NCBI RefSeq assembly: GCF_009193155.1
Contig: NZ_VUKD01000002.1
Coordinates: 1-64,000, forward strand
Reading direction: 5' to 3'
DNA from: Georgenia subflava
Lineage (GTDB): Bacteria; Actinomycetota; Actinomycetes; Actinomycetales; Actinomycetaceae
Length of the DNA: 64,000 nt
Part shown: positions 1-64,000 of the stretch, in pieces
Numbering within the stretch: position 1 is the stretch's first letter
Layout of the letters: the number at the start of each line of letters is the position of its first letter
Made by a program: the position numbers and the translations under genes
The notes under the pieces: model-generated
Databases searched by the model: none
What the model saw: only the letters and a program-made list of their open reading frames with translations
What the model was told of the DNA's origin: nothing

Positions 1-317
1 GAACTGCTGACTACTTGCGTACCCTTCCATCAGGGGCCTCCATCGTCGTTGAGAGTGAAGCCACCTCCAGGATCTACCTCTGGAGGGACTCCCGAGGAGC
101 GGAGGCCCCGCTCCTTCATGCCATCACGTACTGGTCGCCGCGGTGGCCCGCGAGTGGTGCGCAACGTGTCGCTCGGCGGTGCCCAGGGGGAGGCGCGCTG
201 GGGCTGCCATCAGCGGCGACGGCCCGGGGGGGGAGGGTGCGCCGGGCCACCTCGTCAGGCATGATCGGCACGGGCGCGCGTGCGGCGCGCAGGGACGACT
301 GACGTGGAGGAGAGCTC
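1..317. other. Leading stretch with no recognisable gene
   Basis: I see no convincing coding sequence here. The sequence holds two short hairpins: CCTCCAG paired with CTGGAGG near 66-87, and GGAGCGG (96-102) paired with CCGCTCC (108-114). They could be the terminator of a gene lying left of the window. A ribosome binding site (ggaggag) for the next gene lies at its right edge. Confidence 0.5.
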
Positions 318-581
318 ATGGACATCGGCTGGAAGATCGTCAGCACGGGAGCCACGATCGGTGCGACGCTGCTCACCACCCGCATCGTGGCCGCGGGCTG
401 GAAGGCCCTCACCGGTCACGAGCCGCCCACCGACGAGGACGACCCTGCCGTCGAGGTCTGGGAGGTCATCGCCTTCACCGTGGTCTCCGGGGCGGTCCTC
501 GGCCTGGCCCGACACCTCGCCCTGCGCGGCGCGACCAAGTGGTACGGCGGACCGGTGGACAAGCGCATCAGCCAGGTCTGA
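318..581 (+). CDS. DUF4235 family small membrane protein
   Basis: An 87-residue protein with two hydrophobic stretches, roughly residues 5-28 and 50-68, joined by an acidic linker rich in Asp and Glu. This layout and the start MDIGWKIVS match the DUF4235 family, which is common in actinobacteria and has no known function. The ATG has a good ribosome binding site (ggaggag) six bases upstream. It stands alone just before the thiamine riboswitch and is transcribed in the same direction. It is probably an inner-membrane protein; nothing here points to a partner. Confidence 0.8.
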   Translation: MDIGWKIVSTGATIGATLLTTRIVAAGWKALTGHEPPTDEDDPAVEVWEVIAFTVVSGAVLGLARHLALRGATKWYGGPVDKRISQV

Positions 582-592
582 CGTCGCGGTGC

Positions 593-598
593 TAGGGT
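593..598 (+). promoter_or_regulatory. Possible -10 box for the thiamine transporter transcript
   Basis: TAGGGT lies about ten bases before the riboswitch aptamer, the distance expected for a transcription start just ahead of it. No clear -35 box is visible, so this is a suggestion only. Confidence 0.35.
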
Positions 599-607
599 CG
601 ACGTGAA

Positions 608-694
608 CGACAGGGGAGCGCCGAGGTGGCGCTGAGAGTGCGGACAGCCGCAGACCCTCGAACCTGCACCGGTTAGCACCGGCGAAGGAAGTCG
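608..694 (+). promoter_or_regulatory. TPP riboswitch (THI element)
   Basis: The conserved TPP aptamer blocks appear in order: the CTGAGA core (632-637), then ACCCTCGAACCTG, then the CACCGGTTAGCACCGG stem-loop, and the closing CGAAGGAAGTC. The outer strand GAC at 608 can pair with GTC near 692. The element sits 80 bases before a three-gene ABC transporter whose first product is a lipoprotein, as expected for thiamine uptake. Such elements sense thiamine pyrophosphate and shut expression when it is plentiful. Confidence 0.93.
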
Positions 695-751
695 GGAACG
701 TCTCTCCCTGCGGCATGCACGGTGCCCCGGCGCAGCGCGGATGCCGCGGGC

Positions 752-769
752 CCTCCTGCACTCGGGAGG
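752..769 (+). promoter_or_regulatory. Shine-Dalgarno-sequestering hairpin of the riboswitch
   Basis: CCTCC at 752-756 can pair with GGAGG at 765-769, which is the ribosome binding site of the gene starting at 775. This suggests that TPP binding blocks translation rather than transcription. No U-tract terminator is visible. The pairing is seen directly; the mechanism is inferred. Confidence 0.55.
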
Positions 770-774
770 AACCC

Positions 775-1893
775 ATGACCAGCACGACCACGCACGACCA
801 CCGTCGGCCCACCGCGGGACGGCGCCCCAGGACCGTCCGCCTGGCCGCGACGGCCGCAGCCACGCTGCTCGCGCTCGCCGGCTGCAGCCTCACCGGGGGC
901 GGCGACGACGAGCCGACCACCGCCGGGACGGCCGGCGGCGGCGAGCTGACGGTCGTCACCCACGACTCCTTCAACCTCGACCAGGAGCTGCTCGACGCCT
1001 TCGAGGCCGAGAGCGGCTACCAGCTCACCATGGTGGCCCCCGGCGACGGCGGGGCCCTGGTCAACCAGCTCGTCCTGACGGCGGACTCGCCGCTCGGCGA
1101 CGTCGTCTACGGCATCGACAACTCCTTCGCCGCCCGCGCGATCGACGCGGGGGTGCTGACGCCCTACACCTCGCCGGAGCTGCCCGCCTCCGCCGAGCAG
1201 TACGCCGTGGACGACGCCGGGTCGCTCACCCCCGTCGACATGGGCGACGTGTGCCTGAACGTGGACCACCAGTGGTTCGCCGACGCCGGCATCCCCGAGC
1301 CCACGACGCTGGCCGACCTCACCGACGAGCGGTACAAGGACCTGCTCGTGGTGACGAACCCGGCGACGTCGTCGCCGGGTCTGTCCTTCCTCCTCGCCAC
1401 GGTCGGTGCCTTCGGGCAGGACGGCTGGCAGCAGTACTGGCAGGACCTGGCCGCCAACGGCGTCAAGGTCGTCGAGGGCTGGTCGGACGCCTACTACGTG
1501 GACTTCTCCGGGTCCGAGGGTGCCGGCCCCCGACCGATCGTGCTGTCCTACGCGTCCTCGCCGGCCGCTGAGGTCCCCGAGGGGGCGAGCGAGCCACGCA
1601 CCGGCGCGCTGCTCGAGACCTGCTTCCGCCAGGTCGAGTACGCGGGGATCATCGCCGGCGGCGGCAACGAGGCGGGAGCCCAGGCATTCATCGACTTCCT
1701 GCTCTCGGCCGAGGTGCAGGCGGACATCCCCGGCCAGATGTACATGTACCCGGTCGACGACGCCGTCGAGCTGCCCGAGGCCTGGGCGGCGCACGCGCCG
1801 CTCGCGGAGGACCCGCACGACGTGCCGGCCGAGGTGATTGACGCCAACCGTGAGGAGTGGATCGCCACCTGGACCGAGATCGTGATCGGCTGA
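775..1893 (+). CDS. thiB: Thiamine ABC transporter substrate-binding lipoprotein
   Basis: A 372-residue extracellular solute-binding protein that should capture thiamine and deliver it to the permease. It has a positively charged, Arg-rich N terminus, a hydrophobic core and a lipobox LALAGC with the lipidated Cys at about residue 37, so it is membrane-anchored. The mature part resembles the iron/thiamine-binding (type 2 periplasmic) family. The ATG at 775 was chosen because gggagga lies five bases ahead of it; an earlier in-frame ATG at 715 lies between aptamer and binding site. Its stop overlaps the next start (TGATG). Substrate is inferred mainly from the TPP riboswitch. Confidence 0.9.
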   Translation: MTSTTTHDHRRPTAGRRPRTVRLAATAAATLLALAGCSLTGGGDDEPTTAGTAGGGELTVVTHDSFNLDQELLDAFEAESGYQLTMVAPGDGGALVNQLVLTADSPLGDVVYGIDNSFAARAIDAGVLTPYTSPELPASAEQYAVDDAGSLTPVDMGDVCLNVDHQWFADAGIPEPTTLADLTDERYKDLLVVTNPATSSPGLSFLLATVGAFGQDGWQQYWQDLAANGVKVVEGWSDAYYVDFSGSEGAGPRPIVLSYASSPAAEVPEGASEPRTGALLETCFRQVEYAGIIAGGGNEAGAQAFIDFLLSAEVQADIPGQMYMYPVDDAVELPEAWAAHAPLAEDPHDVPAEVIDANREEWIATWTEIVIG

Positions 1894-3572
1894 TGGCGCG
1901 GCGGCTGGGCTGGGCGTTCGCGGCAGGCGTGCCGCTGGCCTTCCTCGCCGTCTTCTTCGCCTGGCCGGTGCTCGCCCTCGTGGGTCGGGGGTTCGTCGTC
2001 GACGGCGCGCTGGACCTGGGCGGCTTCGCGGAGGTCTTCGCCCGCCCGCGCACCTGGCGGATCCTGGGGCTGACCCTGGCGCAGGCGGCGCTCGGCACGG
2101 CCTTCTCGGTGCTGCTCGGCGTGCCCGGCGCCTACGTGCTCTATCGGTGCCGGTTCCGTGGCCGCGGCGTCGTCCGTGCCCTGGTCACCGTCCCCTTCGT
2201 GCTGCCGACGGTCGTGGTCGGCGTCGCGTTCCGGGCCCTGCTCGCCGAGGGCGGGCTGCTGGGGTTCCTCGGCCTGGACGGGACGTTCACCGCCATCGTC
2301 CTCGCGCTGGTGTTCTTCAACTACGCGGTGGTGGTGCGCACGGTCGGCGGGATGTGGGCGCGGCTCGACCCGCGCGCCGAGCAGGCGGCCCGGGCGCTCG
2401 GTGCCTCGCCCGGTCGGGCGTTCGTCACCGTGACGCTGCCCGCCCTCACCCCGGCGATCGCCTCGGCCGCCTCGATCGTCTTCCTCTTCTGCGCCACGGC
2501 GTTCGGGGTGGTGCTCGTGCTCGGCGGGCTGCGCTTCGGCACGATCGAGACCGAGATCTGGGTCCAGACCACCCAGTTCCTCGACCTGCGGGCGGCCGCC
2601 GTCCTCTCGGTGGTCCAGCTGGTCGTCGTCGCGTCCGCACTGGCCGTGGCCGGTCGTGCCCGCCGGAGCCGGGAGCGGGCGCTGCAGCTGCGGACCGACG
2701 CCGACGCCGGTCGCCGCCTGAGCCTGGTGGTGCGCCGCGGCGGTGCCCCGCGCCCCGGCCCGGACCTGGCTCCCGCCGTCGTGACCGCCGCCGTCGTCGT
2801 CGGGCTCCTCGGCCTGCCGCTGGCCGGCCTGGTGGCACGGTCGCTGCGCACCCCCGACGGCGGGTGGGGGCTGACCAACTACGCCAACCTCGGGACCACC
2901 GGCGGGGACAACGCGCTGACGGTGACCGTGTGGGAGGCGACGGCGAACTCGCTCCGGGTGGCCGTCGACGCGACCGTCATCGCCGTCGTCGTCGGCACCC
3001 TCGTGGCGCTCGTGGTCTCGCGCCGCCCGCGCGCCCGCGCGGCCCGCCGGGCGGTGGGGCTGCTCGACGCGGTGTTCATGCTGCCGCTGGGCGTCTCGGC
3101 CGTCACGGTCGGCTTCGGCTTCCTCATCACCCTGAACCGTCCGCCGCTGGACCTGCGCTCGTCGTTGATCCTGGTGCCGATCGCCCAGGCGGTGGTCGCG
3201 ATCCCGATGGTGGTGCGCACCGTGCTGCCGGTGCTGCGCGCGATCGACCCGCGGCTGCGCCAGGCGGCGGCCAGCCTCGGCGCCTCGCCGGGCCGGGTGC
3301 TCGCCACCGTCGACGGGCCGTTCCTCGTGCGCGGGCTCGGCCTGGCCATCGGCTTCGCCTTCGCGGTGTCCCTGGGGGAGTTCGGGGCGACGTCGTTCCT
3401 CTCGAGGCCCGACCGGCCCACCCTGCCGGTGGTGATCTTCCGGCTCATCGGCCGCCCGGGCGCGGAGAACTACGGCATGGCGATGGCCGCCGCGGTGCTG
3501 CTGGCGGCCCTGACCGCCACGGTGATGGGCGTGGCCGAGCGGCTGCGCACGAAGGAGGCCTCGGAGTGGTGA
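1893..3572 (+). CDS. thiP: Thiamine ABC transporter permease (fused double permease)
   Basis: A 559-residue membrane protein with about twelve hydrophobic segments, forming the channel of the thiamine importer. Two EAA loops that dock the ATPase are visible, one near residues 163-183 (EQAARALGASPGR) and one near 457-475 (RQAAASLGASPGR). The protein is therefore two permease halves fused, as in ThiP and iron permeases of the FbpB type. The start ATG overlaps the previous stop by one base and the end overlaps the next gene, so translation is likely coupled. Regulation is shared with the upstream riboswitch. Confidence 0.9.
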   Translation: MARRLGWAFAAGVPLAFLAVFFAWPVLALVGRGFVVDGALDLGGFAEVFARPRTWRILGLTLAQAALGTAFSVLLGVPGAYVLYRCRFRGRGVVRALVTVPFVLPTVVVGVAFRALLAEGGLLGFLGLDGTFTAIVLALVFFNYAVVVRTVGGMWARLDPRAEQAARALGASPGRAFVTVTLPALTPAIASAASIVFLFCATAFGVVLVLGGLRFGTIETEIWVQTTQFLDLRAAAVLSVVQLVVVASALAVAGRARRSRERALQLRTDADAGRRLSLVVRRGGAPRPGPDLAPAVVTAAVVVGLLGLPLAGLVARSLRTPDGGWGLTNYANLGTTGGDNALTVTVWEATANSLRVAVDATVIAVVVGTLVALVVSRRPRARAARRAVGLLDAVFMLPLGVSAVTVGFGFLITLNRPPLDLRSSLILVPIAQAVVAIPMVVRTVLPVLRAIDPRLRQAAASLGASPGRVLATVDGPFLVRGLGLAIGFAFAVSLGEFGATSFLSRPDRPTLPVVIFRLIGRPGAENYGMAMAAAVLLAALTATVMGVAERLRTKEASEW

Positions 3573-4615
3573 CCGGACTGAGCGTGCGCGACCTCGTGGT
3601 CCGCTACGAGGGACCCGGGCGGGGGTGGACGACGGCGGTCGACCGGGTCGACCTCGACGTCGCCGACGGCGAGGTGCTCGCGCTGCTGGGGCCCTCCGGC
3701 TCGGGGAAGTCCTCGCTGCTGCGCGCGGTCGCGGGGCTCGAGCCGCCCGCCGCCGGCAGCGTCACCTGGTCGGGTCGGGACGTCACGTCGGTGCCCGTGC
3801 ACCGCCGCGGGTTCGGGCTGATGTTCCAGGACGGCCAGCTCTTCCCGCACCGGTCGGTCGCCGGCAACGTGGCCTACGGGCTGGTGATGGCGGAGGTGCC
3901 GCGGGCCGAGCGTGGCCGCCGGGTGGAGCTGCTGCTCGAGACGGTCGGCCTGGCGGGCTACGGGTCCCGCGCGGTGAGCACCCTCTCCGGCGGGCAGGCG
4001 CAGCGCGTCGCGCTCGCCCGGGCGCTCGCGCCGGCCCCGCAGCTGCTGCTGCTGGACGAGCCGCTCTCCGCGCTGGACCGGGGGCTGCGCGAGCACCTCA
4101 CCGGCGAGCTGCACGACGTCCTGCGCTCCACCGGCACCACCGCCCTGTACGTCACCCACGACCACGACGAGGCATTCACGGTCGCGGACCGGGTCGCCGT
4201 CATGGTGGACGGGCGCCTCGCGCAGGTTGACTCCCCGGGCCGGCTCTGGCACGCGCCGGTCAGCCGGGAGGTGGCAGCGTTCCTCGGCTACGGGCCGTTC
4301 CTCGCCGCCGAGGTCCGCGGCGACGCGGCACACACCCTCCTGGGTCCGGTACCGGTGCGTGAGCCGATCGCCGGCCCGGTGGTCGTGGGGGTCGGGCCGT
4401 CCGCCCTGCAGGTCGTGACCGGCGAGGGCTGGACCGGTGGCGACGACCTCGACGTGCCCGTGGTCGCCACCCGGTTCGTGCGCGGCCGCACCGAGGTCGA
4501 CGTCACGCTGCCCGACGGGAGCGCCGCCACCGCCGTCGCCCCAGGGGCCACCGCCGTCGCGGATCGTGCCCAGGTCCGCCTGGACCCGGACGCCGCCGTC
4601 GTCGTCCCGGCGTGA
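3569..4615 (+). CDS. thiQ: Thiamine ABC transporter ATP-binding protein
   Basis: A 348-residue ATPase that powers the thiamine importer at the inner face of the membrane. Visible motifs are Walker A GPSGSGKS (about 41-48), signature LSGGQAQR, Walker B LLLLDEP and the switch His in VTHDHDEAF. After the ATPase core there is a C-terminal extension of about 120 residues, a TOBE-like regulatory domain. The GTG start overlaps the permease stop by four bases; a GTG one codon earlier (3566) is closer to the ribosome binding site aggagg and is equally possible. Third gene of the riboswitch-controlled operon. Confidence 0.9.
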   Translation: MTGLSVRDLVVRYEGPGRGWTTAVDRVDLDVADGEVLALLGPSGSGKSSLLRAVAGLEPPAAGSVTWSGRDVTSVPVHRRGFGLMFQDGQLFPHRSVAGNVAYGLVMAEVPRAERGRRVELLLETVGLAGYGSRAVSTLSGGQAQRVALARALAPAPQLLLLDEPLSALDRGLREHLTGELHDVLRSTGTTALYVTHDHDEAFTVADRVAVMVDGRLAQVDSPGRLWHAPVSREVAAFLGYGPFLAAEVRGDAAHTLLGPVPVREPIAGPVVVGVGPSALQVVTGEGWTGGDDLDVPVVATRFVRGRTEVDVTLPDGSAATAVAPGATAVADRAQVRLDPDAAVVVPA

Positions 4616-4626
4616 CCGCTCCCGCC

Positions 4627-4642
4627 CGAGACGCCGGTCTCG
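4627..4642 (+). terminator. Possible terminator after thiQ
   Basis: CGAGAC and GTCTCG form a perfect six-base stem with a four-base loop just after the transporter operon. No U-tract follows. It is short, so the call is tentative. Confidence 0.35.
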
Positions 4643-4696
4643 ACGTGATCTCACCGCGCTGACACGACGTCCAGCGTCCGTGACACGATCGCGAAC

Positions 4697-5284
4697 ATGC
4701 CGCGCACACCCGACTTCGCGACCAAGCCCACGCTCGTCGGCGAACGGGTGACGCTCCGCCCCTTCCGTGACGAGGACGTTCCCGTCATGGCCGAGGTGCT
4801 CGCCGATCCCGAGGTGCTGCGGCTGACCGGCAGCGTGCACAGCACCGCCGAGGCCGACGCCGGAGCCCCGGACGACCCCGACGTGCTCCGGCGGTGGTAC
4901 ACGACCCGCAACGACCAGGATGACCGCCTCGACCTCGTCGTCGTCGACAACGCTGCGCAACGGTGCGTGGGGGAGGTCGTCCTCAACGAGTGGGACAGGG
5001 AGAGCGCCAGCTGCAACTTCCGCATCCTCATCGGCCCGGCCGGACGCGACCGGGGTCTCGGGACGGAGGCGACCCGGCTGACGCTGCGCCACGCGTTCGG
5101 CGCGCTCGGCCTGCACCGGGTGTCACTGACCGTCTTCGCGTTCAACCCGCGGGCACGACGTGCCTACGAGAAGGCCGGCTTCGTCGTCGAGGGGGTGGCC
5201 CGCGAGGCGTTCCGCTCCGACGACCGGTGGATCGACGACATCCACATGGCCGCACTCGCCCACGAGTGGCTGCCCGACGGATAG
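4697..5284 (+). CDS. GNAT N-acetyltransferase, RimJ/RimL type
   Basis: A 195-residue acetyltransferase of the GNAT fold. It begins with TLVGERVTLRPFRDEDVPVM, typical of the RimJ/RimL branch, and carries the acetyl-CoA binding region GRDRGLGTEATRLTL and the later motif HRVSLTVFAFNPRARRAYEKAGF, also characteristic of this branch. Members acetylate protein N termini, amino acids or small molecules; the substrate here cannot be told. It is monocistronic, followed by a convergent gene on the other strand. No strong ribosome binding site precedes the ATG, but no better start is visible. Confidence 0.85.
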   Translation: MPRTPDFATKPTLVGERVTLRPFRDEDVPVMAEVLADPEVLRLTGSVHSTAEADAGAPDDPDVLRRWYTTRNDQDDRLDLVVVDNAAQRCVGEVVLNEWDRESASCNFRILIGPAGRDRGLGTEATRLTLRHAFGALGLHRVSLTVFAFNPRARRAYEKAGFVVEGVAREAFRSDDRWIDDIHMAALAHEWLPDG

Positions 5285-5344
5285 CTGGGCCACCGAGTCG
5301 CTCGACGGGTTCCCCACACCTCGTCGGCCGGCGGCACACGCCCG

Positions 5345-7030
5345 TCACTCTGCCTGGGCGTAGTTGTCCACGACGGCGACGTCGAGCGGGAAGTCGACCG
5401 GTGAGCCGCCGAAGAGCAGCTCGCCGGCGCGGGCCGCGGCCGCGCGCACCGCCTCCGCCGCCTGGTCGGCCACGTGCTCGGGACTGTGCACGATGACCTC
5501 GTCGTGCAGGAAGAAGACCAGGTGCGGCACGCCGGTCCGGGCGTCGCCGGTCGACGCGTCGCCGTCGCCCAGAGTGCGCAGCCGCAGCCGGAGGTCCGCC
5601 ATCCAGCACAGCGCCCACTCCGCCGCGGTGCCCTGGACCACGAAGTTGCGCGTGAAGCGGCCCCAGTCGCGCGCCTGCTGGCGTGCCCGGCGCACGTCCG
5701 TCTCGGTCGCGTCGACCTCGCTGGCCCGGCGCTGGGCGGCGTGCCACGTCTCCGACGGCGCAGGGGACGTGCGCCCCAGCCAGGTGCTCACGACACCGCC
5801 GCGCTCACCCGTGCGGGCCGCCTGCTCGACCGTGCCGGTGGCACGCGGGTAGGCCCGCAGCAGCCGGGGCATGAGCTGCCCGGCCTCACCGGTCGTCGAG
5901 CCGTACAGGGCGCCGAGCATCGCGATCTTGGCGTGTGCGCGGGTGTCGACGATGCCCTGGTCCACCAGGCCCTGGTACAGGTCGGTGCCCCGGCCGGCCC
6001 GGGCCATCTGCTCGTCGCCGGACATGGCGGCGAGCACGCGTGGCTCGAGCTGGGCGACGTCGGCCACCACGAGCTTCCACCCGGGGTCGGCGGCCACGGC
6101 GGCCCGGATCTGCTTGGGCAGCTGGAGCGCCCCGCCCCCGCTCGTCGCCCACCGGCCCGTGACGACGCCGCCGGGCACGTAGTCGGGCCGGAACCGGGCC
6201 CGGGAGCCGTCGCCGGGCGGGCGCACCCAGGCATCCATCCAGGCCCAGCCGTTCGCGCTCAGCAGGCGCGCGAGCTTCTTGTACTCGAGCAGCGGGGCGA
6301 TCGCCGGGTGGTCCACCTCGGCCAGCTCCCACTTCCGGGTGGTGCGGACCTCGATCCCGGCGGAGTGCAGGGCGCGCAGGAGCTCCACCGGTGAGTCGGG
6401 GTTCAGGCCGGGCGCCCCGAGATGGCGGCGGATCCGCCCGGCGAGCTCCTCGAGGACGACCGGCCGGGCGCCGGGACGGGGCTGGGGTCCGAGGAGCTCG
6501 GTCAGGAGGCGGTCGTGGACGGCGCGGTCCCACGGCAGTCCGTCGTGCGCCATCTCTGCCGCGACGAGCGCCCCGACCGACTCGGCCGCGAGGAGCAGGC
6601 GCAGGCGGCCGGGCGCGGCCGAGAGCGACACAGCCTCGAGCTGACGGGCGTGCTCGGCGTGCACCTCCGCCGGGTCGAGCGCGGGGCCGATGTCGTCCAG
6701 CAGCGTCGGCTCGCCCGTCGGGTCGGACGCCAGGTCCCACGGGCCCGGGTCGGCGGTCGCGAGGGGGGAGTCCGCCGTCGCCCGGGCGCGGCGCAGGATC
6801 ACGTGGCACAGCCGCAGGTCGTGGCAACGCTCGACCCGGACGCCGCCTCGCAGGAGCCGCGGGTAGACGGCGGAGGTGTCTGCCCACACCCAGCGCGGCC
6901 GGTGGTCCCGCTCGAGTGCACGCACCGTGGCCGGGAGGTCGTCGTCGGTGACGGTCGAGGTGGTGACGCCGTCGGGCCCCGAGACGCTCAGCTGCACGCC
7001 ACCGCGGGCGGCGGCCAGGACGACCTTCAC
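5345..7030 (-). CDS. Stand-alone family A DNA polymerase with 3'-5' exonuclease-like N terminus
   Basis: A 561-residue protein of the actinobacterial 'bifunctional 3'-5' exonuclease/DNA polymerase' group, separate from the main DNA polymerase I. The C-terminal half has the family A palm motifs: motif A as DVAQLEPRVLA, motif B region AKIAMLGALYG and motif C as HDEVIVH. The N-terminal part resembles the proofreading domain but its acidic residues are not obvious, so activity is uncertain. It lacks a 5' nuclease domain. GTG start. A DNA repair or translesion role is plausible, but nothing nearby confirms it. Confidence 0.85.
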   Translation of the reverse strand: MKVVLAAARGGVQLSVSGPDGVTTSTVTDDDLPATVRALERDHRPRWVWADTSAVYPRLLRGGVRVERCHDLRLCHVILRRARATADSPLATADPGPWDLASDPTGEPTLLDDIGPALDPAEVHAEHARQLEAVSLSAAPGRLRLLLAAESVGALVAAEMAHDGLPWDRAVHDRLLTELLGPQPRPGARPVVLEELAGRIRRHLGAPGLNPDSPVELLRALHSAGIEVRTTRKWELAEVDHPAIAPLLEYKKLARLLSANGWAWMDAWVRPPGDGSRARFRPDYVPGGVVTGRWATSGGGALQLPKQIRAAVAADPGWKLVVADVAQLEPRVLAAMSGDEQMARAGRGTDLYQGLVDQGIVDTRAHAKIAMLGALYGSTTGEAGQLMPRLLRAYPRATGTVEQAARTGERGGVVSTWLGRTSPAPSETWHAAQRRASEVDATETDVRRARQQARDWGRFTRNFVVQGTAAEWALCWMADLRLRLRTLGDGDASTGDARTGVPHLVFFLHDEVIVHSPEHVADQAAEAVRAAAARAGELLFGGSPVDFPLDVAVVDNYAQAE

Positions 7031-7093
7031 CGCCGCATCGTAGTTCGGAGCGGGGACACCGCCGATGCTGCCGGGGTCACGCCCGAGTGATCG

Positions 7094-7399
7094 TTATGCG
7101 GGCAGGCCCTTGCCGCCGACGATGTCGACCTCGGTCGAGCCGGACATCCCGGCGATGAGCGGCATCGCCCGGGTGATGACCTCGCGGACCTCGGGAGGCT
7201 CCAGCGAGGCGTCGTGCGCGGCCTTGTCGGTCCACGCCTCCCAGACCCAGATGTCGTCCGGCTCGGCGGACGTGGCCACCACGTAGTGCAGGCAGCCCGG
7301 GTCCGCCTCGAGGGCCGCTGCCGCTCCGGTCAGGATCTCGACGAGCTCGTCGCGTCGGCCGGGCTGGGCGGTGAGCTTCCCGAAGAGTCCGTAGGTCAC
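7094..7399 (-). CDS. Antibiotic biosynthesis monooxygenase (ABM) domain protein
   Basis: A 101-residue single-domain protein with the ABM/quinol monooxygenase fold pattern: YGLFGKLTAQPGRRDELVEIL at the start, then ALEADPGCLHYVV and a WEAWTDKAAHDASL segment. Such small dimeric enzymes oxidise quinols or act in cofactor-free oxygenation; some are only sensors. The GTG at 7399 gives the usual family N terminus; an upstream in-frame GTG at 7435 would add twelve residues that look non-homologous. It is monocistronic and divergent from the gene at 7626. Confidence 0.8.
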   Translation of the reverse strand: MTYGLFGKLTAQPGRRDELVEILTGAAAALEADPGCLHYVVATSAEPDDIWVWEAWTDKAAHDASLEPPEVREVITRAMPLIAGMSGSTEVDIVGGKGLPA

Positions 7400-7625
7400 G
7401 GTGCCCACGCTAGGGCCCGGGGCCGACACGATCACGGTACGGTCGTCCCGCCACGCCGGGCGGACCTGCCATGCGGAGTCGTTCCGCGCGGCCGGCCGTC
7501 GGGGTCGTCACCCGCGGGCCGTGGTGGGTCGGCCGCTGCGCGGCGGCCCGGCAAGGTGGGCGCGCCTGCGCGGGCCGACTGTGAGGGGTGTGCGCCGCAG
7601 CGACCGGCGCCGGGAAGGGAGCGAC

Positions 7626-8333
7626 GTGGGTTTCGATGTGCAGGCGCTGATGCCAGTGCTGTTCTTCCTCCTGGTGGCGGGCGTGATCGGCGCGATGGTC
7701 CTCTCGGTCGTCGCCACCCGCAAGCGCCGGCGTCTGCTGCAGGAGTGGGCGGCCCGGCACGGCTGGAACTACGCCGACCGGGACACCGGGCTGACGAGAG
7801 GACTCTCGGGCGGACCCTTCGGGCGGGGACACTCCCGCAACGCGAACGAGATCGTCTCCGGCGGCTACTCCGGGCAGCACGCCGCCTCCTTCCGCTACAC
7901 CTACAAGGTCACCACCGGGAGCGGGAAGAACCGGCGGACCTCTACCTACCACCACCACGTCGTCTCGATCGTCCTGCCGGTGCCGCTGCCCACGATGGAG
8001 CTGCGGCCCGAGAACCTCGGCCGGCGCATCTTCAATTGGGGGGACGTCGACTTCGAGCACGCCGCCTTCAACGACGCCTGGCACGTGACCGGTGAGCACC
8101 CGAAGACGCTGTCGGACGTGATCCATCCCCGCACGATGGAACGGCTCATGCACCCGGACCTGCAGGGGAAGAACCTGCTGATCGAGGACGGGCGCATCTT
8201 CTGGTGGCGCAGCGGGAGCACGGACCTCGACGCCATCGACGCGGCTCTGCGCACCCTGACCGAGCTCGTCGCGCTGGTCCCCGGCTTCGTCTGGGACGAC
8301 GCGCGCGCCCGCCACCGGCCGCTGCCGGGCTAG
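7626..8333 (+). CDS. Membrane-anchored protein of unknown function
   Basis: A 235-residue protein with one strong N-terminal membrane segment (about residues 7-28, PVLFFLLVAGVIGAMVLSVV) followed by a basic stop-transfer RKRRR. The rest is a soluble domain, probably cytoplasmic, with a run of Arg, Tyr and His residues near its middle and a conserved-looking FWWRSG segment. I do not recognise it firmly; it recalls DUF3137-like proteins. The GTG start is preceded by gggaaggga at a good distance, and earlier in-frame codons look non-coding. Confidence 0.7.
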   Translation: MGFDVQALMPVLFFLLVAGVIGAMVLSVVATRKRRRLLQEWAARHGWNYADRDTGLTRGLSGGPFGRGHSRNANEIVSGGYSGQHAASFRYTYKVTTGSGKNRRTSTYHHHVVSIVLPVPLPTMELRPENLGRRIFNWGDVDFEHAAFNDAWHVTGEHPKTLSDVIHPRTMERLMHPDLQGKNLLIEDGRIFWWRSGSTDLDAIDAALRTLTELVALVPGFVWDDARARHRPLPG

Positions 8334-8380
8334 CGGACGGCTGACCGGGCCCGCCCGAACGAGCCCAGGGCCGTCCCGAG

Positions 8381-8770
8381 CTAGCCTCGGGAGCCCGTCT
8401 CTGCCGCGACGTCCTGCACGGAGCGGGACAGCACGCAGAACTCGTTGCCCTCCGGGTCGGCGAGGACCACCCAGCTCACGTCCGGGCCCTGACCGACGTC
8501 GGCACGCGTCGCTCCGAGACCGAGCAGCCGCTCGACCTCCGCGGCCTGGGTCGAGCCGTCGGCACGCAGGTCCAGGTGCAGCCGGTTCTTCACCGTCTTC
8601 GCCTCGGGGACGGGGACGACGTCGATGCCGAGGCCACCACCGGTCGGGGCGATGCTCACCACGCCCTCGTCCTCCTCGACCACCGCCCAGCCGAGCGCCG
8701 CCGCCCAGAAGTCGGCGACGCGGTGGACGTCGTGAGCATCGATGGCCAGGGCGGCGATGACTGAGGTCAT
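8381..8770 (-). CDS. VOC family (glyoxalase/bleomycin-resistance fold) protein
   Basis: A 129-residue single VOC domain. It starts MTSVIAALAIDAHDVHRVADFW and has the metal-site-like KNRLHLDLRADG and the closing DPEGNEFCVL, typical of glyoxalase-like proteins. Members of this fold bind metal and act as isomerases, lyases or drug-binding proteins; the substrate is unknown. The ATG at 8770 gives the usual family length; upstream in-frame sequence is the repetitive spacer 8905-9008 and is not coding. Divergent from the acetyltransferase at 9063. Confidence 0.82.
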   Translation of the reverse strand: MTSVIAALAIDAHDVHRVADFWAAALGWAVVEEDEGVVSIAPTGGGLGIDVVPVPEAKTVKNRLHLDLRADGSTQAAEVERLLGLGATRADVGQGPDVSWVVLADPEGNEFCVLSRSVQDVAAETGSRG

Positions 8771-8904
8771 GCTCTCGATCCTGCCCCTGTCGGCCGGCGC
8801 GGGCCAGGACATTCCGGCGATCACGGACGTGGTCGAGCGCCGCGTCCGAACCGATCCCTGGTGCGGCCCCCATGACCCAATGACGAAGCCACCGGCGTGG
8901 CGCG

Positions 8905-9008
8905 GAGCAGCCGTGCGGTGGAGAGCGGCCATGCGGTGGGGAGCGGCCATGCCGGGGAGCAGCCGTGCGGCGGGGAGCAGCCGTGCGGCGGGGAGCAGCC
9001 ATGCCGGC
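8905..9008. repeat. Tandem repeat, about six 18-bp units
   Basis: Units of 18 bases, consensus gagcagccgtgcggcggg, run head to tail at 8905, 8923, 8941, 8957, 8975 and 8993. The third unit is two bases short and the last is partial. Two adjacent units (8957-8992) are identical. The array fills most of the spacer between the VOC gene and the acetyltransferase gene, so it lies in their shared promoter region. Confidence 0.85.
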
Positions 9009-9062
9009 GCCGGCGTGGACGCCGTCCGGAATGGTCCGGTCGCCGTCGGTGTTCGACCGGAC

Positions 9063-9389
9063 ATGGAGACCACAGTTCGCCAGGGCACGGGCCGGTACGA
9101 GATCGCCGCCGACGGAAAGGTCGTGGGCGTCGCCCTCTACCTCGACGACGGCGGCCGGCGCATCTTCTTCCACACCGAGGTCGCCGACGCCTACGAGGGC
9201 CAGGGACTCGCCGGAAAGCTCGTGCGCCAGGCGCTGGAGGAGACCCGCACCCAGGGCCTGCGGGTGGTGCCCGTGTGCCCCTACGTCAAGGGCTACGTCG
9301 AGCGGCACCACGAGTACGACGACATCGTCGACCCGGTCACGGACGAGGCCGTCCAGCTCGTCCGTGAGCACCAGGCGGCCGCACGGTGA
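9063..9389 (+). CDS. Short GNAT-like N-acetyltransferase (NATD1 type)
   Basis: A 108-residue minimal acetyltransferase. It shows ADGKVVGVALYLDDGG, then HTEVADAYEGQGLAGKLV, which is the acetyl-CoA loop, and VVPVCPYVKGYVERHHEYDD at the end. This is the signature of the small NATD1/YjdJ-like branch, whose substrates are unknown. The ATG at 9063 gives the family's length; the longer reading frame upstream runs through the tandem repeat. Its last four bases overlap the next gene (GTGA), so the two are probably translated together. Confidence 0.8.
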   Translation: METTVRQGTGRYEIAADGKVVGVALYLDDGGRRIFFHTEVADAYEGQGLAGKLVRQALEETRTQGLRVVPVCPYVKGYVERHHEYDDIVDPVTDEAVQLVREHQAAAR

Positions 9390-9841
9390 CCGCGCACGTC
9401 CCGATCGACACCACGCACCGCGGCGCCAGCAAGGCCCTCGCCGGACTGGTCGCGCAGGTGCGCATGGCGGCGGAACGGCAGGGAGTCTCCCGCCGCCTCA
9501 TGGAGCTGGTCAACGTCCGCGCCTCCCAGCTCAACGGCTGCGCCCGGTGCCTCGACGAGCACATCCCCAGGGCGCTCGAGGCCGGTGAGACCATCCAGCG
9601 CATCGGCGTCCTGCCCGCCTGGCGGGAGACCCGGCTCTTCGACGAGGTCGAGCGCGCCGCGCTGGAGATCACCGAGTCGGTCACCCAGGACTCCGGCCAT
9701 CTGGCCGACGACGACCGTCGACGCCTGCGCGAGGTGCTCGGGGACGAGCGGTTCTCCCTCGTCGCCTGGATCGCCATCACCATCAACTCCTACAACCGGG
9801 TCTCGATCCTCAGCGGCCACCAGCCACGCCACCGCGACTGA
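9386..9841 (+). CDS. Carboxymuconolactone decarboxylase / AhpD-like protein
   Basis: A 151-residue all-helical protein of the AhpD-like superfamily. The redox motif CARC is present in NGCARCLDEH, followed by His and Glu as in alkylhydroperoxidase-type members, which reduce peroxides or act as electron relays. GTG start overlapping the acetyltransferase stop by four bases. Such two-gene pairs may deal with oxidative stress, but no partner reductase lies next to it. The following spacer (9842-9965) leads to the toxin-antitoxin pair. Confidence 0.85.
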   Translation: MTAHVPIDTTHRGASKALAGLVAQVRMAAERQGVSRRLMELVNVRASQLNGCARCLDEHIPRALEAGETIQRIGVLPAWRETRLFDEVERAALEITESVTQDSGHLADDDRRRLREVLGDERFSLVAWIAITINSYNRVSILSGHQPRHRD

Positions 9842-9931
9842 CCGCCGGATCCTTCCGCCAGGCTCACGGGTCGTCCAGCTCTTCCAGCTCCGTACCCACG
9901 ACGCTGGCGTGCTCCGCACCCGTAGACTCGG

Positions 9932-9958
9932 TGTGTCACCGAATACCTCGGTGATACA
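9932..9958. promoter_or_regulatory. Inverted-repeat operator of the VapBC-like pair
   Basis: TGTGTCACCGA (9932-9942) and TCGGTGATACA (9948-9958) form an inverted repeat matching at ten of eleven positions around a five-base spacer. It ends seven bases before the antitoxin ATG. A further TCGGT half-site lies on each side. This is the usual place for autorepression by a toxin-antitoxin complex. Confidence 0.7.
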
Positions 9959-9965
9959 CTTCGGT

Positions 9966-10229
9966 ATGCCTACCACCCGGCGGCGCCATCAGATCACCGA
10001 GACCTCCGCCGTGGAGCGCGCCATCGAGACCGCGTTGCGACGCTGGCCCGGCGAGTCCCGCTCGAGAGCACTGCTCAGGCTGATCGAGATCGGTTCCGCA
10101 CATCTCGACCGGGAGCTGCAGGTCGAGCAGACCGGGCGCAAGGAAGCTCTCAAGGCCATCGCCGAGGAGTACGACGGGCTCGTATCGCGCGAACAGCTCG
10201 CCGAGCTGAGGCAGGACTGGCCCGCGTGA
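9966..10229 (+). CDS. vapB: Putative VapB-like antitoxin
   Basis: An 87-residue protein, basic at the N terminus and acidic at the C terminus (EEYDGLVSREQLAELRQDWPA), the usual arrangement of an antitoxin with a DNA-binding head and a toxin-wrapping tail. I do not recognise the DNA-binding fold with certainty, but the middle segment RWPGESRSRALLRLIEIG could be a ribbon-helix-helix. The call rests on its position: its stop overlaps the GTG of a PIN-domain toxin by four bases, and a palindromic operator precedes it. Confidence 0.75.
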   Translation: MPTTRRRHQITETSAVERAIETALRRWPGESRSRALLRLIEIGSAHLDRELQVEQTGRKEALKAIAEEYDGLVSREQLAELRQDWPA

Positions 10230-10609
10230 TCGTCCTTGATGCAAGCGTGATCATCGCGGCGCTCAACCCACGCGAGGCCCGGCACGCCGACGCGGTGGAA
10301 GTCCTGGCGGACCCACGTCACGCTCCGTTCCTCATGCACACCATCAACCTCGCCGAGGTGCTCGTCGGTGCTGCTCGGGCGGGCCGGGCCGCTGAGCTGG
10401 CGGCGGACCTCGCCGGTCTCGGCATCGTTGCCGCCGAGCCGGGAGAGGGTGAGGCGCTGGCCCTGGCGACCCTTCGCGTGCAGACGAGACTGAAGATGCC
10501 GGACTGTTGCGCCCTCGAGGTTGCGGCGAGACATCGGGCGCCACTCGCGACCCTCGATGGCTCGCTTCGCGACGCTGCCCGTAGCCGGGGCCTCACGACG
10601 CTCCCCTGA
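10226..10609 (+). CDS. vapC: PIN-domain ribonuclease toxin, VapC family
   Basis: A 127-residue PIN domain. Acidic active-site residues are all in place: Asp5 in MIVLDAS, Glu44 in NLAEVL, Asp near 94 in KMPDCC and Asp near 112 in ATLDGS. VapC toxins cut tRNA or rRNA and are held inactive by their antitoxin, which is encoded immediately upstream with a four-base overlap. The length is normal and there is no frameshift, so the pair looks intact and active. It ends 14 bases before the convergent lipase maturation factor gene. Confidence 0.9.
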   Translation: MIVLDASVIIAALNPREARHADAVEVLADPRHAPFLMHTINLAEVLVGAARAGRAAELAADLAGLGIVAAEPGEGEALALATLRVQTRLKMPDCCALEVAARHRAPLATLDGSLRDAARSRGLTTLP

Positions 10610-10622
10610 GACCCGCCGCCGG

Positions 10623-12065
10623 TCAGCGGAACCCGCGCATCGACGCCAGGTCCTGCGGTGCCACGAGGATGCCGTCCTCACGGCGCACCCAGCACTGGCG
10701 GGTCCGCCGCAGCTCCTCCACGGTCGTGTACCGGTAGCGGAACACCCGCGCACGGACGTAGCGCGGCCGTGCGCCGTCGAACGGGTCCCGGTGCAGGAGC
10801 CGGAGCGTGGCCGGGTCCGCCTCGAGCAGCCGCAGCAGGAACGCCGTGAACCAGCCGTGCTGGGACGGTGAGCCGAGCGCCAGGAACCACATCCCCCAGT
10901 CCAGTCGGAGGTGGTACGGCGCGAACTGGCGCGGCCACCGACCGGTCGGGCCGGGCTTGCCCCGGAACTCGTACTCGCGCCAGTCGGTGGTGAACGGGTC
11001 GTCGTCGTCGGTGCCCTCCACCACCACCTCGGACCGCCGCCGGGTGATCGACCCGAACGCCCCGTACGCGCCGACGAGGTGCCAACGGTTGAACGAGGCG
11101 TTCATCGCCTGGTGCTTCGACAGGAGGTTCTTCGCCGGCCACCAGCTCAGCACCAGCACCAGCGCGGTCACCGCCAGCACCACGACGACGAACCACACGG
11201 GCGTGGGTCCGTGCGCGGCGGGGCTCGCCGTCGCCGGCACGAGCGTGGCCAGCGCCTCGTCCCCGACGGCGGAGAACGCGAGCAGCATTGTCAGCCAGTT
11301 CAGCCAGGCGAAGTTCCCCGAGAGCACGAGCCACAGCTGGGTCACGACGACGATCGCGGCGGCGACGGAGGCGACCGGCTGCGGGGCGAAGAGCAGGAAC
11401 GGGACGATCAGCTGGGTCACGTGGTTCGCGGCCACCTCGACCTTGTGCAGCGGCCGGGGCAGGTGGTGGAAGAACCAGCTCAGCGGTCCCGGCATCGGCT
11501 GCGTCTCGTGGTGGTAGTACAGAGCCGTCAGGTCGCGCCAGACGACGTCGCCGCGCATCTTGATCATCCCGGCGCCGAACTCCACCCGGAACACCAGCCA
11601 CCGGAACATGACGATCACCGTGATCGGCGTCGCCACCTGGTCCGAGCCGAGGAACGCGGCGAGGAAGCCGGCCTCGAGGAGCAGCGACTCCCACCCGAAG
11701 CCGTAGAACACCTGGCCCACGTTGACGATCGACAGGTAGATCCCGTACATCGCCAGGAACACCAGCATCGGGACCCACGGCGGACCGGACTGCGGGAGCC
11801 CCACGACCACGCTGACCGCCAGCACCGCACCCACCCAGCCGGCGACGAGCAGCAGGCGGTCGGAGTACCACCGGCGGAACAGGGTCGGTCCGGCCCGGGC
11901 GCCGACCCGGTCGACGAAGCGCGGCACCGGCAGGAGCCCGTGCTCGCCCAGCAGCGGCCGGAACTGACGCAGCACCGCCACGAAGGCCACCAGGTAGACC
12001 GCAGCGATCCCGCGCTGCAGGACGAACCGGGCGGCGTCGTAGGTCTCCGCCCCGAACCAGTCCAT
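10623..12065 (-). CDS. Lipase maturation factor family membrane protein
   Basis: A 480-residue polytopic membrane protein of the LMF1 family. It begins MDWFGAETYDAARFVLQRGI, typical of the family, has about nine hydrophobic segments, and ends in the conserved soluble region with WREYEFRGKPG and HLRLDWGMWFLALG. In animals LMF1 helps fold secreted lipases; bacterial members are uncharacterised. The ATG at 12065 has a good ribosome binding site (gggaggagg); the reading frame further upstream runs through repetitive spacer. Monocistronic. Confidence 0.85.
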   Translation of the reverse strand: MDWFGAETYDAARFVLQRGIAAVYLVAFVAVLRQFRPLLGEHGLLPVPRFVDRVGARAGPTLFRRWYSDRLLLVAGWVGAVLAVSVVVGLPQSGPPWVPMLVFLAMYGIYLSIVNVGQVFYGFGWESLLLEAGFLAAFLGSDQVATPITVIVMFRWLVFRVEFGAGMIKMRGDVVWRDLTALYYHHETQPMPGPLSWFFHHLPRPLHKVEVAANHVTQLIVPFLLFAPQPVASVAAAIVVVTQLWLVLSGNFAWLNWLTMLLAFSAVGDEALATLVPATASPAAHGPTPVWFVVVVLAVTALVLVLSWWPAKNLLSKHQAMNASFNRWHLVGAYGAFGSITRRRSEVVVEGTDDDDPFTTDWREYEFRGKPGPTGRWPRQFAPYHLRLDWGMWFLALGSPSQHGWFTAFLLRLLEADPATLRLLHRDPFDGARPRYVRARVFRYRYTTVEELRRTRQCWVRREDGILVAPQDLASMRGFR

Positions 12066-12373
12066 GGCCGCGCCTCCTCCCGAGCCCACCAGCCATTGCA
12101 CACCCGGGTGCAGGGCCACGCAGCGCAAGAGCTGGCGCACGGCCACGCAGCACAAGAGCGGGCATGTCCACCTACGACCACGCAGCACGAGAGCGGGCAG
12201 GTCCGCGCACCGCCAGGAGCGCAGGTCCACGCACCGCAGGAGCGGGGCACATCGCTACGTCGGGGCCGGATCTGCCGTTGATTGACGCGCGTCATGGTTC
12301 GCGGAGCCAGCCGTCCATAACGTCGGTGTCAGAGCCCCGGAGCAGCCGGGGCGGTCCCGAGAGGATGATCACG
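12066..12373. other. Divergent spacer with imperfect repeats and a palindrome
   Basis: No gene is visible. The left half has diverged copies of a unit beginning ccacgcagc at 12116, 12143 and 12178, followed by shorter cgcaggag-type copies up to about 12250. The right half has the perfect palindrome TGACGCGCGTCA and then the ribosome binding site of the HMA gene. It must hold the promoters of both flanking genes. Confidence 0.6.
12283..12294. promoter_or_regulatory. Perfect 12-bp palindrome ahead of the metal-transport genes
   Basis: TGACGCGCGTCA is self-complementary and lies about 80 bases upstream of the HMA/P-type ATPase genes. It is a candidate operator for a metal-sensing repressor. No regulator gene is next to it. 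Confidence 0.35.
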
Positions 12374-12613
12374 ATGAGCGCCACCGCTCCCACCACCACC
12401 CGCACCGTGCTGCGCGCCGAGGGCTTCTCCTGCCCGTCCTGCGTGGCGAAGATCGAGAAGCAGGTCAACCGCCTCGACGGCGTCTCGGCCGTCAAGGTCC
12501 ACTTCGCCTCCTCGCGCATCGAGGTCGACCACGACCCGGCCAGGGTCGGCGCCGACGACCTCGTGGCCGCCGTCGGCAGGGCCGGCTACGTCGCCCGGCC
12601 GTCGGCGTTCTGA
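12374..12613 (+). CDS. Heavy-metal-associated (HMA) domain protein
   Basis: A 79-residue single HMA domain with the metal-binding motif FSCPSC (Cys at 20 and 23) and the usual beta-alpha-beta pattern ending in VGRAGYV. It should bind a soft metal ion such as Cu(I), Zn or Cd in the cytoplasm and hand it to the ATPase encoded 15 bases downstream, which itself lacks an HMA domain. The ATG at 12374 has gagagg nine bases upstream; an ATG three codons earlier is too close to that site. Confidence 0.88.
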   Translation: MSATAPTTTRTVLRAEGFSCPSCVAKIEKQVNRLDGVSAVKVHFASSRIEVDHDPARVGADDLVAAVGRAGYVARPSAF

Positions 12614-12628
12614 GCTCGGAGCGCAGCC

Positions 12629-14554
12629 ATGAACACGCTCCGGCAGTGGTGGCGCGGCAGGTGGACGGTCCCGGTCGTCTCCGGCCTCCTGATCCTCGCC
12701 TCGATCGTCATCGCCCGGGCCTTCGGCTCGGACGCCGTCTCCGACGCCGCCATGGTCGCCGCCGCGGTGGTGGCCGGCGCCGGGATCGTCGTCAAGGCGG
12801 TCCGGGCCCTGACGGCCAAGGTCGTCGGCATCGACCTGCTGGTCTCCGTGGCCGCCGTCGGTGCCGTCATCATCGGCGAGTACTGGGAGGCCGCAGCGGT
12901 CACCTTCCTCTTCGCCGTCGGGCACGCCCTCGAGGCGGCCACGCTCAGCAGGACCCGCTCGGCACTTGCCGAGCTCGTCGCCGTCGCCCCCGACGTCGCC
13001 GTGGTCCTGCGCGACGGCGAGCAGGTCGAGGTCCCGGCCGGCGCCGTCGTCGTGGGCGAGACGGTCCTCGTCAAGAACGGCGCGAAGGTGCCGGTCGACG
13101 GTGAGGTCGTCGGCGGCACCGGCGCGCTGGACGAGGCCTCCATCACCGGTGAGTCCATCCCGGTGGAGAAGGTGAGCGGCGACAGGGTGTTCGCCGGCAC
13201 CGTCTCGCGCGGCGGATTCCTGCAGGTCCGCGCCACCGGCATCGGCGCCGACACGACCCTGGCCCGGATCATCCACCGCGTGGAGGAGGCCCAGGACGCC
13301 AAGGCCAGGACCCAGGCGTTCATGGACCGCTTCTCCGCCTGGTACACCCCGGCCATCATCGTGCTGGCCCTCGTGGTCGGGCTGCTGACCGGCGACGTCG
13401 TGCTCGCCCTGACCCTGCTGGTGATCGGCTGCCCCGGGGCGCTGGTCATCTCCATCCCGGTCTCGGTCGTCGCCGGCATCGGCCGCGCCGCCAAGGACGG
13501 CATCCTCATCAAGGGCGGTGAGTTCCTCGAGACCTCCGCGAGGATCACCGCCGTCGCGGTGGACAAGACCGGCACCCTGACCAAGGGCACGCCCAGGCTC
13601 ACCGACGTCGTCGTGCTCGATCCCGCGGCCGACCGGGTGACCGTCCTCACCTGGGCCGCGCGCGCCGAGGCCGGCTCCGAGCATCCCCTCGCCCGCCCGA
13701 TCCTCGACGGCGCAGCCGCCGAGGGCCTGGCCACCCCAGGCCTGCCCGAGCACACCGAGCCGGTCCCCGGCATGGGCATCACCGCCACCTCCGACGGGCG
13801 GCGCGTCCTCGTGGGCAACGCTGCCCTGCTCGCCCAGCACGGCCTCGACGACGGCGGAGCCGCGGCGGTCGCCGAGGAGCTCGCCGCCGCCGGGCGCACC
13901 CCGATGATCGTGGTGGTCGACGACGCCGTGCTCGGCGTGGTCGCGGTCGCCGACGAGGTCCGCGCGGACGCCGCCGACATGGTGGACCGCCTGCACGCCG
14001 CCGGTGTCAAGAAGGTGGTCATGCTCACCGGCGACGTCCCGCTCGTGGCCCACGCCGTCGGTGCGGTTACCGGGGTGGACGACGTCCGGGCCGGTCTCCT
14101 CCCGGAGGACAAGCTCGACGCCGTCCGCGAGCTGCAGCAGCAGGGGTACGTCGTGGCCATGGTCGGCGACGGCGTCAACGACGCCCCGGCGCTCGCGACC
14201 GCCGACGTCGGCGTGGCGATGGGGGCGGCCGGCTCCGCCGTCGCCGTCGAGACCGCGGACATCGCCCTGATGGGTGACGACCTCCGCAAGCTGCCCGAGG
14301 CGATCTCGCTGGCGAGGCGCACGGTGAGCACCATGCGGCAGAACATCGCCGTCGCACTGGTCACCGTGACCCTGCTGCTCGCCGGCGTCCTCCTCGGCGG
14401 CGTCACGATGTCGGTCGGGATGCTCGTCCACGAGGCGTCGGTGCTGCTGGTGATCCTCAACGCCATGCGGCTGCTGCGACGTCGGCCGGAGCACGCCGCC
14501 GCCCGGGTGGCCGCGGCAACCGTCCCCGCACCGCGCGTCCCCCAGGAGGCCTGA
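12629..14554 (+). CDS. Heavy-metal-transporting P1B-type ATPase
   Basis: A 641-residue metal-exporting ATPase. Visible motifs are TGES in the actuator domain, the phosphorylation site DKTGTLT (Asp312), the SEHPLA motif and the hinge GDGVNDAPAL. The membrane metal site reads CPG (Cys268) where most members have CPC, CPH or SPC. No N-terminal HMA domain is present; that role is probably filled by the small HMA protein upstream. Related CPG-type pumps are linked to Zn, Cd or Co, but the ion cannot be fixed from sequence. Confidence 0.88.
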   Translation: MNTLRQWWRGRWTVPVVSGLLILASIVIARAFGSDAVSDAAMVAAAVVAGAGIVVKAVRALTAKVVGIDLLVSVAAVGAVIIGEYWEAAAVTFLFAVGHALEAATLSRTRSALAELVAVAPDVAVVLRDGEQVEVPAGAVVVGETVLVKNGAKVPVDGEVVGGTGALDEASITGESIPVEKVSGDRVFAGTVSRGGFLQVRATGIGADTTLARIIHRVEEAQDAKARTQAFMDRFSAWYTPAIIVLALVVGLLTGDVVLALTLLVIGCPGALVISIPVSVVAGIGRAAKDGILIKGGEFLETSARITAVAVDKTGTLTKGTPRLTDVVVLDPAADRVTVLTWAARAEAGSEHPLARPILDGAAAEGLATPGLPEHTEPVPGMGITATSDGRRVLVGNAALLAQHGLDDGGAAAVAEELAAAGRTPMIVVVDDAVLGVVAVADEVRADAADMVDRLHAAGVKKVVMLTGDVPLVAHAVGAVTGVDDVRAGLLPEDKLDAVRELQQQGYVVAMVGDGVNDAPALATADVGVAMGAAGSAVAVETADIALMGDDLRKLPEAISLARRTVSTMRQNIAVALVTVTLLLAGVLLGGVTMSVGMLVHEASVLLVILNAMRLLRRRPEHAAARVAAATVPAPRVPQEA

Positions 14555-14584
14555 GCCCCGGCGGTCCCACGGACCCGACGCCGC

Positions 14585-14611
14585 CCCGTCACCGACCCCG
14601 TCGGTGACGGG
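14585..14611. terminator. Bidirectional terminator between ATPase and cupin genes
   Basis: CCCGTCACCGA and TCGGTGACGGG form a perfect eleven-base stem with a five-base loop. An overlapping alternative stem GACCCCGTC/GACGGGGTC (14594-14614) is also possible. It lies between two convergent genes, the expected place for a terminator serving both. Confidence 0.75.
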
Positions 14612-14641
14612 GTCGGTGACCGGGGGCGGAAGTTGCCGGGG

Positions 14642-15025
14642 CTACCGGGCGCGCTGCGGGCCGTCGCCCTGGCCGACGCTGGTGACAGTCGTCAGCAGGA
14701 ACACCGAGTCCGCCAGGGCAAGCACCGCGTGCCGCTTGTGGGTGAGGACGTCGAGCTCGCCGGCGCCGATCTCCGCGGTGTCGAGCCCGGTGACCCGGAC
14801 CCGGCCGAGGAGGACCTGGATGCTGGCGGCGTCGGGGGAGTTGTGCTCGGCCAGCTCGACCCCCTCGCGCAGGGCCAGGATCGACTGGCGCAGGACGCCG
14901 TCGTGCAGGATCAGCTCGGCGCTACGACCGTTGGACTCGGCCTTGGCGGTGGCGAGGTGGGACGCGGCGAGGCTGGACAGATCGGCCACGAGTTCCTCCA
15001 GGTTCGGTAGGACGACGACACCCAC
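14642..15025 (-). CDS. Cupin-fold small protein
   Basis: A 127-residue protein with the beta-barrel pattern of a cupin: LRQSILALREGVELAEHNSP for the first motif and VLTHKRHAVLALADSVFLLTTV for the second. In this subfamily the first-motif metal ligands are largely absent, so it may bind a ligand rather than catalyse a reaction. It is similar to small actinobacterial cupins often annotated as LuxR-linked or stress-related. Convergent with the metal ATPase; divergent from the flavoprotein at 15158. Confidence 0.7.
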   Translation of the reverse strand: MGVVVLPNLEELVADLSSLAASHLATAKAESNGRSAELILHDGVLRQSILALREGVELAEHNSPDAASIQVLLGRVRVTGLDTAEIGAGELDVLTHKRHAVLALADSVFLLTTVTSVGQGDGPQRAR

Positions 15026-15157
15026 TATGCCGCTCGGGCGCGTGACCCACTAGGCCGGTCGGGTGCGTGCGGGGCACCGCCGGGGTTCGCGTCACGTGCG
15101 GCGAAGCGGGAGAGTGGTTTCCGGGACCGGGTGGGCCGGGAGGAGCTGGAGGTAGCG

Positions 15158-16543
15158 ATGAGCGCGATCGAGACCGAGGACGTCGAGCTGCTGGTGATCG
15201 GCGGCGGCAAGGCCGGCAAGTCGCTCGCCATGGATCGTGCCAAGGCTGGCTGGGACGTCGCCATGGTCGAGCGGGACAAGATCGGCGGCACCTGCATCAA
15301 CGTCGCCTGCATCCCCACCAAGGCGCTGGTCGGCTCGGCCCGCACCCTCCTGACGGCCCGCGGCGCCGCCGAGATGGGCGTCGACCTGCCCGGCGAGCCG
15401 ACCATCTCGCTCGAGCGTCTCCGCGAGCACAAGGAGTCGGTCGTCGGCGGCATGGTCGACGCCCACAAGAAGCTCTTCGCCGACTCCGGCATGGACTTCG
15501 TCCTCGGCACCGCACGCTTCGTCGCCGAGCGCACGGTCGAGGTCAGCACCGACGGCGGGAAGCGGCGCCTGCGGGGGCGCGACGTCGTCGTCAACACCGG
15601 GACGGCGCCGGCTGAGCCGGACCTTCCCGGGCTGGCGGACGCCGACGTGTGGAACTCCGAGACGATCCTGCACCTCGAGCGGCTGCCCGAGTCCCTCCTC
15701 GTGCTCGGGGGCGGCTACGTGGGGTGCGAGTTCGCGTCGATGTTCGCCGTCTTCGGCACCCGGGTCACGGTGCTGCAAGGACGTGACCAGGTCCTGCCGC
15801 GGGAGGACCCGGACGTCGCCGGCGAGGTGGCCGAGGTCCTCCGGCGCCAGGGGGTGGAGCTGCGGCTCGGTGCGCGGGCGAGTGCTGTCCGCCGCGAGCC
15901 GGGGCACGGGGCCGTCGTCGTCACGCTCGACGACGGCTCAGAGGTCCGCGGGGCCGAGCTGCTCGTCGCCACGGGCCGGCGGCCGGTGACGGCGGACCTC
16001 GGGCTGGCCGTGGCCGGCGTCGAGCTCGACGACCGCGGTTTCGTCGTCGTCGACGAGCGCCTGCGCACCGGCGCAGACCACGTCTGGGCCGTCGGCGACG
16101 TGGCCGGCAGCCCGCAGTTCACGCACGCCTCCTGGAACGACTTCCGCGTCCTCAGGGCGAACCTCACGGGCGGGGACGCCGTCACCGTCGGGCGCCTGGT
16201 GCCCTACGCCGTCTACACCACCCCCGAGCTCGCCAGGGTCGGCCTCAGCGAGACCGAGGCCCGCGAGCACGGCTACGACGTCAAGGTCGCGACGTTGCCC
16301 CTCGCGGCGATACCGCGGGCCAAGACCCTCCACGACACGACGGGCATGTGGAAGGCGGTCGTCGACGCGGCGACGGACCGGATCCTCGGCGTCGCCCTCC
16401 TCGGTCACGGCTCCGGCGAGGTCGTCGCCGCCGTGCAGATGGCGATGCTCGGCGGGCTCACCTACCAGCAGGTCCGCGACGCCGTCATCACCCACCCGAG
16501 CATGGGGGAGGGGCTCAACCTCCTCTTCGACGCCCTGGGATGA
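15158..16543 (+). CDS. Pyridine nucleotide-disulfide oxidoreductase, mercuric reductase/lipoamide dehydrogenase type
   Basis: A 461-residue flavoprotein. It has the FAD-binding GGGKAGK near residue 15, the redox-active disulfide [14 protein letters not shown], an NAD(P)-binding GGGYVG, the second FAD motif [15 protein letters not shown] and a dimerisation domain ending in HPSMGEGLN. It should pass electrons from NAD(P)H to a disulfide or a related substrate. It lacks the C-terminal Cys pair of true mercuric reductase, and no pyruvate-dehydrogenase genes are nearby. The ATG at 15158 has ggaggt four bases upstream. Its stop overlaps the next start (ATGA). Confidence 0.85.
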
Positions 16544-17469
16544 GCGGGGCCGTGACACCCGCAGGACCACCGGCACCGGACGGCCGGACCCGGCTGAGCC
16601 TGACCGCGGACTGCGCCAGCTGCTTCGGGCTGTGCTGCGTCGCGCTGCCCTTCACCGCCTCCGCCGACTTCGCCGTCGACAAGGCGGCCGGCGAGCCGTG
16701 CCGGCACCTGCAGCAGGACTTCCGCTGCGGCATCCACTCCCGGCTCCGGCAGAGCGGCTTCCCCGGCTGCACCGTGTACGACTGCTTCGGGGCCGGTCAG
16801 CGCGTCTCCCAGGAGACCTTCGGCGGGCGGGACTGGCGCCAAGACCCGGCGACGGCGAAGCAGATGTTCGCCGTCTTCCCGGTCATGCGGCAGCTCCACG
16901 AGATGCTGTTCTACCTGAACGAGGCGGTCTCGCTCGTCGCCCGCAGACCCACCGCGACAGGCCTGCGCGACGAGCTGACGGCGGCGGTGGCGTCGACCGA
17001 GGAGCTCGGCCGGCAGGCTCCCGAGGCGCTCCTCGGGCTCGACGTCGGGGCGCACCGCGCCGGGGTCAACGAGCTGCTGCTGCGGACGAGCGAGACGGTC
17101 CGCGGCGAGCCGGTCCCCGAGGCCCGTGGCGCCGGAGACCCCGAGGCGGCACGTCGGCGCGGGCGAGACCTCCGGGGCGCCGACCTCATCGGCAAGGACC
17201 TCGCCGGCGCAGACCTGCGCCGCGCCGACCTGCGCGGCGCCTACCTGATCGCGGCGAACCTGCGCGGCGCGGACCTGCGGTCGGCGGACCTCATCGGTGC
17301 GGACCTGCGGGACGCGGACCTGGCCGACGCCGACCTGACCGGGGCGCTCTTCCTCACCCAGCCGCAGGTCAACGCCGCCAGGGGCGACGGCGGCACCCGG
17401 CTGCCGCCGTCGCTCATGCGGCCGTCGCACTGGACGGGTGACGACCGTCCGCGCCCCCGGCGTCCGTGA
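16540..17469 (+). CDS. Cysteine-cluster (YkgJ-like) protein with pentapeptide-repeat domain
   Basis: A 309-residue fusion. Residues about 20-85 contain eight Cys, including CASCFGLCC, which resembles the CxxCxxCC zinc/iron-chelating cluster of the YkgJ family, followed by FRCGIHSR and GCTVYDCF. Residues about 205-275 hold some fourteen pentapeptide repeats of the A(D/N)LRG type, which fold as a right-handed beta helix. The start overlaps the disulfide reductase stop by four bases, so the two are probably made together; a redox link is inferred. Its last 56 bases overlap the end of the convergent SDR gene. Confidence 0.8.
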
Positions 17470-18304
17470 GGGTCCCGACGTCGGCCGGAGCGACGTCGGC
17501 CGGAGCCAACCGGTCGGTCAGGAACTCCTCCCAGGTGCGGCGGCCCACGGCGCGGGTCGGCGCGAGGTTCGCGCCGTCGCGCATCGCGCGGGCCGCCCCG
17601 CCGGGGGTGTGCATCGGCATCAGCAGCCGACGACGTCCGGTGGCCGCCAGGTAGCTGCGGACGAGCTCGTCCATCCCGTACACCCGCGGACCGCCGAGGG
17701 CGGGCACGAGACCGGCCGGCTTGCCCAGCGCCAGCTCGACGAGCCGCGCGGCTACCTCACCAGTGTCCACCGGCTGGAACGTGAAGCCCGACGGGACCGG
17801 CACCACGGGCAGCTTCGCCATGGCCTGGACGGTCAGCAGCGTCAGGTCGTGGAACTGGGTGGCACGCAGCGTCGTCCACGGGATGCCGGACTCGGCCACG
17901 ATGCGCTCGGCCGCGCCCTTCGCGGCGTAGTAGCCGAACATGGCGCGGTCGAGCCGGCTCACCACCGGTACGGAGTCGGCGCCGACGACCGAGATGTACA
18001 GCAGGTGCCCGATCCTCGCCCGTCCCCGGGCGCCGGCCCGGGTGGCCGCCCGGACCAGGTTGCGGGTCTTGTCGTCGTCGCCCTTGGCGCTCCCGGCGAG
18101 GTGGACGATGGTGTCGACACCGGTCATCGCGGTCTCGAGGCCCTCCCCGGTGCTCAGGTCGCCGGTGACGAACCTGAGGCCGTCGGACGGCTCGTGGTCG
18201 TTCCGGCTCAGCACGCGCACCTGAAGTCCGGCGTCGCGCAGCAGCGGCGCGACGAGGCGTCCCAGGGTCCCGGTTCCTCCGGTGAGCAGGACGGTCGTGG
18301 TCAT
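17414..18304 (-). CDS. NAD(P)-binding SDR/NmrA-like oxidoreductase linked to sigJ
   Basis: A 296-residue Rossmann-fold protein with the N-terminal GGTGTLG (9-15) and the atypical-SDR layout seen in NmrA-like and complex-I-assembly proteins. It lacks a clear YxxxK catalytic pair in the usual place ([10 protein letters not shown] may serve). It is divergent from sigJ, and ECF41 sigma factors are typically encoded next to an oxidoreductase, epimerase or decarboxylase of this kind, which they control. The C-terminal tail repeats APADV and overlaps the convergent pentapeptide gene. Confidence 0.82.
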
Positions 18305-18343
18305 GATGGTCCTCCCTTGTCCGGACCGGGAGGGATGTCTCCC

Positions 18344-18370
18344 GGTCACACCCACGGTGGTTCGCGGGTC
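18344..18370 (+). promoter_or_regulatory. Candidate ECF41-type promoter toward sigJ
   Basis: GGTCACA (18344-18350), 16 bases, then GGTC (18367-18370). Each box differs by one base from the ECF41 consensus TGTCACA and CGTC that I recall for this sigma group. The sigJ ATG follows 36 bases later. Autoregulation is common in the group. Confidence 0.45.
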
Positions 18371-18380
18371 TACTGGGTAC

Positions 18381-18407
18381 GACACGTGTGACGGGAGGAA
18401 TGTGACA
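18381..18407 (-). promoter_or_regulatory. Candidate ECF41-type promoter toward the SDR gene
   Basis: On the minus strand, TGTCACA (18407-18401) is an exact -35 match to the ECF41 signature. After 16 bases comes TGTC (18384-18381), one base from CGTC. It points at the SDR gene, leaving a leader of about 70 bases, and overlaps the sigJ start codon. Confidence 0.5.
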
Positions 18408-19315
18408 TGGAGGACCACGAGTGGCTGGCGCAGCGCTTCGAGGAGCAGCGGCCGCGGCTGGAGGCGGTGGCCTACCGCATGCTCGGCTCGACCGGGGAGG
18501 CCGAGGACGCCGTCCAGGACGCCTGGCTGCGCCTCACGCGCGCGGATCCCGACGCCGTGGAGAACCTGGCCGCGTGGCTGACCACGGTGGTCTCGCGCGT
18601 GTGCCTGAACATGCTGCGCTCGCGGGCCACGCGCCGTGAGGAGTCCCTGGAGGCCGCGCACGTGCCCGACCCGGTCGTGACCGCGGAGCCCGGTGCGGAC
18701 CCGGAGCAGGAGGCGGTGCTGGCCGACTCGGTGGGGCTCGCCATGCTCGTCGTGCTCGAGACGCTGGCGCCGGCGGAGCGCCTCGCCTTCGTGCTGCACG
18801 ACATGTTCGCCGTGCCCTTCGACGACATCGCCGGGATGCTCGAGAAGTCCCCCGCCGCCGTCCGGCAGCTCGCCAGCCGGGCACGTCGCCGGGTGCAGGG
18901 CTCCGCGCAGCCCGACCGGGACCGGGGCCGCCAGCGCGAGGTCGTCGACGCGTTCTTCGCCGCGGCCCGCGACGGTGACTTCGACTCCCTCGTCGCCGTG
19001 CTGCACCCGGACGTCGTGCTCCGCTCCGACGGCGGAGCGGGGCACCCGCTCTCCGTCACCTATCACGGCGCGCGGACCGTGGCCGGGCAGGCGATCACGT
19101 TCGGCCGGCTGTTCCCGCTCGCGCACCCGGCGCTCATCAACGGGGCCGCCGGTGTGGTGGTCGCCTCCCGTGACCGCGTGCTGTCCGTCATGGCCTTCAC
19201 GGTCGCCGACGGGCGCATCGCCGCCATCGACGTGCTCGCCGACCCGGAGCGGCTGAGCGACCTCGACCTCCCACCGCTCGCCGACGGGACCGGGAGCGAC
19301 GGCCTGGGCGGCTGA
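18407..19315 (+). CDS. sigJ: ECF RNA polymerase sigma factor, SigJ/ECF41 type
   Basis: A 302-residue sigma factor. Region 2 lies at about 8-75 (AVAYRMLGSTGEAEDAVQDAWLR), region 4 at about 110-165 with the helix-turn-helix PFDDIAGMLEKSPAAVRQLASRAR, and a SnoaL-like C-terminal domain at about 180-290 (VDAFFAAARDGDFDSLVAVL). That extra domain replaces an anti-sigma factor in ECF41 proteins and tunes activity from within. No anti-sigma gene is present. The ATG has gggagga seven bases upstream. The divergent SDR gene is the likely target. Confidence 0.9.
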   Translation: MEDHEWLAQRFEEQRPRLEAVAYRMLGSTGEAEDAVQDAWLRLTRADPDAVENLAAWLTTVVSRVCLNMLRSRATRREESLEAAHVPDPVVTAEPGADPEQEAVLADSVGLAMLVVLETLAPAERLAFVLHDMFAVPFDDIAGMLEKSPAAVRQLASRARRRVQGSAQPDRDRGRQREVVDAFFAAARDGDFDSLVAVLHPDVVLRSDGGAGHPLSVTYHGARTVAGQAITFGRLFPLAHPALINGAAGVVVASRDRVLSVMAFTVADGRIAAIDVLADPERLSDLDLPPLADGTGSDGLGG

Positions 19316-19396
19316 CGCCCGGCGCGGCGACCACGTCGGCGCAGAGGGAACCACATCGCTGGTGACGGCGGGCCCGGCACCCCGGATACTGGCGGT

Positions 19397-20134
19397 GTGG
19401 AGACGCGCGAGGTTGCCGACGTCATCATCGTGCCCGCGAACGAGGCCCGCTGGGAGGACCTCCAGACGGTCTTCGGGACGCGCGGCACGGCCCGGGTGTG
19501 CCAGTGCCAGCGGTACAAGCTGCGGCCGGGGGAGTCGTTCGCGTCCTCCCCGGCGGAGGAGCGCGCGCTGCGGCTACGCGGCCAGACCGACGCCGGCCAC
19601 CCCGAGGCCACCACCACCAGCGGACTGGTCGCCTACGTCGGGGACGAGCCCGTCGGCTGGTGCGCGTGCGAGCCGCGCCCCGCTTACGCCGGGCTCGTGC
19701 GCACCTTCCGCGTGCCGTGGCAGGGCCGGACGGAGGACAGGGGCGACGCCGGCGTGTGGGCGGTCACGTGCGTCTTCGTCCGGGCGGGTTTCCGGCGCCG
19801 TGGCCTCAGCCGTGCCCTGGTGCGCTCCGCCGTCGACTTCGCCCGGGAGCGCGGCGCCCGGGCGATCGAGGGATATCCGATGACGACGACGAACGCGATC
19901 GAGGAGGAGCTGCACGTCGGGACCCGCGCCACGTTCGCGGCCGCCGGCTTCCACGAGGTGAGCGCTCCGACGCTTCGCCGGGTCGTGATGCGCCTCGACC
20001 TCGCCGAGCCGGGGCCCGAACCGGGGCTCGAGCCGGGGCTCGAGCCTGGGACCGCGTCTGCGCACGACGGGCGTGACGCGCCTGCGTACGACGGGCGTGA
20101 TGCGCCTGCACGCGACGAGCGTGAGCCGTCATGA
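19397..20134 (+). CDS. GNAT acetyltransferase with repetitive tail
   Basis: A 245-residue protein. Residues about 10-200 form a GNAT domain, with VTCVFVRAGFRRRGLSRALV as the acetyl-CoA loop and a Cys-rich segment CQCQRYKL near residue 36. The last 45 residues are low complexity: EPGLEPGLEPG followed by three copies of an eight-residue unit AHDGRDAP/AYDGRDAP/ARDEREPS, which come from a 24-base tandem DNA repeat. The tail is probably disordered and not needed for catalysis. The ATGA overlap couples it to the winged-helix gene. Substrate unknown. Confidence 0.78.
   Translation: METREVADVIIVPANEARWEDLQTVFGTRGTARVCQCQRYKLRPGESFASSPAEERALRLRGQTDAGHPEATTTSGLVAYVGDEPVGWCACEPRPAYAGLVRTFRVPWQGRTEDRGDAGVWAVTCVFVRAGFRRRGLSRALVRSAVDFARERGARAIEGYPMTTTNAIEEELHVGTRATFAAAGFHEVSAPTLRRVVMRLDLAEPGPEPGLEPGLEPGTASAHDGRDAPAYDGRDAPARDEREPS
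20061..20125. repeat. 24-bp tandem repeat inside the acetyltransferase tail
   Basis: Two nearly identical 24-base units (20061-20084 and 20085-20108) and a third diverged one. The unit length is a multiple of three, so the frame is kept and eight-residue repeats result. Confidence 0.75.
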
Positions 20135-21147
20135 CCGCGCGGCTCGACCTGGGACGGGCGCAGATCCTGGCGTTCCGACGCCGCGTCGGCGCCCTCGACG
20201 AGCGGCTCCCGGCGGGCAGCGACTCGCTGCGGCGCGCGGCCTGGGCCGGCCTGCAGGACAGCATGCCGCGGGCGGCGGTGCTGTCCGTCCACGCCCGCGT
20301 CAAGGGGACGTCACCGACCGTGTGGGAGGACCCCGCCCTCGCGCAGGTCTGGGGGCCGCGCTACAGCGCCTACGTCGTCGCCGCGCAGGACGTCGCCCCC
20401 TTCACGCTCGGGCGCCTCGCGGAGACCGGACGTCGACGGCAGATCGCCGAGGACCTCGCCGACCGCCTGCACGCGTACCTCGACGGCAGCCGGATGAGCT
20501 ATGGCGACGCCGGGCACGCGCTCGGGGTGAACCCCAACCAGCTCCGGTACGCCGCACCCACGGGCCGGCTGCGGATCCGCTGGGACGGTGCCCGCCGGCC
20601 GGAGGTCTGGACCGTCCCGCCACCCGACGTCGAGCCGGCCGAGGCTCGCGCCGAGCTCGCCCGCAGGTATCTCCACGTCTTCGGCCCGGCCACCCCCGAG
20701 GGGTGGGGCGCGTGGGCCGGGATCCGTCCGGCGGTGGCCGCTGCCACGTTCGAGAGCCTTCTCCCGTCGCTGACACCGGTCCGCACACCTGTCGGCGACG
20801 CCTGGGTCCTCGCGGAGGACGAGCCGGGCCTCGACGTCGCGCCCGGTCCCGCCACCCCGGCCCGGCTGCTCCCCAGCGGTGATCCGTACTACCTGCTCCA
20901 GGGCGTCGACCGGGCGCTGCTCGTCCCCGACGAGTCGCGACGCAGCGCGCTGTGGACCTCCCGCGTCTGGCCCGGCGCGGTCCTCGTCGACGGTGAGATC
21001 GTCGGCACGTGGCGCCGCTCCCAGGCGACCGTGACGATCGAGCCCTGGCGCCGGCCGGCCCCGGCCGAGCGAGACGCCGTCGAGGCGGAGGCGGCGTCCC
21101 TGCCGCTGCCCGACGTCGGGTCGATCACGGTCCGCTGGCAGGGCTGA
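20131..21147 (+). CDS. Winged helix DNA-binding domain-containing protein
   Basis: A 338-residue protein of the PF06224 winged-helix family, near to YcaQ/AlkX-type DNA glycosylases but in a branch annotated only as 'winged helix DNA-binding domain'. Typical features are the early LRRAAWAGLQDSMPRAAVLSVHARV and the central GPRYSAYVVAAQDVAPFTLGR. A Gln-x-Asp pair like that used by YcaQ-type glycosylases (GLQDSMP, AAQDVAP) is visible, though I cannot claim activity. Start overlaps the upstream stop (ATGA). It ends four bases from the convergent rhomboid-like gene. Confidence 0.8.
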   Translation: MTARLDLGRAQILAFRRRVGALDERLPAGSDSLRRAAWAGLQDSMPRAAVLSVHARVKGTSPTVWEDPALAQVWGPRYSAYVVAAQDVAPFTLGRLAETGRRRQIAEDLADRLHAYLDGSRMSYGDAGHALGVNPNQLRYAAPTGRLRIRWDGARRPEVWTVPPPDVEPAEARAELARRYLHVFGPATPEGWGAWAGIRPAVAAATFESLLPSLTPVRTPVGDAWVLAEDEPGLDVAPGPATPARLLPSGDPYYLLQGVDRALLVPDESRRSALWTSRVWPGAVLVDGEIVGTWRRSQATVTIEPWRRPAPAERDAVEAEAASLPLPDVGSITVRWQG

Positions 21148-21151
21148 GCGG

Positions 21152-21844
21152 TCATCGCCGCCGGTGGTGGAATCGACCGCCGCCGCGGGCGAGCAGGGCC
21201 ATGGCGGCGCCCACGAGGATCGGTGGCCCGTGGACGTTGCCGACGGCGGTCAGCAGGGCCGCGTACGCGAGCGTCGCCCAGCACACCAGGCGGGCGACCG
21301 TCGGGCGGCCCCGACCCGCCTCGCCGCCCGCCATGACGGCTGCCTGCGTGCCCAGGGCTGCGGCCGTCCCGATGACCAGGGCCGTCACCGAGATCGTGGC
21401 AGCCAGGGCGCCGCACCACCAGATCACGACCACCGGGGTCCACCGCGGAGCTTCGACGCCGACGACCAGGGCGACGGCGAGCGTGCCGGCCAGCCCGCAG
21501 ACCGCGACCGAGTTGCCGGCACCGACCGGTTGCCAGGCGAGCCCCACCAGCTGGCCGGTCAGCCCGCCGACCACGTAGGACGCCAACCAGAGGCGGCGGG
21601 GCAGGACGCGCTCGGCCGTCGCACCGACCACCAGCAGGAACAGCAGGTTCGAGACCGTACCGAGCCAGCCACCGTCCTGGACGACGAGAGAGGTCAGCAG
21701 CCGCCAGACCTCACCGTCACGCACGGCGGGCGAGCGCTGCAGCGCGGTGAGCACTGCGGGGAACGGGATCTGGAGCAGGCTCGGCACCGCGGTGACGATG
21801 AGCACCGTCAGCGTCAGCCGCGATCTCGCGACAGCTTCGTGCAC
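21152..21844 (-). CDS. Rhomboid-like membrane protein
   Basis: A 230-residue protein with about six membrane helices. It has the rhomboid-type loop EVWRLLTSLVVQDG, a Ser in GNSVAVCGLAG where active rhomboids have GxSG, and a His in VHGPPILVG in the last helix. The residue after the putative catalytic Ser is Val instead of Gly, so it is either a diverged protease or an inactive pseudo-rhomboid. Convergent with the winged-helix gene. Start at ATG 21844 without an obvious ribosome binding site. Confidence 0.7.
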   Translation of the reverse strand: MHEAVARSRLTLTVLIVTAVPSLLQIPFPAVLTALQRSPAVRDGEVWRLLTSLVVQDGGWLGTVSNLLFLLVVGATAERVLPRRLWLASYVVGGLTGQLVGLAWQPVGAGNSVAVCGLAGTLAVALVVGVEAPRWTPVVVIWWCGALAATISVTALVIGTAAALGTQAAVMAGGEAGRGRPTVARLVCWATLAYAALLTAVGNVHGPPILVGAAMALLARGGGRFHHRRR

Positions 21845-22068
21845 CGCGGACCAGCCCTTCTGGTGGACCTGTCGAGCCGGCGTGCGTGGCTCGAACCCCG
21901 AGAGCCCGCACGTGGGCCGTTCCCCACCCAGTCTCTCCCCACCGGCACGGGCGGGGCAGGTCCACGACGTCGCTGCACGCCGGTCGGCTCGTCCCGGCCG
22001 TCATGAGCGCCGTCGAGCACCGACACCCCTGCCCACATCGTGACGAATGGTGGGGCCGTCCCTGACGT

Positions 22069-23100
22069 ATGGTCGACGTCATCATGACCGGAGCGGCTGA
22101 TCGTCCGAGCGGGCACCGCCCGGTGGGGAGCCTGCCCGTCCCCGTCTCCCTCCTGGACCGCTCCCGCACCCGCACCGACGAGCCGCCCGCCGCGGCCCTG
22201 ACCGCCACCGTCGAGCGCGCCCGACGCGCCGAACAGCTCGGGTTCCGCCGTTTCTGGGTGGCAGAGCACCACGCCGTGCCGGGGATCGCGAGCGGCAGCC
22301 CGCCCGTGCTCATCGCCGCGATCGCTGCGCGCACCGAGCGGATCCGGGTCGGCTCGGGCGGGGTGATGCTCTCGAACCACCGCCCGCTCGTCGTCGCCGA
22401 GCAGGCTCGGATGCTGGCCGCCCTGCATCCCGGCCGGATCGACCTCGGGGTGGGGCGGTCCCTGGGGTTCACGGCCCCGGTGCGCGAGGCCCTCGGCGTC
22501 AGCAGCTACGGGTCGGACCGCTTCGGGGAAGACCTCGCGGCTCTGCAGGACTTCCTCGACGACGCCGGACCGGTGACGGCCATGCCGCGCGCCGTGGAAC
22601 CACCACCGGTCTTCGTGCTCGCCACCGGCGCCGGGCTCGTCGTCGCCGCCGAGCGCGGCCTGCCGGTGGTCGTCGGCGGACCCGTCCTCCATGGCGACCT
22701 CGCACCGCTGACCGACTACCGGCGCCAGTTCCGGCCCAGCCGCGCCTGCCCGAAGCCGTACGTGGTGGTCAGCGTCGACATCATGATCGCCCCGACGGCG
22801 GAACGGGCGCGCGAGCTGCTGCTCCCCGAGGCGTGGGCGATGGTGGAGTCACGGGCGACCGGCGCGTTCCCACCCCTGCGCGCCGAGCCGCCGACCCGCC
22901 TCACCGCCAAGCAGGAGTCCGTGGTCGAGGCGCAGCTCGACCAGGCGGTCTACGGGACGTCCGCGGACGTGCTGGGGCGGCTCGCCGATCTCGTGGCGCG
23001 CACCGGTGCCGCGGAGATCCTCGCCACCACTTCCACCTACGACCGCTCGGCGCTCGCCGAGGCCGACGCCGCGCTCGCGGCGCTGCAGCCCGACCGGTAG
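22069..23100 (+). CDS. LLM-class flavin-dependent oxidoreductase
   Basis: A 343-residue luciferase-like monooxygenase. It begins with the family's PVSLLDRSRTRT and has RAEQLGFRRFWVAEHHAVPGIASGSPPVLIAAIA, then RIRVGSGGVMLSNHRPLVVAEQ and LGVGRSLGF. Members use FMNH2 or F420 and oxygen on varied substrates; the FMN branch is likely here because of the AEHH motif. The exact start is uncertain: ATG at 22069 or ATG at 22084. Convergent with a flavodoxin-like gene, which might supply reduced flavin, though this is only a guess from position. Confidence 0.85.
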   Translation: MVDVIMTGAADRPSGHRPVGSLPVPVSLLDRSRTRTDEPPAAALTATVERARRAEQLGFRRFWVAEHHAVPGIASGSPPVLIAAIAARTERIRVGSGGVMLSNHRPLVVAEQARMLAALHPGRIDLGVGRSLGFTAPVREALGVSSYGSDRFGEDLAALQDFLDDAGPVTAMPRAVEPPPVFVLATGAGLVVAAERGLPVVVGGPVLHGDLAPLTDYRRQFRPSRACPKPYVVVSVDIMIAPTAERARELLLPEAWAMVESRATGAFPPLRAEPPTRLTAKQESVVEAQLDQAVYGTSADVLGRLADLVARTGAAEILATTSTYDRSALAEADAALAALQPDR

Positions 23101-23123
23101 GTGCAGGCCGCCGCCGTCGGCGG

Positions 23124-23744
23124 TCAGACCGCCGGGTAGCCGTCGCGGCGCAGCAGACGTGCGAGGTGCGCAGCGTTGGCGGCCATCGTGGCCGTCGCCG
23201 ACGCGGTCGCCTCCGGGGTCTCCTCGAGATCCTTGTAGTCGACCGTGTGCATGGCCTCACCGTTCCAGTAGGTGACGCCCTGCGCCGGGATGGTGAAACC
23301 GACGTCGTTCAGGGCCTGGTAGGCCACCGCGGTGATGTGGTGGGCGCCGTCCTCGTTGCCGACGACGACCACGAGCGCGACCTTGCCGAACGTCAGGAGC
23401 CGACCCTCGTCGTCGGTCTCGGACAGCTCGGCGTCGAGACGCTCGAAGACCCGCTGCGCCACGCTCGAGTGCTGCCCCAGCCAGGTGGGGGTGGCGAGCA
23501 CGAGGATGTCGGCGTCCATGACCTGCCGACGGATGGCGGGCCACTCGTCGCCCTCACCCATGTCGAGCTCGACACCCGGCCGTACGTCATGGTCGACGAC
23601 ACGCACCTGCGAGCCCGTGACGCCGTGCTCGGCGAGCGCGGCGAGCACCTGCCGGCCCAGCACGTCGGTGCTCGACCCGGCCGGCGAGGGACTGAGGGTG
23701 CAGTTGAGCAGGAGCGCGGACAGCGGGGCGGGTTCGACGGTCAT
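23124..23744 (-). CDS. Flavodoxin-fold NAD(P)H-dependent oxidoreductase
   Basis: A 206-residue flavodoxin-like protein. The phosphate-binding loop is LNCTLSPSPAGSSTDVLG near the start; the isoalloxazine-binding region is ILVLATPTWLGQHSSVAQRVFERL, and VALVVVVGNEDGAHHITAVAYQ follows, typical of FMN-reductase-like family members. It should bind FMN and transfer electrons from NAD(P)H to a quinone or another acceptor. Monocistronic, with an ATG at 23744 and convergent to the luciferase-like gene. Confidence 0.85.
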   Translation of the reverse strand: MTVEPAPLSALLLNCTLSPSPAGSSTDVLGRQVLAALAEHGVTGSQVRVVDHDVRPGVELDMGEGDEWPAIRRQVMDADILVLATPTWLGQHSSVAQRVFERLDAELSETDDEGRLLTFGKVALVVVVGNEDGAHHITAVAYQALNDVGFTIPAQGVTYWNGEAMHTVDYKDLEETPEATASATATMAANAAHLARLLRRDGYPAV

Positions 23745-23859
23745 AGTGGCACCGTAGGCCGTCCGCCCGAGGTGCGCACCGGCGAGGGGCGGGTCGGGCA
23801 GGTGGGCCGGACGCCGGCGCAGGTGGGTCCGCGCCCGCCGGTGGCGCGCGGGCCCCTGC

Positions 23860-26841
23860 GTGACCCGCGGATACCGCGATGTGGTCGACGGGGGCCATCA
23901 TGTCGGGGTGGCCTCCACACGTGCGGTACCCCTGGTCGGCCGGGTGTCCGAGCTCGAGCGGCTCGAGGCGCTGACCGGCCTGTCCGGTGACGCGCCGCCG
24001 CGCGCCGTCGTCGTCGCCGGGGACGCCGGCGTCGGCAAGACCCGCCTGCTCACCGAGCTCGCCGCACGTGCCGAGGCGGCCGGGGTGCCGGTGGTGGTGG
24101 GCCACTGCACCGACATCGGCGACGGCGCCCTGCCGTTCCTGCCGTTCGGCGAGATCTTCGGCAGGCTCGAGGCGTCCGAGCCGGCACGCTTCGCCGACCT
24201 GGCCGCCCGCCACCCGGCGCTCCTGAGGCTTCGTCCCGGCCGGGCCGCCGAGACGGACGGGCCGGACGACGTCGGGCGCACCGACGTCCTCGACGCCGTC
24301 CACGCCGCGCTCGAGCGGCTCGCTGCGGCATCCGGCCTCCTCGTCGTCGTCGAGGACCTGCACTGGGCAGACCCGTCCACCCGCGACCTCCTGACGATCC
24401 TCTTCACCCGCGGCTTCGCCGCCCGCGTCGCCGTCGTCGCCTCCTACCGCAGCGACGACCTCCACCGGAGACACCCGCTGCGGGCGCGGGCGGCGGAGTG
24501 GGCGCGGCTGCCCGGGGTGGAACGGCTCCAGCTCGGCCCGCTGCCCGACGCGGACGTGCGCCTCCTGGTACGCGGTCTCGGTCCGGGACTCGACGCCGAG
24601 GGCGACGTCGGCGAGATCGTGCGCCGGGCCGAGGGCAACGCCTTCTTCGCCGAGGAGCTCGCGCACGCGCGCACGGCGGGCGACGCCGCCCTGCCGGCTG
24701 ACCTCGCGGACCTGCTGCTGCTGCGCCTGGACCGGCTCGACGGGACCGCCCGGACCGTGGTCCGGGCCGTCGCGTGTGCCGGCCGCCGGGTGACGCACGA
24801 GCTGCTCGCCCGCGTCGTCGACCTCGGGGACGACGAGCTGGAGCGCGCCGTGCGGTCCGCCGTCGACAGCAACGTGGTGGTGACGGTGGAGGGCGACGCC
24901 TACGCGTTTCGCCACGCGCTCCTCGCCGAGGCGGTCCACGACGACCTCCTGCCCGGGGAGCGCCAGCGCCTGCACGCGGGCTACGTGGCGGCGCTGCGGG
25001 CCGGCGGTGTCGACGGCTCGGCGGCCGAGCTCGCGCACCACGCCCTCGCGGCGCAGGACGTCGCGACGGCGGTGACCGCCGGCATCCAGGCGGGCGACGA
25101 CGCTGTCGCCGTCGGTGGACCTCAGGAGGCGGCCGCCCACTACCTCCGGGTGCTGGAGCTCCTCGGCCGACCGGGCGCACCCGAGGTCGACGTCACGGAG
25201 CTGACCCTCCGGGCGGCGGACGCCCTGCTCGCGGCCGGCCACCCGCACCGGTCGGCGGACCTCGTCACCGACCTGCTCGATCAGCGACGGCACGGACCGG
25301 CCGGGCCGGACCGTGCCGGTCTGCTCCTTGCCCGGGCGGCGGCGCTGCGGGAGATCGACGTCGACGTCGACGACGCGCTGGACGTCACGACGGAGGCGCT
25401 CACGCTGGCCGGGGAGGAGCCCACACCGCTGCGGGCGCGGGCGCTGACCGCGCACGCGTACGCCACCTATGACCGCGGCCGCGACGCCGACGCGACCCGC
25501 TTCGCCGAGGAGGCGCTGGAGGTGGCGACGGCACTGGACCAGCGGCGGGTGGCGTCCGACGCGGCGACGCTGCTGGGCCGGCTCAAGGAGCGGTCGGGCG
25601 ACCCCGAGGGCTCGCTCGTGGCGCTCGGCGACGTCGTCGCGCGGGCGCGGCGGGACGGTGACGTCGTCGCCCTGGTCCGCGGACTTCACCTGACCGGCAC
25701 CATCCACTTCGAGATCGGCGAGCTAGCCCGGGCGCGGCAGGTGTACCTCGAGGCGGCCGCCATCGCCGTCGAGCACGGCCACCAGTGGTCGCCGAACGGC
25801 CTCGACGCGAGGCTGCTCGCCTGCCTCACGGCCTACATGACCGGCGACTGGGACGCGGTCGCGGTGGAGTCCGACCTGTCCGGCCAGTCGCCGCCGCCGC
25901 TGATCGAGGCGATGTTCCGAGCGATCGGGCTCACCCGCGCCGTCGCGCGGGGGGACGACGACGCGGCGGGGATGCTCGACCGCGTGCACCCGTGGTGGCC
26001 GCGGGACGGCCTCGTCTGCGTGCACTCCGCCGGCGCCGCCGTGGACCTGTACGGGCAGCGTGGGGACGTCGCCGGTGCGGTCGCCGTGCACGACGAGGCG
26101 GTCCGGACGCTCTCGGCGCTGTGGCACGCCGACGACGGGCTCTTCCAGGCCCGGGTGCGCCTCGGTGCCGTGCTCCTCGGCCGGCTCGCGGACGCCGCGG
26201 CACAGGCCGGGGCCGAGGTCGAGCACCTTCTCGACGTCGGCGTCGCCGAGGCCGACGCCGTCGAGCGGACCGTCGCCCGGGCCACTGCGACCGGCCGTCC
26301 GTACGGTATCGAGGGCAGGGCGTGGTGGGCGCGGGCCCGCGCGGAGCTGCTCCACCTGCGCTGGGCCGCCGGGATCGACCCGCCGGGCGACGACGAGCTC
26401 ATCGGGACCTGGCGGCGGGCGGTCGAGGACTTCGAGGCCCTCGGCCAGCCGTACGAGCGCGCACGGTCGCAGGCCCGGCTGGCCCGCGTGCTCCGGGCGG
26501 CGGGCAGCACGCAGGAGGCGAGCCGGCTGGCGGGCTCGGCGCACCGCACCGCGGAGGCGCTCGGCGCCCGGCCCCTGCTCGCCGAGCTGCGCGACCTCAC
26601 GGGGCGGTCAGCCGCGGACGCCTCCCGGGGGAGCGGCCCGGAGCTGACGCCCCGCGAGCGCGAGGTGCTCGCCCTCGTCGCCGAGGGGCGCTCGAACGGG
26701 CAGATCGCCCAGCAACTGTTCATCAGCACGAAGACCGCCAGCGTCCACGTCTCCAACATCCTGGCGAAGCTCGGTGCGTCCGGACGGACCGAGGCGGCCG
26801 CCGTCGCCCGTCGCCGGGGGCTCCTCGACCGACCCCGGTGA
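23860..26841 (+). CDS. Large LuxR-family ATPase regulator (LAL type)
   Basis: A transcription regulator of up to 993 residues. An AAA/NB-ARC-like ATPase comes first, with Walker A GDAGVGKT near 55-62 and the later DLHWADPSTRDLL Walker B region. A long helical, tetratricopeptide-like middle follows, and a LuxR helix-turn-helix ends the protein (LTPREREVLALVAEGRSNGQ onward, about 927-985). LAL proteins are ligand-responsive activators, often of carbon or secondary metabolism. The start is GTG 23860 or, more like the family, GTG 23908. No target operon adjoins it. Confidence 0.9.
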   Translation: MTRGYRDVVDGGHHVGVASTRAVPLVGRVSELERLEALTGLSGDAPPRAVVVAGDAGVGKTRLLTELAARAEAAGVPVVVGHCTDIGDGALPFLPFGEIFGRLEASEPARFADLAARHPALLRLRPGRAAETDGPDDVGRTDVLDAVHAALERLAAASGLLVVVEDLHWADPSTRDLLTILFTRGFAARVAVVASYRSDDLHRRHPLRARAAEWARLPGVERLQLGPLPDADVRLLVRGLGPGLDAEGDVGEIVRRAEGNAFFAEELAHARTAGDAALPADLADLLLLRLDRLDGTARTVVRAVACAGRRVTHELLARVVDLGDDELERAVRSAVDSNVVVTVEGDAYAFRHALLAEAVHDDLLPGERQRLHAGYVAALRAGGVDGSAAELAHHALAAQDVATAVTAGIQAGDDAVAVGGPQEAAAHYLRVLELLGRPGAPEVDVTELTLRAADALLAAGHPHRSADLVTDLLDQRRHGPAGPDRAGLLLARAAALREIDVDVDDALDVTTEALTLAGEEPTPLRARALTAHAYATYDRGRDADATRFAEEALEVATALDQRRVASDAATLLGRLKERSGDPEGSLVALGDVVARARRDGDVVALVRGLHLTGTIHFEIGELARARQVYLEAAAIAVEHGHQWSPNGLDARLLACLTAYMTGDWDAVAVESDLSGQSPPPLIEAMFRAIGLTRAVARGDDDAAGMLDRVHPWWPRDGLVCVHSAGAAVDLYGQRGDVAGAVAVHDEAVRTLSALWHADDGLFQARVRLGAVLLGRLADAAAQAGAEVEHLLDVGVAEADAVERTVARATATGRPYGIEGRAWWARARAELLHLRWAAGIDPPGDDELIGTWRRAVEDFEALGQPYERARSQARLARVLRAAGSTQEASRLAGSAHRTAEALGARPLLAELRDLTGRSAADASRGSGPELTPREREVLALVAEGRSNGQIAQQLFISTKTASVHVSNILAKLGASGRTEAAAVARRRGLLDRPR

Positions 26842-26850
26842 GCAACGGAT

Positions 26851-26873
26851 GTCCGGCCCTGGGGACGCCGGAC
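26851..26873. terminator. Terminator between the LuxR and carD genes
   Basis: GTCCGGC (26851-26857) pairs perfectly with GCCGGAC (26867-26873) across a nine-base loop. It lies in the 34-base gap between two convergent genes. Confidence 0.6.
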
Positions 26874-26875
26874 GG

Positions 26876-27403
26876 TCAGCTCGCGGCGGCGAGCACGGAC
26901 TCCGGGATGGCGGGCCAGATGCCCTCCAGAACGGCTGCGTCGATCATGGCGCTGACCTCGTCCGTGGTTGCCGACAAGGCGATGGCGAGCTCGCTCTCGA
27001 ACGGTCCGCGGGCGTCCCGGAGCAATTTCATCTCTCCGAAAGAAAGCCGGGTCTCGTCGTTCCACCGGGTCATGTCGCGGATGAGTCCGGCAATGGTGAG
27101 GATGTCGCCCGAGCGGAGCCGGTCCGTGCTGTTCTTGATGCGGCGCGACCAGACCTTCTCCTTTTTCTCGCCGGGTTCGAGAAGGAGCTTGAAGATGTCG
27201 CGGGCGTCCTTGACATCAATGACCGGCCGCACGCCGATCTCCTCGGCCTGGTCCATCGGCACCAGGATCGAGAGCTCGGTGTCGTGCACCGTGAGCGTGA
27301 GGTACTTGGTGCGACGGTTCCGGATCGTGCGGGTGGTGACCTGCGCGACCGTTGCCGGGCCGTGGTGCGGATGGATGAGGACCTGGCCTCGGGCGAGATT
27401 CAT
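26876..27403 (-). CDS. carD: CarD-family transcription factor
   Basis: A 175-residue protein. The N-terminal RNA polymerase-interacting domain starts MNLARGQVLIHPHHGPATVA and includes YLTLTVHDTELSILVPMDQA; the C-terminal helical DNA-binding part includes WSRRIKNSTDRLRSGDI and WNDETRLSFGEMKLL. CarD stabilises the open promoter complex and is essential in mycobacteria. The length is slightly greater than the mycobacterial protein. The ATG at 27403 matches the conserved start. Codon use here is a little less GC-biased than that of neighbours, as is common for conserved regulators. Confidence 0.9.
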   Translation of the reverse strand: MNLARGQVLIHPHHGPATVAQVTTRTIRNRRTKYLTLTVHDTELSILVPMDQAEEIGVRPVIDVKDARDIFKLLLEPGEKKEKVWSRRIKNSTDRLRSGDILTIAGLIRDMTRWNDETRLSFGEMKLLRDARGPFESELAIALSATTDEVSAMIDAAVLEGIWPAIPESVLAAAS

Positions 27404-27785
27404 GCGTGACCCTTCGACGAGAGAGCGCCACGCTCGGCGTCGGTCAGCGCCCGAGACAGGCGGCGAGCGACAGCTGCCCCGGCCGCTCGTCGGCATTCTT
27501 CGCCTCAGGTGAAACCGATGTCTTCGAGCGGTCGAGAACACGGATGAGTTCGCAGTCACAACTGATGAGAGCGCCCGACCTCCGCGAGCCGGCCCAGGCA
27601 TTGTCTCATTTATTTCCCGGAATTTCCAGTGACGTTCTTGGAGCTGCAGAGGTGGCGGTCGGCGGAAGGCGGAAAAGTGAAATCGCACCCGACGAGGTCG
27701 GCACCCGAGGCGACGCGGGCGACCGCGATCTGGGGCGACGGGCACGTTGATATGGTGCGAGCTCAGCCATCTGCGAAAGGAAGCT
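27404..27785. other. Divergent promoter spacer, locally AT-rich
   Basis: A 382-base spacer between carD and the HAD phosphatase gene with no convincing gene. At about 27600-27640 the base composition drops sharply in GC (tctcatttatttcccgg, aatttcc), unusual for this genome; on the minus strand TAAAT there could be a -10 box for carD. Just before the HAD gene, TGATATGGT (27750-27758) could be part of its promoter. Confidence 0.5.
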
Positions 27786-28742
27786 GTGCCGGCGAGCGCC
27801 TCGTCCCTGACGTTCCATCACCTCGACGACCCGGTGCCCGACGACGGCGCCGCACCCGAGGACCGCACTCCGGTCCGCCTGGTGGCCACCGACATCGACG
27901 GCACGATCCTCCCGTACCGCGGTGCCGTGAGCCCACGGACCCGCTCGGCCCTGGCCGCCGTCGTCGAGCGCGGCGCGCACCTGGTGTACGCCACCGGCCG
28001 GCCGCCGCGGTGGATGCCGCCCATCGTCGAGGCCACCGGCCAGGCGGGCCTCGCCATCTGTGCCAACGGCGCGATCGTGGTCGAGACGGCGACCGGCGCG
28101 GTCGTCGACCTGGTGCCGATCGTCGACGACCTCGTCGGGCACGCCGCCGCGGCGCTGCGCCGGGCGGTCCCGGACGTGCGGCTCGCGGTCGAGACCACGA
28201 CGTCGTTCTGGGTGGAGGACGGCTACCTGGCGCTGCGGGGCGGCGGCCGTCCCGAGGGGCTGACGCCCGCCCAGGCGCCGGGCGATCCGCGCCTCGCCGG
28301 TCACATCGAGGACGTCCCCGAGCGGGACGGCACGTTCAAGGTCCTGGCCATCACCGGTTCCCTGACCATGGACGAGTTCCTGGCGGCGGCCCGCGACACG
28401 CTCGAGCCGGACCTCGCGGTCACCGCCTCGAGCCCCGGCAACGCCATCGTCGAGCTGGCCGCCCCTGGGGTGTCCAAGGGTGCCGCGCTTGCCACGGTCG
28501 CCGCACGTCTGGGCATCGAGGCCTCGCAGGTGGCCGCGTTCGGCGACATGCCCAACGACGTGGAGATGCTCGGCTGGGCCGGTCACGGCTTCGCGATGGA
28601 CGGCGGCCACCCCACGGCGATCGCGGCCGCGACCCGCACCGCGCCGCCGTCGGCGGACGACGGCGTCGCGCGGGTTCTCGAGGGGATGGTCGCCTCCGGC
28701 CGCCTCCAGCCGGCCACGGAGCGGGCGGACGTCGGTCGCTGA
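27786..28742 (+). CDS. HAD-superfamily phosphatase, Cof type (subfamily IIB)
   Basis: A 318-residue hydrolase. The nucleophile motif is ATDIDGTIL near residue 37, motif II is in VYATGRPP, and motifs III/IV are VSKGAALATV and AFGDMPNDVEML. The long insertion between them is the Cof-type cap. Such enzymes remove phosphate from sugar phosphates, FMN or pyridoxal phosphate; the substrate cannot be read from sequence. The GTG start at 27786 is preceded by gaaagga at a good distance. A stretch of about 35 residues before the nucleophile is an N-terminal extension unlike the shorter family members. Confidence 0.85.
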   Translation: MPASASSLTFHHLDDPVPDDGAAPEDRTPVRLVATDIDGTILPYRGAVSPRTRSALAAVVERGAHLVYATGRPPRWMPPIVEATGQAGLAICANGAIVVETATGAVVDLVPIVDDLVGHAAAALRRAVPDVRLAVETTTSFWVEDGYLALRGGGRPEGLTPAQAPGDPRLAGHIEDVPERDGTFKVLAITGSLTMDEFLAAARDTLEPDLAVTASSPGNAIVELAAPGVSKGAALATVAARLGIEASQVAAFGDMPNDVEMLGWAGHGFAMDGGHPTAIAAATRTAPPSADDGVARVLEGMVASGRLQPATERADVGR

Positions 28743-28825
28743 CCGCCGATCAGCGGCGACGGGTGGTTCACCAGCGGGCGCAAGAACGGGTGAGCGTCAG
28801 GAGCCGGCGCTGACCTGCGGTGGGC

Positions 28826-29116
28826 TCACAGGTGCCGCGTCGGGTCCATCCGCTGGTGCAGGATCCGCACTACGTCGACGCCCTCGGCGCTCTCGACGTA
28901 GAAGAGCAGGTGGCTGCCGATGCCGTACTGGCGGTACCCCTCGCGGATCTCGTTGCAGGCGCGGCCGCGGCGGGGATCGTCGGCCACGCGCTCGACTGCA
29001 GCTCTGATCTCGGCGATGTAGGTTTCGGCCTGACGGACGTCCCAGCGCTCCTCGGTGAAGTCCCAGATCGACGAGAGATCGCGCTGCGCGGCCGGGGTGA
29101 GCCTGTACCGGCTCAC
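28826..29116 (-). CDS. parE: ParE/RelE-family toxin
   Basis: A 96-residue protein with the ParE/RelE fold pattern: YRLTPAAQRDLSSIWDFT at the start, a helical middle and YRQYGIGSHLLFYVESAEGV then VVRILHQRMD at the end. ParE toxins poison DNA gyrase, while RelE members cut mRNA on the ribosome; this one starts more like ParE. GTG start overlapping the antitoxin stop by four bases. The gene looks intact and is paired with a normal-length antitoxin. Confidence 0.9.
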   Translation of the reverse strand: MSRYRLTPAAQRDLSSIWDFTEERWDVRQAETYIAEIRAAVERVADDPRRGRACNEIREGYRQYGIGSHLLFYVESAEGVDVVRILHQRMDPTRHL

Positions 29117-29346
29117 GCCTTCTTCGCCGCGACGAAGGCGTCGAAGTCGAAGGGCTCCGGCGCGCCGCTGTCCTCGCCTTCGACGAGTGCGGCCCGCAGT
29201 GCGGCCAGTAGCGTCTGCTGATCTTCCAGCAGCCGGAGGCCGGCGCGAACGACCTCGCTGGCGGACCGGTAGCGGCCCGAGGAGACCTCCCGGGACAGGA
29301 AGTCCGAGAAGTGATCATCCAGGCTGATCGAGGTGTTGTGAGCCAT
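29113..29346 (-). CDS. parD: ParD-family ribbon-helix-helix antitoxin
   Basis: A 77-residue antitoxin. The N-terminal ribbon-helix-helix reads NTSISLDDHFSDFLSREVSS then GRYRSASEVVRAGLRLLE, the typical CopG/ParD DNA-binding part; the acidic tail PEPFDFDAFVAAKKA should wrap the toxin. The ATG at 29346 is preferred over a GTG one codon earlier. A perfect inverted repeat sits eight bases upstream, so the promoter is probably autorepressed. It shares its upstream region with dnaK, which is transcribed away from it. Confidence 0.9.
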   Translation of the reverse strand: MAHNTSISLDDHFSDFLSREVSSGRYRSASEVVRAGLRLLEDQQTLLAALRAALVEGEDSGAPEPFDFDAFVAAKKA

Positions 29347-29354
29347 CACACGAG

Positions 29355-29373
29355 GCTACCAAGAATTGGTAGC
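29355..29373. promoter_or_regulatory. parDE operator
   Basis: GCTACCAA (29355-29362) and TTGGTAGC (29366-29373) form a perfect inverted repeat around a three-base spacer, eight bases before the parD ATG. Ribbon-helix-helix antitoxins bind such sites. On the minus strand, TACCAAT inside it could serve as a -10 box. Confidence 0.8.
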
Positions 29374-29452
29374 GCGGCCCCTGGCAGGGCGGCTGCTCGG
29401 ACCGGCAGAGGTCATCGACACAGGTTCCGGGAATGAAGCGAAAGAGTTCATA

Positions 29453-29473
29453 GTTGAGTGAGACAGACTCAAG
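29453..29473. promoter_or_regulatory. HAIR operator 1 upstream of dnaK
   Basis: GTTGAGT, seven bases, ACTCAAG. This matches the HspR-associated inverted repeat CTTGAGT-N7-ACTCAAG in all but the first base. HspR is encoded at the end of the same operon. Confidence 0.88.
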
Positions 29474-29488
29474 TTTGCGTCGCTCCGT

Positions 29489-29517
29489 TTGACCTACCGT
29501 CGGTGGGCGCGCAGACT
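29489..29517 (+). promoter_or_regulatory. Possible dnaK promoter
   Basis: TTGACC (29489-29494), 17 bases, then CAGACT (29512-29517). The -35 box is good and the -10 box matches half the consensus. It lies between the two HAIR sites and its -10 touches the second one, so HspR binding would block polymerase. Confidence 0.45.
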
Positions 29518-29536
29518 TGAGTGCATACGACTCAAC
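29516..29536. promoter_or_regulatory. HAIR operator 2 upstream of dnaK
   Basis: CTTGAGT, seven bases, ACTCAAC. One mismatch from the HspR consensus, in the last base. It lies 47 bases ahead of the dnaK ATG. Confidence 0.88.
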
Positions 29537-29583
29537 CAGGCATCGGCGGCACGCGCCGGTGCCGAGACGAAGGAGCAACGCAC

Positions 29584-31458
29584 ATGGCACGAGCGGTCGG
29601 AATCGACCTGGGCACCACGAACTCGGTGGTGTCCGTCCTCGAGGGTGGCGAGCCCACCGTCATCGCGAACGCCGAGGGTGCCCGCACCACCCCGTCGGTC
29701 GTCGCGTTCAGCAAGTCCGGCGAGGTCCTGGTCGGTGAGGTCGCCAAGCGCCAGGCCGTGACCAACGTCGACCGGACCATCTCCTCGGTCAAGCGCCACA
29801 TGGGCACTGACTGGAACCACGAGATCGACGACAAGACCTACACCGCGCAGGAGATCTCCGCGCGCGTGCTCGGCAAGCTCAAGAAGGACGCCGAGTCCTA
29901 CCTGGGCGAGCCGGTCACCGACGCGGTCATCACCGTGCCGGCCTACTTCAACGACGCCGAGCGCCAGGCGACCAAGGACGCCGGCCAGATCGCCGGCATG
30001 AACGTCCTGCGCATCGTCAACGAGCCCACCGCCGCGGCGCTCGCCTACGGCCTGGAGAAGGGCAAGGAGGACGAGCTCATCCTGGTCTTCGACCTCGGTG
30101 GCGGTACGTTCGACGTCTCCCTCCTCGAGGTCGGCAAGGACGAGGACGACTTCTCCACGATCCAGGTCCGCGCCACCAACGGCGACAACCGTCTCGGTGG
30201 TGACGACTGGGACCAGCGGATCGTCGACTGGCTCGTCAAGCAGGTCAAGAACAAGGACGGCGTCGACCTCTCCAAGGACAAGATCGCCGTGCAGCGACTG
30301 CGCGAGGCGGCCGAGCAGGCCAAGAAGGAGCTCTCGTCCGCGACGAGCACCAACATCTCGCTGCAGTACCTCTCGATGTCCGAGTCCGGCCCCATCCACC
30401 TGGACGAGAAGCTCACCCGGGCGGCGTTCCAGGAGATGACCTCGGACCTGCTCGAGCGCACCAAGCAGCCGTTCCAGAACGTGATGAAGGACGCCGGGAT
30501 CTCCGTCTCCGAGATCGACCACGTCGTGCTCGTGGGTGGTTCCACCCGCATGCCTGCCGTGACCGAGGTCATCAAGGAGCTCACCGGTGGCAAGGAGCCG
30601 AACAAGGGTGTGAACCCGGACGAGGTCGTCGCCGTCGGCGCCGCGCTGCAGGCCGGTGTCATCAAGGGTGACCGCAAGGACGTCCTGCTGATCGACGTCA
30701 CCCCGCTGTCCCTCGGCATCGAGACCAAGGGCGGGGTGATGACCAAGCTGATCGAGCGCAACACGGCCATCCCCACGAAGCGTTCCGAGGTCTTCTCCAC
30801 CGCCGAGGACAACCAGCCGAGCGTGCTCATCCAGGTCTTCCAGGGTGAGCGTGAGTTCGCCCGCGACAACAAGCCGCTGGGCACCTTCGAGCTGACCGGC
30901 ATCGCCCCGGCTCCCCGTGGCATGCCGCAGATCGAGGTCACGTTCGACATCGACGCCAACGGCATCGTGCACGTCTCCGCCAAGGACCGTGGCACCGGCC
31001 AGGAGCAGTCGATGACGATCACCGGCGGCTCGGCCCTGCCGAAGGACGAGATCGACCGCATGGTCAAGGAGGCCGAGGCGCACGCCGCCGAGGACGCCAA
31101 GCGGCGCGAGGAGGCCGAGACCCGCAACACGGCCGAGCAGCTGGTGTACTCCACCGAGAAGCTGCTCACCGACAACGCGGAGAAGCTCCCCGAGGACGTC
31201 TCCGCCGAGGTGCGCGAGGCCGTCGACGCCCTGAAGAAGGCGCTCGAGGGCGAGGACATCGAGGCGATCAAGTCCGCCCAGTCCGAGCTCACCACCAAGA
31301 GCCAGAAGATCGGCGAGGCCCTGTACGCCCAGCAGCAGGCCGACGGCCCGCAGGGTGCACCCGGCTTCGAGGAGTCCGCGGCTGACGCCGGCACCGGTTC
31401 CTCCTCCGACGACGACGTCGTCGACGCCGAGATCGTGGACGACGAGGAGACCAAGTGA
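29584..31458 (+). CDS. dnaK: Chaperone DnaK (Hsp70)
   Basis: A 624-residue Hsp70. The ATPase domain starts [20 protein letters not shown] and contains the phosphate-binding [14 protein letters not shown], the second phosphate loop [16 protein letters not shown] and the [12 protein letters not shown] signature. The peptide-binding domain follows from about 370 ([20 protein letters not shown]), and the acidic C-terminal lid ends in [12 protein letters not shown]. It refolds proteins with GrpE and DnaJ, encoded downstream. ribosome binding site gaaggag. HspR represses this operon through two HAIR sites upstream. Stop overlaps the grpE start (GTGA). Confidence 0.99.
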
Positions 31459-32102
31459 CAGCCGCAGACAGCGACCGCCCCGAGGAGCAGGGCTACGAGA
31501 AGCCGATCGTGACGGACAGGCGGCGGATCGACCCGGAGACCGGGAAGGCCCGCAGGGCGGTGCCGGACGCGTCGGAGGCTGCGCCGTCGGACGTGTCCGG
31601 CGAGGCGGGGCAGCCGACCGTCGAGCAGGTGACGACCGAGGGTGCGGACGAGCTGGCCACGGCGAAGGCCGAGGCTCTCGACCTCGCCGACCAGCTCGCT
31701 CGCCGCAACGCGGACGTCTACAACGTGCAGCAGGAGTACAACGCCTTCGTGCGCCGATCCCGGACCGAGGCCGCCGCCCATCGGCAGGCCGGCGTCCAGG
31801 ACGTGGCCGAGGCGCTCCTCGGGGTGCTCGACGAGATCGAGCTCGCCCGGCAGCACGGGGACCTCACCGGCCCGTTCGCGTCGATCGCGGAGAAGCTGGA
31901 GTCCACGCTGGCCCAGCGCTTCGAGGTCGTCCGGTACGGCGCCGTCGGCGAGGAGTTCGACCCGGCCGTCCACGAGGCGCTCATGCACACGACCGACACG
32001 GAGGCCACGGCCACCACGGTCACGCAGGTCCTGCAGCCCGGCTACCGTGCCGGGGAGAGGGTGCTGCGGGCCGCGCGGGTGGCGGTGAGCAGCCCCGAAT
32101 GA
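31455..32102 (+). CDS. grpE: Nucleotide exchange factor GrpE
   Basis: A 215-residue protein that releases ADP from DnaK. The first 75 residues are disordered and charged, then comes a long coiled coil ([20 protein letters not shown]) and the beta domain ending in [20 protein letters not shown], followed by [23 protein letters not shown], the hallmark end of GrpE. The GTG start overlaps the dnaK stop by four bases. It is 73 bases from dnaJ, and that gap holds a very strong hairpin. Confidence 0.97.
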
Positions 32103-32118
32103 GGGCTGGAACATTGAC

Positions 32119-32153
32119 GCGGTGCCGCGGCGGACGATCCGCCGCGGCACCGC
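32119..32153 (+). terminator. Strong hairpin between grpE and dnaJ
   Basis: GCGGTGCCGCGGCGGA (32119-32134) pairs perfectly with TCCGCCGCGGCACCGC (32138-32153), a 16-base stem on a three-base loop. No U-tract follows. It could be a partial terminator or an mRNA-stabilising structure at the end of dnaK-grpE. Confidence 0.75.
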
Positions 32154-32175
32154 ACGATCGAGGAGGTGAGGCGGG

Positions 32176-33186
32176 ATGACCGGACAGGACTGGCTGGAGA
32201 AGGACTTCTACGCCACTCTCGGCGTCGCGAAGGACGCCGACGCCGACGCGATCAAGAAGGCCTACCGCAAGCTCGCGCGGCAGTACCACCCCGACCACAA
32301 CCCGGGGGACGCGAAGTCGGAGGAGCGGTTCAAGTCCATCGGTGAGGCCTACGCGGTGCTCTCGGACCCGGAGCAGCGCAAGCAGTACGACGCGCTCCGC
32401 GCGATGGCCGGCGGCGGGGCACGTTTCTCCGCCGGTCCCGGCGGATCGGCGGGACCGGGCTTCGAGGACCTCTTCGGCGGCATGTTCGGCCAGGGCGAGC
32501 CGGGCGGGACGCGCGTGCGCTACTCCACACCCGGCTCCGGGCAGAGCATGCCCGGAGGCGCAGGCGGGTTCGAGGACATCCTGCAGGGGATGTTCGGCGG
32601 CTCCGGCGGCGGCTTCGGTTCCCGACGGCGCCCGCAGCGGGGGGCCGACGTCACCACGAGCGCGACGCTGCCCTTCCGACAGGCCGTCTCCGGCTCGACC
32701 GTCCAGCTCACTGTCGACGGCCGGACGATGACCACGCGTATCCCGCCTGGGGTGCACGACGGTCAGAAGATCCGGCTGCGCGGCAAGGGCAGGCCCGGCC
32801 AGAACGGGGGCGAGCCCGGCGACCTGATCGTCACGGTGCAGGTCGAGCCGCACCCCGTCTTCACCATCGACGGCAAGAACGTACGGATGACGGTGCCGAT
32901 CACTTTCGACGAGGCCGCCCTCGGGGCCACGATCGAGGTGCCGACGCTGGACGGTCGCACGGTCAAGGTCAAGGTGCCGGCCGGTACGCCCTCGGGTCGC
33001 ACGCTGCGCGTGCGACGCAAGGGCCTGGACGTGCCGCTCGCGCCGGACGGTGACCTCCTGGTGACCGTGAACGTCGTCGTGCCGAGCCGGCTCTCCAGCG
33101 CCGCGAAGGCCGCCGTCAAGGCGTTCGCCGAGGCCAACGACGGCGTCAATCCCCGTGACGGGCTCGTCGAGCAGGCAGCCCGGTAG
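32176..33186 (+). CDS. dnaJ: Chaperone DnaJ, type without zinc finger
   Basis: A 336-residue J-protein. The J domain is at about 8-72, with the essential HPD in YHPDHNPGD. A Gly/Phe-rich linker follows (about 75-150, with GGMFGQG and GGSGGGFGSR), and then the two C-terminal substrate-binding beta domains. The four CxxCxGxG zinc repeats of classical DnaJ are absent, so this is a CbpA-like type, usual for the dnaK operon of actinobacteria (DnaJ1). Ribosome binding site aggagg. It delivers unfolded substrates to DnaK. Confidence 0.95.
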   Translation: MTGQDWLEKDFYATLGVAKDADADAIKKAYRKLARQYHPDHNPGDAKSEERFKSIGEAYAVLSDPEQRKQYDALRAMAGGGARFSAGPGGSAGPGFEDLFGGMFGQGEPGGTRVRYSTPGSGQSMPGGAGGFEDILQGMFGGSGGGFGSRRRPQRGADVTTSATLPFRQAVSGSTVQLTVDGRTMTTRIPPGVHDGQKIRLRGKGRPGQNGGEPGDLIVTVQVEPHPVFTIDGKNVRMTVPITFDEAALGATIEVPTLDGRTVKVKVPAGTPSGRTLRVRRKGLDVPLAPDGDLLVTVNVVVPSRLSSAAKAAVKAFAEANDGVNPRDGLVEQAAR

Positions 33187-33193
33187 CGGCACC

Positions 33194-33223
33194 GGGCCGG
33201 ACGGGAAGCATCCCGTCCGGCCC
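33194..33223 (+). terminator. Strong hairpin between dnaJ and hspR
   Basis: GGGCCGGACGGGA pairs perfectly with TCCCGTCCGGCCC, a 13-base stem on an AGCA loop, eight bases after the dnaJ stop. It may end most transcripts before hspR or protect the upstream mRNA. Confidence 0.75.
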
Positions 33224-33277
33224 CTGCATCTCGGACATCACGACGGCGCGACGAGCCGATCAGGGAAGGAGCGGACG

Positions 33278-33706
33278 ATGGCCACGAACGACCGGCGTGA
33301 GGACGCGCCGATCCTGACGATCTCCGTCGCCGCCGGACTGGCGGGCATGCACCCGCAGACCCTGCGCCAGTACGACCGCCTCGGCCTCGTCGAGCCGCAG
33401 CGCACCCGCGGGCGCGGTCGTCGTTACACGTTGCGCGACGTCGCGATCCTGCGTGAGGTCCAGAGGCTCAGCCAGGACGAGGGGGTCAACCTCGCCGGCA
33501 TCAAGCGCATCATGGATCTGGAGCGCGAGCTCGCCCGGGTCCGTGCCGAGAACGACCGGCTCCGCTCGCTGGCCGAACCGGGACACCGCATCTTCGCCGC
33601 CGACGCCACCGGAGACGTCGTGGCGGTGCCGCGCGGGACACGCGTCCGGCGTGTGTCGACGACCAGCGGCGGCGCGCTCGTGCTCTGGCGTCCGCCGGGG
33701 AGGTAA
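33278..33706 (+). CDS. hspR: Heat-shock repressor HspR (MerR family)
   Basis: A 142-residue MerR-type repressor. The winged helix-turn-helix is at about 10-75 (ISVAAGLAGMHPQTLRQYDR, then GRGRRYTLRDVAILREVQRL), with the family's RQYDRLGL and a coiled coil behind it (RIMDLERELARVRAENDRLR). HspR needs DnaK as co-repressor, so free DnaK closes the loop. Its HAIR sites are seen upstream of dnaK and of clpB in this window. The ATG at 33278 has aaggag seven bases upstream. Last gene of the operon. Confidence 0.96.
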   Translation: MATNDRREDAPILTISVAAGLAGMHPQTLRQYDRLGLVEPQRTRGRGRRYTLRDVAILREVQRLSQDEGVNLAGIKRIMDLERELARVRAENDRLRSLAEPGHRIFAADATGDVVAVPRGTRVRRVSTTSGGALVLWRPPGR

Positions 33707-33718
33707 TCACCGGGGCTG

Positions 33719-33741
33719 GTTGGGGGACCGGTCCACCCAAC
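33719..33741. terminator. Terminator after hspR
   Basis: GTTGGGGGACC is followed directly by GGTCCACCCAAC, its reverse complement apart from one bulged base. It lies between hspR and a convergent small gene. Confidence 0.65.
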
Positions 33742-33766
33742 GTGGATCGGGAACGCTTGGCGCGGG

Positions 33767-33958
33767 TCAGGCGCTGGGGCGCTCCGCGTTGGCGAGGCGC
33801 ACGACCCACTCAGGCGTGGCTCGGCCCAGGCGCTCATCAAGGACGAGACGCAACTTCGCTGCTGAGACCTCGGTCGGCGTTGCCCGGACGCGTCTGGTCG
33901 CTGTCCTGGCGGACGTCTGGTGGGGAGCTTCCCGGTCCGGGCTAACGCTCGTTGCCAT
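33767..33958 (-). CDS. Small protein of unknown function
   Basis: A 63-residue basic protein. It has an Arg/Thr-rich start and an ordered-looking end, SAAKLRLVLDERLGRATPEWVVRLANAERPSA. I recall similar LGRxTPxWV tails in small actinobacterial hypothetical proteins, but know no function. The ATG at 33958 has an excellent ribosome binding site (aaggaggt, seven bases away), which is the main support. Its first bases overlap the end of a coding remnant in another frame, an overlap usual for paired small genes. Confidence 0.6.
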   Translation of the reverse strand: MATSVSPDREAPHQTSARTATRRVRATPTEVSAAKLRLVLDERLGRATPEWVVRLANAERPSA

Positions 33959-34076
33959 CGGGCGCACCTCCTTCGCCGCCTTCGGGTTCCTCATGAACAA
34001 CGTACTCGCCTTCCGTGCGGATGTCGTCGACGGACCGCTCCCAACAGGCGTCGATGACCGGTTCCTGTATGAGCCG
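33942..34076 (-). pseudogene. Coding remnant without a start
   Basis: Read on the minus strand in one frame, about 45 codons between two stops give a protein-like sequence, PVIDACWERSVDDIRTEGE followed by YVVHEEPEGGEGGAPDGNER. Third positions are strongly GC-biased at its beginning. There is no start codon, and the frame is the same as that of the HIT gene, whose TAG stop lies immediately upstream. It may be the tail of a decayed gene whose partner is the 63-residue gene. Unproven. Confidence 0.4.
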
Positions 34077-34655
34077 CTACGAGCTGCTCGCCGCCTTCGT
34101 CAAGTCGCGTGAGAGCCGGGCCGCAACGGCGTCCAGCTCGTCTCGCGACGGCCGCGCGGGATCGCGGTCCTGCACGATGCGCAGGCCGTCGTCTTTGAAC
34201 CGGGGAATCACGTGCAGATGCACGTGCCCAACGCTCTGGTCGGCGACAGCGCCGTCGGACAGGTGCAGGTTCACGCCCTCCGACCAGGCCGGGTCGCTGC
34301 GCATGAACGCCGCGATGCGGTGCGCGACGCGCCAGACCGCTGCACCGACGTCGACAGGCAGGTCCACCAGGCCGCTCGCGTGCACCCGCGGCACCACCAG
34401 CACGTGGCCCGGGTTGACCGGCACGGCGTCGAGGAACGCCACCACGGCGTCGTCGGCGTGCACGATGCTCGCCGGCTCCGCCCCTGCCACGATGCGGCAG
34501 AACAGGCAGTCGGCGCTGCCGCCGGGTTCGCTCGGCGCGACGGGGCCGCCGGGGTTGCTCGCCGCGCCGGAGATGCCGGGTTCGCTCGCCGCGCCGGCTG
34601 CGCCAGACGGGTCGGACGCGCCGTCATCCCCGTCACCGCCGGCGTGCGCTGTCAT
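34077..34655 (-). CDS. HIT-family nucleotide hydrolase/transferase
   Basis: A 192-residue protein. The first 48 residues are a Gly/Ala/Ser/Pro-rich disordered stretch with a GxSEPG-like repeat; the HIT domain follows, starting CLFCRIVAGAEPASIVHADD, and ending in the triad motif HVHLHVIPRF. Members hydrolyse dinucleoside polyphosphates or adenosine phosphoramidate. The ATG overlaps the S9 peptidase stop by four bases, so the two are co-translated. The N-terminal extension is longer than in most relatives, and a start nearer the domain cannot be excluded. Confidence 0.85.
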   Translation of the reverse strand: MTAHAGGDGDDGASDPSGAAGAASEPGISGAASNPGGPVAPSEPGGSADCLFCRIVAGAEPASIVHADDAVVAFLDAVPVNPGHVLVVPRVHASGLVDLPVDVGAAVWRVAHRIAAFMRSDPAWSEGVNLHLSDGAVADQSVGHVHLHVIPRFKDDGLRIVQDRDPARPSRDELDAVAARLSRDLTKAASSS

Positions 34656-36793
34656 CCGATCCGCTGCCACAGGAACTCGAAGGCCAGCGCCTGCATCAGG
34701 GCGGCCTGGGCGTTGGTCGCCGCCCCGCCGTGCCCGCCCTCGATGTTCTCGTAGTAGGTCACGTCCTTGCCGGCGTCGATCATCTGGGCCGCCATCTTCC
34801 GGGCGTGGCCGGGATGCACGCGGTCGTCGCGCGTGGACGTCGTGAACAGCACCGGCGGGTAGTCCCCGGCCGCGTCGAACAGGTGGTAGGCCGAGAAGTG
34901 CCGGATGAAGTCCCACTGCTCGGGGTCGTCCGGGTCGCCGTACTCGGCCATCCAGGACGCTCCGGCGAGCAGGTGGGAGTAGCGCTTCATGTCCAGCAGC
35001 GGCACCTGGCACACGATGGCGCCGAACAGCTCGGGGTACTGGGTGAGCATGTTGCCCATGAGCAGCCCGCCGTTCGAGCCGCCCTGCGCACCCAGGTGCT
35101 CGGTGTCGGTGACCCCCCGGGCCACCAGGTCGCGGGCGACCGCGGCGAAGTCCTCGTAGGCCTTGTGCCGGTTCGCCTTCAGGGCCGCCTGGTGCCAGCG
35201 CGGCCCGTACTCGCCGCCGCCGCGGATGTTGGCCACGACGTACACACCCCCGCGCTCGAGCCAGGCCCGGCCGATCCCGCCCGAGTAGGCGGGCACGCGG
35301 GAGATCTCGAACCCGCCGTAGCCGGCGAGGAGCGTGGGCATCGGCGCCACCTCGGCGTCGTCGGCGACCGGCTCGCGCGAGACCTGGAAGTAGGGCACGC
35401 GGGTCCCGTCCGCCGAGGCGACGAAGTGCTGCTCCACGTGCAGCCCGGTGGTGTCGAAGTAGGCCGGCAGCGACTTGAGCCGCTCCAGCCCGACCGTTGC
35501 GCCGTCGTCGTCGAGGTCCAGGCGGGAGAGCGTGGTCGGCGTGAGGAAGCCCGTGGTGGTCAGCCACAGCGCGTCCTCGGCGTCCGGGTCCACGGCCCCG
35601 ACGGCGATGGTCGCGAGCGCCGGCACCTCGCCGGTCGCCGTCCCGCCGGAGAGGTCGAGCGGACGACGGCGCCACACACCGGCCGCCCCGTCCGCCGGCG
35701 GGGTCAGCACCTCGAGCCGGTTGGCGACGTCGTCGAGGATGTTGAGCACCAGGTGGTGACGGGTCCAGCTCGCCCCGGCCAACGACGTCGTCGCGCTCGG
35801 GGTGTACAGCACCTCGAAGTCCCGCCCGCCGGTCAGAAAGCTCTCCAGTGCGACGGCGAGCAGGCTGCCACCGGGATAGGTGCGCCCGCCGACCTCCCAC
35901 TCCTCGCGCAGCTCGACGGTGAGCCACTCGCGGAAGAGGTCCGGCTCGGCGGACGCCGGGAGGTCGAGCAGCGTCAGCGTGTCGTCCGGGCCGAGCAGGT
36001 AGAGGTCGGAGTCGTAGAACGCGCGGTGCCGGAAGACCAGGTCGCGCTCGAAGCCCGGCGTGAAGTCGTGCCCGGCGCCGATGAGCATGTCGGTCGTCTC
36101 GCCGGCGTAGAGCTCCGGAGCCTCCTCGATCGGCGTGCCGCGCCGCCACCGGCGCACGGTGCGCGGGTAGCCGGACGTGGTCATCGAGCCCTCGCCGACA
36201 TCGGTGTAGACGAACACGACGTCGCCGGTGGAGTCGGCCCAGCCGATCCCGCCCTTGGACTCCTCGCGGGTGAAACCGTCCGGCACCCACGTCCGGGTGG
36301 TGAGGTCGAACTCGCGCGTGATGTCCGCGTCCGAGCCCCCGCGCGAGAGCTGCACCAGCGCCCGGTCGTACGAGGGACGCAGGACGTGGGCGCCGTGCCA
36401 GACCCAGTTGGCGCCCTCCGCCGCGTTGAGCGCGTCGACGTCGATCAGCACGTCCCACTCGGGCTCTGCGGTGCGGTAGGAGTCCCAGGTGGTGCGGCGC
36501 CACAGGCCACGCTCGTGGTCGGCGTCGGTCCAGAAGTTGTAGAGGAACTCCCCGCGCTGCACCACGGCGGGGATCTTGTCGGTCGAGTCCAGCACCTCCA
36601 GGGTGCCGCGGCGGATCTCCTCGAAACGTGCGCCCGCCAGCACCTCCTCGGCGTGGGCGTTGCGCTCGCGCACCCAGGCGAGCTGCTCGTCGCCCTCGAC
36701 GTCCTCCAACCAGGCGTAGCGGTCCTCGGGCTCGATGGTGACGGCCGTCCCGGCGGCGTCGAGGGCAGCGGTGGCATCAGTGGCGCGGGTCAT
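34652..36793 (-). CDS. Prolyl oligopeptidase (S9A family serine peptidase)
   Basis: A 713-residue cytoplasmic peptidase. A seven-bladed beta-propeller (about 60-430) precedes the alpha/beta-hydrolase domain. Catalytic Ser573 is in GAQGGSNGGLLMG, the Asp is in TSTRDDRVHPGHARKM and the His in EGGHGG. It should cut short peptides after proline. There is no signal peptide. Its stop overlaps the HIT start. The N terminus EDRYAWLEDVEGDEQLAWVR is typical of family S9A. Confidence 0.93.
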   Translation of the reverse strand: MTRATDATAALDAAGTAVTIEPEDRYAWLEDVEGDEQLAWVRERNAHAEEVLAGARFEEIRRGTLEVLDSTDKIPAVVQRGEFLYNFWTDADHERGLWRRTTWDSYRTAEPEWDVLIDVDALNAAEGANWVWHGAHVLRPSYDRALVQLSRGGSDADITREFDLTTRTWVPDGFTREESKGGIGWADSTGDVVFVYTDVGEGSMTTSGYPRTVRRWRRGTPIEEAPELYAGETTDMLIGAGHDFTPGFERDLVFRHRAFYDSDLYLLGPDDTLTLLDLPASAEPDLFREWLTVELREEWEVGGRTYPGGSLLAVALESFLTGGRDFEVLYTPSATTSLAGASWTRHHLVLNILDDVANRLEVLTPPADGAAGVWRRRPLDLSGGTATGEVPALATIAVGAVDPDAEDALWLTTTGFLTPTTLSRLDLDDDGATVGLERLKSLPAYFDTTGLHVEQHFVASADGTRVPYFQVSREPVADDAEVAPMPTLLAGYGGFEISRVPAYSGGIGRAWLERGGVYVVANIRGGGEYGPRWHQAALKANRHKAYEDFAAVARDLVARGVTDTEHLGAQGGSNGGLLMGNMLTQYPELFGAIVCQVPLLDMKRYSHLLAGASWMAEYGDPDDPEQWDFIRHFSAYHLFDAAGDYPPVLFTTSTRDDRVHPGHARKMAAQMIDAGKDVTYYENIEGGHGGAATNAQAALMQALAFEFLWQRIG

Positions 36794-36910
36794 CGGGCTA
36801 TCCCATCACGTCGTGGTCCAGGGAGCGTAGGGCAGCTCTCTGGTGGGTGGGGCGCGGTGCCGCAGTCCTCGCCGGCACCCCGGCGGTGACCGCGGTCCAC
36901 GGTCCGCGCG

Positions 36911-37999
36911 CTACGACGCGCCGTCGGGCAGGGACGGCTCTGGAGCACCGGCACGCGCGAGCAGCTCGGTGAGCAGCTCGACGAACCGCACGGGCGCCTC
37001 CAGGTGCGGGCTGTGCCCCACGCCCTCGAGGACGACCTCCTCGTAGCGACCGCCGGCGGCCGCGTACCGGTCCAGGACCGTGCGGGTCTGCGTGACCATA
37101 GGCTGCGCCGGGTAGACGTCGGCGCCCGGCCAGCCGGGGACTGCGCCGATCGACCCGAGGTGGCCAAGGTCGAGCAGCGAGGTGTCCGAGACGATGGCGT
37201 CGACGTCGCCGCGCACCCAGGTCACCGGGCCGACCTGCGGCACGTCGGCGAAGTCGCTGAGGTCGTAGTACCTCGGCGAGAGCGCGTTGTTGATGCCGGT
37301 CGTCCCCGGACCGGTCCCCGGCCAGTTCTCGCTCGGCACGGTGCCGCCGGGGTAGTGGACCTCTCCGATGCGGGTGGACAGCACCGAGTCCAGCAGCAGG
37401 TCCTCGTCGGCGAGCTCGGTGCCGGGCGCCACGTAGAGCGCCCGGAACACGTTCAGCGGCGAGTGCGGGTGGTCGGTGGTGCGGTCGCCGGCCGCGATGG
37501 CGGCGGCGAAGTCCGGGTTGGCCGTGCCGCCGCCGGAGCCGGCGTGGTCGGGCCAGATCGGGGTCCCCTCGGCGTCCCCGGTCCCGCCGAAGCCGAACGG
37601 CGACGCCGGCGCCTCGAGCAGCACGGCACCCACCCGCTCCGGGTGGTCGACCGCGAGCTGCATGACCGCCCCCGCCCCGGCCGAGTGCGCCACGAAGGCG
37701 GCCCTCTCGATGCCCAGCGCGTCCATGAGCGCCGCGAGGTCGTCGGCGAAGTCACGCATGCCGCGGGTGGCGTCGATCGGCAGCGGCTCGGTGTCGCCGT
37801 ACCCGCGCAGGTCCGGCGCGATCCCGCGCCAGCCGGCGGGCAGCTCGCCGAGGAGCCGGTGGAAGAACGCCGACGACGAGCAGTTCCCGTGCACCAGGAC
37901 GACGGTGCCCGCCGGCGACGACGCCCCGCCCGGGTCGGTGTCGCGCACGTGGATGCGTGCCCGCGTCGTCGCGACGTCGTGCTCGGTGACCTGGCCCAT
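36911..37999 (-). CDS. Alpha/beta hydrolase
   Basis: A 362-residue alpha/beta-fold hydrolase. It has the oxyanion region LVHGNCSSSAFFHRLLGEL, the DLRGYGDTEPLP loop, the nucleophile elbow AHSAGAGAVMQL, and a late Asp (RGDVDAIVSD) and His (GVGHSPHLEAP) to complete the triad. A large lid region lies between. Substrate unknown; esterase, lactonase or haloalkane-type chemistry are all possible. It follows the thiolase gene on the same strand after a 216-base gap filled with tandem repeats, so it may or may not belong to that operon. Confidence 0.85.
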   Translation of the reverse strand: MGQVTEHDVATTRARIHVRDTDPGGASSPAGTVVLVHGNCSSSAFFHRLLGELPAGWRGIAPDLRGYGDTEPLPIDATRGMRDFADDLAALMDALGIERAAFVAHSAGAGAVMQLAVDHPERVGAVLLEAPASPFGFGGTGDAEGTPIWPDHAGSGGGTANPDFAAAIAAGDRTTDHPHSPLNVFRALYVAPGTELADEDLLLDSVLSTRIGEVHYPGGTVPSENWPGTGPGTTGINNALSPRYYDLSDFADVPQVGPVTWVRGDVDAIVSDTSLLDLGHLGSIGAVPGWPGADVYPAQPMVTQTRTVLDRYAAAGGRYEEVVLEGVGHSPHLEAPVRFVELLTELLARAGAPEPSLPDGAS

Positions 38000-38020
38000 G
38001 GAAAACCCCTTCGTCTCCCG

Positions 38021-38130
38021 ACGGCGGTGGTCCCGCCGTCGCCCTGCTCGACGGCGGTGGTCCCGCCGTCGCTCTGCCTGCTGGTGGATGTCCCGCCGTC
38101 GCTCTGCCCGCCGGCGGCGGCCCGCCCCGC
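38021..38130. repeat. 30-bp tandem repeat with internal hairpins
   Basis: Units begin at 38021, 38051, 38081 and 38111. The first two differ by two to three bases. Each carries ACGGCGG...CCGCCGT, so every unit can fold into its own hairpin. The array lies between the thiolase and the hydrolase genes and could act as a serial terminator. Confidence 0.8.
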
Positions 38131-38215
38131 CGTGGCGGCGGTGCCCTCGCATCTCCGCCCCCGCCGGCGGTGCCACGAGGGCCCGCCGGGCGTCCGATCG
38201 GCGCCCGGAGGCGCC

Positions 38216-39460
38216 TCAGCCCTCGAGGAGGAGTGCTTCGCCCTGTCCGCCGCCGCCGCAGAGCCCGACGGCGGCGCGGCCTCCGCCGGCCTGGGCGAGC
38301 TGGTGGGCGGCGTGGACGACGAGCCGGGCGCCGGAGGCGCCGATGGGGTGGCCGACGGCGATGCCGCCGCCGTGCGGGTTGACCTTGGCCGGGTCGGCGC
38401 CGAGCTCAGCGGTGGAGTGGGCGACGACGGCGCCGAAGGCCTCGTTGATCTCGATGAGGTCGAGGTCGGCCACGTCCCACCCCTGCCGCTGCAGCGCCTG
38501 GGCGATGGCCCGGGCGGGCTGGGCGTGCAGGGAGGCGTCGGGGCCGGCGACCTGGCCGGGGGAGCGCAGCGTGGCCAGGACGGTCCACCCCCGCTCGCCG
38601 GCGTGGGCACGGGTGGTCAGGACCACGGCGGCGGCGCCGTCGGAGATCTGCGAGGCGTTGCCGGCGGTGATCGACCCCTCCGGGGTGAACGCCGGGCGCA
38701 GCCTGCCCAGGGACTCCACGGTGGTCTCGGGGCGGATGCCCTCGTCCCGCTCGGCGACCGTCTCGCCCTTGCGGCCCGGCACGGTGACCGGGACGACCTC
38801 GGCGGCGAAGACCCCGTCGTCCCACGCCTTCGCGGCGCGCTGGTGCGACGCGGCGGCGACCTCGTCCTGCTGCTCGCGGGTCAGCGGGTAGGTGGACGCG
38901 GTCTTCTTGTCGGTGGCCAGGCCCATGGCCTCGCGGTCGTAGGCGTCGGTCAGGCCGTCGTGGGCCATGTGGTCGACGGCCTCGACGTTGCCGTAGGCCC
39001 ACCCGGCGCGCGATCCCATGAGCAGGTGCGGGGCGCCCGTCATCGACTCCATCCCGCCGGCGACGACGACGGTCGCCTCGCCGGAGCGGATCAGGCGGGC
39101 GGCGTCGATGATGGCGCTCAGCCCGGACAGGCAGACCTTGTTGACCGTGGTGGCGTGCGCGGACCACGGGATCCCGGCGCCGACGGCGGCCTGGCGGGCC
39201 GGGGCCTGCCCGGCGCCGGCCTGGAGCACCTGGCCCATGTACACGGCCTCGACCTCGCCGGGGTCGATACCGCCGCGCTCCAGGGCGCCGGCGATCGCCG
39301 TAGTGCCGAGCTGGACACCGGTCAGCGGGGCGAGCTGGCCCTTGAGCCGGCCCTGCGGGGTCCGGGCCGCCGCCACGACGACGACGTCGGAGCCGGCCGG
39401 GACGCCGGCTCCGGCAGCGGAGTGCGCCGCGCCCGGTGCGGGTGTGGTCTCGGTGCTCAC
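38216..39460 (-). CDS. Acetyl-CoA C-acetyltransferase (thiolase)
   Basis: A 414-residue thiolase that splits acetoacetyl-CoA into two acetyl-CoA. The acylated Cys110 is in NKVCLSG; the C-terminal motifs are [29 protein letters not shown] and the second active Cys in [10 protein letters not shown]. About 22 extra residues precede the usual start. GTG start overlapping the CoA-transferase B stop by four bases. It is the last gene of the eleven-gene cluster and supplies its final step. Confidence 0.94.
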
Positions 39461-40119
39461 GCGTCCACCTCCACGGCGCTGAGGTGCTCGGAGACGATCA
39501 GCTCGGGCTCGGTGCGCTCCTTGACCTCACCGGCCGTCACGCCGGGAGCGAGCTCGATCAGGACCAGGCCCCGGTCGGTGACGTCGATGACCGCGAGGTC
39601 GGTGATGATCCGGTCCACCACCCCACGCCCGGTCAGCGGCAGCGAGCAGGCGTCGACGATCTTGGCCGAGCCGTCCTTGGCGTTGTGGTCCATCAGGATG
39701 ATGACCTTCTTCGCCCCGTGGACCAGGTCCATCCCGCCGCCCGGGCCCTTGACCATCTTCCCCGGGATCATCCAGTTCGCCAGGTCCCCATCCTTCGAGA
39801 CCTGCATCCCGCCCAGGATCGCGACGTCGATCTTCCCGCCACGGATCATCCCGAAGGACGTCGCCGAGTCGAAGAACGCCGCCCCCGGCAGCGTGGTCAC
39901 CGTCTCCTTCCCGGCGTTGATCAGATCCGGGTCGACCGCTTCCTCGTACGGGTACGGACCCACCCCGAGGATGCCGTTCTCCGACTGCAGCACCACCTGC
40001 ATGCCCGCCGGCACATAGTTCGGGACCATCGTCGGCATCCCGATCCCGAGGTTGACATAGGACCCGTCGGACAGCTCCAGGGCCGCCCGCGCGGCCATCT
40101 CCTGACGCGTCAGTGCCAT
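39457..40119 (-). CDS. scoB: 3-oxoacid CoA-transferase subunit B
   Basis: A 220-residue subunit with the catalytic Glu in the signature [11 protein letters not shown] and the usual start [20 protein letters not shown]. With subunit A it moves CoA from succinyl-CoA to acetoacetate. DNA here is unusually rich in long runs shared with other actinobacterial copies, as expected for a conserved gene. Start overlaps subunit A's stop by one base (TGATG) and its stop overlaps the thiolase start by four. Confidence 0.94.
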
Positions 40120-40931
40120 CAGCTCATCCCCTCACTACGCACGGTGCGCTTCTCGATCCGCTTCTCGGTCCCGGTCCCGACGTGGACCAGGCGGTGGACG
40201 TAGATCCCCGGCAGGTGCACCTCGTCCGGGCCGATCTGACCGGGCTCGACGAGCTCCTCGACCTGCGCGATGCACACCCGCCCGGCCATCGCCGCCAGCG
40301 GGTTGAAGTTCCGGGCCGCCTTGTTGAACACCAGGTTCCCGTACCGGTCACCCTTCCACGCGTGCACCAGGGAGAAGTCCGTCGCGATCGCCTCCTCCAG
40401 CACGTACTCCCCGCTCTGCCCGCCCAGGGAGAAGGAGCGCACCTCCTTGACCGGCGACGCCTTCGCCACCCCGCCCGCGCCGTCGTAACGCTGCGGCAGA
40501 CCGCCCTCGGCCACCTGGGTGCCCACCCCGGTCGTGGTGAAGAACGCCGCGATCCCCGACCCGCCGGCCCGCAGCTTCTCCGCCAGCGTGCCCTGCGGGG
40601 TCAGCTCGACCTCCAGCTCGCCGGAGAGGAACTGACGCTCGAACCCCTTGTTCTCACCCACGTACGACGCCGTCATCTTCGCCAGCCGGCCCGCACCGAG
40701 CAGCAGCCCCAGGCCCCAGTCGTCCACGCCGCAGTTGTTCGACACCACCGACAGGTCCTTGGCGCCCTGCGCCAGCAGCGCCTCGATCAGCGCCATCGGG
40801 TTGCCCGAGAGGCCGAAGCCACCCACGGCCAGCGACGCACCGTCCCCGATGTCCGCGACCGCCTCCGCGGCCGAACCCACCACCTTTTCCAGACCGCGGG
40901 TGGGTCGCGGCTCCGTCGTCGTGCTGGTCAT
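40119..40931 (-). CDS. scoA: 3-oxoacid CoA-transferase subunit A
   Basis: A 270-residue subunit. It has the CoA-binding [16 protein letters not shown], the [16 protein letters not shown] signature and the end region [20 protein letters not shown], all typical of the SCOT alpha subunit. It works with the B subunit encoded directly downstream to activate acetoacetate. The ATG at 40931 overlaps the stop of the upstream hydrolase gene by four bases. Acetoacetate is the expected product of the dehydrogenase encoded two genes upstream. Confidence 0.94.
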
Positions 40932-41836
40932 CGTCGAGCTCCTTCCAGGACGTTCGTGATCTTCTCCGCCACGGCGCCCGCGCCCGCGGTGCTCATGACG
41001 ATCGTGTAGTGGTTGACGTCCGGCACGTCCGCCGTCGTCAGCGAGGGCAGCCGCTGCGACCAGCGTGCCACGTGCTCCGGCGCGTAGAGCGGGTCGCCGT
41101 CCTGCAGGCCGCGTGGTGCCCGCAGGAAGTGGGTGGGTACGGACAGCCCGTCGAGCGCCGGCAGCAGGGACTCGCCGGTGACGAGCTCGCGCTGGTCGCC
41201 GGTGACCGCGGGGAGGCGGGACGAGGGGCGCCACACGCCGTCGACGGCCTCGAGGTCGTAGTCGAAGTAGGTGCCGAGCCGCTCGGACCACTGCCCCACG
41301 AAGGCGGGGTGCCCGCGCCAGAAGTCCCGGTACGCCTCCGGGTCGGGGAACGTCATCGACAGCCGCTCGGCGGCCGGCCCCAGCACCGCCTGCATCACCA
41401 CGTCGGGGTCCAGGTCGGTCGGGACGTCCAGCGGCAGACCGCCGTCGACCAGCAGGAGCGCGGACACCAGCTCGGGGTGGCGGTGGGCGAGGACCACGGA
41501 GGCGAAGCCGCCCATGGAGTGGCCGACGACGACGACCGGCCCGGCGCTCGTCTGCCGCAAGAGCGCGGCGAGGTCGTCCGCGTGCCGGCCCATGCCGTAC
41601 GGCCCGGCCAGGGCGTTGCTGCGGCCACGCCCGCGCAGGTCCGGAGCGACCACGCGCACCCCGGGGAGCGCCGGCGGCAGGAAGTTCCACGCCTGGTGGG
41701 TGGCGGTGATGCCGTGCACCGCCAGGACCGTGGGGACCGTCGCGTCGTCGGCGACCGCGGCCGGCTCCCAGACGCCCGCGTGCAGCAGGCCGCCGTCGAC
41801 CGCGACGTCGAGCTGGGAGTAGGTGAGCGTGCTCAT
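40928..41836 (-). CDS. Alpha/beta hydrolase of the ketone-body cluster
   Basis: A 302-residue hydrolase. Motifs: VLAVHGITATHQAWNFL (oxyanion hole), DLRGRGRSNALAGPYG, nucleophile GHSMGGFASV, and a late His in VNHYTIVMS. No signal peptide is present, so it acts in the cytoplasm. Inside this cluster it may hydrolyse an imported ester or oligomer of 3-hydroxybutyrate, or an enol-lactone; this is inferred from context. Four-base overlaps on both sides show that it belongs to the operon. Confidence 0.87.
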   Translation of the reverse strand: MSTLTYSQLDVAVDGGLLHAGVWEPAAVADDATVPTVLAVHGITATHQAWNFLPPALPGVRVVAPDLRGRGRSNALAGPYGMGRHADDLAALLRQTSAGPVVVVGHSMGGFASVVLAHRHPELVSALLLVDGGLPLDVPTDLDPDVVMQAVLGPAAERLSMTFPDPEAYRDFWRGHPAFVGQWSERLGTYFDYDLEAVDGVWRPSSRLPAVTGDQRELVTGESLLPALDGLSVPTHFLRAPRGLQDGDPLYAPEHVARWSQRLPSLTTADVPDVNHYTIVMSTAGAGAVAEKITNVLEGARR

Positions 41837-42588
41837 CGCGCGTGCCACCCCCCGTCCAGGGTGTAGGAGGAGCCCGTGGCCATGGCGGCGTCGGGGCCGG
41901 TCAGCCAGCACACGAGCGAGGCCACCTCGTGCGGCTCCACCATGCGCTTGACCGACTGCTCGGTCAGCAGGACCTTCTCGAGCACCTCGTCCTCGGTGAT
42001 GCCGTGCACCCTGGCCTGGTCGGCGATCTGCTTCTCGACCAGGGCGGTGCGCACGTACGCGGGGTTGATGCAGTTGCTCGTCACGCCCCTCGCGGCACCC
42101 TCCAGCGCCGTGACCTTGCTCAGCCCCTCGAGGGCGTGCTTCGCGGTGACGTAGGCGGACTTGAACGGCGACGCGACCAGGCCGTGCACCGAGGAGATGT
42201 TGACGACCCGGCCCCAGCCGCGCGCGTACATGTGCGGCAGCGCGGCGCGCACCAGCAGGAACGGTGCCTCGACCATGATCCGCTGGATGCGGCGGAAGTC
42301 CTCCGGGGCGAACTCCTCGATGGGGCTGACCACCTGGATCCCGGCGTTGTTGACGAGGATGTCCGCCTCGAGGCTCAGCTCGTCCAGCGCCCGGGTGTCG
42401 TCCAGGTCCACCGCCCAGACCTCGCCGGCCACCTCCTTGGCGACGACGGCGGCCGCCGCCTCGTCCCGGTCGGCGACGACGACGTAGGCGCCCCGGCCGG
42501 CGAGGGCCCGGGCGCAGGCGGCGCCGATCCCGGCACCGCCGCCGGTGACCACCGCCCGTCGGCCGTCGAGGGGTCGGTCTTCGCTCAT
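41833..42588 (-). CDS. bdhA: 3-hydroxybutyrate dehydrogenase (SDR)
   Basis: A 251-residue short-chain dehydrogenase. NAD-binding VTGGGAGIGAACARAL, NNAGIQ, the catalytic Ser in NISSVHGLVAS and Tyr/Lys in YVTAKHAL are present. The order NISSVHGLVASPFKSAYVTA is typical of D-3-hydroxybutyrate dehydrogenase, which makes acetoacetate with NAD. Neighbouring CoA-transferase and thiolase genes would carry on to acetyl-CoA, which strengthens the assignment. Overlaps tetR and the hydrolase by four bases each. Confidence 0.88.
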   Translation of the reverse strand: MSEDRPLDGRRAVVTGGGAGIGAACARALAGRGAYVVVADRDEAAAAVVAKEVAGEVWAVDLDDTRALDELSLEADILVNNAGIQVVSPIEEFAPEDFRRIQRIMVEAPFLLVRAALPHMYARGWGRVVNISSVHGLVASPFKSAYVTAKHALEGLSKVTALEGAARGVTSNCINPAYVRTALVEKQIADQARVHGITEDEVLEKVLLTEQSVKRMVEPHEVASLVCWLTGPDAAMATGSSYTLDGGWHAR

Positions 42589-43220
42589 GGTGCTCCTTCG
42601 GGGGAGAGGGCGCGCTCGACGAGGCGCATGACGTGGTCGAAGATCTCCGCCGGCAGGCCGTCGGGGGCGGCGCCGTCGGTGCCGGCGCCCGCACCGTCGC
42701 GGCCCCAGAGCACCCAGCGCATGCCGACCATCTCGCCGATGCCCATCAGGGCCCAGGCGGCGACCTCGGTGTCGACGTCGGGGGCGACCTGGCCGTTGTC
42801 CTGGGCCCCGGTCAGGCCGGCGACGTACCCGCGGGCGATCGTCTCGTAGTGCATGTGCAGCACCTCGGGCGCGACGAACTCGGCCTGGCGCATGATGCGG
42901 TAGAGCGCGGGGTTCTCGGCGGTGAACCGGAAGAAGGCGCGGAAGCCGGCCCGTTCGGCGTCGAGCCGCTCGGTCTCGGCGCTGGAGGCCTCGAACATGG
43001 CGCGGCGCACCCGCGAGTTCAGGTCCCGCACGACCTCCTCGAAGATCTCCTGCTTCGAGGAGAAGTAGAGGTAGAACGTGCCCTGGCCCACCTCGGCGGC
43101 CTCCGTGATCTTCACGATCGAGGCGTCGTGGTAGCCGCGCTCGGCGAAGACCTCGGTGGCGACGGCGAGAATCCTGGCCCGCGTGCGCGTCCCGCGCTCG
43201 GTCCTGGGCTGGGTGCTCAT
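42585..43220 (-). CDS. TetR-family regulator of the ketone-body cluster
   Basis: A 211-residue repressor. The helix-turn-helix is at about 12-57 (RTRARILAVATEVFAERGYH, then ITEAAEVGQGTFYLYFSSKQ); the rest is a ligand-binding helical domain with AENPALYRIMRQAEFVAP, common in regulators of acyl-CoA metabolism. It is encoded in the middle of the operon with four-base overlaps on both sides, so it would be autoregulated. A palindrome at 49671-49689, just after the operon promoter, is a candidate binding site. Confidence 0.9.
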   Translation of the reverse strand: MSTQPRTERGTRTRARILAVATEVFAERGYHDASIVKITEAAEVGQGTFYLYFSSKQEIFEEVVRDLNSRVRRAMFEASSAETERLDAERAGFRAFFRFTAENPALYRIMRQAEFVAPEVLHMHYETIARGYVAGLTGAQDNGQVAPDVDTEVAAWALMGIGEMVGMRWVLWGRDGAGAGTDGAAPDGLPAEIFDHVMRLVERALSPEGAP

Positions 43221-44779
43221 GACGACGCCTCCGTCCGCCCGGTGCGCAGCGCGCTGCGCCGGACCTTGTGCAGCGCGGTCCGCGGCAGGTGCTCGACGAA
43301 GCTCACCGACCGCGGCGCCTTGAACGTCGCCAGGTGCGCGCGGCAGTGCTCGACCAGCTCGTCGGCGCTGACCGTGGCGTCCGGCGCGCGGACGACGAAC
43401 GCGTGGCCGACCTCGCCCCAGCGCTGGTCCGGCACGCCGACGACGGCGACGTCGACGACGTCCGGGTGCTTGGCCAGGGCGGCCTCGACCTCCGCGGGCG
43501 AGATGTTCTCCCCGCCGCTGATGTACATGTCGGTGAGGCGGTCCACGATCCGGTAGAAGCCGTCGGCGTCTCGCTCGGCGAGGTCGCCGGTGTGCAGCCA
43601 GCCGCCCTGGAGGGCGGTCGCGGTCGCCTCCGGGTCGCGGAAGTAGCCGGCGAACACGGCCGGCCCGCGCACCACCAGCTCGCCGCGGGCCGCGCCGTGC
43701 AGCAGCGCGCCGGAGGACGGGTCGGTCAGGGCCACCTCGACGTGCGGGTAGGGCTTGCCGACCGACCCGACGTGGTCGACAGCCTCCGCCGACGGCAGGG
43801 CCAGGACGTTCGGGGACGCCTCGGTGAGCCCGTACCCCTGGATGATGCGCACGCCGCGCTCGTTCCAGGTGTGCAGCAGCGGCTCGGGCATCGGCGCCCC
43901 GCCGACGACGGCGTGGGTCAGGCCGGCGAGGTCCGCCGCCGCGAACCCGGGGTGCTCGGCGAGGCGCTGGTAGGTGGTCGGCACGCCCATCATGGTGGTC
44001 ACCCGCCGCCGGTCGAGCAGGTGGAGCACCGACCCGGCATCGAAGTCCGGCTCGAGGATCACCGTCGCGCCGGTCCACCACGCCAGCAGCGGCTGGATGT
44101 TCCAGCCGCCGACGTGGAACTGGGGCAGGACGGAGAGCACCACGTCCTGGTTGGTCATGCCGGTCGCGAGGGAGAGCGAGAGGTTGGTCCAGAAGCAGTT
44201 CTCGTGCGAGAGCAGCACGCCGCGCGGTGCCCGGGCCGTGCCGGAGGTGTAGATCAGCAGCAGCGGGTCGTCGTCGGCGACGCTGCGCGGGGCCGACGCC
44301 GGCACGCCGTCGGGCCGGGACGGGCCGGGGACGTGCTGCTCGACGCCGTCGGGCCCGAGGAGCTCCACGGGCGGCGGGACGTCGAGCTGGGCCAGGGCCG
44401 CGCGGGCGTCGGCGGCGAGGCCGGCCTGGACGGCAACGAGCGCCGGCCGGGCGTGGCGCAGCTGGTAGGCCAGCTCCTCGGTCGCCAGCCGCCAGGACAT
44501 CGGGACCAGCACGAGCCCGGCCTTGGCGCACGCGAAGAACAGGACCACGTGGTCGGTGCTGTTGTGCGTCAGCGTCGCGATCCGGTCGCCCGGGGCGTAC
44601 CCGGCGCGCAGCAGCCGCTCGGCCAGCCCGGTGGCCCGCGCGTCGAGCTCGGCGTAGGTGGTGGTGGCGCCGCGGTGGTCGACGGCCACCTTGTCGGGGG
44701 CCAGGCGGGCCCGGTCGCGGGTCCACCGGCCGAGGGTGTGCCAGCCGGGCTCGCCGGGCGGGACGGGCAGGGCACTCAC
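43217..44779 (-). CDS. AMP-forming acyl-CoA synthetase
   Basis: A 520-residue adenylate-forming ligase. The P-loop-like motif is LIYTSGTARAPRGV (the usual T/S-G-T-T-G-x-P-K is altered to GTARAPR), then GYGLTEASPN, and LHTGDLAERDADGFYRIVDR with the catalytic Lys in PRTALHKVRR. It should activate a carboxylic acid taken up by the transporter. The substrate could be 3-hydroxybutyrate, acetoacetate or another short acid. GTG start overlapping the livM stop; stop overlaps tetR. Confidence 0.9.
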   Translation of the reverse strand: MSALPVPPGEPGWHTLGRWTRDRARLAPDKVAVDHRGATTTYAELDARATGLAERLLRAGYAPGDRIATLTHNSTDHVVLFFACAKAGLVLVPMSWRLATEELAYQLRHARPALVAVQAGLAADARAALAQLDVPPPVELLGPDGVEQHVPGPSRPDGVPASAPRSVADDDPLLLIYTSGTARAPRGVLLSHENCFWTNLSLSLATGMTNQDVVLSVLPQFHVGGWNIQPLLAWWTGATVILEPDFDAGSVLHLLDRRRVTTMMGVPTTYQRLAEHPGFAAADLAGLTHAVVGGAPMPEPLLHTWNERGVRIIQGYGLTEASPNVLALPSAEAVDHVGSVGKPYPHVEVALTDPSSGALLHGAARGELVVRGPAVFAGYFRDPEATATALQGGWLHTGDLAERDADGFYRIVDRLTDMYISGGENISPAEVEAALAKHPDVVDVAVVGVPDQRWGEVGHAFVVRAPDATVSADELVEHCRAHLATFKAPRSVSFVEHLPRTALHKVRRSALRTGRTEASS

Positions 44780-45954
44780 GCCAGCTCCTCCAGGCGACGG
44801 CGCTCGGCGGACTCCTCGGCCGTCTCCGCGTGCGAGCCGGCGGACCGGGCGGTCGCCGGGCGCCGGCGACGCAGCCGGTGCGCACCGCCGGCGATGCCGC
44901 CGGGCATGAACAGCACCACGAGGATGAACAGCACCCCGACGATGAAGGCCGGCTCGCTCAGCGGCACGTGCAGCAGGGTGGGGAGGGAGTCCACGAGCTC
45001 CGAGGACGCGAGGACGCCCAGACGCTGGTCGAGCAGGGTGTAGACGATCGCGCCGACCACCGCGCCCCACCGGGACCCGACGCCGCCGAGGACGACCATG
45101 ATGAGCACCTGGATGGTGAAGTCCGCGGAGGTGATGGTCGGCACCGCCTGGGACTGCAGCAGCAGGTAGACCATGCCGATCAGCGCGGCGAGGCCGCCGG
45201 CGATGACGAACGTGAGCAGCCGGATGAGGTACGGCGGCTGCCCGATGACGCGCACGCGCATCTCGTTCTCGCGGGTCGCCTCGACGACGTGCCCGGCGCG
45301 GGAGCGCTGCGTCCACGTGACGACGACGTAGACGAGCACCAACGCTGCCAGCGCCACCCAGAACATGTTCCGGGTGTTGACGACACCGATGAGGGCGTCG
45401 GGCACGAGGGTGGTGGTCAGGCCGACGCCCTCCTCGCCACCGGTCGCGCCGCCGGGGTCGCGTCGGACCATGACGTTGCCGGCCTGGGCGAAGGCGAGGG
45501 TCACCATGGCGAAGGAGACGCCGGAGACCCGCAGGGAGACGGCCCCGACCAGCGTGGACAGGACGATCGCCGCGACGAGGGAGATCGCGGCGGCGACCAG
45601 CAGCGGCAGCCCGGTGCGCTCGAGCAGGATGGCCAGTCCGTACGCCCCGGCGGCGAAGTACAGGGCGTGGCCGAAGCTGAGCATGCCCGCCACGCCGTAG
45701 AGCAGGTGGTAGCTCAGCGCGAGAGCGGCGAAGATCATGCACAGCGCCATCAGGTGCAGGCTGCCCGGCGTGTAGGTCGGTCCCGGGAGGATGCCCGGCA
45801 GCGGGATGTTCAGCAGCGGCAGGCACGCGGCGACGACGACGGCGACGACGCCGACGAGCCAGCCGGGTACGGCCCGCCGCCGCGGGGCGGAACGGGGCGC
45901 GGGCGCCGGCGCGGCGGTCTCGACGGGGGTCTGGGTGGAGGTGGGGGTGCTCAT
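44776..45954 (-). CDS. livM: Branched-chain-type ABC transporter permease LivM
   Basis: A 392-residue permease with about ten membrane helices, LivM type. After a Pro/Ala-rich cytoplasmic start (about 1-28), it shows LHLMALCMIFAALALSYHLL, YGVAGMLSFGHALYFAAGAY and the ATPase-docking region RENEMRVRVIGQPPYLIRLL. An acidic, disordered C-terminal tail (AETAEESAERRRLEELA) is unusual. With LivH it forms the channel. Start overlaps livH's stop and its stop overlaps the ligase start, both by four bases. Confidence 0.92.
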   Translation of the reverse strand: MSTPTSTQTPVETAAPAPAPRSAPRRRAVPGWLVGVVAVVVAACLPLLNIPLPGILPGPTYTPGSLHLMALCMIFAALALSYHLLYGVAGMLSFGHALYFAAGAYGLAILLERTGLPLLVAAAISLVAAIVLSTLVGAVSLRVSGVSFAMVTLAFAQAGNVMVRRDPGGATGGEEGVGLTTTLVPDALIGVVNTRNMFWVALAALVLVYVVVTWTQRSRAGHVVEATRENEMRVRVIGQPPYLIRLLTFVIAGGLAALIGMVYLLLQSQAVPTITSADFTIQVLIMVVLGGVGSRWGAVVGAIVYTLLDQRLGVLASSELVDSLPTLLHVPLSEPAFIVGVLFILVVLFMPGGIAGGAHRLRRRRPATARSAGSHAETAEESAERRRLEELA

Positions 45955-46829
45955 GCTGCTTTCGCTCCCATCAGTCCGGTCGGTCGCAGGAGCAGGACGA
46001 CGGCGAGGGCGAGGACGGCGATGAGGTCGCCGTAGCCCCACAGGTAGTAGTTGGCGAGCTGCTGCGGGATCGCCACGAGCATCGCCGCGACGGCCGCGCC
46101 GCCGATCGAGCCCAGGCCGCCGATGACGGTGACGATGAAGGCGAAGATCAGCAGGGTCTGGCCGAGGTGTGCGGAGACGTAGTTGTAGTACTGCGAGGCC
46201 AGTACGCCGCCGAGCCCGGCGGCGGCGCCGCCGATGGAGAAGACCAGGGTGAAGGACCTGCGCACGTCGATGCCCAGCGCGGTGACCATCGACCGGTTCT
46301 CGACGCCGGCCCGGATGATCAGGCCGTACCGGGTGTGCCTGAGGAAGAGGACCAGGCCGCCGAGGAGGGCGGCGGCGACCGCGATGGCGAGGAAGTTGCT
46401 GTTGGGGATGCGCGCCCCGAGGATCTCGGTGGTCCCGGCCATCCACGCCGGGCCGGAGATGATGATGGCGTCCGTGCCCCAGAATCCCTCGAAGAGCGCG
46501 ATGCCGACGAGGCCGAGCCCGACCGTGACCAGCACCTGCTCGATGTGCCGGTTGTACAGCGGCCGGATGAGCAGGAGCTCGGTCAGGGCGGCGACGAGGG
46601 CACCGGCGAGGGCGCCGACGAGCATGGCGGCGAGGAACCCGGTCCAGGTGCTCGGGCCGAGCCGAAGGGCGACCTCCCAGCCGACGAAGGCGCCGAGCGA
46701 GAGGAAGACGCCGTGGGCGAAGTTCAGCACGCCCATGAGGCCGTAGATGAGCGACAGGCCGGAGGCGACGAGGAAGTACAGCGCCCCCAGCCCCAGGCCG
46801 GTGACGAGCAGCAGGAAGACGGTGCTCAC
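45951..46829 (-). CDS. livH: Branched-chain-type ABC transporter permease LivH
   Basis: A 292-residue permease with about eight membrane helices. Typical LivH features are ASGLSLIYGLMGVLNFAHGV near residue 23 and the docking loop with GVENRSMVTALGIDVRRSFT. GTG start. The pair LivH/LivM normally imports amino acids, but relatives carry amides, urea, aromatic and short-chain acids; the neighbouring catabolic genes suggest an organic acid here. Four-base overlaps on both sides. Confidence 0.93.
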   Translation of the reverse strand: MSTVFLLLVTGLGLGALYFLVASGLSLIYGLMGVLNFAHGVFLSLGAFVGWEVALRLGPSTWTGFLAAMLVGALAGALVAALTELLLIRPLYNRHIEQVLVTVGLGLVGIALFEGFWGTDAIIISGPAWMAGTTEILGARIPNSNFLAIAVAAALLGGLVLFLRHTRYGLIIRAGVENRSMVTALGIDVRRSFTLVFSIGGAAAGLGGVLASQYYNYVSAHLGQTLLIFAFIVTVIGGLGSIGGAAVAAMLVAIPQQLANYYLWGYGDLIAVLALAVVLLLRPTGLMGAKAA

Positions 46830-47554
46830 TGGGTTCCCCCCGGTGCGGTGGTGGCGGTGTCGGCGTGCACGCCGAGGAGGCGGTGGACGGCTTCGTCGTC
46901 GTCGAGCAGGGTGCGGGCGTCACCGGTGTGCACGACAGTGCCGGCGTCGATGACGACGACGTCCCCGGCGAGCCGTTCGATCACGGGCAGGTTCTGCTCC
47001 ACGAGCAGGATCGGCACCGTGCGCGCCGCCTCCTCGAGCGCCTCGGCGACCTCGGTGACGATCTTCGGCGCCAGCCCCTTGGTGGGCTCGTCCACGAGCA
47101 GCAGCCGGTTGGTGTTGAGCAGGGCACGGGCCAGCGACAGCATCTGCTGCTGACCGCCCGAGAGCGTGCCGGCCTTCTGCCCCGAGCGGCGGACGAGGTC
47201 GGGGAAGAGCTGGTCGACGAGCTCGCGACGCGGCGTGGCGTCACGGGCGGCCAGCCGGAGGTTCTCCGCCACGGTGAGGCCGGCGAAGACCTCGCGGTCC
47301 TCCGGGACGTAGCCGATGCCGCGGCGGACGATCTTGTGGGTGTCCTCGCGGTCGATGCGCTCGCCGGCGAACTCGACGCGGCCGGACCGGCCGATCAGAC
47401 CCATGATCGCCTTCATCGTGGAGGTCTTGCCCACGCCGTTGCGGCCGAGGACGGCGGTGACGCCGGTCGCCGGGACGGAGAAGGTGACGTCCTCGACGAC
47501 GAGCTGGCCGTCGATGGTGGCGGAGAGGTGCTCGACCTCCAGGATGGCGCTCAT
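46826..47554 (-). CDS. livF: ABC transporter ATP-binding protein LivF
   Basis: A 242-residue ATPase. Walker A is GRNGVGKT near 36-43, the Q-loop region GYVPEDREVFAGLTV is typical of LivF, the signature is LSGGQQQML, and Walker B LLLVDEP precedes TKGLAPKI. The H-loop residue is replaced by Gln in LLVEQNL, as is normal for LivF proteins. With LivG it powers the importer. Overlaps livG and livH by four bases each. Confidence 0.94.
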   Translation of the reverse strand: MSAILEVEHLSATIDGQLVVEDVTFSVPATGVTAVLGRNGVGKTSTMKAIMGLIGRSGRVEFAGERIDREDTHKIVRRGIGYVPEDREVFAGLTVAENLRLAARDATPRRELVDQLFPDLVRRSGQKAGTLSGGQQQMLSLARALLNTNRLLLVDEPTKGLAPKIVTEVAEALEEAARTVPILLVEQNLPVIERLAGDVVVIDAGTVVHTGDARTLLDDDEAVHRLLGVHADTATTAPGGTQ

Positions 47555-48312
47555 GCGGCGGCTCCCAGGTAGGCGCTCTGCACGAGCGGGTCGGCCATGA
47601 TCTTCTGCGGCTCGTCCAGGGCCAGGATCGTGCCCTGGTGCAGGACGGCGACGCGGTCGACCAGGTCCATGACGACGTCGATGTGGTGCTCGACCATGAG
47701 CACGGTGCAGCCGTGGTTGCGGTGCATGCCGCGGATGACCTCGGACAGGCCCGGCACGTCGGCGCGGGCGACGCCGGCCATCGGCTCGTCGAGGAGGATC
47801 ACGGACGGGTCCATCGCCAGGAGGACCGCGATCTCGAGCTTGCGCTTGTCGCCGTGGCTGAGCCCGCCGGCGGTGGCGTCGGCCAGGGGGACGAGCCCGA
47901 CCTCGTCGAGGTGCGCCAGGGCGATGCGGGTGGCGTCGTCGCTCCGGCGCGGGAAGCGCAGCACGGAGAGGTTGCCGCCCAGGCGGCGTTGCGCGGACAG
48001 TCGCACGTTCTCGAGCACGCTCAGGCCCGGGAAGAGGTTGGAGGTCTGGAAGGTGCGGCCGAGGCCGGCACGGGCGCGTCGGTGGATCGGCTCGTGCGTG
48101 ATGTCCTTGCCGTCGAGGAGGATGCGGCCGGCGGTGGGGGCGTGGATCCCGGAGACCATGTTGAACAGGGTCGTCTTGCCGGCCCCGTTGGGACCGATGA
48201 CGCCGATGATCTCGCCGGCCGGGACCTCCAGGTCGACGTCGGTGAGGATCTTCGCGCCGCCGACGGCGAAGCTGAGCTTCTCGACGGTCAGCGCGGCAGA
48301 GCTGGGAGACAT
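47551..48312 (-). CDS. livG: ABC transporter ATP-binding protein LivG
   Basis: A 253-residue ATPase. Walker A GPNGAGKT, the LivG-type RTFQTSNLFPGLSVLENVRL, a modified signature LSHGDKRKLEIA, Walker B VILLDEP with MAGV, and VMVEHHIDVVM as the His switch. Five-residue departures from the consensus LSxGxQ are common in LivG. It lies 95 bases after the binding-protein gene, the only real gap in the cluster, and overlaps livF by four bases. Confidence 0.94.
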   Translation of the reverse strand: MSPSSAALTVEKLSFAVGGAKILTDVDLEVPAGEIIGVIGPNGAGKTTLFNMVSGIHAPTAGRILLDGKDITHEPIHRRARAGLGRTFQTSNLFPGLSVLENVRLSAQRRLGGNLSVLRFPRRSDDATRIALAHLDEVGLVPLADATAGGLSHGDKRKLEIAVLLAMDPSVILLDEPMAGVARADVPGLSEVIRGMHRNHGCTVLMVEHHIDVVMDLVDRVAVLHQGTILALDEPQKIMADPLVQSAYLGAAA

Positions 48313-48407
48313 GGTGGCCTTCCGGTGGGGCGTGCGACAGGCCCCGGCCCGGGCGGACCCGGTGGGCGCCCGGGCCAGGGCCTGTCGCGGTGGTCGAGCG
48401 GACGGGG

Positions 48408-49649
48408 TCAGCCGGCCTCGGGCGGGGCGACGTCCTCGCCGGCGACCTCGCCGACGAGCTCGGGCACCCAGCCGCCGGAGCCGTCGGAGACGAGCTTGGC
48501 CTGGTACATCGGCTGGATGAGCGCGTGGTCGGACTCGCGGATGGTGTAGCTGCCCTTGGGGCCGTCGAAGGACCAGCCCTCGAGCGCGGCGATCATCGCG
48601 TCGACGTCGTCGGCGCCGCCGGCCTCCTCGATCGCGTGCACGATCATCTGGGCGGCGGTGAAGCCGTCCGGGGTGAAGAGGTCCGGCGTGCCGCCGTTGG
48701 CCTCGACGTGCTCGATCATCGCGGCGTTGATCTCGTTGTCCGCGGCGCCCGGGAAGTAGTGGTTGAGGAAGTCGATCTTGTCCGACGCCGCGCCGTAGGC
48801 GTTGTACGTCGAGGTGTCGCCGAGGCCGGTGACGACCGTGATGTCGTCCAGGACGCCCTGCTGGTCGAGCGCCTGCCACATGGCGCCGGAGGTGGCGCCG
48901 GCCCAGGCCACGAAGACCATCTCGGGTGCGGCGTCGAGGACCTGCGCGGCGAAGGGGGTGAACTCGGTGACGTCCTCGGGGACCATGACGGACGTGACCT
49001 CGGCGCCGGCCGCGCCGAGCAGGCCGTCGACGGCGGCGAGGTTGCCCTGGCCGAAGGCGTTGTCCTGCGCGAAGACGAGGACCTGCTGGCCCTCGACGTC
49101 GATGAACGAGCCGGCGGTGGCGACGTCCTGCATCGACTGGCGCCCGGAGCGGAACGTGTAGTCGTTGATGCCGGTCACGGCGTCGGCGGCCGCCGGGCCG
49201 GAGACGTAGAGGACCTTGTTCTGCTCGGCCTGCTCGGCCAGCGAGAGCGCGATGCCCGAGGACGCCGTGCCGGTGAGGATGGTGTAGCCCTGGCCGATGA
49301 CGTCGCGGGCCTGGGCGACGGCGCGGTCGGTGTCGCCGCCGTCGTCGATGAACTCGACGACGATCTCGCTGCCGTTGACCTCGCCGGTGCCGTCGGTGGC
49401 GTGGTCGAGGCCGGCCTCGAAGCCGTCGATGAAGGTCTCGCCGTAGGCCGCGAGCGGCCCGGTGGTGGAGGTGATGAGGGCGACGTCGATCGGGTCGCCC
49501 GCCGGCTCCTCCGCCCCCTCGGTGGTCGAGCCCTCGCTGGACTCGGACGTGGTGTCCTCCCCGCCGCCCGTCGAGGGAGCGCACGCGGCGACGGCCATCA
49601 TGGTCGCGACGCCGAAGGTCAGGGCGAGGGACTTCTTCGTGACTCGCAT
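48408..49649 (-). CDS. ABC transporter substrate-binding lipoprotein (Liv type)
   Basis: A 413-residue periplasmic-type binding protein. The signal sequence is MRVTKKSLALTFGVATMMAV with lipobox AVAACA, then a Ser/Thr/Glu/Gly-rich linker of about 30 residues. The mature domain is a type I fold (DVALITSTTGPLAAYGETFI, then GFEAGLDHAT) like LivJ/AmiC-type proteins. It defines what the transporter imports; I infer a short hydroxy- or keto-acid from the genes behind it. The ATG at 49649 has gaaagg upstream. First gene of the cluster, directly behind a good promoter. Confidence 0.93.
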   Translation of the reverse strand: MRVTKKSLALTFGVATMMAVAACAPSTGGGEDTTSESSEGSTTEGAEEPAGDPIDVALITSTTGPLAAYGETFIDGFEAGLDHATDGTGEVNGSEIVVEFIDDGGDTDRAVAQARDVIGQGYTILTGTASSGIALSLAEQAEQNKVLYVSGPAAADAVTGINDYTFRSGRQSMQDVATAGSFIDVEGQQVLVFAQDNAFGQGNLAAVDGLLGAAGAEVTSVMVPEDVTEFTPFAAQVLDAAPEMVFVAWAGATSGAMWQALDQQGVLDDITVVTGLGDTSTYNAYGAASDKIDFLNHYFPGAADNEINAAMIEHVEANGGTPDLFTPDGFTAAQMIVHAIEEAGGADDVDAMIAALEGWSFDGPKGSYTIRESDHALIQPMYQAKLVSDGSGGWVPELVGEVAGEDVAPPEAG

Positions 49650-49670
49650 GAGACCGCCTTTCTTGGTTGA

Positions 49671-49689
49671 ACCTCTCAACCTGAGAGGT
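49671..49689. promoter_or_regulatory. Palindromic operator before the ketone-body cluster
   Basis: ACCTCTCA (49671-49678) and TGAGAGGT (49682-49689) form a perfect inverted repeat with a three-base spacer. On the minus strand it lies between the promoter -10 box and the first gene, where a bound repressor would stop transcription. The TetR protein encoded in the operon is the obvious candidate. Confidence 0.75.
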
Positions 49690-49704
49690 GATTCAGGTAG
49701 TGGA

Positions 49705-49733
49705 ATCATGTGGCGCACGCCACGCCCTGTCAA
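49705..49733 (-). promoter_or_regulatory. Sigma-70-type promoter of the ketone-body cluster
   Basis: On the minus strand, TTGACA (49733-49728) is a perfect -35 box, followed by 17 bases and CATGAT (49710-49705), one base from TATGAT. This is the best promoter match I see in the window. Confidence 0.75.
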
Positions 49734-50021
49734 GCGGTTCCCCCCGGTTGTGGTCGCCTGGGAGGGCCAGAGGGTCCCCGCCGTGCGGCGTGGCTGGGTG
49801 CGTCGGGGTGGCCAGAAGTCCCGACAGACGCGGGCATGCCTGGGCGCCTCGGGACGGCAAGGCGTCTCGCCACACGCGGACGGGCCAGGGTGCCTCGGAG
49901 CGGCCAGGCGCACCGCCACGTGCCGGGCACTCCTGGGAGCGTCGACACGATCAGAAGTCCGGCGTGCGCACGTGGGTGTTGCTCGGTGTGCGCCCGGGGC
50001 GGCGCGCCGGCCGGCGCCGTT

Positions 50022-51011
50022 TCAGGCGCCGGGTGTGGTGCGGTGGAGCTCGGCGGCCGGTTCGGCACCGGCACCGACCGGGGCCGGTGCCGGTGCCGCG
50101 CCGGGTGCCCCGGGCCGGAGGTGGGCGGAGCTCGCCGGCGCGAGGGCCAGGACGACGAGCGCGGCGGTGATGACGGCCAGGCCGGTCCAGCCGACGGCGC
50201 TCAGCCGTTCGCCCACCACGGCGACCGCGAGCAGCGCGGCGACGGCCGGCTCGGCGAGGGTGAGGGTGGTCGCTGTGCTCGGACGCACCCGGGCGAGCCC
50301 GACGCCGAACAGCAGGTACCCGCCGAACATCGGCACCAGGGCCATGTACGCAGCCACGGCGAACGACTGGCCCGTGGCGAGCAGGGGTGCGCCGGTGAGC
50401 AGCAGGACCGGCATGAGCATGGCCCCGCCGGCCCCGAAGACGGCACCCATCGACGCAGCCCGGCCCACCCCGTGCTGCATGAGCTGGTGCACCACCCAGG
50501 AGTACAGCGCGTACGTCGCGCCGGCCACGAGGCCGAGACCCACCCCGGCCACGGTTGCCGTGACGGACGCCGCCGCGTCGCCGGCACGGGACAGGCACAG
50601 CATCGCGGCGCCGAGCACGCCGAGGGTCGCCGCCAGCATCCACCACCCGCTGAGGGGCTTGCGCTCCAGCGCGCGTTCGAGGAGGCCCGAGGCGAGCGGC
50701 GCCGAGGCGAGCGAGACGACGGTGCCGACGGCGACCCCGGCCAGGTGCATCGAGCTGTAGAACGCCAGCGGGTAGAGCGCCACCGCCGACGCCCCGACCG
50801 CCACCAGACCCGCACGGGCGCGCAGCTCCCGACGGGCACGGCGCAGGGCGGGCACGGCGATCAGCGCCTGCAGCAGCCCGCCCACCCCGAGGGCCGCAGC
50901 GCCGATCGCCAGCGGGCCGGCGCCGGGGGCGAACGTCGCGGCGGTGCCGGTCGTGCCCCACAGGACCGCGGCCGCCAGGACGGCGGCGATGCCGCCGGGG
51001 GTGCCTCTCAC
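50022..51011 (-). CDS. EamA/DMT-family transporter
   Basis: A 329-residue membrane protein with about ten helices made of two EamA repeats (IAAVLAAAVLWGTTGTAATF at the start, and the second half from about 150). Members export amino acids or other metabolites. The GTG at 51011 has a perfect ribosome binding site (ggagg, seven bases away) and puts the first helix at the N terminus; further upstream in-frame starts run through tandem-repeat DNA. The C terminus is an Ala/Pro-rich tail. Cargo unknown. Confidence 0.85.
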   Translation of the reverse strand: MRGTPGGIAAVLAAAVLWGTTGTAATFAPGAGPLAIGAAALGVGGLLQALIAVPALRRARRELRARAGLVAVGASAVALYPLAFYSSMHLAGVAVGTVVSLASAPLASGLLERALERKPLSGWWMLAATLGVLGAAMLCLSRAGDAAASVTATVAGVGLGLVAGATYALYSWVVHQLMQHGVGRAASMGAVFGAGGAMLMPVLLLTGAPLLATGQSFAVAAYMALVPMFGGYLLFGVGLARVRPSTATTLTLAEPAVAALLAVAVVGERLSAVGWTGLAVITAALVVLALAPASSAHLRPGAPGAAPAPAPVGAGAEPAAELHRTTPGA

Positions 51012-51104
51012 CTGACGGCCTCCAGGGGAACTGAGCATGCCCGAGGCGGTCGACCCGCCCTTCATCAGACCGATCAATCTACCCACCGTGACGGCTCGCG
51101 CGGA

Positions 51105-51170
51105 GGCGGCTCGACACGCGAGTGCGACGAAGGCGGCGGCTCGACACGCTGGCGCGACGAAGGCGGCCAC
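51105..51170. repeat. 30-bp tandem repeat upstream of the EamA gene
   Basis: Two units with tcgacacgc at 51111 and 51141, each ending gcgacgaaggcgg, with a third partial unit to the left. They lie in the spacer between the MT0933-like gene and the EamA gene. Confidence 0.7.
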
Positions 51171-51213
51171 CCCGCGGGGACGGCCGCCTTCGCGGACCTG
51201 CCGGCCGGCCGGG

Positions 51214-51396
51214 CTACTCGTCGCCGATCTTCTTGTCGGCGGCGCCGGTGCCCTTGTCCAGGTGCTCGTCGTACTTGCCGCCGGTCTTGTCGCTGGCGAA
51301 GTCCGAGCCCTTCTCCAGGGCGTCGTCGCTCATCTGCTCGCCCTTGTCGCTGTTCGCGAAGTCCTTGGCCTTGTCTCCGAGGTCTCCGATACCCAT
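51214..51396 (-). CDS. MT0933-like small antitoxin-family protein
   Basis: A 60-residue, highly charged, Gly/Asp/Lys-rich protein, MGIGDLGDKAKDFANSDKGE at the start and GGKYDEHLDKGTGAADKKIG near the end. This pattern is that of the PF14013 family (MT0933/Rv0909 antitoxins). No toxin gene adjoins it, so its role may be different, for example stress protection like CsbD-type proteins. A paralogue lies at 53182. The ATG has aggaga upstream. Divergent from the amidase. Confidence 0.75.
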   Translation of the reverse strand: MGIGDLGDKAKDFANSDKGEQMSDDALEKGSDFASDKTGGKYDEHLDKGTGAADKKIGDE

Positions 51397-51561
51397 GGTC
51401 GTCTCCTCCGATCGACGCGCCGCCAGATGCGGCACTGCCAGATCGAGTCTCGCGGCGCCCCGGCGGCCCGGCAACCGGAGCGGACCGTCCGGACCGACGG
51501 CTCGCCGACGTTCGCGACCGCACCGGTGCGCCGCCTCCGCAGGTGCCGTTACGGTCGGTCC

Positions 51562-53004
51562 ATGCCGGAGATCCACGAGCTCAGCGCCCTCGACCTTGCC
51601 GCCGCCGTCCGGGCCGGTGAGGTCGGTCCCGTCGAGATCGCCGAGCACACCCTCGAGCGCGCCCATCGCCTCGGTCCCGAGGTGGGTGCCTTCGTGCACG
51701 TCGCCGACGAGCGGGCCCGCAGCCAGGCACGTGAGGCGGCGGAGCAGCTCAACGCCGTCGGCTCCGCGACCGCCGACCTCCCGCCGTTCCTGGGGGTGCC
51801 CGTGCCGGTCAAGGACCTCACCATGGTGGCCGGGCTGCCCTTCGAGTGCGGCAGCGCCGCAATGCACGGGTACGTCGCCCCCGTCGACGACGGCGTGACC
51901 ACCTTGCTGCGCGCCGCCGGCACGCTCATGGTGGGCAAGACGACGACGCCGGAGCTCGGGCTGCCGCCGTACACGGAGCCCGACGTCGCCCCGCCGGCAC
52001 GCAGCCCGTGGGACCTGTCCCGCACGGCCGGGGGCTCGAGCGGCGGGGCCGCTGCCGCCGTCGCCGCCGGGATCGTCCCCGCGGCGCACGGGAACGACGG
52101 CGGCGGGTCCATCCGGATCCCCGCCGCCGCCTGCGGTCTGGTGGGCCTGAAGCCCTCGCGCGGACGCGTCTCCAAGGGACCGCACGGGGTGGACGGTGCC
52201 GGGCTGACGGTGGACGGCGTGCTCACCCGCACGGTGCGGGACACCGCCGCGTTCCTCGACGTGCTGTCCCAGCCGTGGCCCGGCGACTCCTACCTCCTGC
52301 CCGGCCCCCGCACCACCTACCTCGAGAGCTGCGACCGCGGCCCCGGACGGCTCCGGGTCGGGGTGCTCACGGAGCCGATCGCGGCCGCGGACGCACCGGT
52401 CCACCCCGAGGCGCTCGCCGCCGTCGCCCGGGCGGCGCGCCTGCTCGAGGAGCTCGGGCACGACGTCGCGGCCGCCCCGGTGCCGTACGCCGCGCAGGAG
52501 TGGGACGCCTTCATGCCCGTGTGGTCCGTCGGACCGCTCCAGGCACCGCTCCCGCCGGAGGCGGAGCAGCAGCTCGTGCCGCTGACACGGTGGATGCGCG
52601 AGGTCGGCCGGAGCTACTCCGGCGTGCAGTACGCCGACGCCGTCGCAGCCCTGCAGCACATCACCCGGAAGGTCGCGCTCGCCTTCTCGCGCTTCGACGT
52701 CGTCCTCACGCCGACGCTGGCGCAGCCGCCGGTGCCGATCGGGAGCATGCGCGACGACACCGACCCCGCCGCCGACTTCGCGGCGCAGAAGGCGTTCACG
52801 CCGTGGACCTCCACCTGGAACATCACCGGTTCGCCGGCCATCTCCGTCCCGCTGCACCGAGCGACCGTCGACGAGGTCGAGCTGCCGTTCGGCGTCATGC
52901 TCGGCGGGGTGCGGCCGGGGCAGGAGGAGACGCTCCTGGCCCTCGCGGCGCAGCTGGAGGCAGCCGACCCGTGGCCGCTGTTCGCGCCGGGCCTGCCCGG
53001 CTGA
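51562..53004 (+). CDS. Amidase signature family hydrolase
   Basis: A 480-residue amidase. The Ser-Ser-Lys triad is visible: Lys in [10 protein letters not shown], and both Ser residues in the Gly/Ser-rich segment, [15 protein letters not shown], followed by [20 protein letters not shown]. Enzymes of this family hydrolyse amides of many kinds; the lack of GatB and GatC nearby argues against a tRNA amidotransferase. It is flanked on both sides by MT0933-like genes on the other strand. No strong ribosome binding site is seen before the ATG. Confidence 0.9.
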
Positions 53005-53023
53005 GCGCAAGCGGACCTGAGCT

Positions 53024-53176
53024 CGCTCGGCGGGTGAGTGGGCCGAGTGACACGTTCTGCACGGTGCTGGTGCTGGTGGGGCGACCGGTTCGTGTCGCTC
53101 GGCGGGTGAGGGTGTCGAGTGACACGTTCTGCACGGTGCTGGTGCTGGTGGGGCGACCGGTCCGTGTCGCTCGGCG
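53024..53176. repeat. 72-bp tandem repeat
   Basis: Two almost identical copies of a 72-base unit, starting cgagtgacacgttctgcacg at 53044 and 53116, with a partial copy on the left from about 53024. The copies differ at only a few positions over 60 bases. It fills the space between the ends of the amidase gene and the convergent MT0933-like gene. Confidence 0.9.
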
Positions 53177-53181
53177 TTCGC

Positions 53182-53586
53182 TCAGCGTTCGCCGACGGGG
53201 CCCGGGGTCGTCGGTGGCGTCGTCGGCGGGGCGGTCGGCGGCGTCGTCGGGTCCGTCGGTGCGCCAGGCGTCTGCGGCCCGGGCGGCTGGTCCGGGGCCG
53301 TCGGGTTGCGCTCGGGCTCGGGCTCGGGGGTGGAGGGGTCCGGCGTCGACGGAGGTTCGGTCTCGGCGCCGGGCCGCTGATCGGTGCCGATCCGGGCGTC
53401 GGCCGCATCGCGAGCACCGGAGACCTTGTCGGCGTACCTGCCGCCCGTGACGCGGTCCGCGGCGTCGGCCGCGCGGTCCAGCACGGAGTCGCTCACCCCC
53501 TCGGCCTTCTCCGAGCGGAGGGCGTCCTGAACCTTCTCGTTCTGCCAGGCGTCCTTGGCCTTGCGTGCCAGGTCGTCCAGTCCCAT
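53182..53586 (-). CDS. MT0933-like protein with Pro/Thr-rich tail
   Basis: A 134-residue protein. Residues 1-66 match the same small antitoxin family as the gene at 51214 (MGLDDLARKAKDAWQNEKVQ, later GGRYADKVSGARDAADARIG). Residues 67-134 are Pro, Thr and Glu rich (EPPSTPDPSTPEPEPERNPT) and probably disordered. No toxin partner is visible. The ATG has gagagagg upstream. It ends next to the 72-base repeat. Confidence 0.72.
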   Translation of the reverse strand: MGLDDLARKAKDAWQNEKVQDALRSEKAEGVSDSVLDRAADAADRVTGGRYADKVSGARDAADARIGTDQRPGAETEPPSTPDPSTPEPEPERNPTAPDQPPGPQTPGAPTDPTTPPTAPPTTPPTTPGPVGER

Positions 53587-53722
53587 GCTCGTTCCTCTCT
53601 CCGGCGGGGCCGTGGCTGTGCTCGGCGTTGTGGTGCCGTGGAGCCGTAGCTGTGCCGCTGTGCCGTGGTGTCGCGCAGTGTCGCGGGTGCCGGACGTCGG
53701 GCCAGGACGGCAGCGACGGACG

Positions 53723-53962
53723 TCAGGTGTTGCGCGGGATCGATCCGGACGCCGGGCCGGGGCTGGTCGGCTCCTCCGGCGACGCGGCCGAGCGCACGGC
53801 CTCCGTGGGGTCGTCCCCGGGGATGGATCCCGGCGGCGGCCCGGGGCTGCGGGGCTCGTCCGGCGACTCCGCCGAGATCGGCGAGGTGTCTGCCCGGTGG
53901 GCGTGCGCCGGGTTGCCCGGGCTCCTCGGCTCGTCCGGGTCGGTGCTGTCGAGCGTGCTCAC
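53723..53962 (-). CDS. Small Pro/Ser-rich hypothetical protein
   Basis: A 79-residue acidic protein rich in Pro, Ser, Glu and Asp, with an internal repeat of DEPRSPG and of PGSIP. It has no hydrophobic segment. I recognise no family. Support comes from a GTG start with a good ribosome binding site (gaggga, six to seven bases away), strongly GC-biased third positions and position behind a tandem-repeat promoter region. It could be mis-called repetitive DNA. Confidence 0.5.
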   Translation of the reverse strand: MSTLDSTDPDEPRSPGNPAHAHRADTSPISAESPDEPRSPGPPPGSIPGDDPTEAVRSAASPEEPTSPGPASGSIPRNT

Positions 53963-54033
53963 ATCGAACTCCCTCGGTCGGTGGCGTGCTGCATGGCTCG
54001 ATCCTCGCCCCCGCAGGCGTGCGGCGCACGCGG

Positions 54034-54200
54034 AACGTCACCGATCCGGCGCGTCCCCGAACGTCACCCGATCCGGCGCGTCCCCGAACGTCACCCGATC
54101 CGGCGCGCCCCCGAACGTCGTCCGATCCGGCGCGCCCGAACGTCGTCCGATCCGGCGCGTCCCCGAACGTCACCCGATCCGACGCACCCCGAACGTGTCC
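54034..54200. repeat. 27-bp tandem repeat, about six units
   Basis: Units begin with gatccggcg at 54043, 54070, 54097, 54124, 54149 and 54176, so the period is 27 with one 25-base unit. Each unit continues cgtccccgaacgtcaccc with small changes. The last copy runs into the 3' end of the PGRP gene (stop at 54170). No spacers lie between units. Confidence 0.92.
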
Positions 54201-56305
54201 TCGCCGTCGCCGTCCCAGTCGCCCACGAGCGGGGAGTCCGTCGGTCGCCCGTACACCAGGGTCTTGTCCGCCACCCCGGAGGCCATGGAGTTCTTCACCA
54301 AGTACTGGGCGCCGCGCCGCACCGCGAAGGTGTCCGTGCCGTCGCCGTCCCAGTCGCCCGAGAGCACCGCGTCGGCCGGCCGGCCGTAGGCGACGACCGT
54401 GTCGGCCACGCCGGTGCTGATCGAGTTCTTCACGTAGTAGAACTGGCCGCGCCGCACGGTCAGCGTGTCACGGCCGTCGCCGTCCCAGTCGCCGACCAGC
54501 ACCTCGTCGCCGGGCCTGCCGTAGAAGATCACCTGGTCGGCCTTGCCCGAGGTCACCGAGTTCTTGATGTGGTACTCCCGGCCTCGGCGCACCGCCAGGG
54601 TGTCCACCCCGTCGCCGTCCCAGTCGCCGACCAGGACGACGTCGCCGGGCTTGCCGTACGCGAAGACCGTGTCCGCGTTGCCGACCCTGTTCGCGTTGCG
54701 CACGAAGAACACCTGGGCGTCGCGGGCGGCGATCGTGTCCACCCCGTCACCGTCCCAGTCCCCGACGAACGGGGAGGTCTTGGTGTGGCCGTACTGGAAG
54801 ACGACGTCGGCCTGGGTCGTGTACGCGTTGTTCAGGTAGAACGTCGCCAGCGGCAGCGCGGGCGACGTCGGTGCAGGGGGCGACGGCCGCACGGCGGGCG
54901 GCGTCGTCGGCCCGCCGGCTGCCACTTTCCCGGCGACCTTGGTGGTCATCGTCGGCAGGTAGTCCAGGATGTCCAGACCCGGGCAGGCGGTCGACGAGAC
55001 CGCCCCGTGGCCGAAGATGCGCGGCAGGGCGTAGCCGGACCGGGCGTAGGTGCCGCCGGTGGAGGTCATGCCCGACCTCGTGGTCGCATCGATCCCGGCG
55101 AGCGAGAACCGCCAGGCGATCACGTCGGTCATCGCGTCCAGGCCCACCTGGGGAGCGTCGACCTTGGTGTAGTCGCCCAGCAGGGACACGCCGACGGTGC
55201 CGGTGTTGGCGGGCGCGGCGTGGGCGCCGACGACCATCTGGGACGCCGACGCCGTCAGGGAGCCCTTGCGCCCCTCGAAGACCTGCCCGTACTTGTCGAC
55301 GAGGAAGTTGTAGCCGATGTCGCCCCACCCTCGGGTGACGGCGTGGAAGTAGTAGATGCCCCGCACGATCCCGGCGGACTGGGCCTTGGTGTAGCTGTTC
55401 GACCCAGCGGTGTGGTGGACGACCGCCGCCTTCAGCGGCGCCTCCCAGGGCTTCCACCGCATCTTCGTCTCGTCCGCGCGCCAGGCGGACCGCGAGATGA
55501 TCGACGGCCGGCCGGCCGGCCCGACGACGGTGGGGACGGCCACGGGCGCGGTCGCGGTCGTCGCGGGGGAGAAGGCGACGGGGTTGCCCAGCGTGGCGGC
55601 GTCGACGGCGGGTGCGGCGATCTCCTCGGCCGGTGCGACCGCGGGGGGCGGGGCGGCGGTGGTGGTCACCTCGGTGGCGGTGGCGGCGTTGGACGGGATC
55701 AGCTCGAGGCGCAGGTTCGTGGGCAGATCGGTCACGGCACCGGTGATCTGGACCTGCACCGCGCTGCCGGCACCGGTGATGAACGGCTCGGACCCCGCCG
55801 TCGTCTCCACGCCGTCGCCCCTGGCGTCGTCGACCTCGAGCGGGGCCCAGTCCGTCCAGGCTCCGGCGTCCTGGACCCGCAGGTACATCTGGGCATCGGC
55901 CGCCAGGGCGTCGTCCACGTCCCAGGTCAGGGCGGCCACGGTGAAGTCGTCGGTGGCCATCGGTGGGGTGAGGACCGCGACGTCGTCGACGGTGATGGTG
56001 GAGGTGCTGAACATGCGCATCGTGGGCGTGCCCCCCGCGCCGCCGACGCCGGTCGGCTCGACCACCGTGCGGGCGGGGGCGTCCGCGTAATCGTCCAGGC
56101 CGTCGACCGCGACGTCGGTGCGGGTGCCGTCGGCGCCGGTCAGCGCGAAGACGGTGACCTCGGCCGGTGCGGGCAGGGGGTCGACGATGACCTCGGCCGG
56201 TGCGGGCAGGGGATCGCCGGCGGTGGCTGCCGCGGCGGGCGCGGCCGTCGCGGCCGCGAGCACGGTCAGGACGGTCAGGCTGATGGTCGCGCGAAGAGCA
56301 CGCAT
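54170..56305 (-). CDS. Secreted peptidoglycan recognition/amidase protein with FG-GAP-like repeats
   Basis: A 711-residue exported protein. A signal peptide (about 1-27, ending AAPAAAA) is followed by a beta-rich region, a PGRP/Amidase_2 domain at about 265-430 (IISRSAWRADE, AAVVHHTAGSNSYT, GWGDIGYNFLVDKYG, FGHGAVSSTACPG), a Pro-rich linker and five FG-GAP/VCBS-like repeats with GDWDGDG. The zinc ligands His and Cys of active amidases appear to be present, so it may cut N-acetylmuramoyl-L-alanine bonds. A nine-residue duplication DPLPAPAEV near residue 32 comes from a DNA repeat. No sortase motif is seen. Confidence 0.9.
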   Translation of the reverse strand: MRALRATISLTVLTVLAAATAAPAAAATAGDPLPAPAEVIVDPLPAPAEVTVFALTGADGTRTDVAVDGLDDYADAPARTVVEPTGVGGAGGTPTMRMFSTSTITVDDVAVLTPPMATDDFTVAALTWDVDDALAADAQMYLRVQDAGAWTDWAPLEVDDARGDGVETTAGSEPFITGAGSAVQVQITGAVTDLPTNLRLELIPSNAATATEVTTTAAPPPAVAPAEEIAAPAVDAATLGNPVAFSPATTATAPVAVPTVVGPAGRPSIISRSAWRADETKMRWKPWEAPLKAAVVHHTAGSNSYTKAQSAGIVRGIYYFHAVTRGWGDIGYNFLVDKYGQVFEGRKGSLTASASQMVVGAHAAPANTGTVGVSLLGDYTKVDAPQVGLDAMTDVIAWRFSLAGIDATTRSGMTSTGGTYARSGYALPRIFGHGAVSSTACPGLDILDYLPTMTTKVAGKVAAGGPTTPPAVRPSPPAPTSPALPLATFYLNNAYTTQADVVFQYGHTKTSPFVGDWDGDGVDTIAARDAQVFFVRNANRVGNADTVFAYGKPGDVVLVGDWDGDGVDTLAVRRGREYHIKNSVTSGKADQVIFYGRPGDEVLVGDWDGDGRDTLTVRRGQFYYVKNSISTGVADTVVAYGRPADAVLSGDWDGDGTDTFAVRRGAQYLVKNSMASGVADKTLVYGRPTDSPLVGDWDGDGEDTFGVRRIG

Positions 56306-56483
56306 AGGTCGTTCCCCCGAGAGGTGCAGCGTTGGTCGGGGTCAGACGTCCCGCCCGTCCTGTCCTATCGGCCGTGTGACAGATGAGGTTAGTGAGACTG
56401 GCGGTGCTGAATTCTGGATCGGTCGGGTGCCCGCGCCCCCAGGGCGCTGCGTCCGTGCCGATGACCGCCCGGCGGGCGCCGCG

Positions 56484-57035
56484 TCACGCGCCGTGCTTGT
56501 CGCGCAACCGCTGCAGGCGGCGGCGGGCCTCCCGGCGCGCTGCCACCCGGACCCGGTGCCGCTGCTCCATCAGGGCGACCTGCGCGACGGCGTCCGGCTT
56601 GCCGCGGAAGCGGTGTGCTGCGTAGCCGAGCAGCCCGAGCGCGATGACGCTGGAGACGACGAGGGTGACCCCCACCGCGGGGCCGCCGAACAGCCACCAC
56701 TCGGGGCGCAGCGGCCACCACGGCGGCGTCGGCGGCGACCACAGCCACAACGCACCGAACGCGGCGACGAGCAGCGCACCGAGGATCGACATCATCATGC
56801 GCGGGACGGTCTCCACGCCCTCGGCCGCGGCGCGCCAGGCCCTGACCCGCACCGGCGCGACGAGCCGCCTGGCCAGGGCGTACTGGGTCGACAGGACCGC
56901 CAGGCCGGCGAAGGTCAGCAGCAGGCCCGGCCCGGGCAGGAACAGCGCGAGGACCCCGGCGAGCAGCAGCGTCCAACCGAGGATCTCCAGGGCCAGGCGT
57001 TTCGCGGCCCCGGCGGCAGTGGTCACGACAGACAA
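56484..57035 (-). CDS. TIGR02611/PGPGW-type membrane protein
   Basis: A 183-residue membrane protein. The first hairpin contains LLLAGVLALFLPGPGLLLTF, whose PGPG turn identifies the PGPGW/TIGR02611 group. Two further helices (about 85-135) and a basic, Arg-rich cytoplasmic tail follow. Function unknown. The start is uncertain: TTG at 57035 or GTG at 57026, neither with a clear ribosome binding site. Confidence 0.75.
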   Translation of the reverse strand: MSVVTTAAGAAKRLALEILGWTLLLAGVLALFLPGPGLLLTFAGLAVLSTQYALARRLVAPVRVRAWRAAAEGVETVPRMMMSILGALLVAAFGALWLWSPPTPPWWPLRPEWWLFGGPAVGVTLVVSSVIALGLLGYAAHRFRGKPDAVAQVALMEQRHRVRVAARREARRRLQRLRDKHGA

Positions 57036-57125
57036 TGCTAAGCCAGGCTGCCGGTCGCCATCCGCCGTCTGGGCGGCCGCTTCACGGTGTGGAGCACCGG
57101 GTCCGGTCGGCGGCTACCGACCCGC

Positions 57126-57425
57126 TCAGGCGTCGACCTTGCGGGGCCGGCCCCGGCCGCGCTTGCGGGCCACGATCACGCCGTCGACGAAGACCTGACC
57201 GCCCCAGACACCCCAGGGCTCGGCCCGCTCGACGGCGCCGGCGAGGCACTCCGCCCGCAGGGGGCAGCTCCCGCACAGGGATTTCGCGCGCTCGACGTGG
57301 ACCGTGTGCTCCGAGAACCACAGGTCGCCCCGGTCCCGTTCCTGGCACGGCGTGAGCGCGACGGTCTCCGCATCGCCACGCACGGCGACGCCGCTCGGGG
57401 CGGGGTGGGCGGTCAGTGAGTACAT
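57126..57425 (-). CDS. whiB7: Transcription factor WhiB7
   Basis: A 99-residue Wbl protein. Four Cys for the iron-sulfur cluster are present (TPCQERD and LCGSCPLRAEC), then the family's EPWGVWGG turn and the C-terminal AT-hook RKRGRGRPRK that marks WhiB7. It joins the main sigma factor to activate intrinsic drug-resistance genes in response to ribosome inhibitors. An in-frame ATG pair at about 57473 would extend the N terminus by 16 residues, so the leader needs testing. Divergent from a TetR gene. Confidence 0.92.
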   Translation of the reverse strand: MYSLTAHPAPSGVAVRGDAETVALTPCQERDRGDLWFSEHTVHVERAKSLCGSCPLRAECLAGAVERAEPWGVWGGQVFVDGVIVARKRGRGRPRKVDA

Positions 57426-57514
57426 GACGTGCCTCGGGGTCACGTCCCGTGGCTGCCACCACGGAACCATCATGGATGTGCAGGTCGTGCCCCCGAGAGC
57501 CTCTCCTCGACTAG

Positions 57515-57531
57515 TGTGGACGGTGTCCACA
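57515..57531. promoter_or_regulatory. Palindromic operator between whiB7 and tetR
   Basis: TGTGGAC (57515-57521), GGT, GTCCACA (57525-57531) is a perfect inverted repeat in the region shared by the divergent genes. A further gTGTTCACac and TGTAGACA lie just to the right. It is a likely site for the TetR protein at 57578. Confidence 0.7.
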
Positions 57532-57577
57532 TCGGGGGTGTTCACACTGTAGACACCGCTGCCGAAGGGAGGCAAGG

Positions 57578-58243
57578 GTGAAAGACGGCGGCCGCCGCTA
57601 CCACCACGGAGACCTTCCCGCAGCCCTGGTCGCGGCCGGGCTGGAGCTGGCCCGCTCGGGCGGGGGTGAGGCGATCGGCCTCCGGGAGGTCACCCGGGTC
57701 GTGGGTGTGACGCCCAACGCCGCCTACCGCCACTTCGCCGACCGGCACGCCCTCGTGCTCGCCGTCGCCGCGCGCGCCCAGCAGGAGCTCGCCTCGGCCA
57801 TGGCGACCCGGATGGCCGACGCCGACTCCGAGCCGGATCCAGGGTTGCGCGCCCGCCGGCGACTGCGCGCCGTCGGGCTGGCCTACATCTCCTTCGCCAT
57901 CGACGAGCCGGGCTGGTTCCGGCTCGCCTTCTTCACCCCGGACCGGTCCACCGACGCGGACGGCGCCACCGGGCACGCGGACGCGCCGCCCTACCGGACG
58001 CTCCTCGCCGCCCTCGACGACCTCGTCGTCGCCGGGGTGCTGCCGGCCGACCGGCGCACCAATGCCGAGTGGGCGTGCTGGTCCGCGGTCCACGGCCTGT
58101 CCGAGCTCGCGACCCGGGGGCCGCTCCAGGGCCAACCGGCCGGCGTCGTCGAGCAGGTCGCTGAGTACGTCGTCGACTGCGCGATCGAGGGCATCCTCGC
58201 CGAACGTGCAGCGAGCGACAGTGACGGCTCGCCCGACGGCTGA
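57578..58243 (+). CDS. TetR/AcrR-family regulator
   Basis: A 221-residue repressor. The N terminus [20 protein letters not shown] and [20 protein letters not shown] form the helix-turn-helix of the branch with a C-terminal TetR_C domain ([12 protein letters not shown]). The GTG at 57578 has gggagg upstream. It is divergent from whiB7 with a palindrome between, so it may repress itself and perhaps influence whiB7. The ligand is unknown. Confidence 0.88.
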
Positions 58244-58287
58244 CCGGCCCCGTCACCGACGGGTGAGCCGAGACCTGGCACCCAAAG

Positions 58288-58308
58288 GTTGAGCGGAATA
58301 GACTCAAC
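58288..58308. promoter_or_regulatory. HAIR operator upstream of clpB
   Basis: GTTGAGC, seven bases, ACTCAAC. This matches the HspR-associated repeat at 11 of 14 positions. TAGACT inside it could be the -10 box, so a bound repressor would block polymerase. It lies 50 bases before the clpB ATG. Confidence 0.85.
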
Positions 58309-58357
58309 TTCGCCGCGGTTGATCCGAGCAGAACCGTTCCACCTGACCGGAGGTCCC

Positions 58358-61003
<2,646 letters not shown>

Positions 61004-61082
61004 GCGCGACCCGGGCGCGGGCCGCGCACGCTTGCAGCGGACCCGGGCCCCCCGAGCCCGGGCCACAGCCGCCGAGCCGGGC

Positions 61083-61131
61083 CGGAGGTGGAAAGAACGT
61101 CCGGACAGTCCTGACGTTCTTTCCACCTCCG
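61083..61131. terminator. Very long near-perfect palindrome after clpB
   Basis: Arms of 19 bases (61083-61101 and 61113-61131) are perfectly complementary. The 11-base centre contains GGAC-A-GTCC, so the whole 49 bases are a palindrome with one mismatch pair. It lies 80 bases after the clpB stop. A transcription terminator is the simplest reading, although there is no U-tract. Confidence 0.75.
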
Positions 61132-61292
61132 CGGCGGCCGGCGAGGGTCTGCCGCCGCCGCACTGTCGCAGCACCTTTCGGTGACCGCGAGCCATCTGCC
61201 GCCGAATACCGTCTCTCGGACACGTCCGCCGCACTCGGTCCCGGGTCGTCGCCGAGCGGCTCCTCACCCCGAGCTCGTGGCAGGCTGAGGGC

Positions 61293-62108
61293 GTGGATCC
61301 CTTCGAATCGCTGCGCGAGCTGGACTTTCCCGTCGGCGTGGTCGTCACCGACTCGGTCGACGCCGTCGCCCACTACGGCGACACCACCACCCCCTACCGG
61401 TGGGCGTCGGTGACCAAGCTGCTGTCGGCGACCGCCACCCTGGTCGCCGTCGAGCGCGGGATGGTGCGCCTCGACGAGGCCGCTGGCCCGGACGGCGCCA
61501 CCGTGCGCCACCTCCTCGCGCACGCCTCCGGCGTCCCCTTCGACTCCGGCGCGACCCTGTCCGAGCCGGGGCGGCGGCGCGTGTACTCCAACCTCGGGAT
61601 CGAGCTGCTCGCCGAGCACGTGGCCGACGCCGTCGGCACGGACTTCACCGGCTGGGTCGAGGAGACCGTCGTCGACCCGCTCGGGATGTCCACCGTGCTG
61701 ATCGAGGGGTCGCCGGCCCACGGGGCGACCGGCTCCGCCGAGGACCTCGCCGTGCTCGGCCGCGAGCTGCTGAACCCGACGCTGCTCGGCCGCGAGCTCT
61801 ACGAGGAGGCCACGTCGGTGGTCTTCCCTGGGCTGTCGGGCGTGCTGCCCGGCTACGGGCGTCAGGAGCACAACGACTGGGGGCTCGGCTTCGAGATCCG
61901 CGACCACAAGTCCCCGCACTGGACCGGTCAGAACTCCTCCCCGCGCACGTTCGGCCACTTCGGCCAGTCCGGCAGCTTCCTGTGGGTCGACCCGGAGGTC
62001 CACCTGTCCACCGCGTTCCTCGGCTCCGAGCCCTTCGGTGACTGGGCCGTCGAGGCGTGGCCACCGCTGACCGACGCGATCCTCGCCCAGCACGCGCCGC
62101 TGGGCTGA
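61293..62108 (+). CDS. Serine hydrolase, beta-lactamase/PBP fold
   Basis: A 271-residue protein of the class C beta-lactamase-like family (PF00144). Catalytic SxxK is in WASVTKLLSA, the YxN motif is in VYSNLGIELL, and the third motif is near HFGQSGSFLW. It has no signal peptide, so it is cytoplasmic and more likely an esterase or peptidase than a drug-resistance enzyme. It is shorter than typical family members. GTG start. Convergent with the septum-formation-like gene. Confidence 0.88.
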   Translation: MDPFESLRELDFPVGVVVTDSVDAVAHYGDTTTPYRWASVTKLLSATATLVAVERGMVRLDEAAGPDGATVRHLLAHASGVPFDSGATLSEPGRRRVYSNLGIELLAEHVADAVGTDFTGWVEETVVDPLGMSTVLIEGSPAHGATGSAEDLAVLGRELLNPTLLGRELYEEATSVVFPGLSGVLPGYGRQEHNDWGLGFEIRDHKSPHWTGQNSSPRTFGHFGQSGSFLWVDPEVHLSTAFLGSEPFGDWAVEAWPPLTDAILAQHAPLG

Positions 62109-62143
62109 GCTGGCGGACGTCGGCCCGCGGAGGACGGCGCGGC

Positions 62144-62923
62144 TCAGCGGGTCTGGAGCGTGCCCTCGGCGAGACTCCCCATCAGGTCGCGGCCGGTGGT
62201 GTCGACGATGACGCACCGTGCGAACGTCACGCCCTGGTCCCACGCCGTGGCGTCCGGGGCGATCGTGGCGACGCCGATGCCGGAGGCGTCCACGGCCGGC
62301 GGGAGCATCTCGTTCGCGGTGCCGAGGCACAGGTCCTCGGCGACGGCGAGCACCTCGTCCTGGCCCGGGTAGTCCCCGTCGAGACCGACCTCGGCGAACG
62401 TCTCGGCCTGGTGCCACTGCGCGCAGTCCACGAGCTCCACGACGCCCTGGCCGCCGTCGAGGTCCAGCGCGCAGTCGCCGACGGCCATGGCGCCGATCGG
62501 CACCTGGCCGGTCCGGCCGCCGTCCGCGTCGGGGTCGATCGCGGACAGCGCGGCGGCCATCGCGGTGAGGATGAACAGCGTCAGCGCGAGGGTCGAGAGC
62601 GCACCGACGATCATGGCCGCGATGCCTGGACCGGTGGGACCGTTGCCCCGCCTGGCCTTGGTGTAGGAGATCGCGCCGAGGACGACGCCGAGCGGGCCGA
62701 GCGGCACCGCGACCGGGATCGCGACGACGCCGAGCGTGCGGCCCGCGGCCGTCGAGGGGCGCTGGTAGGGCATCGAGTTGAAGGGCTGCCCCGAGCCGAA
62801 CGACTGCCCGTACGGGCGGGGCGCCGTGCCGACCGCGCCCTGGTGAGCCTGGCCGTACGCCGGGTACGGCCCGGCCGGGTCGCCGGGCAGGCCGGGCGAC
62901 GGCGGACGGGGCGGACGGCTCAT
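62144..62923 (-). CDS. DUF4190/septum-formation-like membrane protein
   Basis: A 259-residue protein. A Pro/Gly/Tyr-rich cytoplasmic start (about 1-60) is followed by two helices of the DUF4190 type (VVAIPVAVPLGPLGVVLGAI and AAMIVGALSTLALTLFILTA), then an extracellular domain with four Cys in the pattern of the septum-formation family (VGDCALDL, VDCAQWHQAETF, DLCLG, FARCVI). The ATG at 62923 has aaggtg upstream. Function unknown; such proteins often carry envelope roles. Confidence 0.8.
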   Translation of the reverse strand: MSRPPRPPSPGLPGDPAGPYPAYGQAHQGAVGTAPRPYGQSFGSGQPFNSMPYQRPSTAAGRTLGVVAIPVAVPLGPLGVVLGAISYTKARRGNGPTGPGIAAMIVGALSTLALTLFILTAMAAALSAIDPDADGGRTGQVPIGAMAVGDCALDLDGGQGVVELVDCAQWHQAETFAEVGLDGDYPGQDEVLAVAEDLCLGTANEMLPPAVDASGIGVATIAPDATAWDQGVTFARCVIVDTTGRDLMGSLAEGTLQTR

Positions 62924-62957
62924 GAGGCGCACCTTACCGGCGGGCCCAGGTCCGCCC

Positions 62958-63737
62958 TCAGGCGAGATCGACGATCACGGGCACGTGGTCGCTCGCACCC
63001 CTGCCCTTGCGCTCGTCGCGGTCGATCTGCGCGCCGACGACGTGCGCGGCGAGCTCGGGGGAAGCCTGCACCAGGTCGATGCGCATGCCCTCGTTCCGCG
63101 GGAACCGCAGCTTCTGGTAGTCCCAGTAGGTGAACTGGGTGACGTGGGCGCGGGTGACCTCGGTGAAGCCGACGTCCTCGAACGCCCGGAAGGCCTCGCG
63201 CTCCGGCGCGGAGACGTGGGTGGCGCCGTCGAACTTGGACATGTCCCACACGTCCTCGTCCCGCGGGGCGATGTTCCAGTCGCCGACGAGGGCGATCTGC
63301 GCGTCCGGGTCCTTCACCACCCAGTCGCCCGCCGCGTGCCGCAGGGCCTCGAGCCACTGCAGCTTGTAGGTGTAGTGCGGGTCGGAGACGGTGCGGCCGT
63401 TGGGCACGTACAGGCTCCACACGCGCACACCGTCGCAGGTCACCCCCAGGGCGCGGGCCTCCTCGGCTGCCGGGTCGCCCCAGGTCGGCATGCCCGGAAA
63501 CCCGATCTCGACGTCGCTGACGCCCACCCGGGAGGCCACGGCCACGCCGTTCCACTGGCTCAGACCGTGGGTGACGACCTCGTAGCCTGCCGCCTCGAAG
63601 GCCAGGAGAGGGAACTGGTCGTCGCGGCACTTCGTCTCCTGCATCGCGAGGACGTCGGTGCCCGACCGGTCGAGGAACGCCAGCACCCGATCCAGGCGCG
63701 TACGGATGGAGTTCACGTTCCAGGTCGCCAGTCGCAT
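62958..63737 (-). CDS. xth: Exodeoxyribonuclease III
   Basis: A 259-residue AP endonuclease/exonuclease. Family motifs are ATWNVNSIRTRL, the metal-binding Glu in AMQETK, GDWNIAPRDEDVWD, and the final ASDHVPVIVDL with the catalytic Asp-His. It cleaves abasic sites in base-excision repair and trims 3' ends. Length is normal. The ATG at 63737 is the conserved start. Divergent from the SDR gene at the window's right edge. Confidence 0.95.
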   Translation of the reverse strand: MRLATWNVNSIRTRLDRVLAFLDRSGTDVLAMQETKCRDDQFPLLAFEAAGYEVVTHGLSQWNGVAVASRVGVSDVEIGFPGMPTWGDPAAEEARALGVTCDGVRVWSLYVPNGRTVSDPHYTYKLQWLEALRHAAGDWVVKDPDAQIALVGDWNIAPRDEDVWDMSKFDGATHVSAPEREAFRAFEDVGFTEVTRAHVTQFTYWDYQKLRFPRNEGMRIDLVQASPELAAHVVGAQIDRDERKGRGASDHVPVIVDLA

Positions 63738-63777
63738 GCCGTGAACGCTACCCGGCACCCCCCTTACGCTGACGTCC

Positions 63778-64000
63778 ATGGGAACCGCACTCGTCACGGG
63801 CGCCACCTCCGGCATCGGGCTGGAGCTGGCCTGGCAGCTGGCGACGTCTCGGCACCGCCTCGTGCTCGTGGCCCGCTCGGCCGACCGGCTCGAGAAGGTG
63901 GCCCACCAGATCCGCTCGGCGGCCGCCGTCAAGGTCGAGGTCCTCCCCGCCGACCTGTCGACCCGGGCCGGCCGGGACGCCGTCGTCGACCGGATCCGCC
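63778..64000 (+). CDS. SDR-family oxidoreductase, 5' part only
   Basis: The first 74 codons of a short-chain dehydrogenase, cut by the window edge. It begins MGTALVTGATSGIGLELAWQ, the NAD(P)-binding TGxxxGIG motif, and continues LVLVARSADRLEKVAHQIR and VLPADLSTRAG, the usual second strand and adenine-binding Asp. The catalytic Tyr-Lys lies outside the window. The substrate is not determined. Confidence 0.9.
   Translation, partial: MGTALVTGATSGIGLELAWQLATSRHRLVLVARSADRLEKVAHQIRSAAAVKVEVLPADLSTRAGRDAVVDRIR

Follow-up and report, generated by a model that had tools for sequence, protein, structure and literature searches.

What does a Liv-type ABC importer carry when its genes are joined to those of ketone-body catabolism? 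The question arises from a 64-kb stretch of the Georgenia subflava genome (GCF_009193155.1, contig NZ_VUKD01000002.1, positions 1-64,000, forward strand), hereafter the window. Here we infer the ligand and conclude that this bacterium's operon probably imports ester-linked 3-hydroxybutyrate fragments and converts them to acetyl-CoA.

Operon organization

The operon comprises 12 genes, all on the minus strand of the 64-kb window (Table 1). Every frame is open, with zero inner stops, and the gene identities agree with Pfam and NCBIfam profile matches. The locus had initially been annotated as an eleven-gene cluster; the tight clustering stands, and the gene number becomes twelve once the binding protein is counted. 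Recomputed from the frames, the junctions follow the pattern described earlier: the 95 bases between the binding-protein gene and livG are the sole gap, nine junctions are 4-base overlaps (livG/livF, livF/livH, livH/livM, livM/ligase, ligase/tetR, tetR/SDR, SDR/hydrolase, hydrolase/scoA and scoB/thiolase), and scoA/scoB overlap by one base (TGATG). This gene order exceeds chance expectation, because the same order is found again in other genera.

Table 1 Features of the operon and its upstream region in the window
Feature	Position	Strand	Basis
-35-like hexamer TTGACA, putative operon promoter	49728..49733	-	read from sequence
-10-like hexamer CATGAT, putative	49705..49710	-	17-base spacer to TTGACA
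Putative TetR operator ACCTGAATCACCTCTCAGGT	49679..49698	-	inverted repeat ACCTGAA-N6-TTCAGGT, one mismatch here
Liv (HAAT) type binding protein, 413 aa	48408..49649	-	PF13458 196.8 bits, cut-off 31.7
livG, ATPase	47551..48312	-	frame and profile matches
livF, ATPase	46826..47554	-	frame and profile matches
livH, permease	45951..46829	-	frame and profile matches
livM, permease	44776..45954	-	frame and profile matches
Acyl-CoA ligase (AMP-binding), 520 aa, GTG start	43217..44779	-	PF00501 285.5 bits
TetR-family regulator	42585..43220	-	PF00440 59.5 bits
3-Hydroxybutyrate dehydrogenase (bdhA), SDR family	41833..42588	-	NF009093 261.3 bits, cut-off 258
Alpha/beta-hydrolase, proposed cytoplasmic esterase/oligomer hydrolase	40928..41836	-	PF00561 83.8 bits
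3-Oxoacid CoA-transferase subunit A (scoA)	40119..40931	-	TIGR02429 231.8 bits, cut-off 128.5
3-Oxoacid CoA-transferase subunit B (scoB)	39457..40119	-	TIGR02428 327.1 bits, cut-off 243.55
Thiolase (acetyl-CoA C-acyltransferase), GTG start	38216..39460	-	TIGR01930 411.5 bits, cut-off 240.55
Second alpha/beta-hydrolase, possible accessory esterase	36911..37999 (or 38152, start uncertain)	-	NF050089 best match

Conservation of the importer with ketone-body genes

We compared 94 well-flanked, non-identical loci, the window included, and kept apart five loci that are more distant within the phylum. All 94 contain livGFHM and the alpha/beta-hydrolase; BdhA is found in 85, a CoA-transferase (either subunit) in 60, and one or both of these in 87. 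The other seven keep importer and hydrolase with neither BdhA nor CoA-transferase nearby. Linkage in 87 of 94 loci runs counter to the finding that, by the initial annotation, would have undone its proposed coupling, namely a Liv set standing apart from the ketone-body genes in most relatives. Across 396 genomes of the order, BdhA occurs in 44/45 that have the binding protein and in 80/351 that do not (Fisher p = 4e-24, uncorrected for kinship), and the starts of the two genes lie at most 11.1 kb apart in 38 of the 45. The coupling of importer to ketone-body genes is not due to chance.

The association thins out in places. Three Georgenia clusters have no BdhA. Among the five distant loci, two have the hydrolase, two a BdhA-like SDR (42-46%), and one a broken binding-protein frame. 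Of eleven plasmid relatives found, the eight outside Dinoroseobacter were examined: the hydrolase adjoins the importer in six of the eight and BdhA is present in one; instead, four have genes for a ligase, an enoyl-CoA hydratase and a MaoC protein. In another phylum, Mariluticola halotolerans has the arrangement bdhA-binding protein-livGFHM-hydrolase. Relatives in Rhodococcus opacus, Haematobacter and Chloroflexota have other partner genes.

Besides the importer, the constant core in loci long enough to show it consists of the hydrolase (102/102), the ligase (97/105) and tetR (97/104). Such a core would suit a system for some other carboxylic acid or ester, such as the ester of a branched, aromatic or fatty acyl group, handled by hydrolase and ligase, with the ketone-body genes finishing a common acetoacetyl product. 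The addition of MaoC and enoyl-CoA hydratase in four alphaproteobacterial relatives points the same way, as does the binding of aromatic and fatty acids by Liv-type proteins of R. palustris (PMC3223731). We nevertheless consider a substrate of this kind distinctly unlikely, as it leaves unexplained both BdhA in 85/94 loci and the PHB-depolymerase-type genes that adjoin 11 of them (see below).

The binding protein and its importer

Together with the two ATPases and two permeases, the Peripla_BP_6 binding protein makes up a HAAT (Liv-type) ABC importer. The best matches of livG, livF, livH and livM are Liv- and Urt-type models, all scoring under those models' equivalog cut-offs. The N-terminus of the binding protein appears lipoprotein-like by eye, and its AlphaFold model has a mean pLDDT of 86.1. 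A structure search returned HAAT-type proteins and did not single out a ligand; the nearest solved fold is 3n0x, R. palustris RPA4397, at 34% identity.

The Liv family name would suggest an ordinary branched-chain amino acid importer lying by chance beside leucine-derived ketone-body catabolism, and leucine breakdown does yield acetoacetate. Three observations make this highly improbable. No leucine-pathway enzyme was recognised among the twelve operon genes; the LivJ/K-type model NF011933 gives the binding protein 60.3 bits, far under its cut-off of 477; and the acidic residue of the leucine-complexed proteins 4n0q and 3ipc, which we take to bind the ligand's ammonium group, aligns with T274 and L276 here (manual count). 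T274, G275 and L276 are invariant across 20 relatives.

Catabolic enzymes

BdhA passes one curated model (Table 1) but falls under two others (TIGR01963, 302.3 vs cut-off 307.05; NF009931, 229.9 vs 340). Its top solved relatives are 3-hydroxybutyrate dehydrogenases, and characterised BdhA members are specific for 3-hydroxybutyrate. In an alignment with the 2yz7 chain (manual count), Gln94, His144, Lys152 and Gln196, presumably the substrate-binding residues of this enzyme, are kept as Q85, H135, K143 and Q187, and the Trp187 position is Tyr178. Asn114, which we assume to be the catalytic Asn of the SDR tetrad, is lacking in BdhA, where Met105 stands in the same alignment; the 4trr chain, also named 3-hydroxybutyrate dehydrogenase, has His at this position. 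A search of the open-licence PMC literature for the PDB codes and the BdhA residues found no paper.

Both CoA-transferase subunits score above cut-off on TIGR02429 and TIGR02428, models that cover SCOT and PcaIJ alike. Because the models cannot separate the two, a beta-ketoadipate (PcaIJF) reading stays a caution for the CoA-transferase. The thiolase scores 406.2 bits, under the cut-off of 526, on the acetyl-CoA acetyltransferase equivalog PRK08235, and lower, at most 276.4 bits, on 3-oxoadipyl-CoA models. A regulator that by eye is of the IclR type has a relative in 22/94 well-flanked loci; regulators of this type often accompany pca genes. The acyl-CoA ligase is under the cut-off of all 25 NCBIfam models listed, of 106 matched.

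Both alpha/beta-hydrolases score under every listed NCBIfam cut-off, PHA-depolymerase models included. On the intracellular scl-PHA depolymerase model NF050089 (cut-off 300), the operon hydrolase reaches 38.2 bits and the second hydrolase, for which it is the best NCBIfam match, 80.7 bits. The role of PHB-oligomer esterase is thus one that we propose for the hydrolase from gene context. Relatives of the second hydrolase lie near 35/94 well-flanked loci, on the operon strand in 34. We do not count it as a firm operon member because, of the six other Georgenia loci with a counterpart, three have it on the strand opposite to the operon.

A TetR-linked palindrome

The palindrome upstream of the binding-protein gene is the single match in the 64-kb window at up to three mismatches (0.20 expected), and its 17-base core has one copy in the G. 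subflava genome. Of 115 non-identical loci, 94 have it ahead of the binding-protein gene, and it occurs in none of the seven loci that lack tetR. Because it is never present where TetR is missing, the palindrome is likely a dedicated operator. The core is single-copy in 16 of 18 genomes searched; the exceptions are G458, with one extra site away from the binding-protein gene, and G357, with none. Since an extra core occurs only in G458, the BdhA genes located elsewhere in genomes G343, G555 and G315 have no exact site.

PHB depolymerases, PHB synthesis and other permeases

Eleven of the 94 loci carry, oriented divergently from the binding-protein gene, a gene for a PHB-depolymerase-type esterase whose start is signal-like. 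Promicromonospora likewise has a gene of this type. The one of the 11 that was scanned, from locus L078 and so outside the window, passes NF050058 (175.5/150) and TIGR01840 (182/107.85) and thereby scores as an extracellular scl-PHA depolymerase of type 1; NF050058 is a hypothetical-equivalog model, and solved relatives indicate that the family also contains other esterases. A 58% identical gene lies on a Rhodococcus qingshengii plasmid, no more than about 7 kb from BdhA and an MFS permease, with transposase genes intervening. Genome-wide, depolymerases that exceed the NF050058 cut-off show no enrichment with the importer: they occur in 4/34 importer genomes (34 of the 58 found) and in 3/34 comparison genomes that have BdhA and no importer. 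The G. subflava genome has none over this cut-off. PhaC_N was detected in the Caulobacter positive control and in 0/34 tested genomes with the system, so the substrate is probably external.

Free (R)-3-hydroxybutyrate or acetoacetate, taken up by a high-affinity system with the hydrolase as a side activity, would fit the tight linkage of importer and ketone-body genes, and the operon's BdhA, CoA-transferase and thiolase belong to families for just these acids. However, the hydrolase is retained even in the seven loci with neither BdhA nor CoA-transferase nearby. Moreover, permeases of the kind expected for free acids are found separately: an AtoE-type permease inside the cluster in two Georgenia, and an MFS permease beside BdhA in 6/94 well-flanked loci and in 4/10 further BdhA loci whose stretch contains no binding-protein gene. 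We therefore regard free-acid uptake as unlikely.

The initial annotation had dedicated the Liv system to 3-hydroxybutyrate, acetoacetate, or an ester or oligomer. The coupling behind that proposal is borne out, whereas a strict ketone-body importer sits poorly with the same seven loci and with the lone BdhA among eight plasmid relatives. We favour the ester or oligomer because the hydrolase is universal in the 94 loci, a depolymerase-type gene adjoins 11 of them and some clusters have separate free-acid-type permeases.

Proposed pathway

On balance, and by a modest degree of belief, we favour an operon dedicated to scavenging external ester-linked 3-hydroxybutyrate, above all short oligomers from PHB depolymerisation. 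The binding protein and LivGFHM would take up the oligomer or ester using ATP, and the cytoplasmic alpha/beta-hydrolase, perhaps with the second one, would cut it to (R)-3-hydroxybutyrate. By reactions known for their families, BdhA would oxidise this to acetoacetate, the CoA-transferase would activate the product and the thiolase would yield two acetyl-CoA; the acyl-CoA ligase may offer a second activation route. TetR would cover the palindrome just past the -10 element and repress the operon until an intermediate is bound.

PHB is a natural storage polymer built from 3-hydroxybutyrate and a commercial bioplastic. How its breakdown products enter cells seems little described. More tentatively, and with somewhat less than even confidence, we suggest a widespread ATP-driven 3-hydroxybutyrate-oligomer importer, paired with a TetR operator of its own and with a cytoplasmic esterase that finishes depolymerisation in the cell, by which actinobacteria without PHB synthesis live on the PHB of others. 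Such an importer, whose relatives extend to other phyla, would supply a missing step, uptake, in PHB biodegradation. If right, the operon names the uptake parts, the regulator and the operator, and the automatic annotation of such genes as "branched-chain amino acid transporter" would be corrected. Three points are new here: the TetR-linked palindrome, the divergent depolymerase-type gene in 11 loci, and the absence of PhaC_N matches from the 34 tested genomes with the system.

Comparison with known systems

The operon shares its five-part architecture and folds with LivJ/LivK-LivHMGF (HAAT), but here the operon partners are catabolic, the binding protein is far under the LivJ/K-type cut-off, and the acidic residue of the leucine-complexed relatives has no acidic counterpart in the alignment. 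Among open-licence PMC matches listed, titles and abstract openings mention no importer of the Liv type that takes up 3-hydroxybutyrate or oligomers of it. A Liv-type architecture serving organic acids is known from the HAAT-type proteins of Rhodopseudomonas palustris, which prefer organic acids over leucine, isoleucine and valine (PMC3223731); RPA4397, the nearest solved protein to our binding protein, is the link to that species, and the words hydroxybutyrate, acetoacetate and RPA4397 are absent from the paper's main text. Pseudomonas putida BhbP (PP3074), tabulated as a D-beta-hydroxybutyrate permease in PMC6296734, is likewise annotated as a bacterial gene for the uptake of 3-hydroxybutyrate; it differs in being named a permease and not an ABC system. 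The AtoE/SCFA_trans and MFS permeases by bdhA, found in or near the same clusters, differ as secondary transporters, likely for free acids. PHB-degrading bacteria combine an extracellular PHB depolymerase with an intracellular oligomer hydrolase. The division of labour proposed here is alike, with a depolymerase outside and a hydrolase inside, but our hydrolases are under the PHA-depolymerase cut-offs and an ABC importer lies within the locus itself.

Operon organization

The Liv-type importer and ketone-body genes of Georgenia subflava (genome of 4.3 Mb; the window lies on its contig 4) form a single minus-strand operon in the order Liv-type binding protein, livG, livF, livH, livM, acyl-CoA ligase, TetR regulator, SDR dehydrogenase (BdhA), alpha/beta-hydrolase, two CoA-transferase subunits and thiolase. 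The initial annotation described eleven genes; there are twelve once the binding protein is included. Its junction count was correct: a gap of 95 bases 3' of the binding-protein gene is followed by nine 4-base overlaps and one −1 junction. The amidase 5' of the binding-protein gene carries an extra N-terminal stretch of ~175 residues and occupies the same position in every other Georgenia locus whose flank reaches far enough (seven); the oligopeptidase-B-like gene recurs 3' of the cluster in 5 of 6 sufficiently long ones.

Coordinates of the operon and associated features
Feature	Position	Strand	Remark
Twelve-gene operon	49649 to 38216	minus	binding protein first, thiolase last
SDR dehydrogenase	41833-42588	minus	within the operon
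Second alpha/beta-hydrolase	36911 to 37999 or 38152	minus	3' of thiolase
Putative operator	49679-49698		5' of binding-protein gene
Amidase	51037-53004		divergent, 5' of binding-protein gene
Oligopeptidase-B-like gene	34652-36793		3' of cluster
L038 features (own genome, contig 7)	5804-6901, 7134-7622, 7627-9552, 11205-14912		locus of the second bdhA copy

Conservation and co-occurrence

Gene order was compared across the window, 40 of the 44 other order-level loci (those of genomes G526, G367, G419 and G214 were left out), eight family-mate loci and the best 80 named loci. Dropping identical copies left 115 loci, 94 of them with adequate flank, and presence was called by tblastn with identity thresholds. 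The livGFHM genes and the alpha/beta-hydrolase occur in all 94, the ligase and tetR in 88 each, and BdhA in 85 (five on the opposite strand). A CoA-transferase subunit is present in at least 60, BdhA and CoA-transferase together in at least 58, and thiolase in at least 35, the CoA-transferase and thiolase counts being lower bounds because the named loci stop ~11 kb past the binding-protein gene start. The proposed coupling of importer and ketone-body genes thus extends to relatives, with BdhA, CoA-transferase or both in at least 87 of the 94 loci; neither was seen in seven (L187, L189, L193, L198 and L199, from Arthrobacter and Pseudarthrobacter, and L100 and L101). Three Georgenia clusters lack BdhA (L021, L022, L024), and their genomes hold a 65-66% identical copy elsewhere. 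We conclude that the operon is real and conserved. Loci L138 (titled Sphaerisporangium cinnabarinum) and L170 (an Acidobacteria MAG) closely resemble loci of Cellulosimicrobium and of actinobacteria at large, and their taxon labels may be wrong.

Among 200 family genomes including our own (binding protein E <= 1e-20, BdhA E <= 1e-60), nine encode the binding protein and eight of these also BdhA; the ninth is 57% complete and its contig ends within the cluster, and the genus-mate G076 lacks both proteins. In the order survey (396 genomes including our own; E <= 1e-70 and 1e-60, respectively), 45 have the binding protein and 124 BdhA, the latter in 44 of the 45 genomes with the binding protein versus 80 of the 351 without (Fisher p 4e-24, kinship ignored). 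Their gene starts lie at most 11.1 kb apart on one contig in 38 of the 45; they fall on separate contigs in six (G343, G555, G315, G357, G463, G214), and BdhA was not found at E <= 1e-60 in G446. A phylum survey found the binding protein (E <= 1e-60) in 9 of 396 genomes, five of them new. These five loci (L117-L121) were mapped outside the 94-locus count: the hydrolase was seen in L117 and L118, a BdhA-like SDR of 42-46% in L119 and L120, an opposite-strand CoA-transferase A gene in L120, and ligase with tetR in L119 and L121, the source genome of L121 having one stop in the binding-protein frame.

Promoter, operator and regulators

A TTGACA-N17-CATGAT motif 5' of the binding-protein gene is followed after six bases by ACCTGAATCACCTCTCAGGT. 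Over 94 sites the consensus reads ACCTGAATCACCTTTCAGGT, in which the two seven-base arms of an inverted repeat flank a spacer of six bases. Across 104 loci judged, tetR and the site occur together in 87 and both are missing in seven; ten have tetR without the exact site (four with a near match: L128, L133, L192, L201), and none has the site without tetR. Of 18 whole genomes searched, 17 contain a 17-base core: 16 have a single site, located 5' of the binding-protein gene, and G458 has two; G357 has none. The reversed pattern matched in none of the 18. The putative operator is thus, on sequence grounds, nearly private to this operon, which is likely under its control; we infer that TetR binds the palindrome.

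Five loci (L102, L104-L107) carry a Liv-hydrolase operon without ligase, tetR and operator, with BdhA on the opposite strand and a gene, F16, in between. In 22 of the 94 loci (e.g. L082, L084, L086, L145) a divergent gene, IclR-type by eye, lies between the hydrolase and CoA-transferase genes, suggesting that Microbacterium regulates the ketone-body half separately.

Identity of the enzymes

By its sequence, the SDR is a 3-hydroxybutyrate dehydrogenase according to one model (NF009093, 261.3 bits; cut-off 258) and slightly under the threshold of another (TIGR01963, 302.3 bits; cut-off 307.05), and its closest solved structures are 3-hydroxybutyrate dehydrogenases. Gln94, His144, Lys152 and Gln196, which we take to hold the substrate, are retained as Q85, H135, K143 and Q187 (hand count on the alignment); the position of Asn114, presumably the catalytic Asn of classical SDR enzymes, aligns with Met105. 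By eye, Met also replaces this Asn in the BdhA of genome G460 and in our genome's second bdhA copy. The latter (L038) is truncated, its match limited to residues 82-250; it adjoins an IS110-family transposase gene, is followed by a GAF/PucR-type regulator, which F16 of L105 resembles, and is oriented convergently with another, distinct Liv-type operon. Three other Georgenia show similar neighbours (L039-L041).

The CoA-transferase subunits exceed the TIGR02429 and TIGR02428 cut-offs. The thiolase exceeds that of TIGR01930 and falls under that of every equivalog model among the matches listed, scoring 406.2 bits for PRK08235 (acetyl-CoA acetyltransferase) versus at most 276.4 for 3-oxoadipyl-CoA models. 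For the ligase and the two hydrolases, Pfam cut-offs are exceeded; because none reached an NCBIfam cut-off among the matches listed, their substrates are proposed from context. The top NCBIfam match of the second hydrolase is intracellular PHA depolymerase (80.7 bits; 300 required).

Relatives beyond the phylum

We examined eight of 11 plasmid matches. Mariluticola halotolerans has the order bdhA-binding protein-livGFHM-hydrolase, with a BdhA over the TIGR01963 cut-off and 43% identical to that of the window; the hydrolases share 33% across 107 aligned residues. Nitratireductor, Hoeflea, Mameliella and Roseinatronobacter combine binding protein-livGFHM-hydrolase with TetR, an AMP-binding ligase (38% identical to ours in Nitratireductor), enoyl-CoA hydratase and a MaoC-type gene, and have no BdhA within 10 kb. 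The ligase, MaoC and hydratase could form a second route for an (R)-3-hydroxy acid, from (R)-3-hydroxyacyl-CoA through enoyl-CoA to the (S) form. A Chloroflexota relative has a hydrolase directly upstream, plus CoA-transferase and ketoacyl synthase; Rhodococcus opacus and Haematobacter relatives have different partners and no adjoining alpha/beta-hydrolase.

Possible link to PHB

PHA synthase (PhaC_N) was found in none of 34 genomes with the system, the Caulobacter control being positive; in these genomes BdhA is therefore unlikely to serve the cell's own PHB. The type-1 extracellular PHA depolymerase model exceeded its cut-off in 7 of 68 genomes; G460 has three matches, one divergent from the binding-protein gene with the operator in between. 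With the G460 protein as query, this placement recurs, giving 11 loci in all (five titled Promicromonospora, four Cellulosimicrobium, one Sphaerisporangium, plus G460); Cellulosimicrobium locus L136 lacks the gene. The protein has a hydrophobic, signal-peptide-like N-terminus, and exceeds two NCBIfam cut-offs (one of the 11 scanned); among its solved relatives are an esterase of the PHB-depolymerase family and also acetylxylan and feruloyl esterases. A Rhodococcus qingshengii plasmid encodes a 58% identical enzyme; within ~7 kb of it, with transposase genes in between, lie genes for 3-hydroxybutyrate dehydrogenase, an MFS permease (61% identical to the G460 permease adjoining BdhA) and a LysR regulator. 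Two results speak against a simple PHB story: depolymerases above the cut-off show no enrichment in genomes with the system (4 of 34, versus 3 of 34 without it), and our own genome has none by this model.

Substrate of the importer and comparison with known systems

The hydrolase stays with the importer throughout the 94 loci, even where BdhA and CoA-transferase are gone. Two Georgenia clusters include an AtoE-type protein (L017, PF02667, 400.7 bits; L018, TIGR00366, 392.3 bits, below the cut-off of 575.75), and an MFS permease adjoins BdhA in 6 of the 94 loci. Ten further BdhA loci, five each from genomes with and without the importer, showed such a permease in four cases. Permeases of these kinds are expected for free short acids; since they stand beside the same enzymes and the hydrolase is constant, the data suggest that the ABC system imports a compound that yields the acids rather than the acids themselves. 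We give slightly better than an even chance to oligomers or esters of 3-hydroxybutyrate as the ligand.

The solved structure closest to the predicted model of the binding protein (mean pLDDT 86.1) is 3n0x, which is R. palustris RPA4397 and shares 34% identity; next comes 4ey3, crystallised with p-hydroxybenzoic acid. By hand count on the alignments, the acidic residue of leucine-complexed 4n0q and 3ipc, taken to bind the ammonium group, corresponds to T274 and L276; neither position varies among 20 aligned relatives.

Among the matches listed, mainly open-access literature, no title or abstract opening reports that a Liv-type system imports 3-hydroxybutyrate, acetoacetate or oligomers of either, nor do passages of PMC12542648 and PMC12906555. 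A D-beta-hydroxybutyrate permease of Pseudomonas putida (PP3074, bhbP) is named in PMC6296734. In a published screen, Liv-type proteins of R. palustris bound organic acids more than leucine, isoleucine or valine; their ligands were aromatic, fatty or dicarboxylic acids or different amino acids (PMC3223731). Departure from branched-chain amino acids is therefore to be expected, and the novelty of the present system would lie in its proposed substrate.
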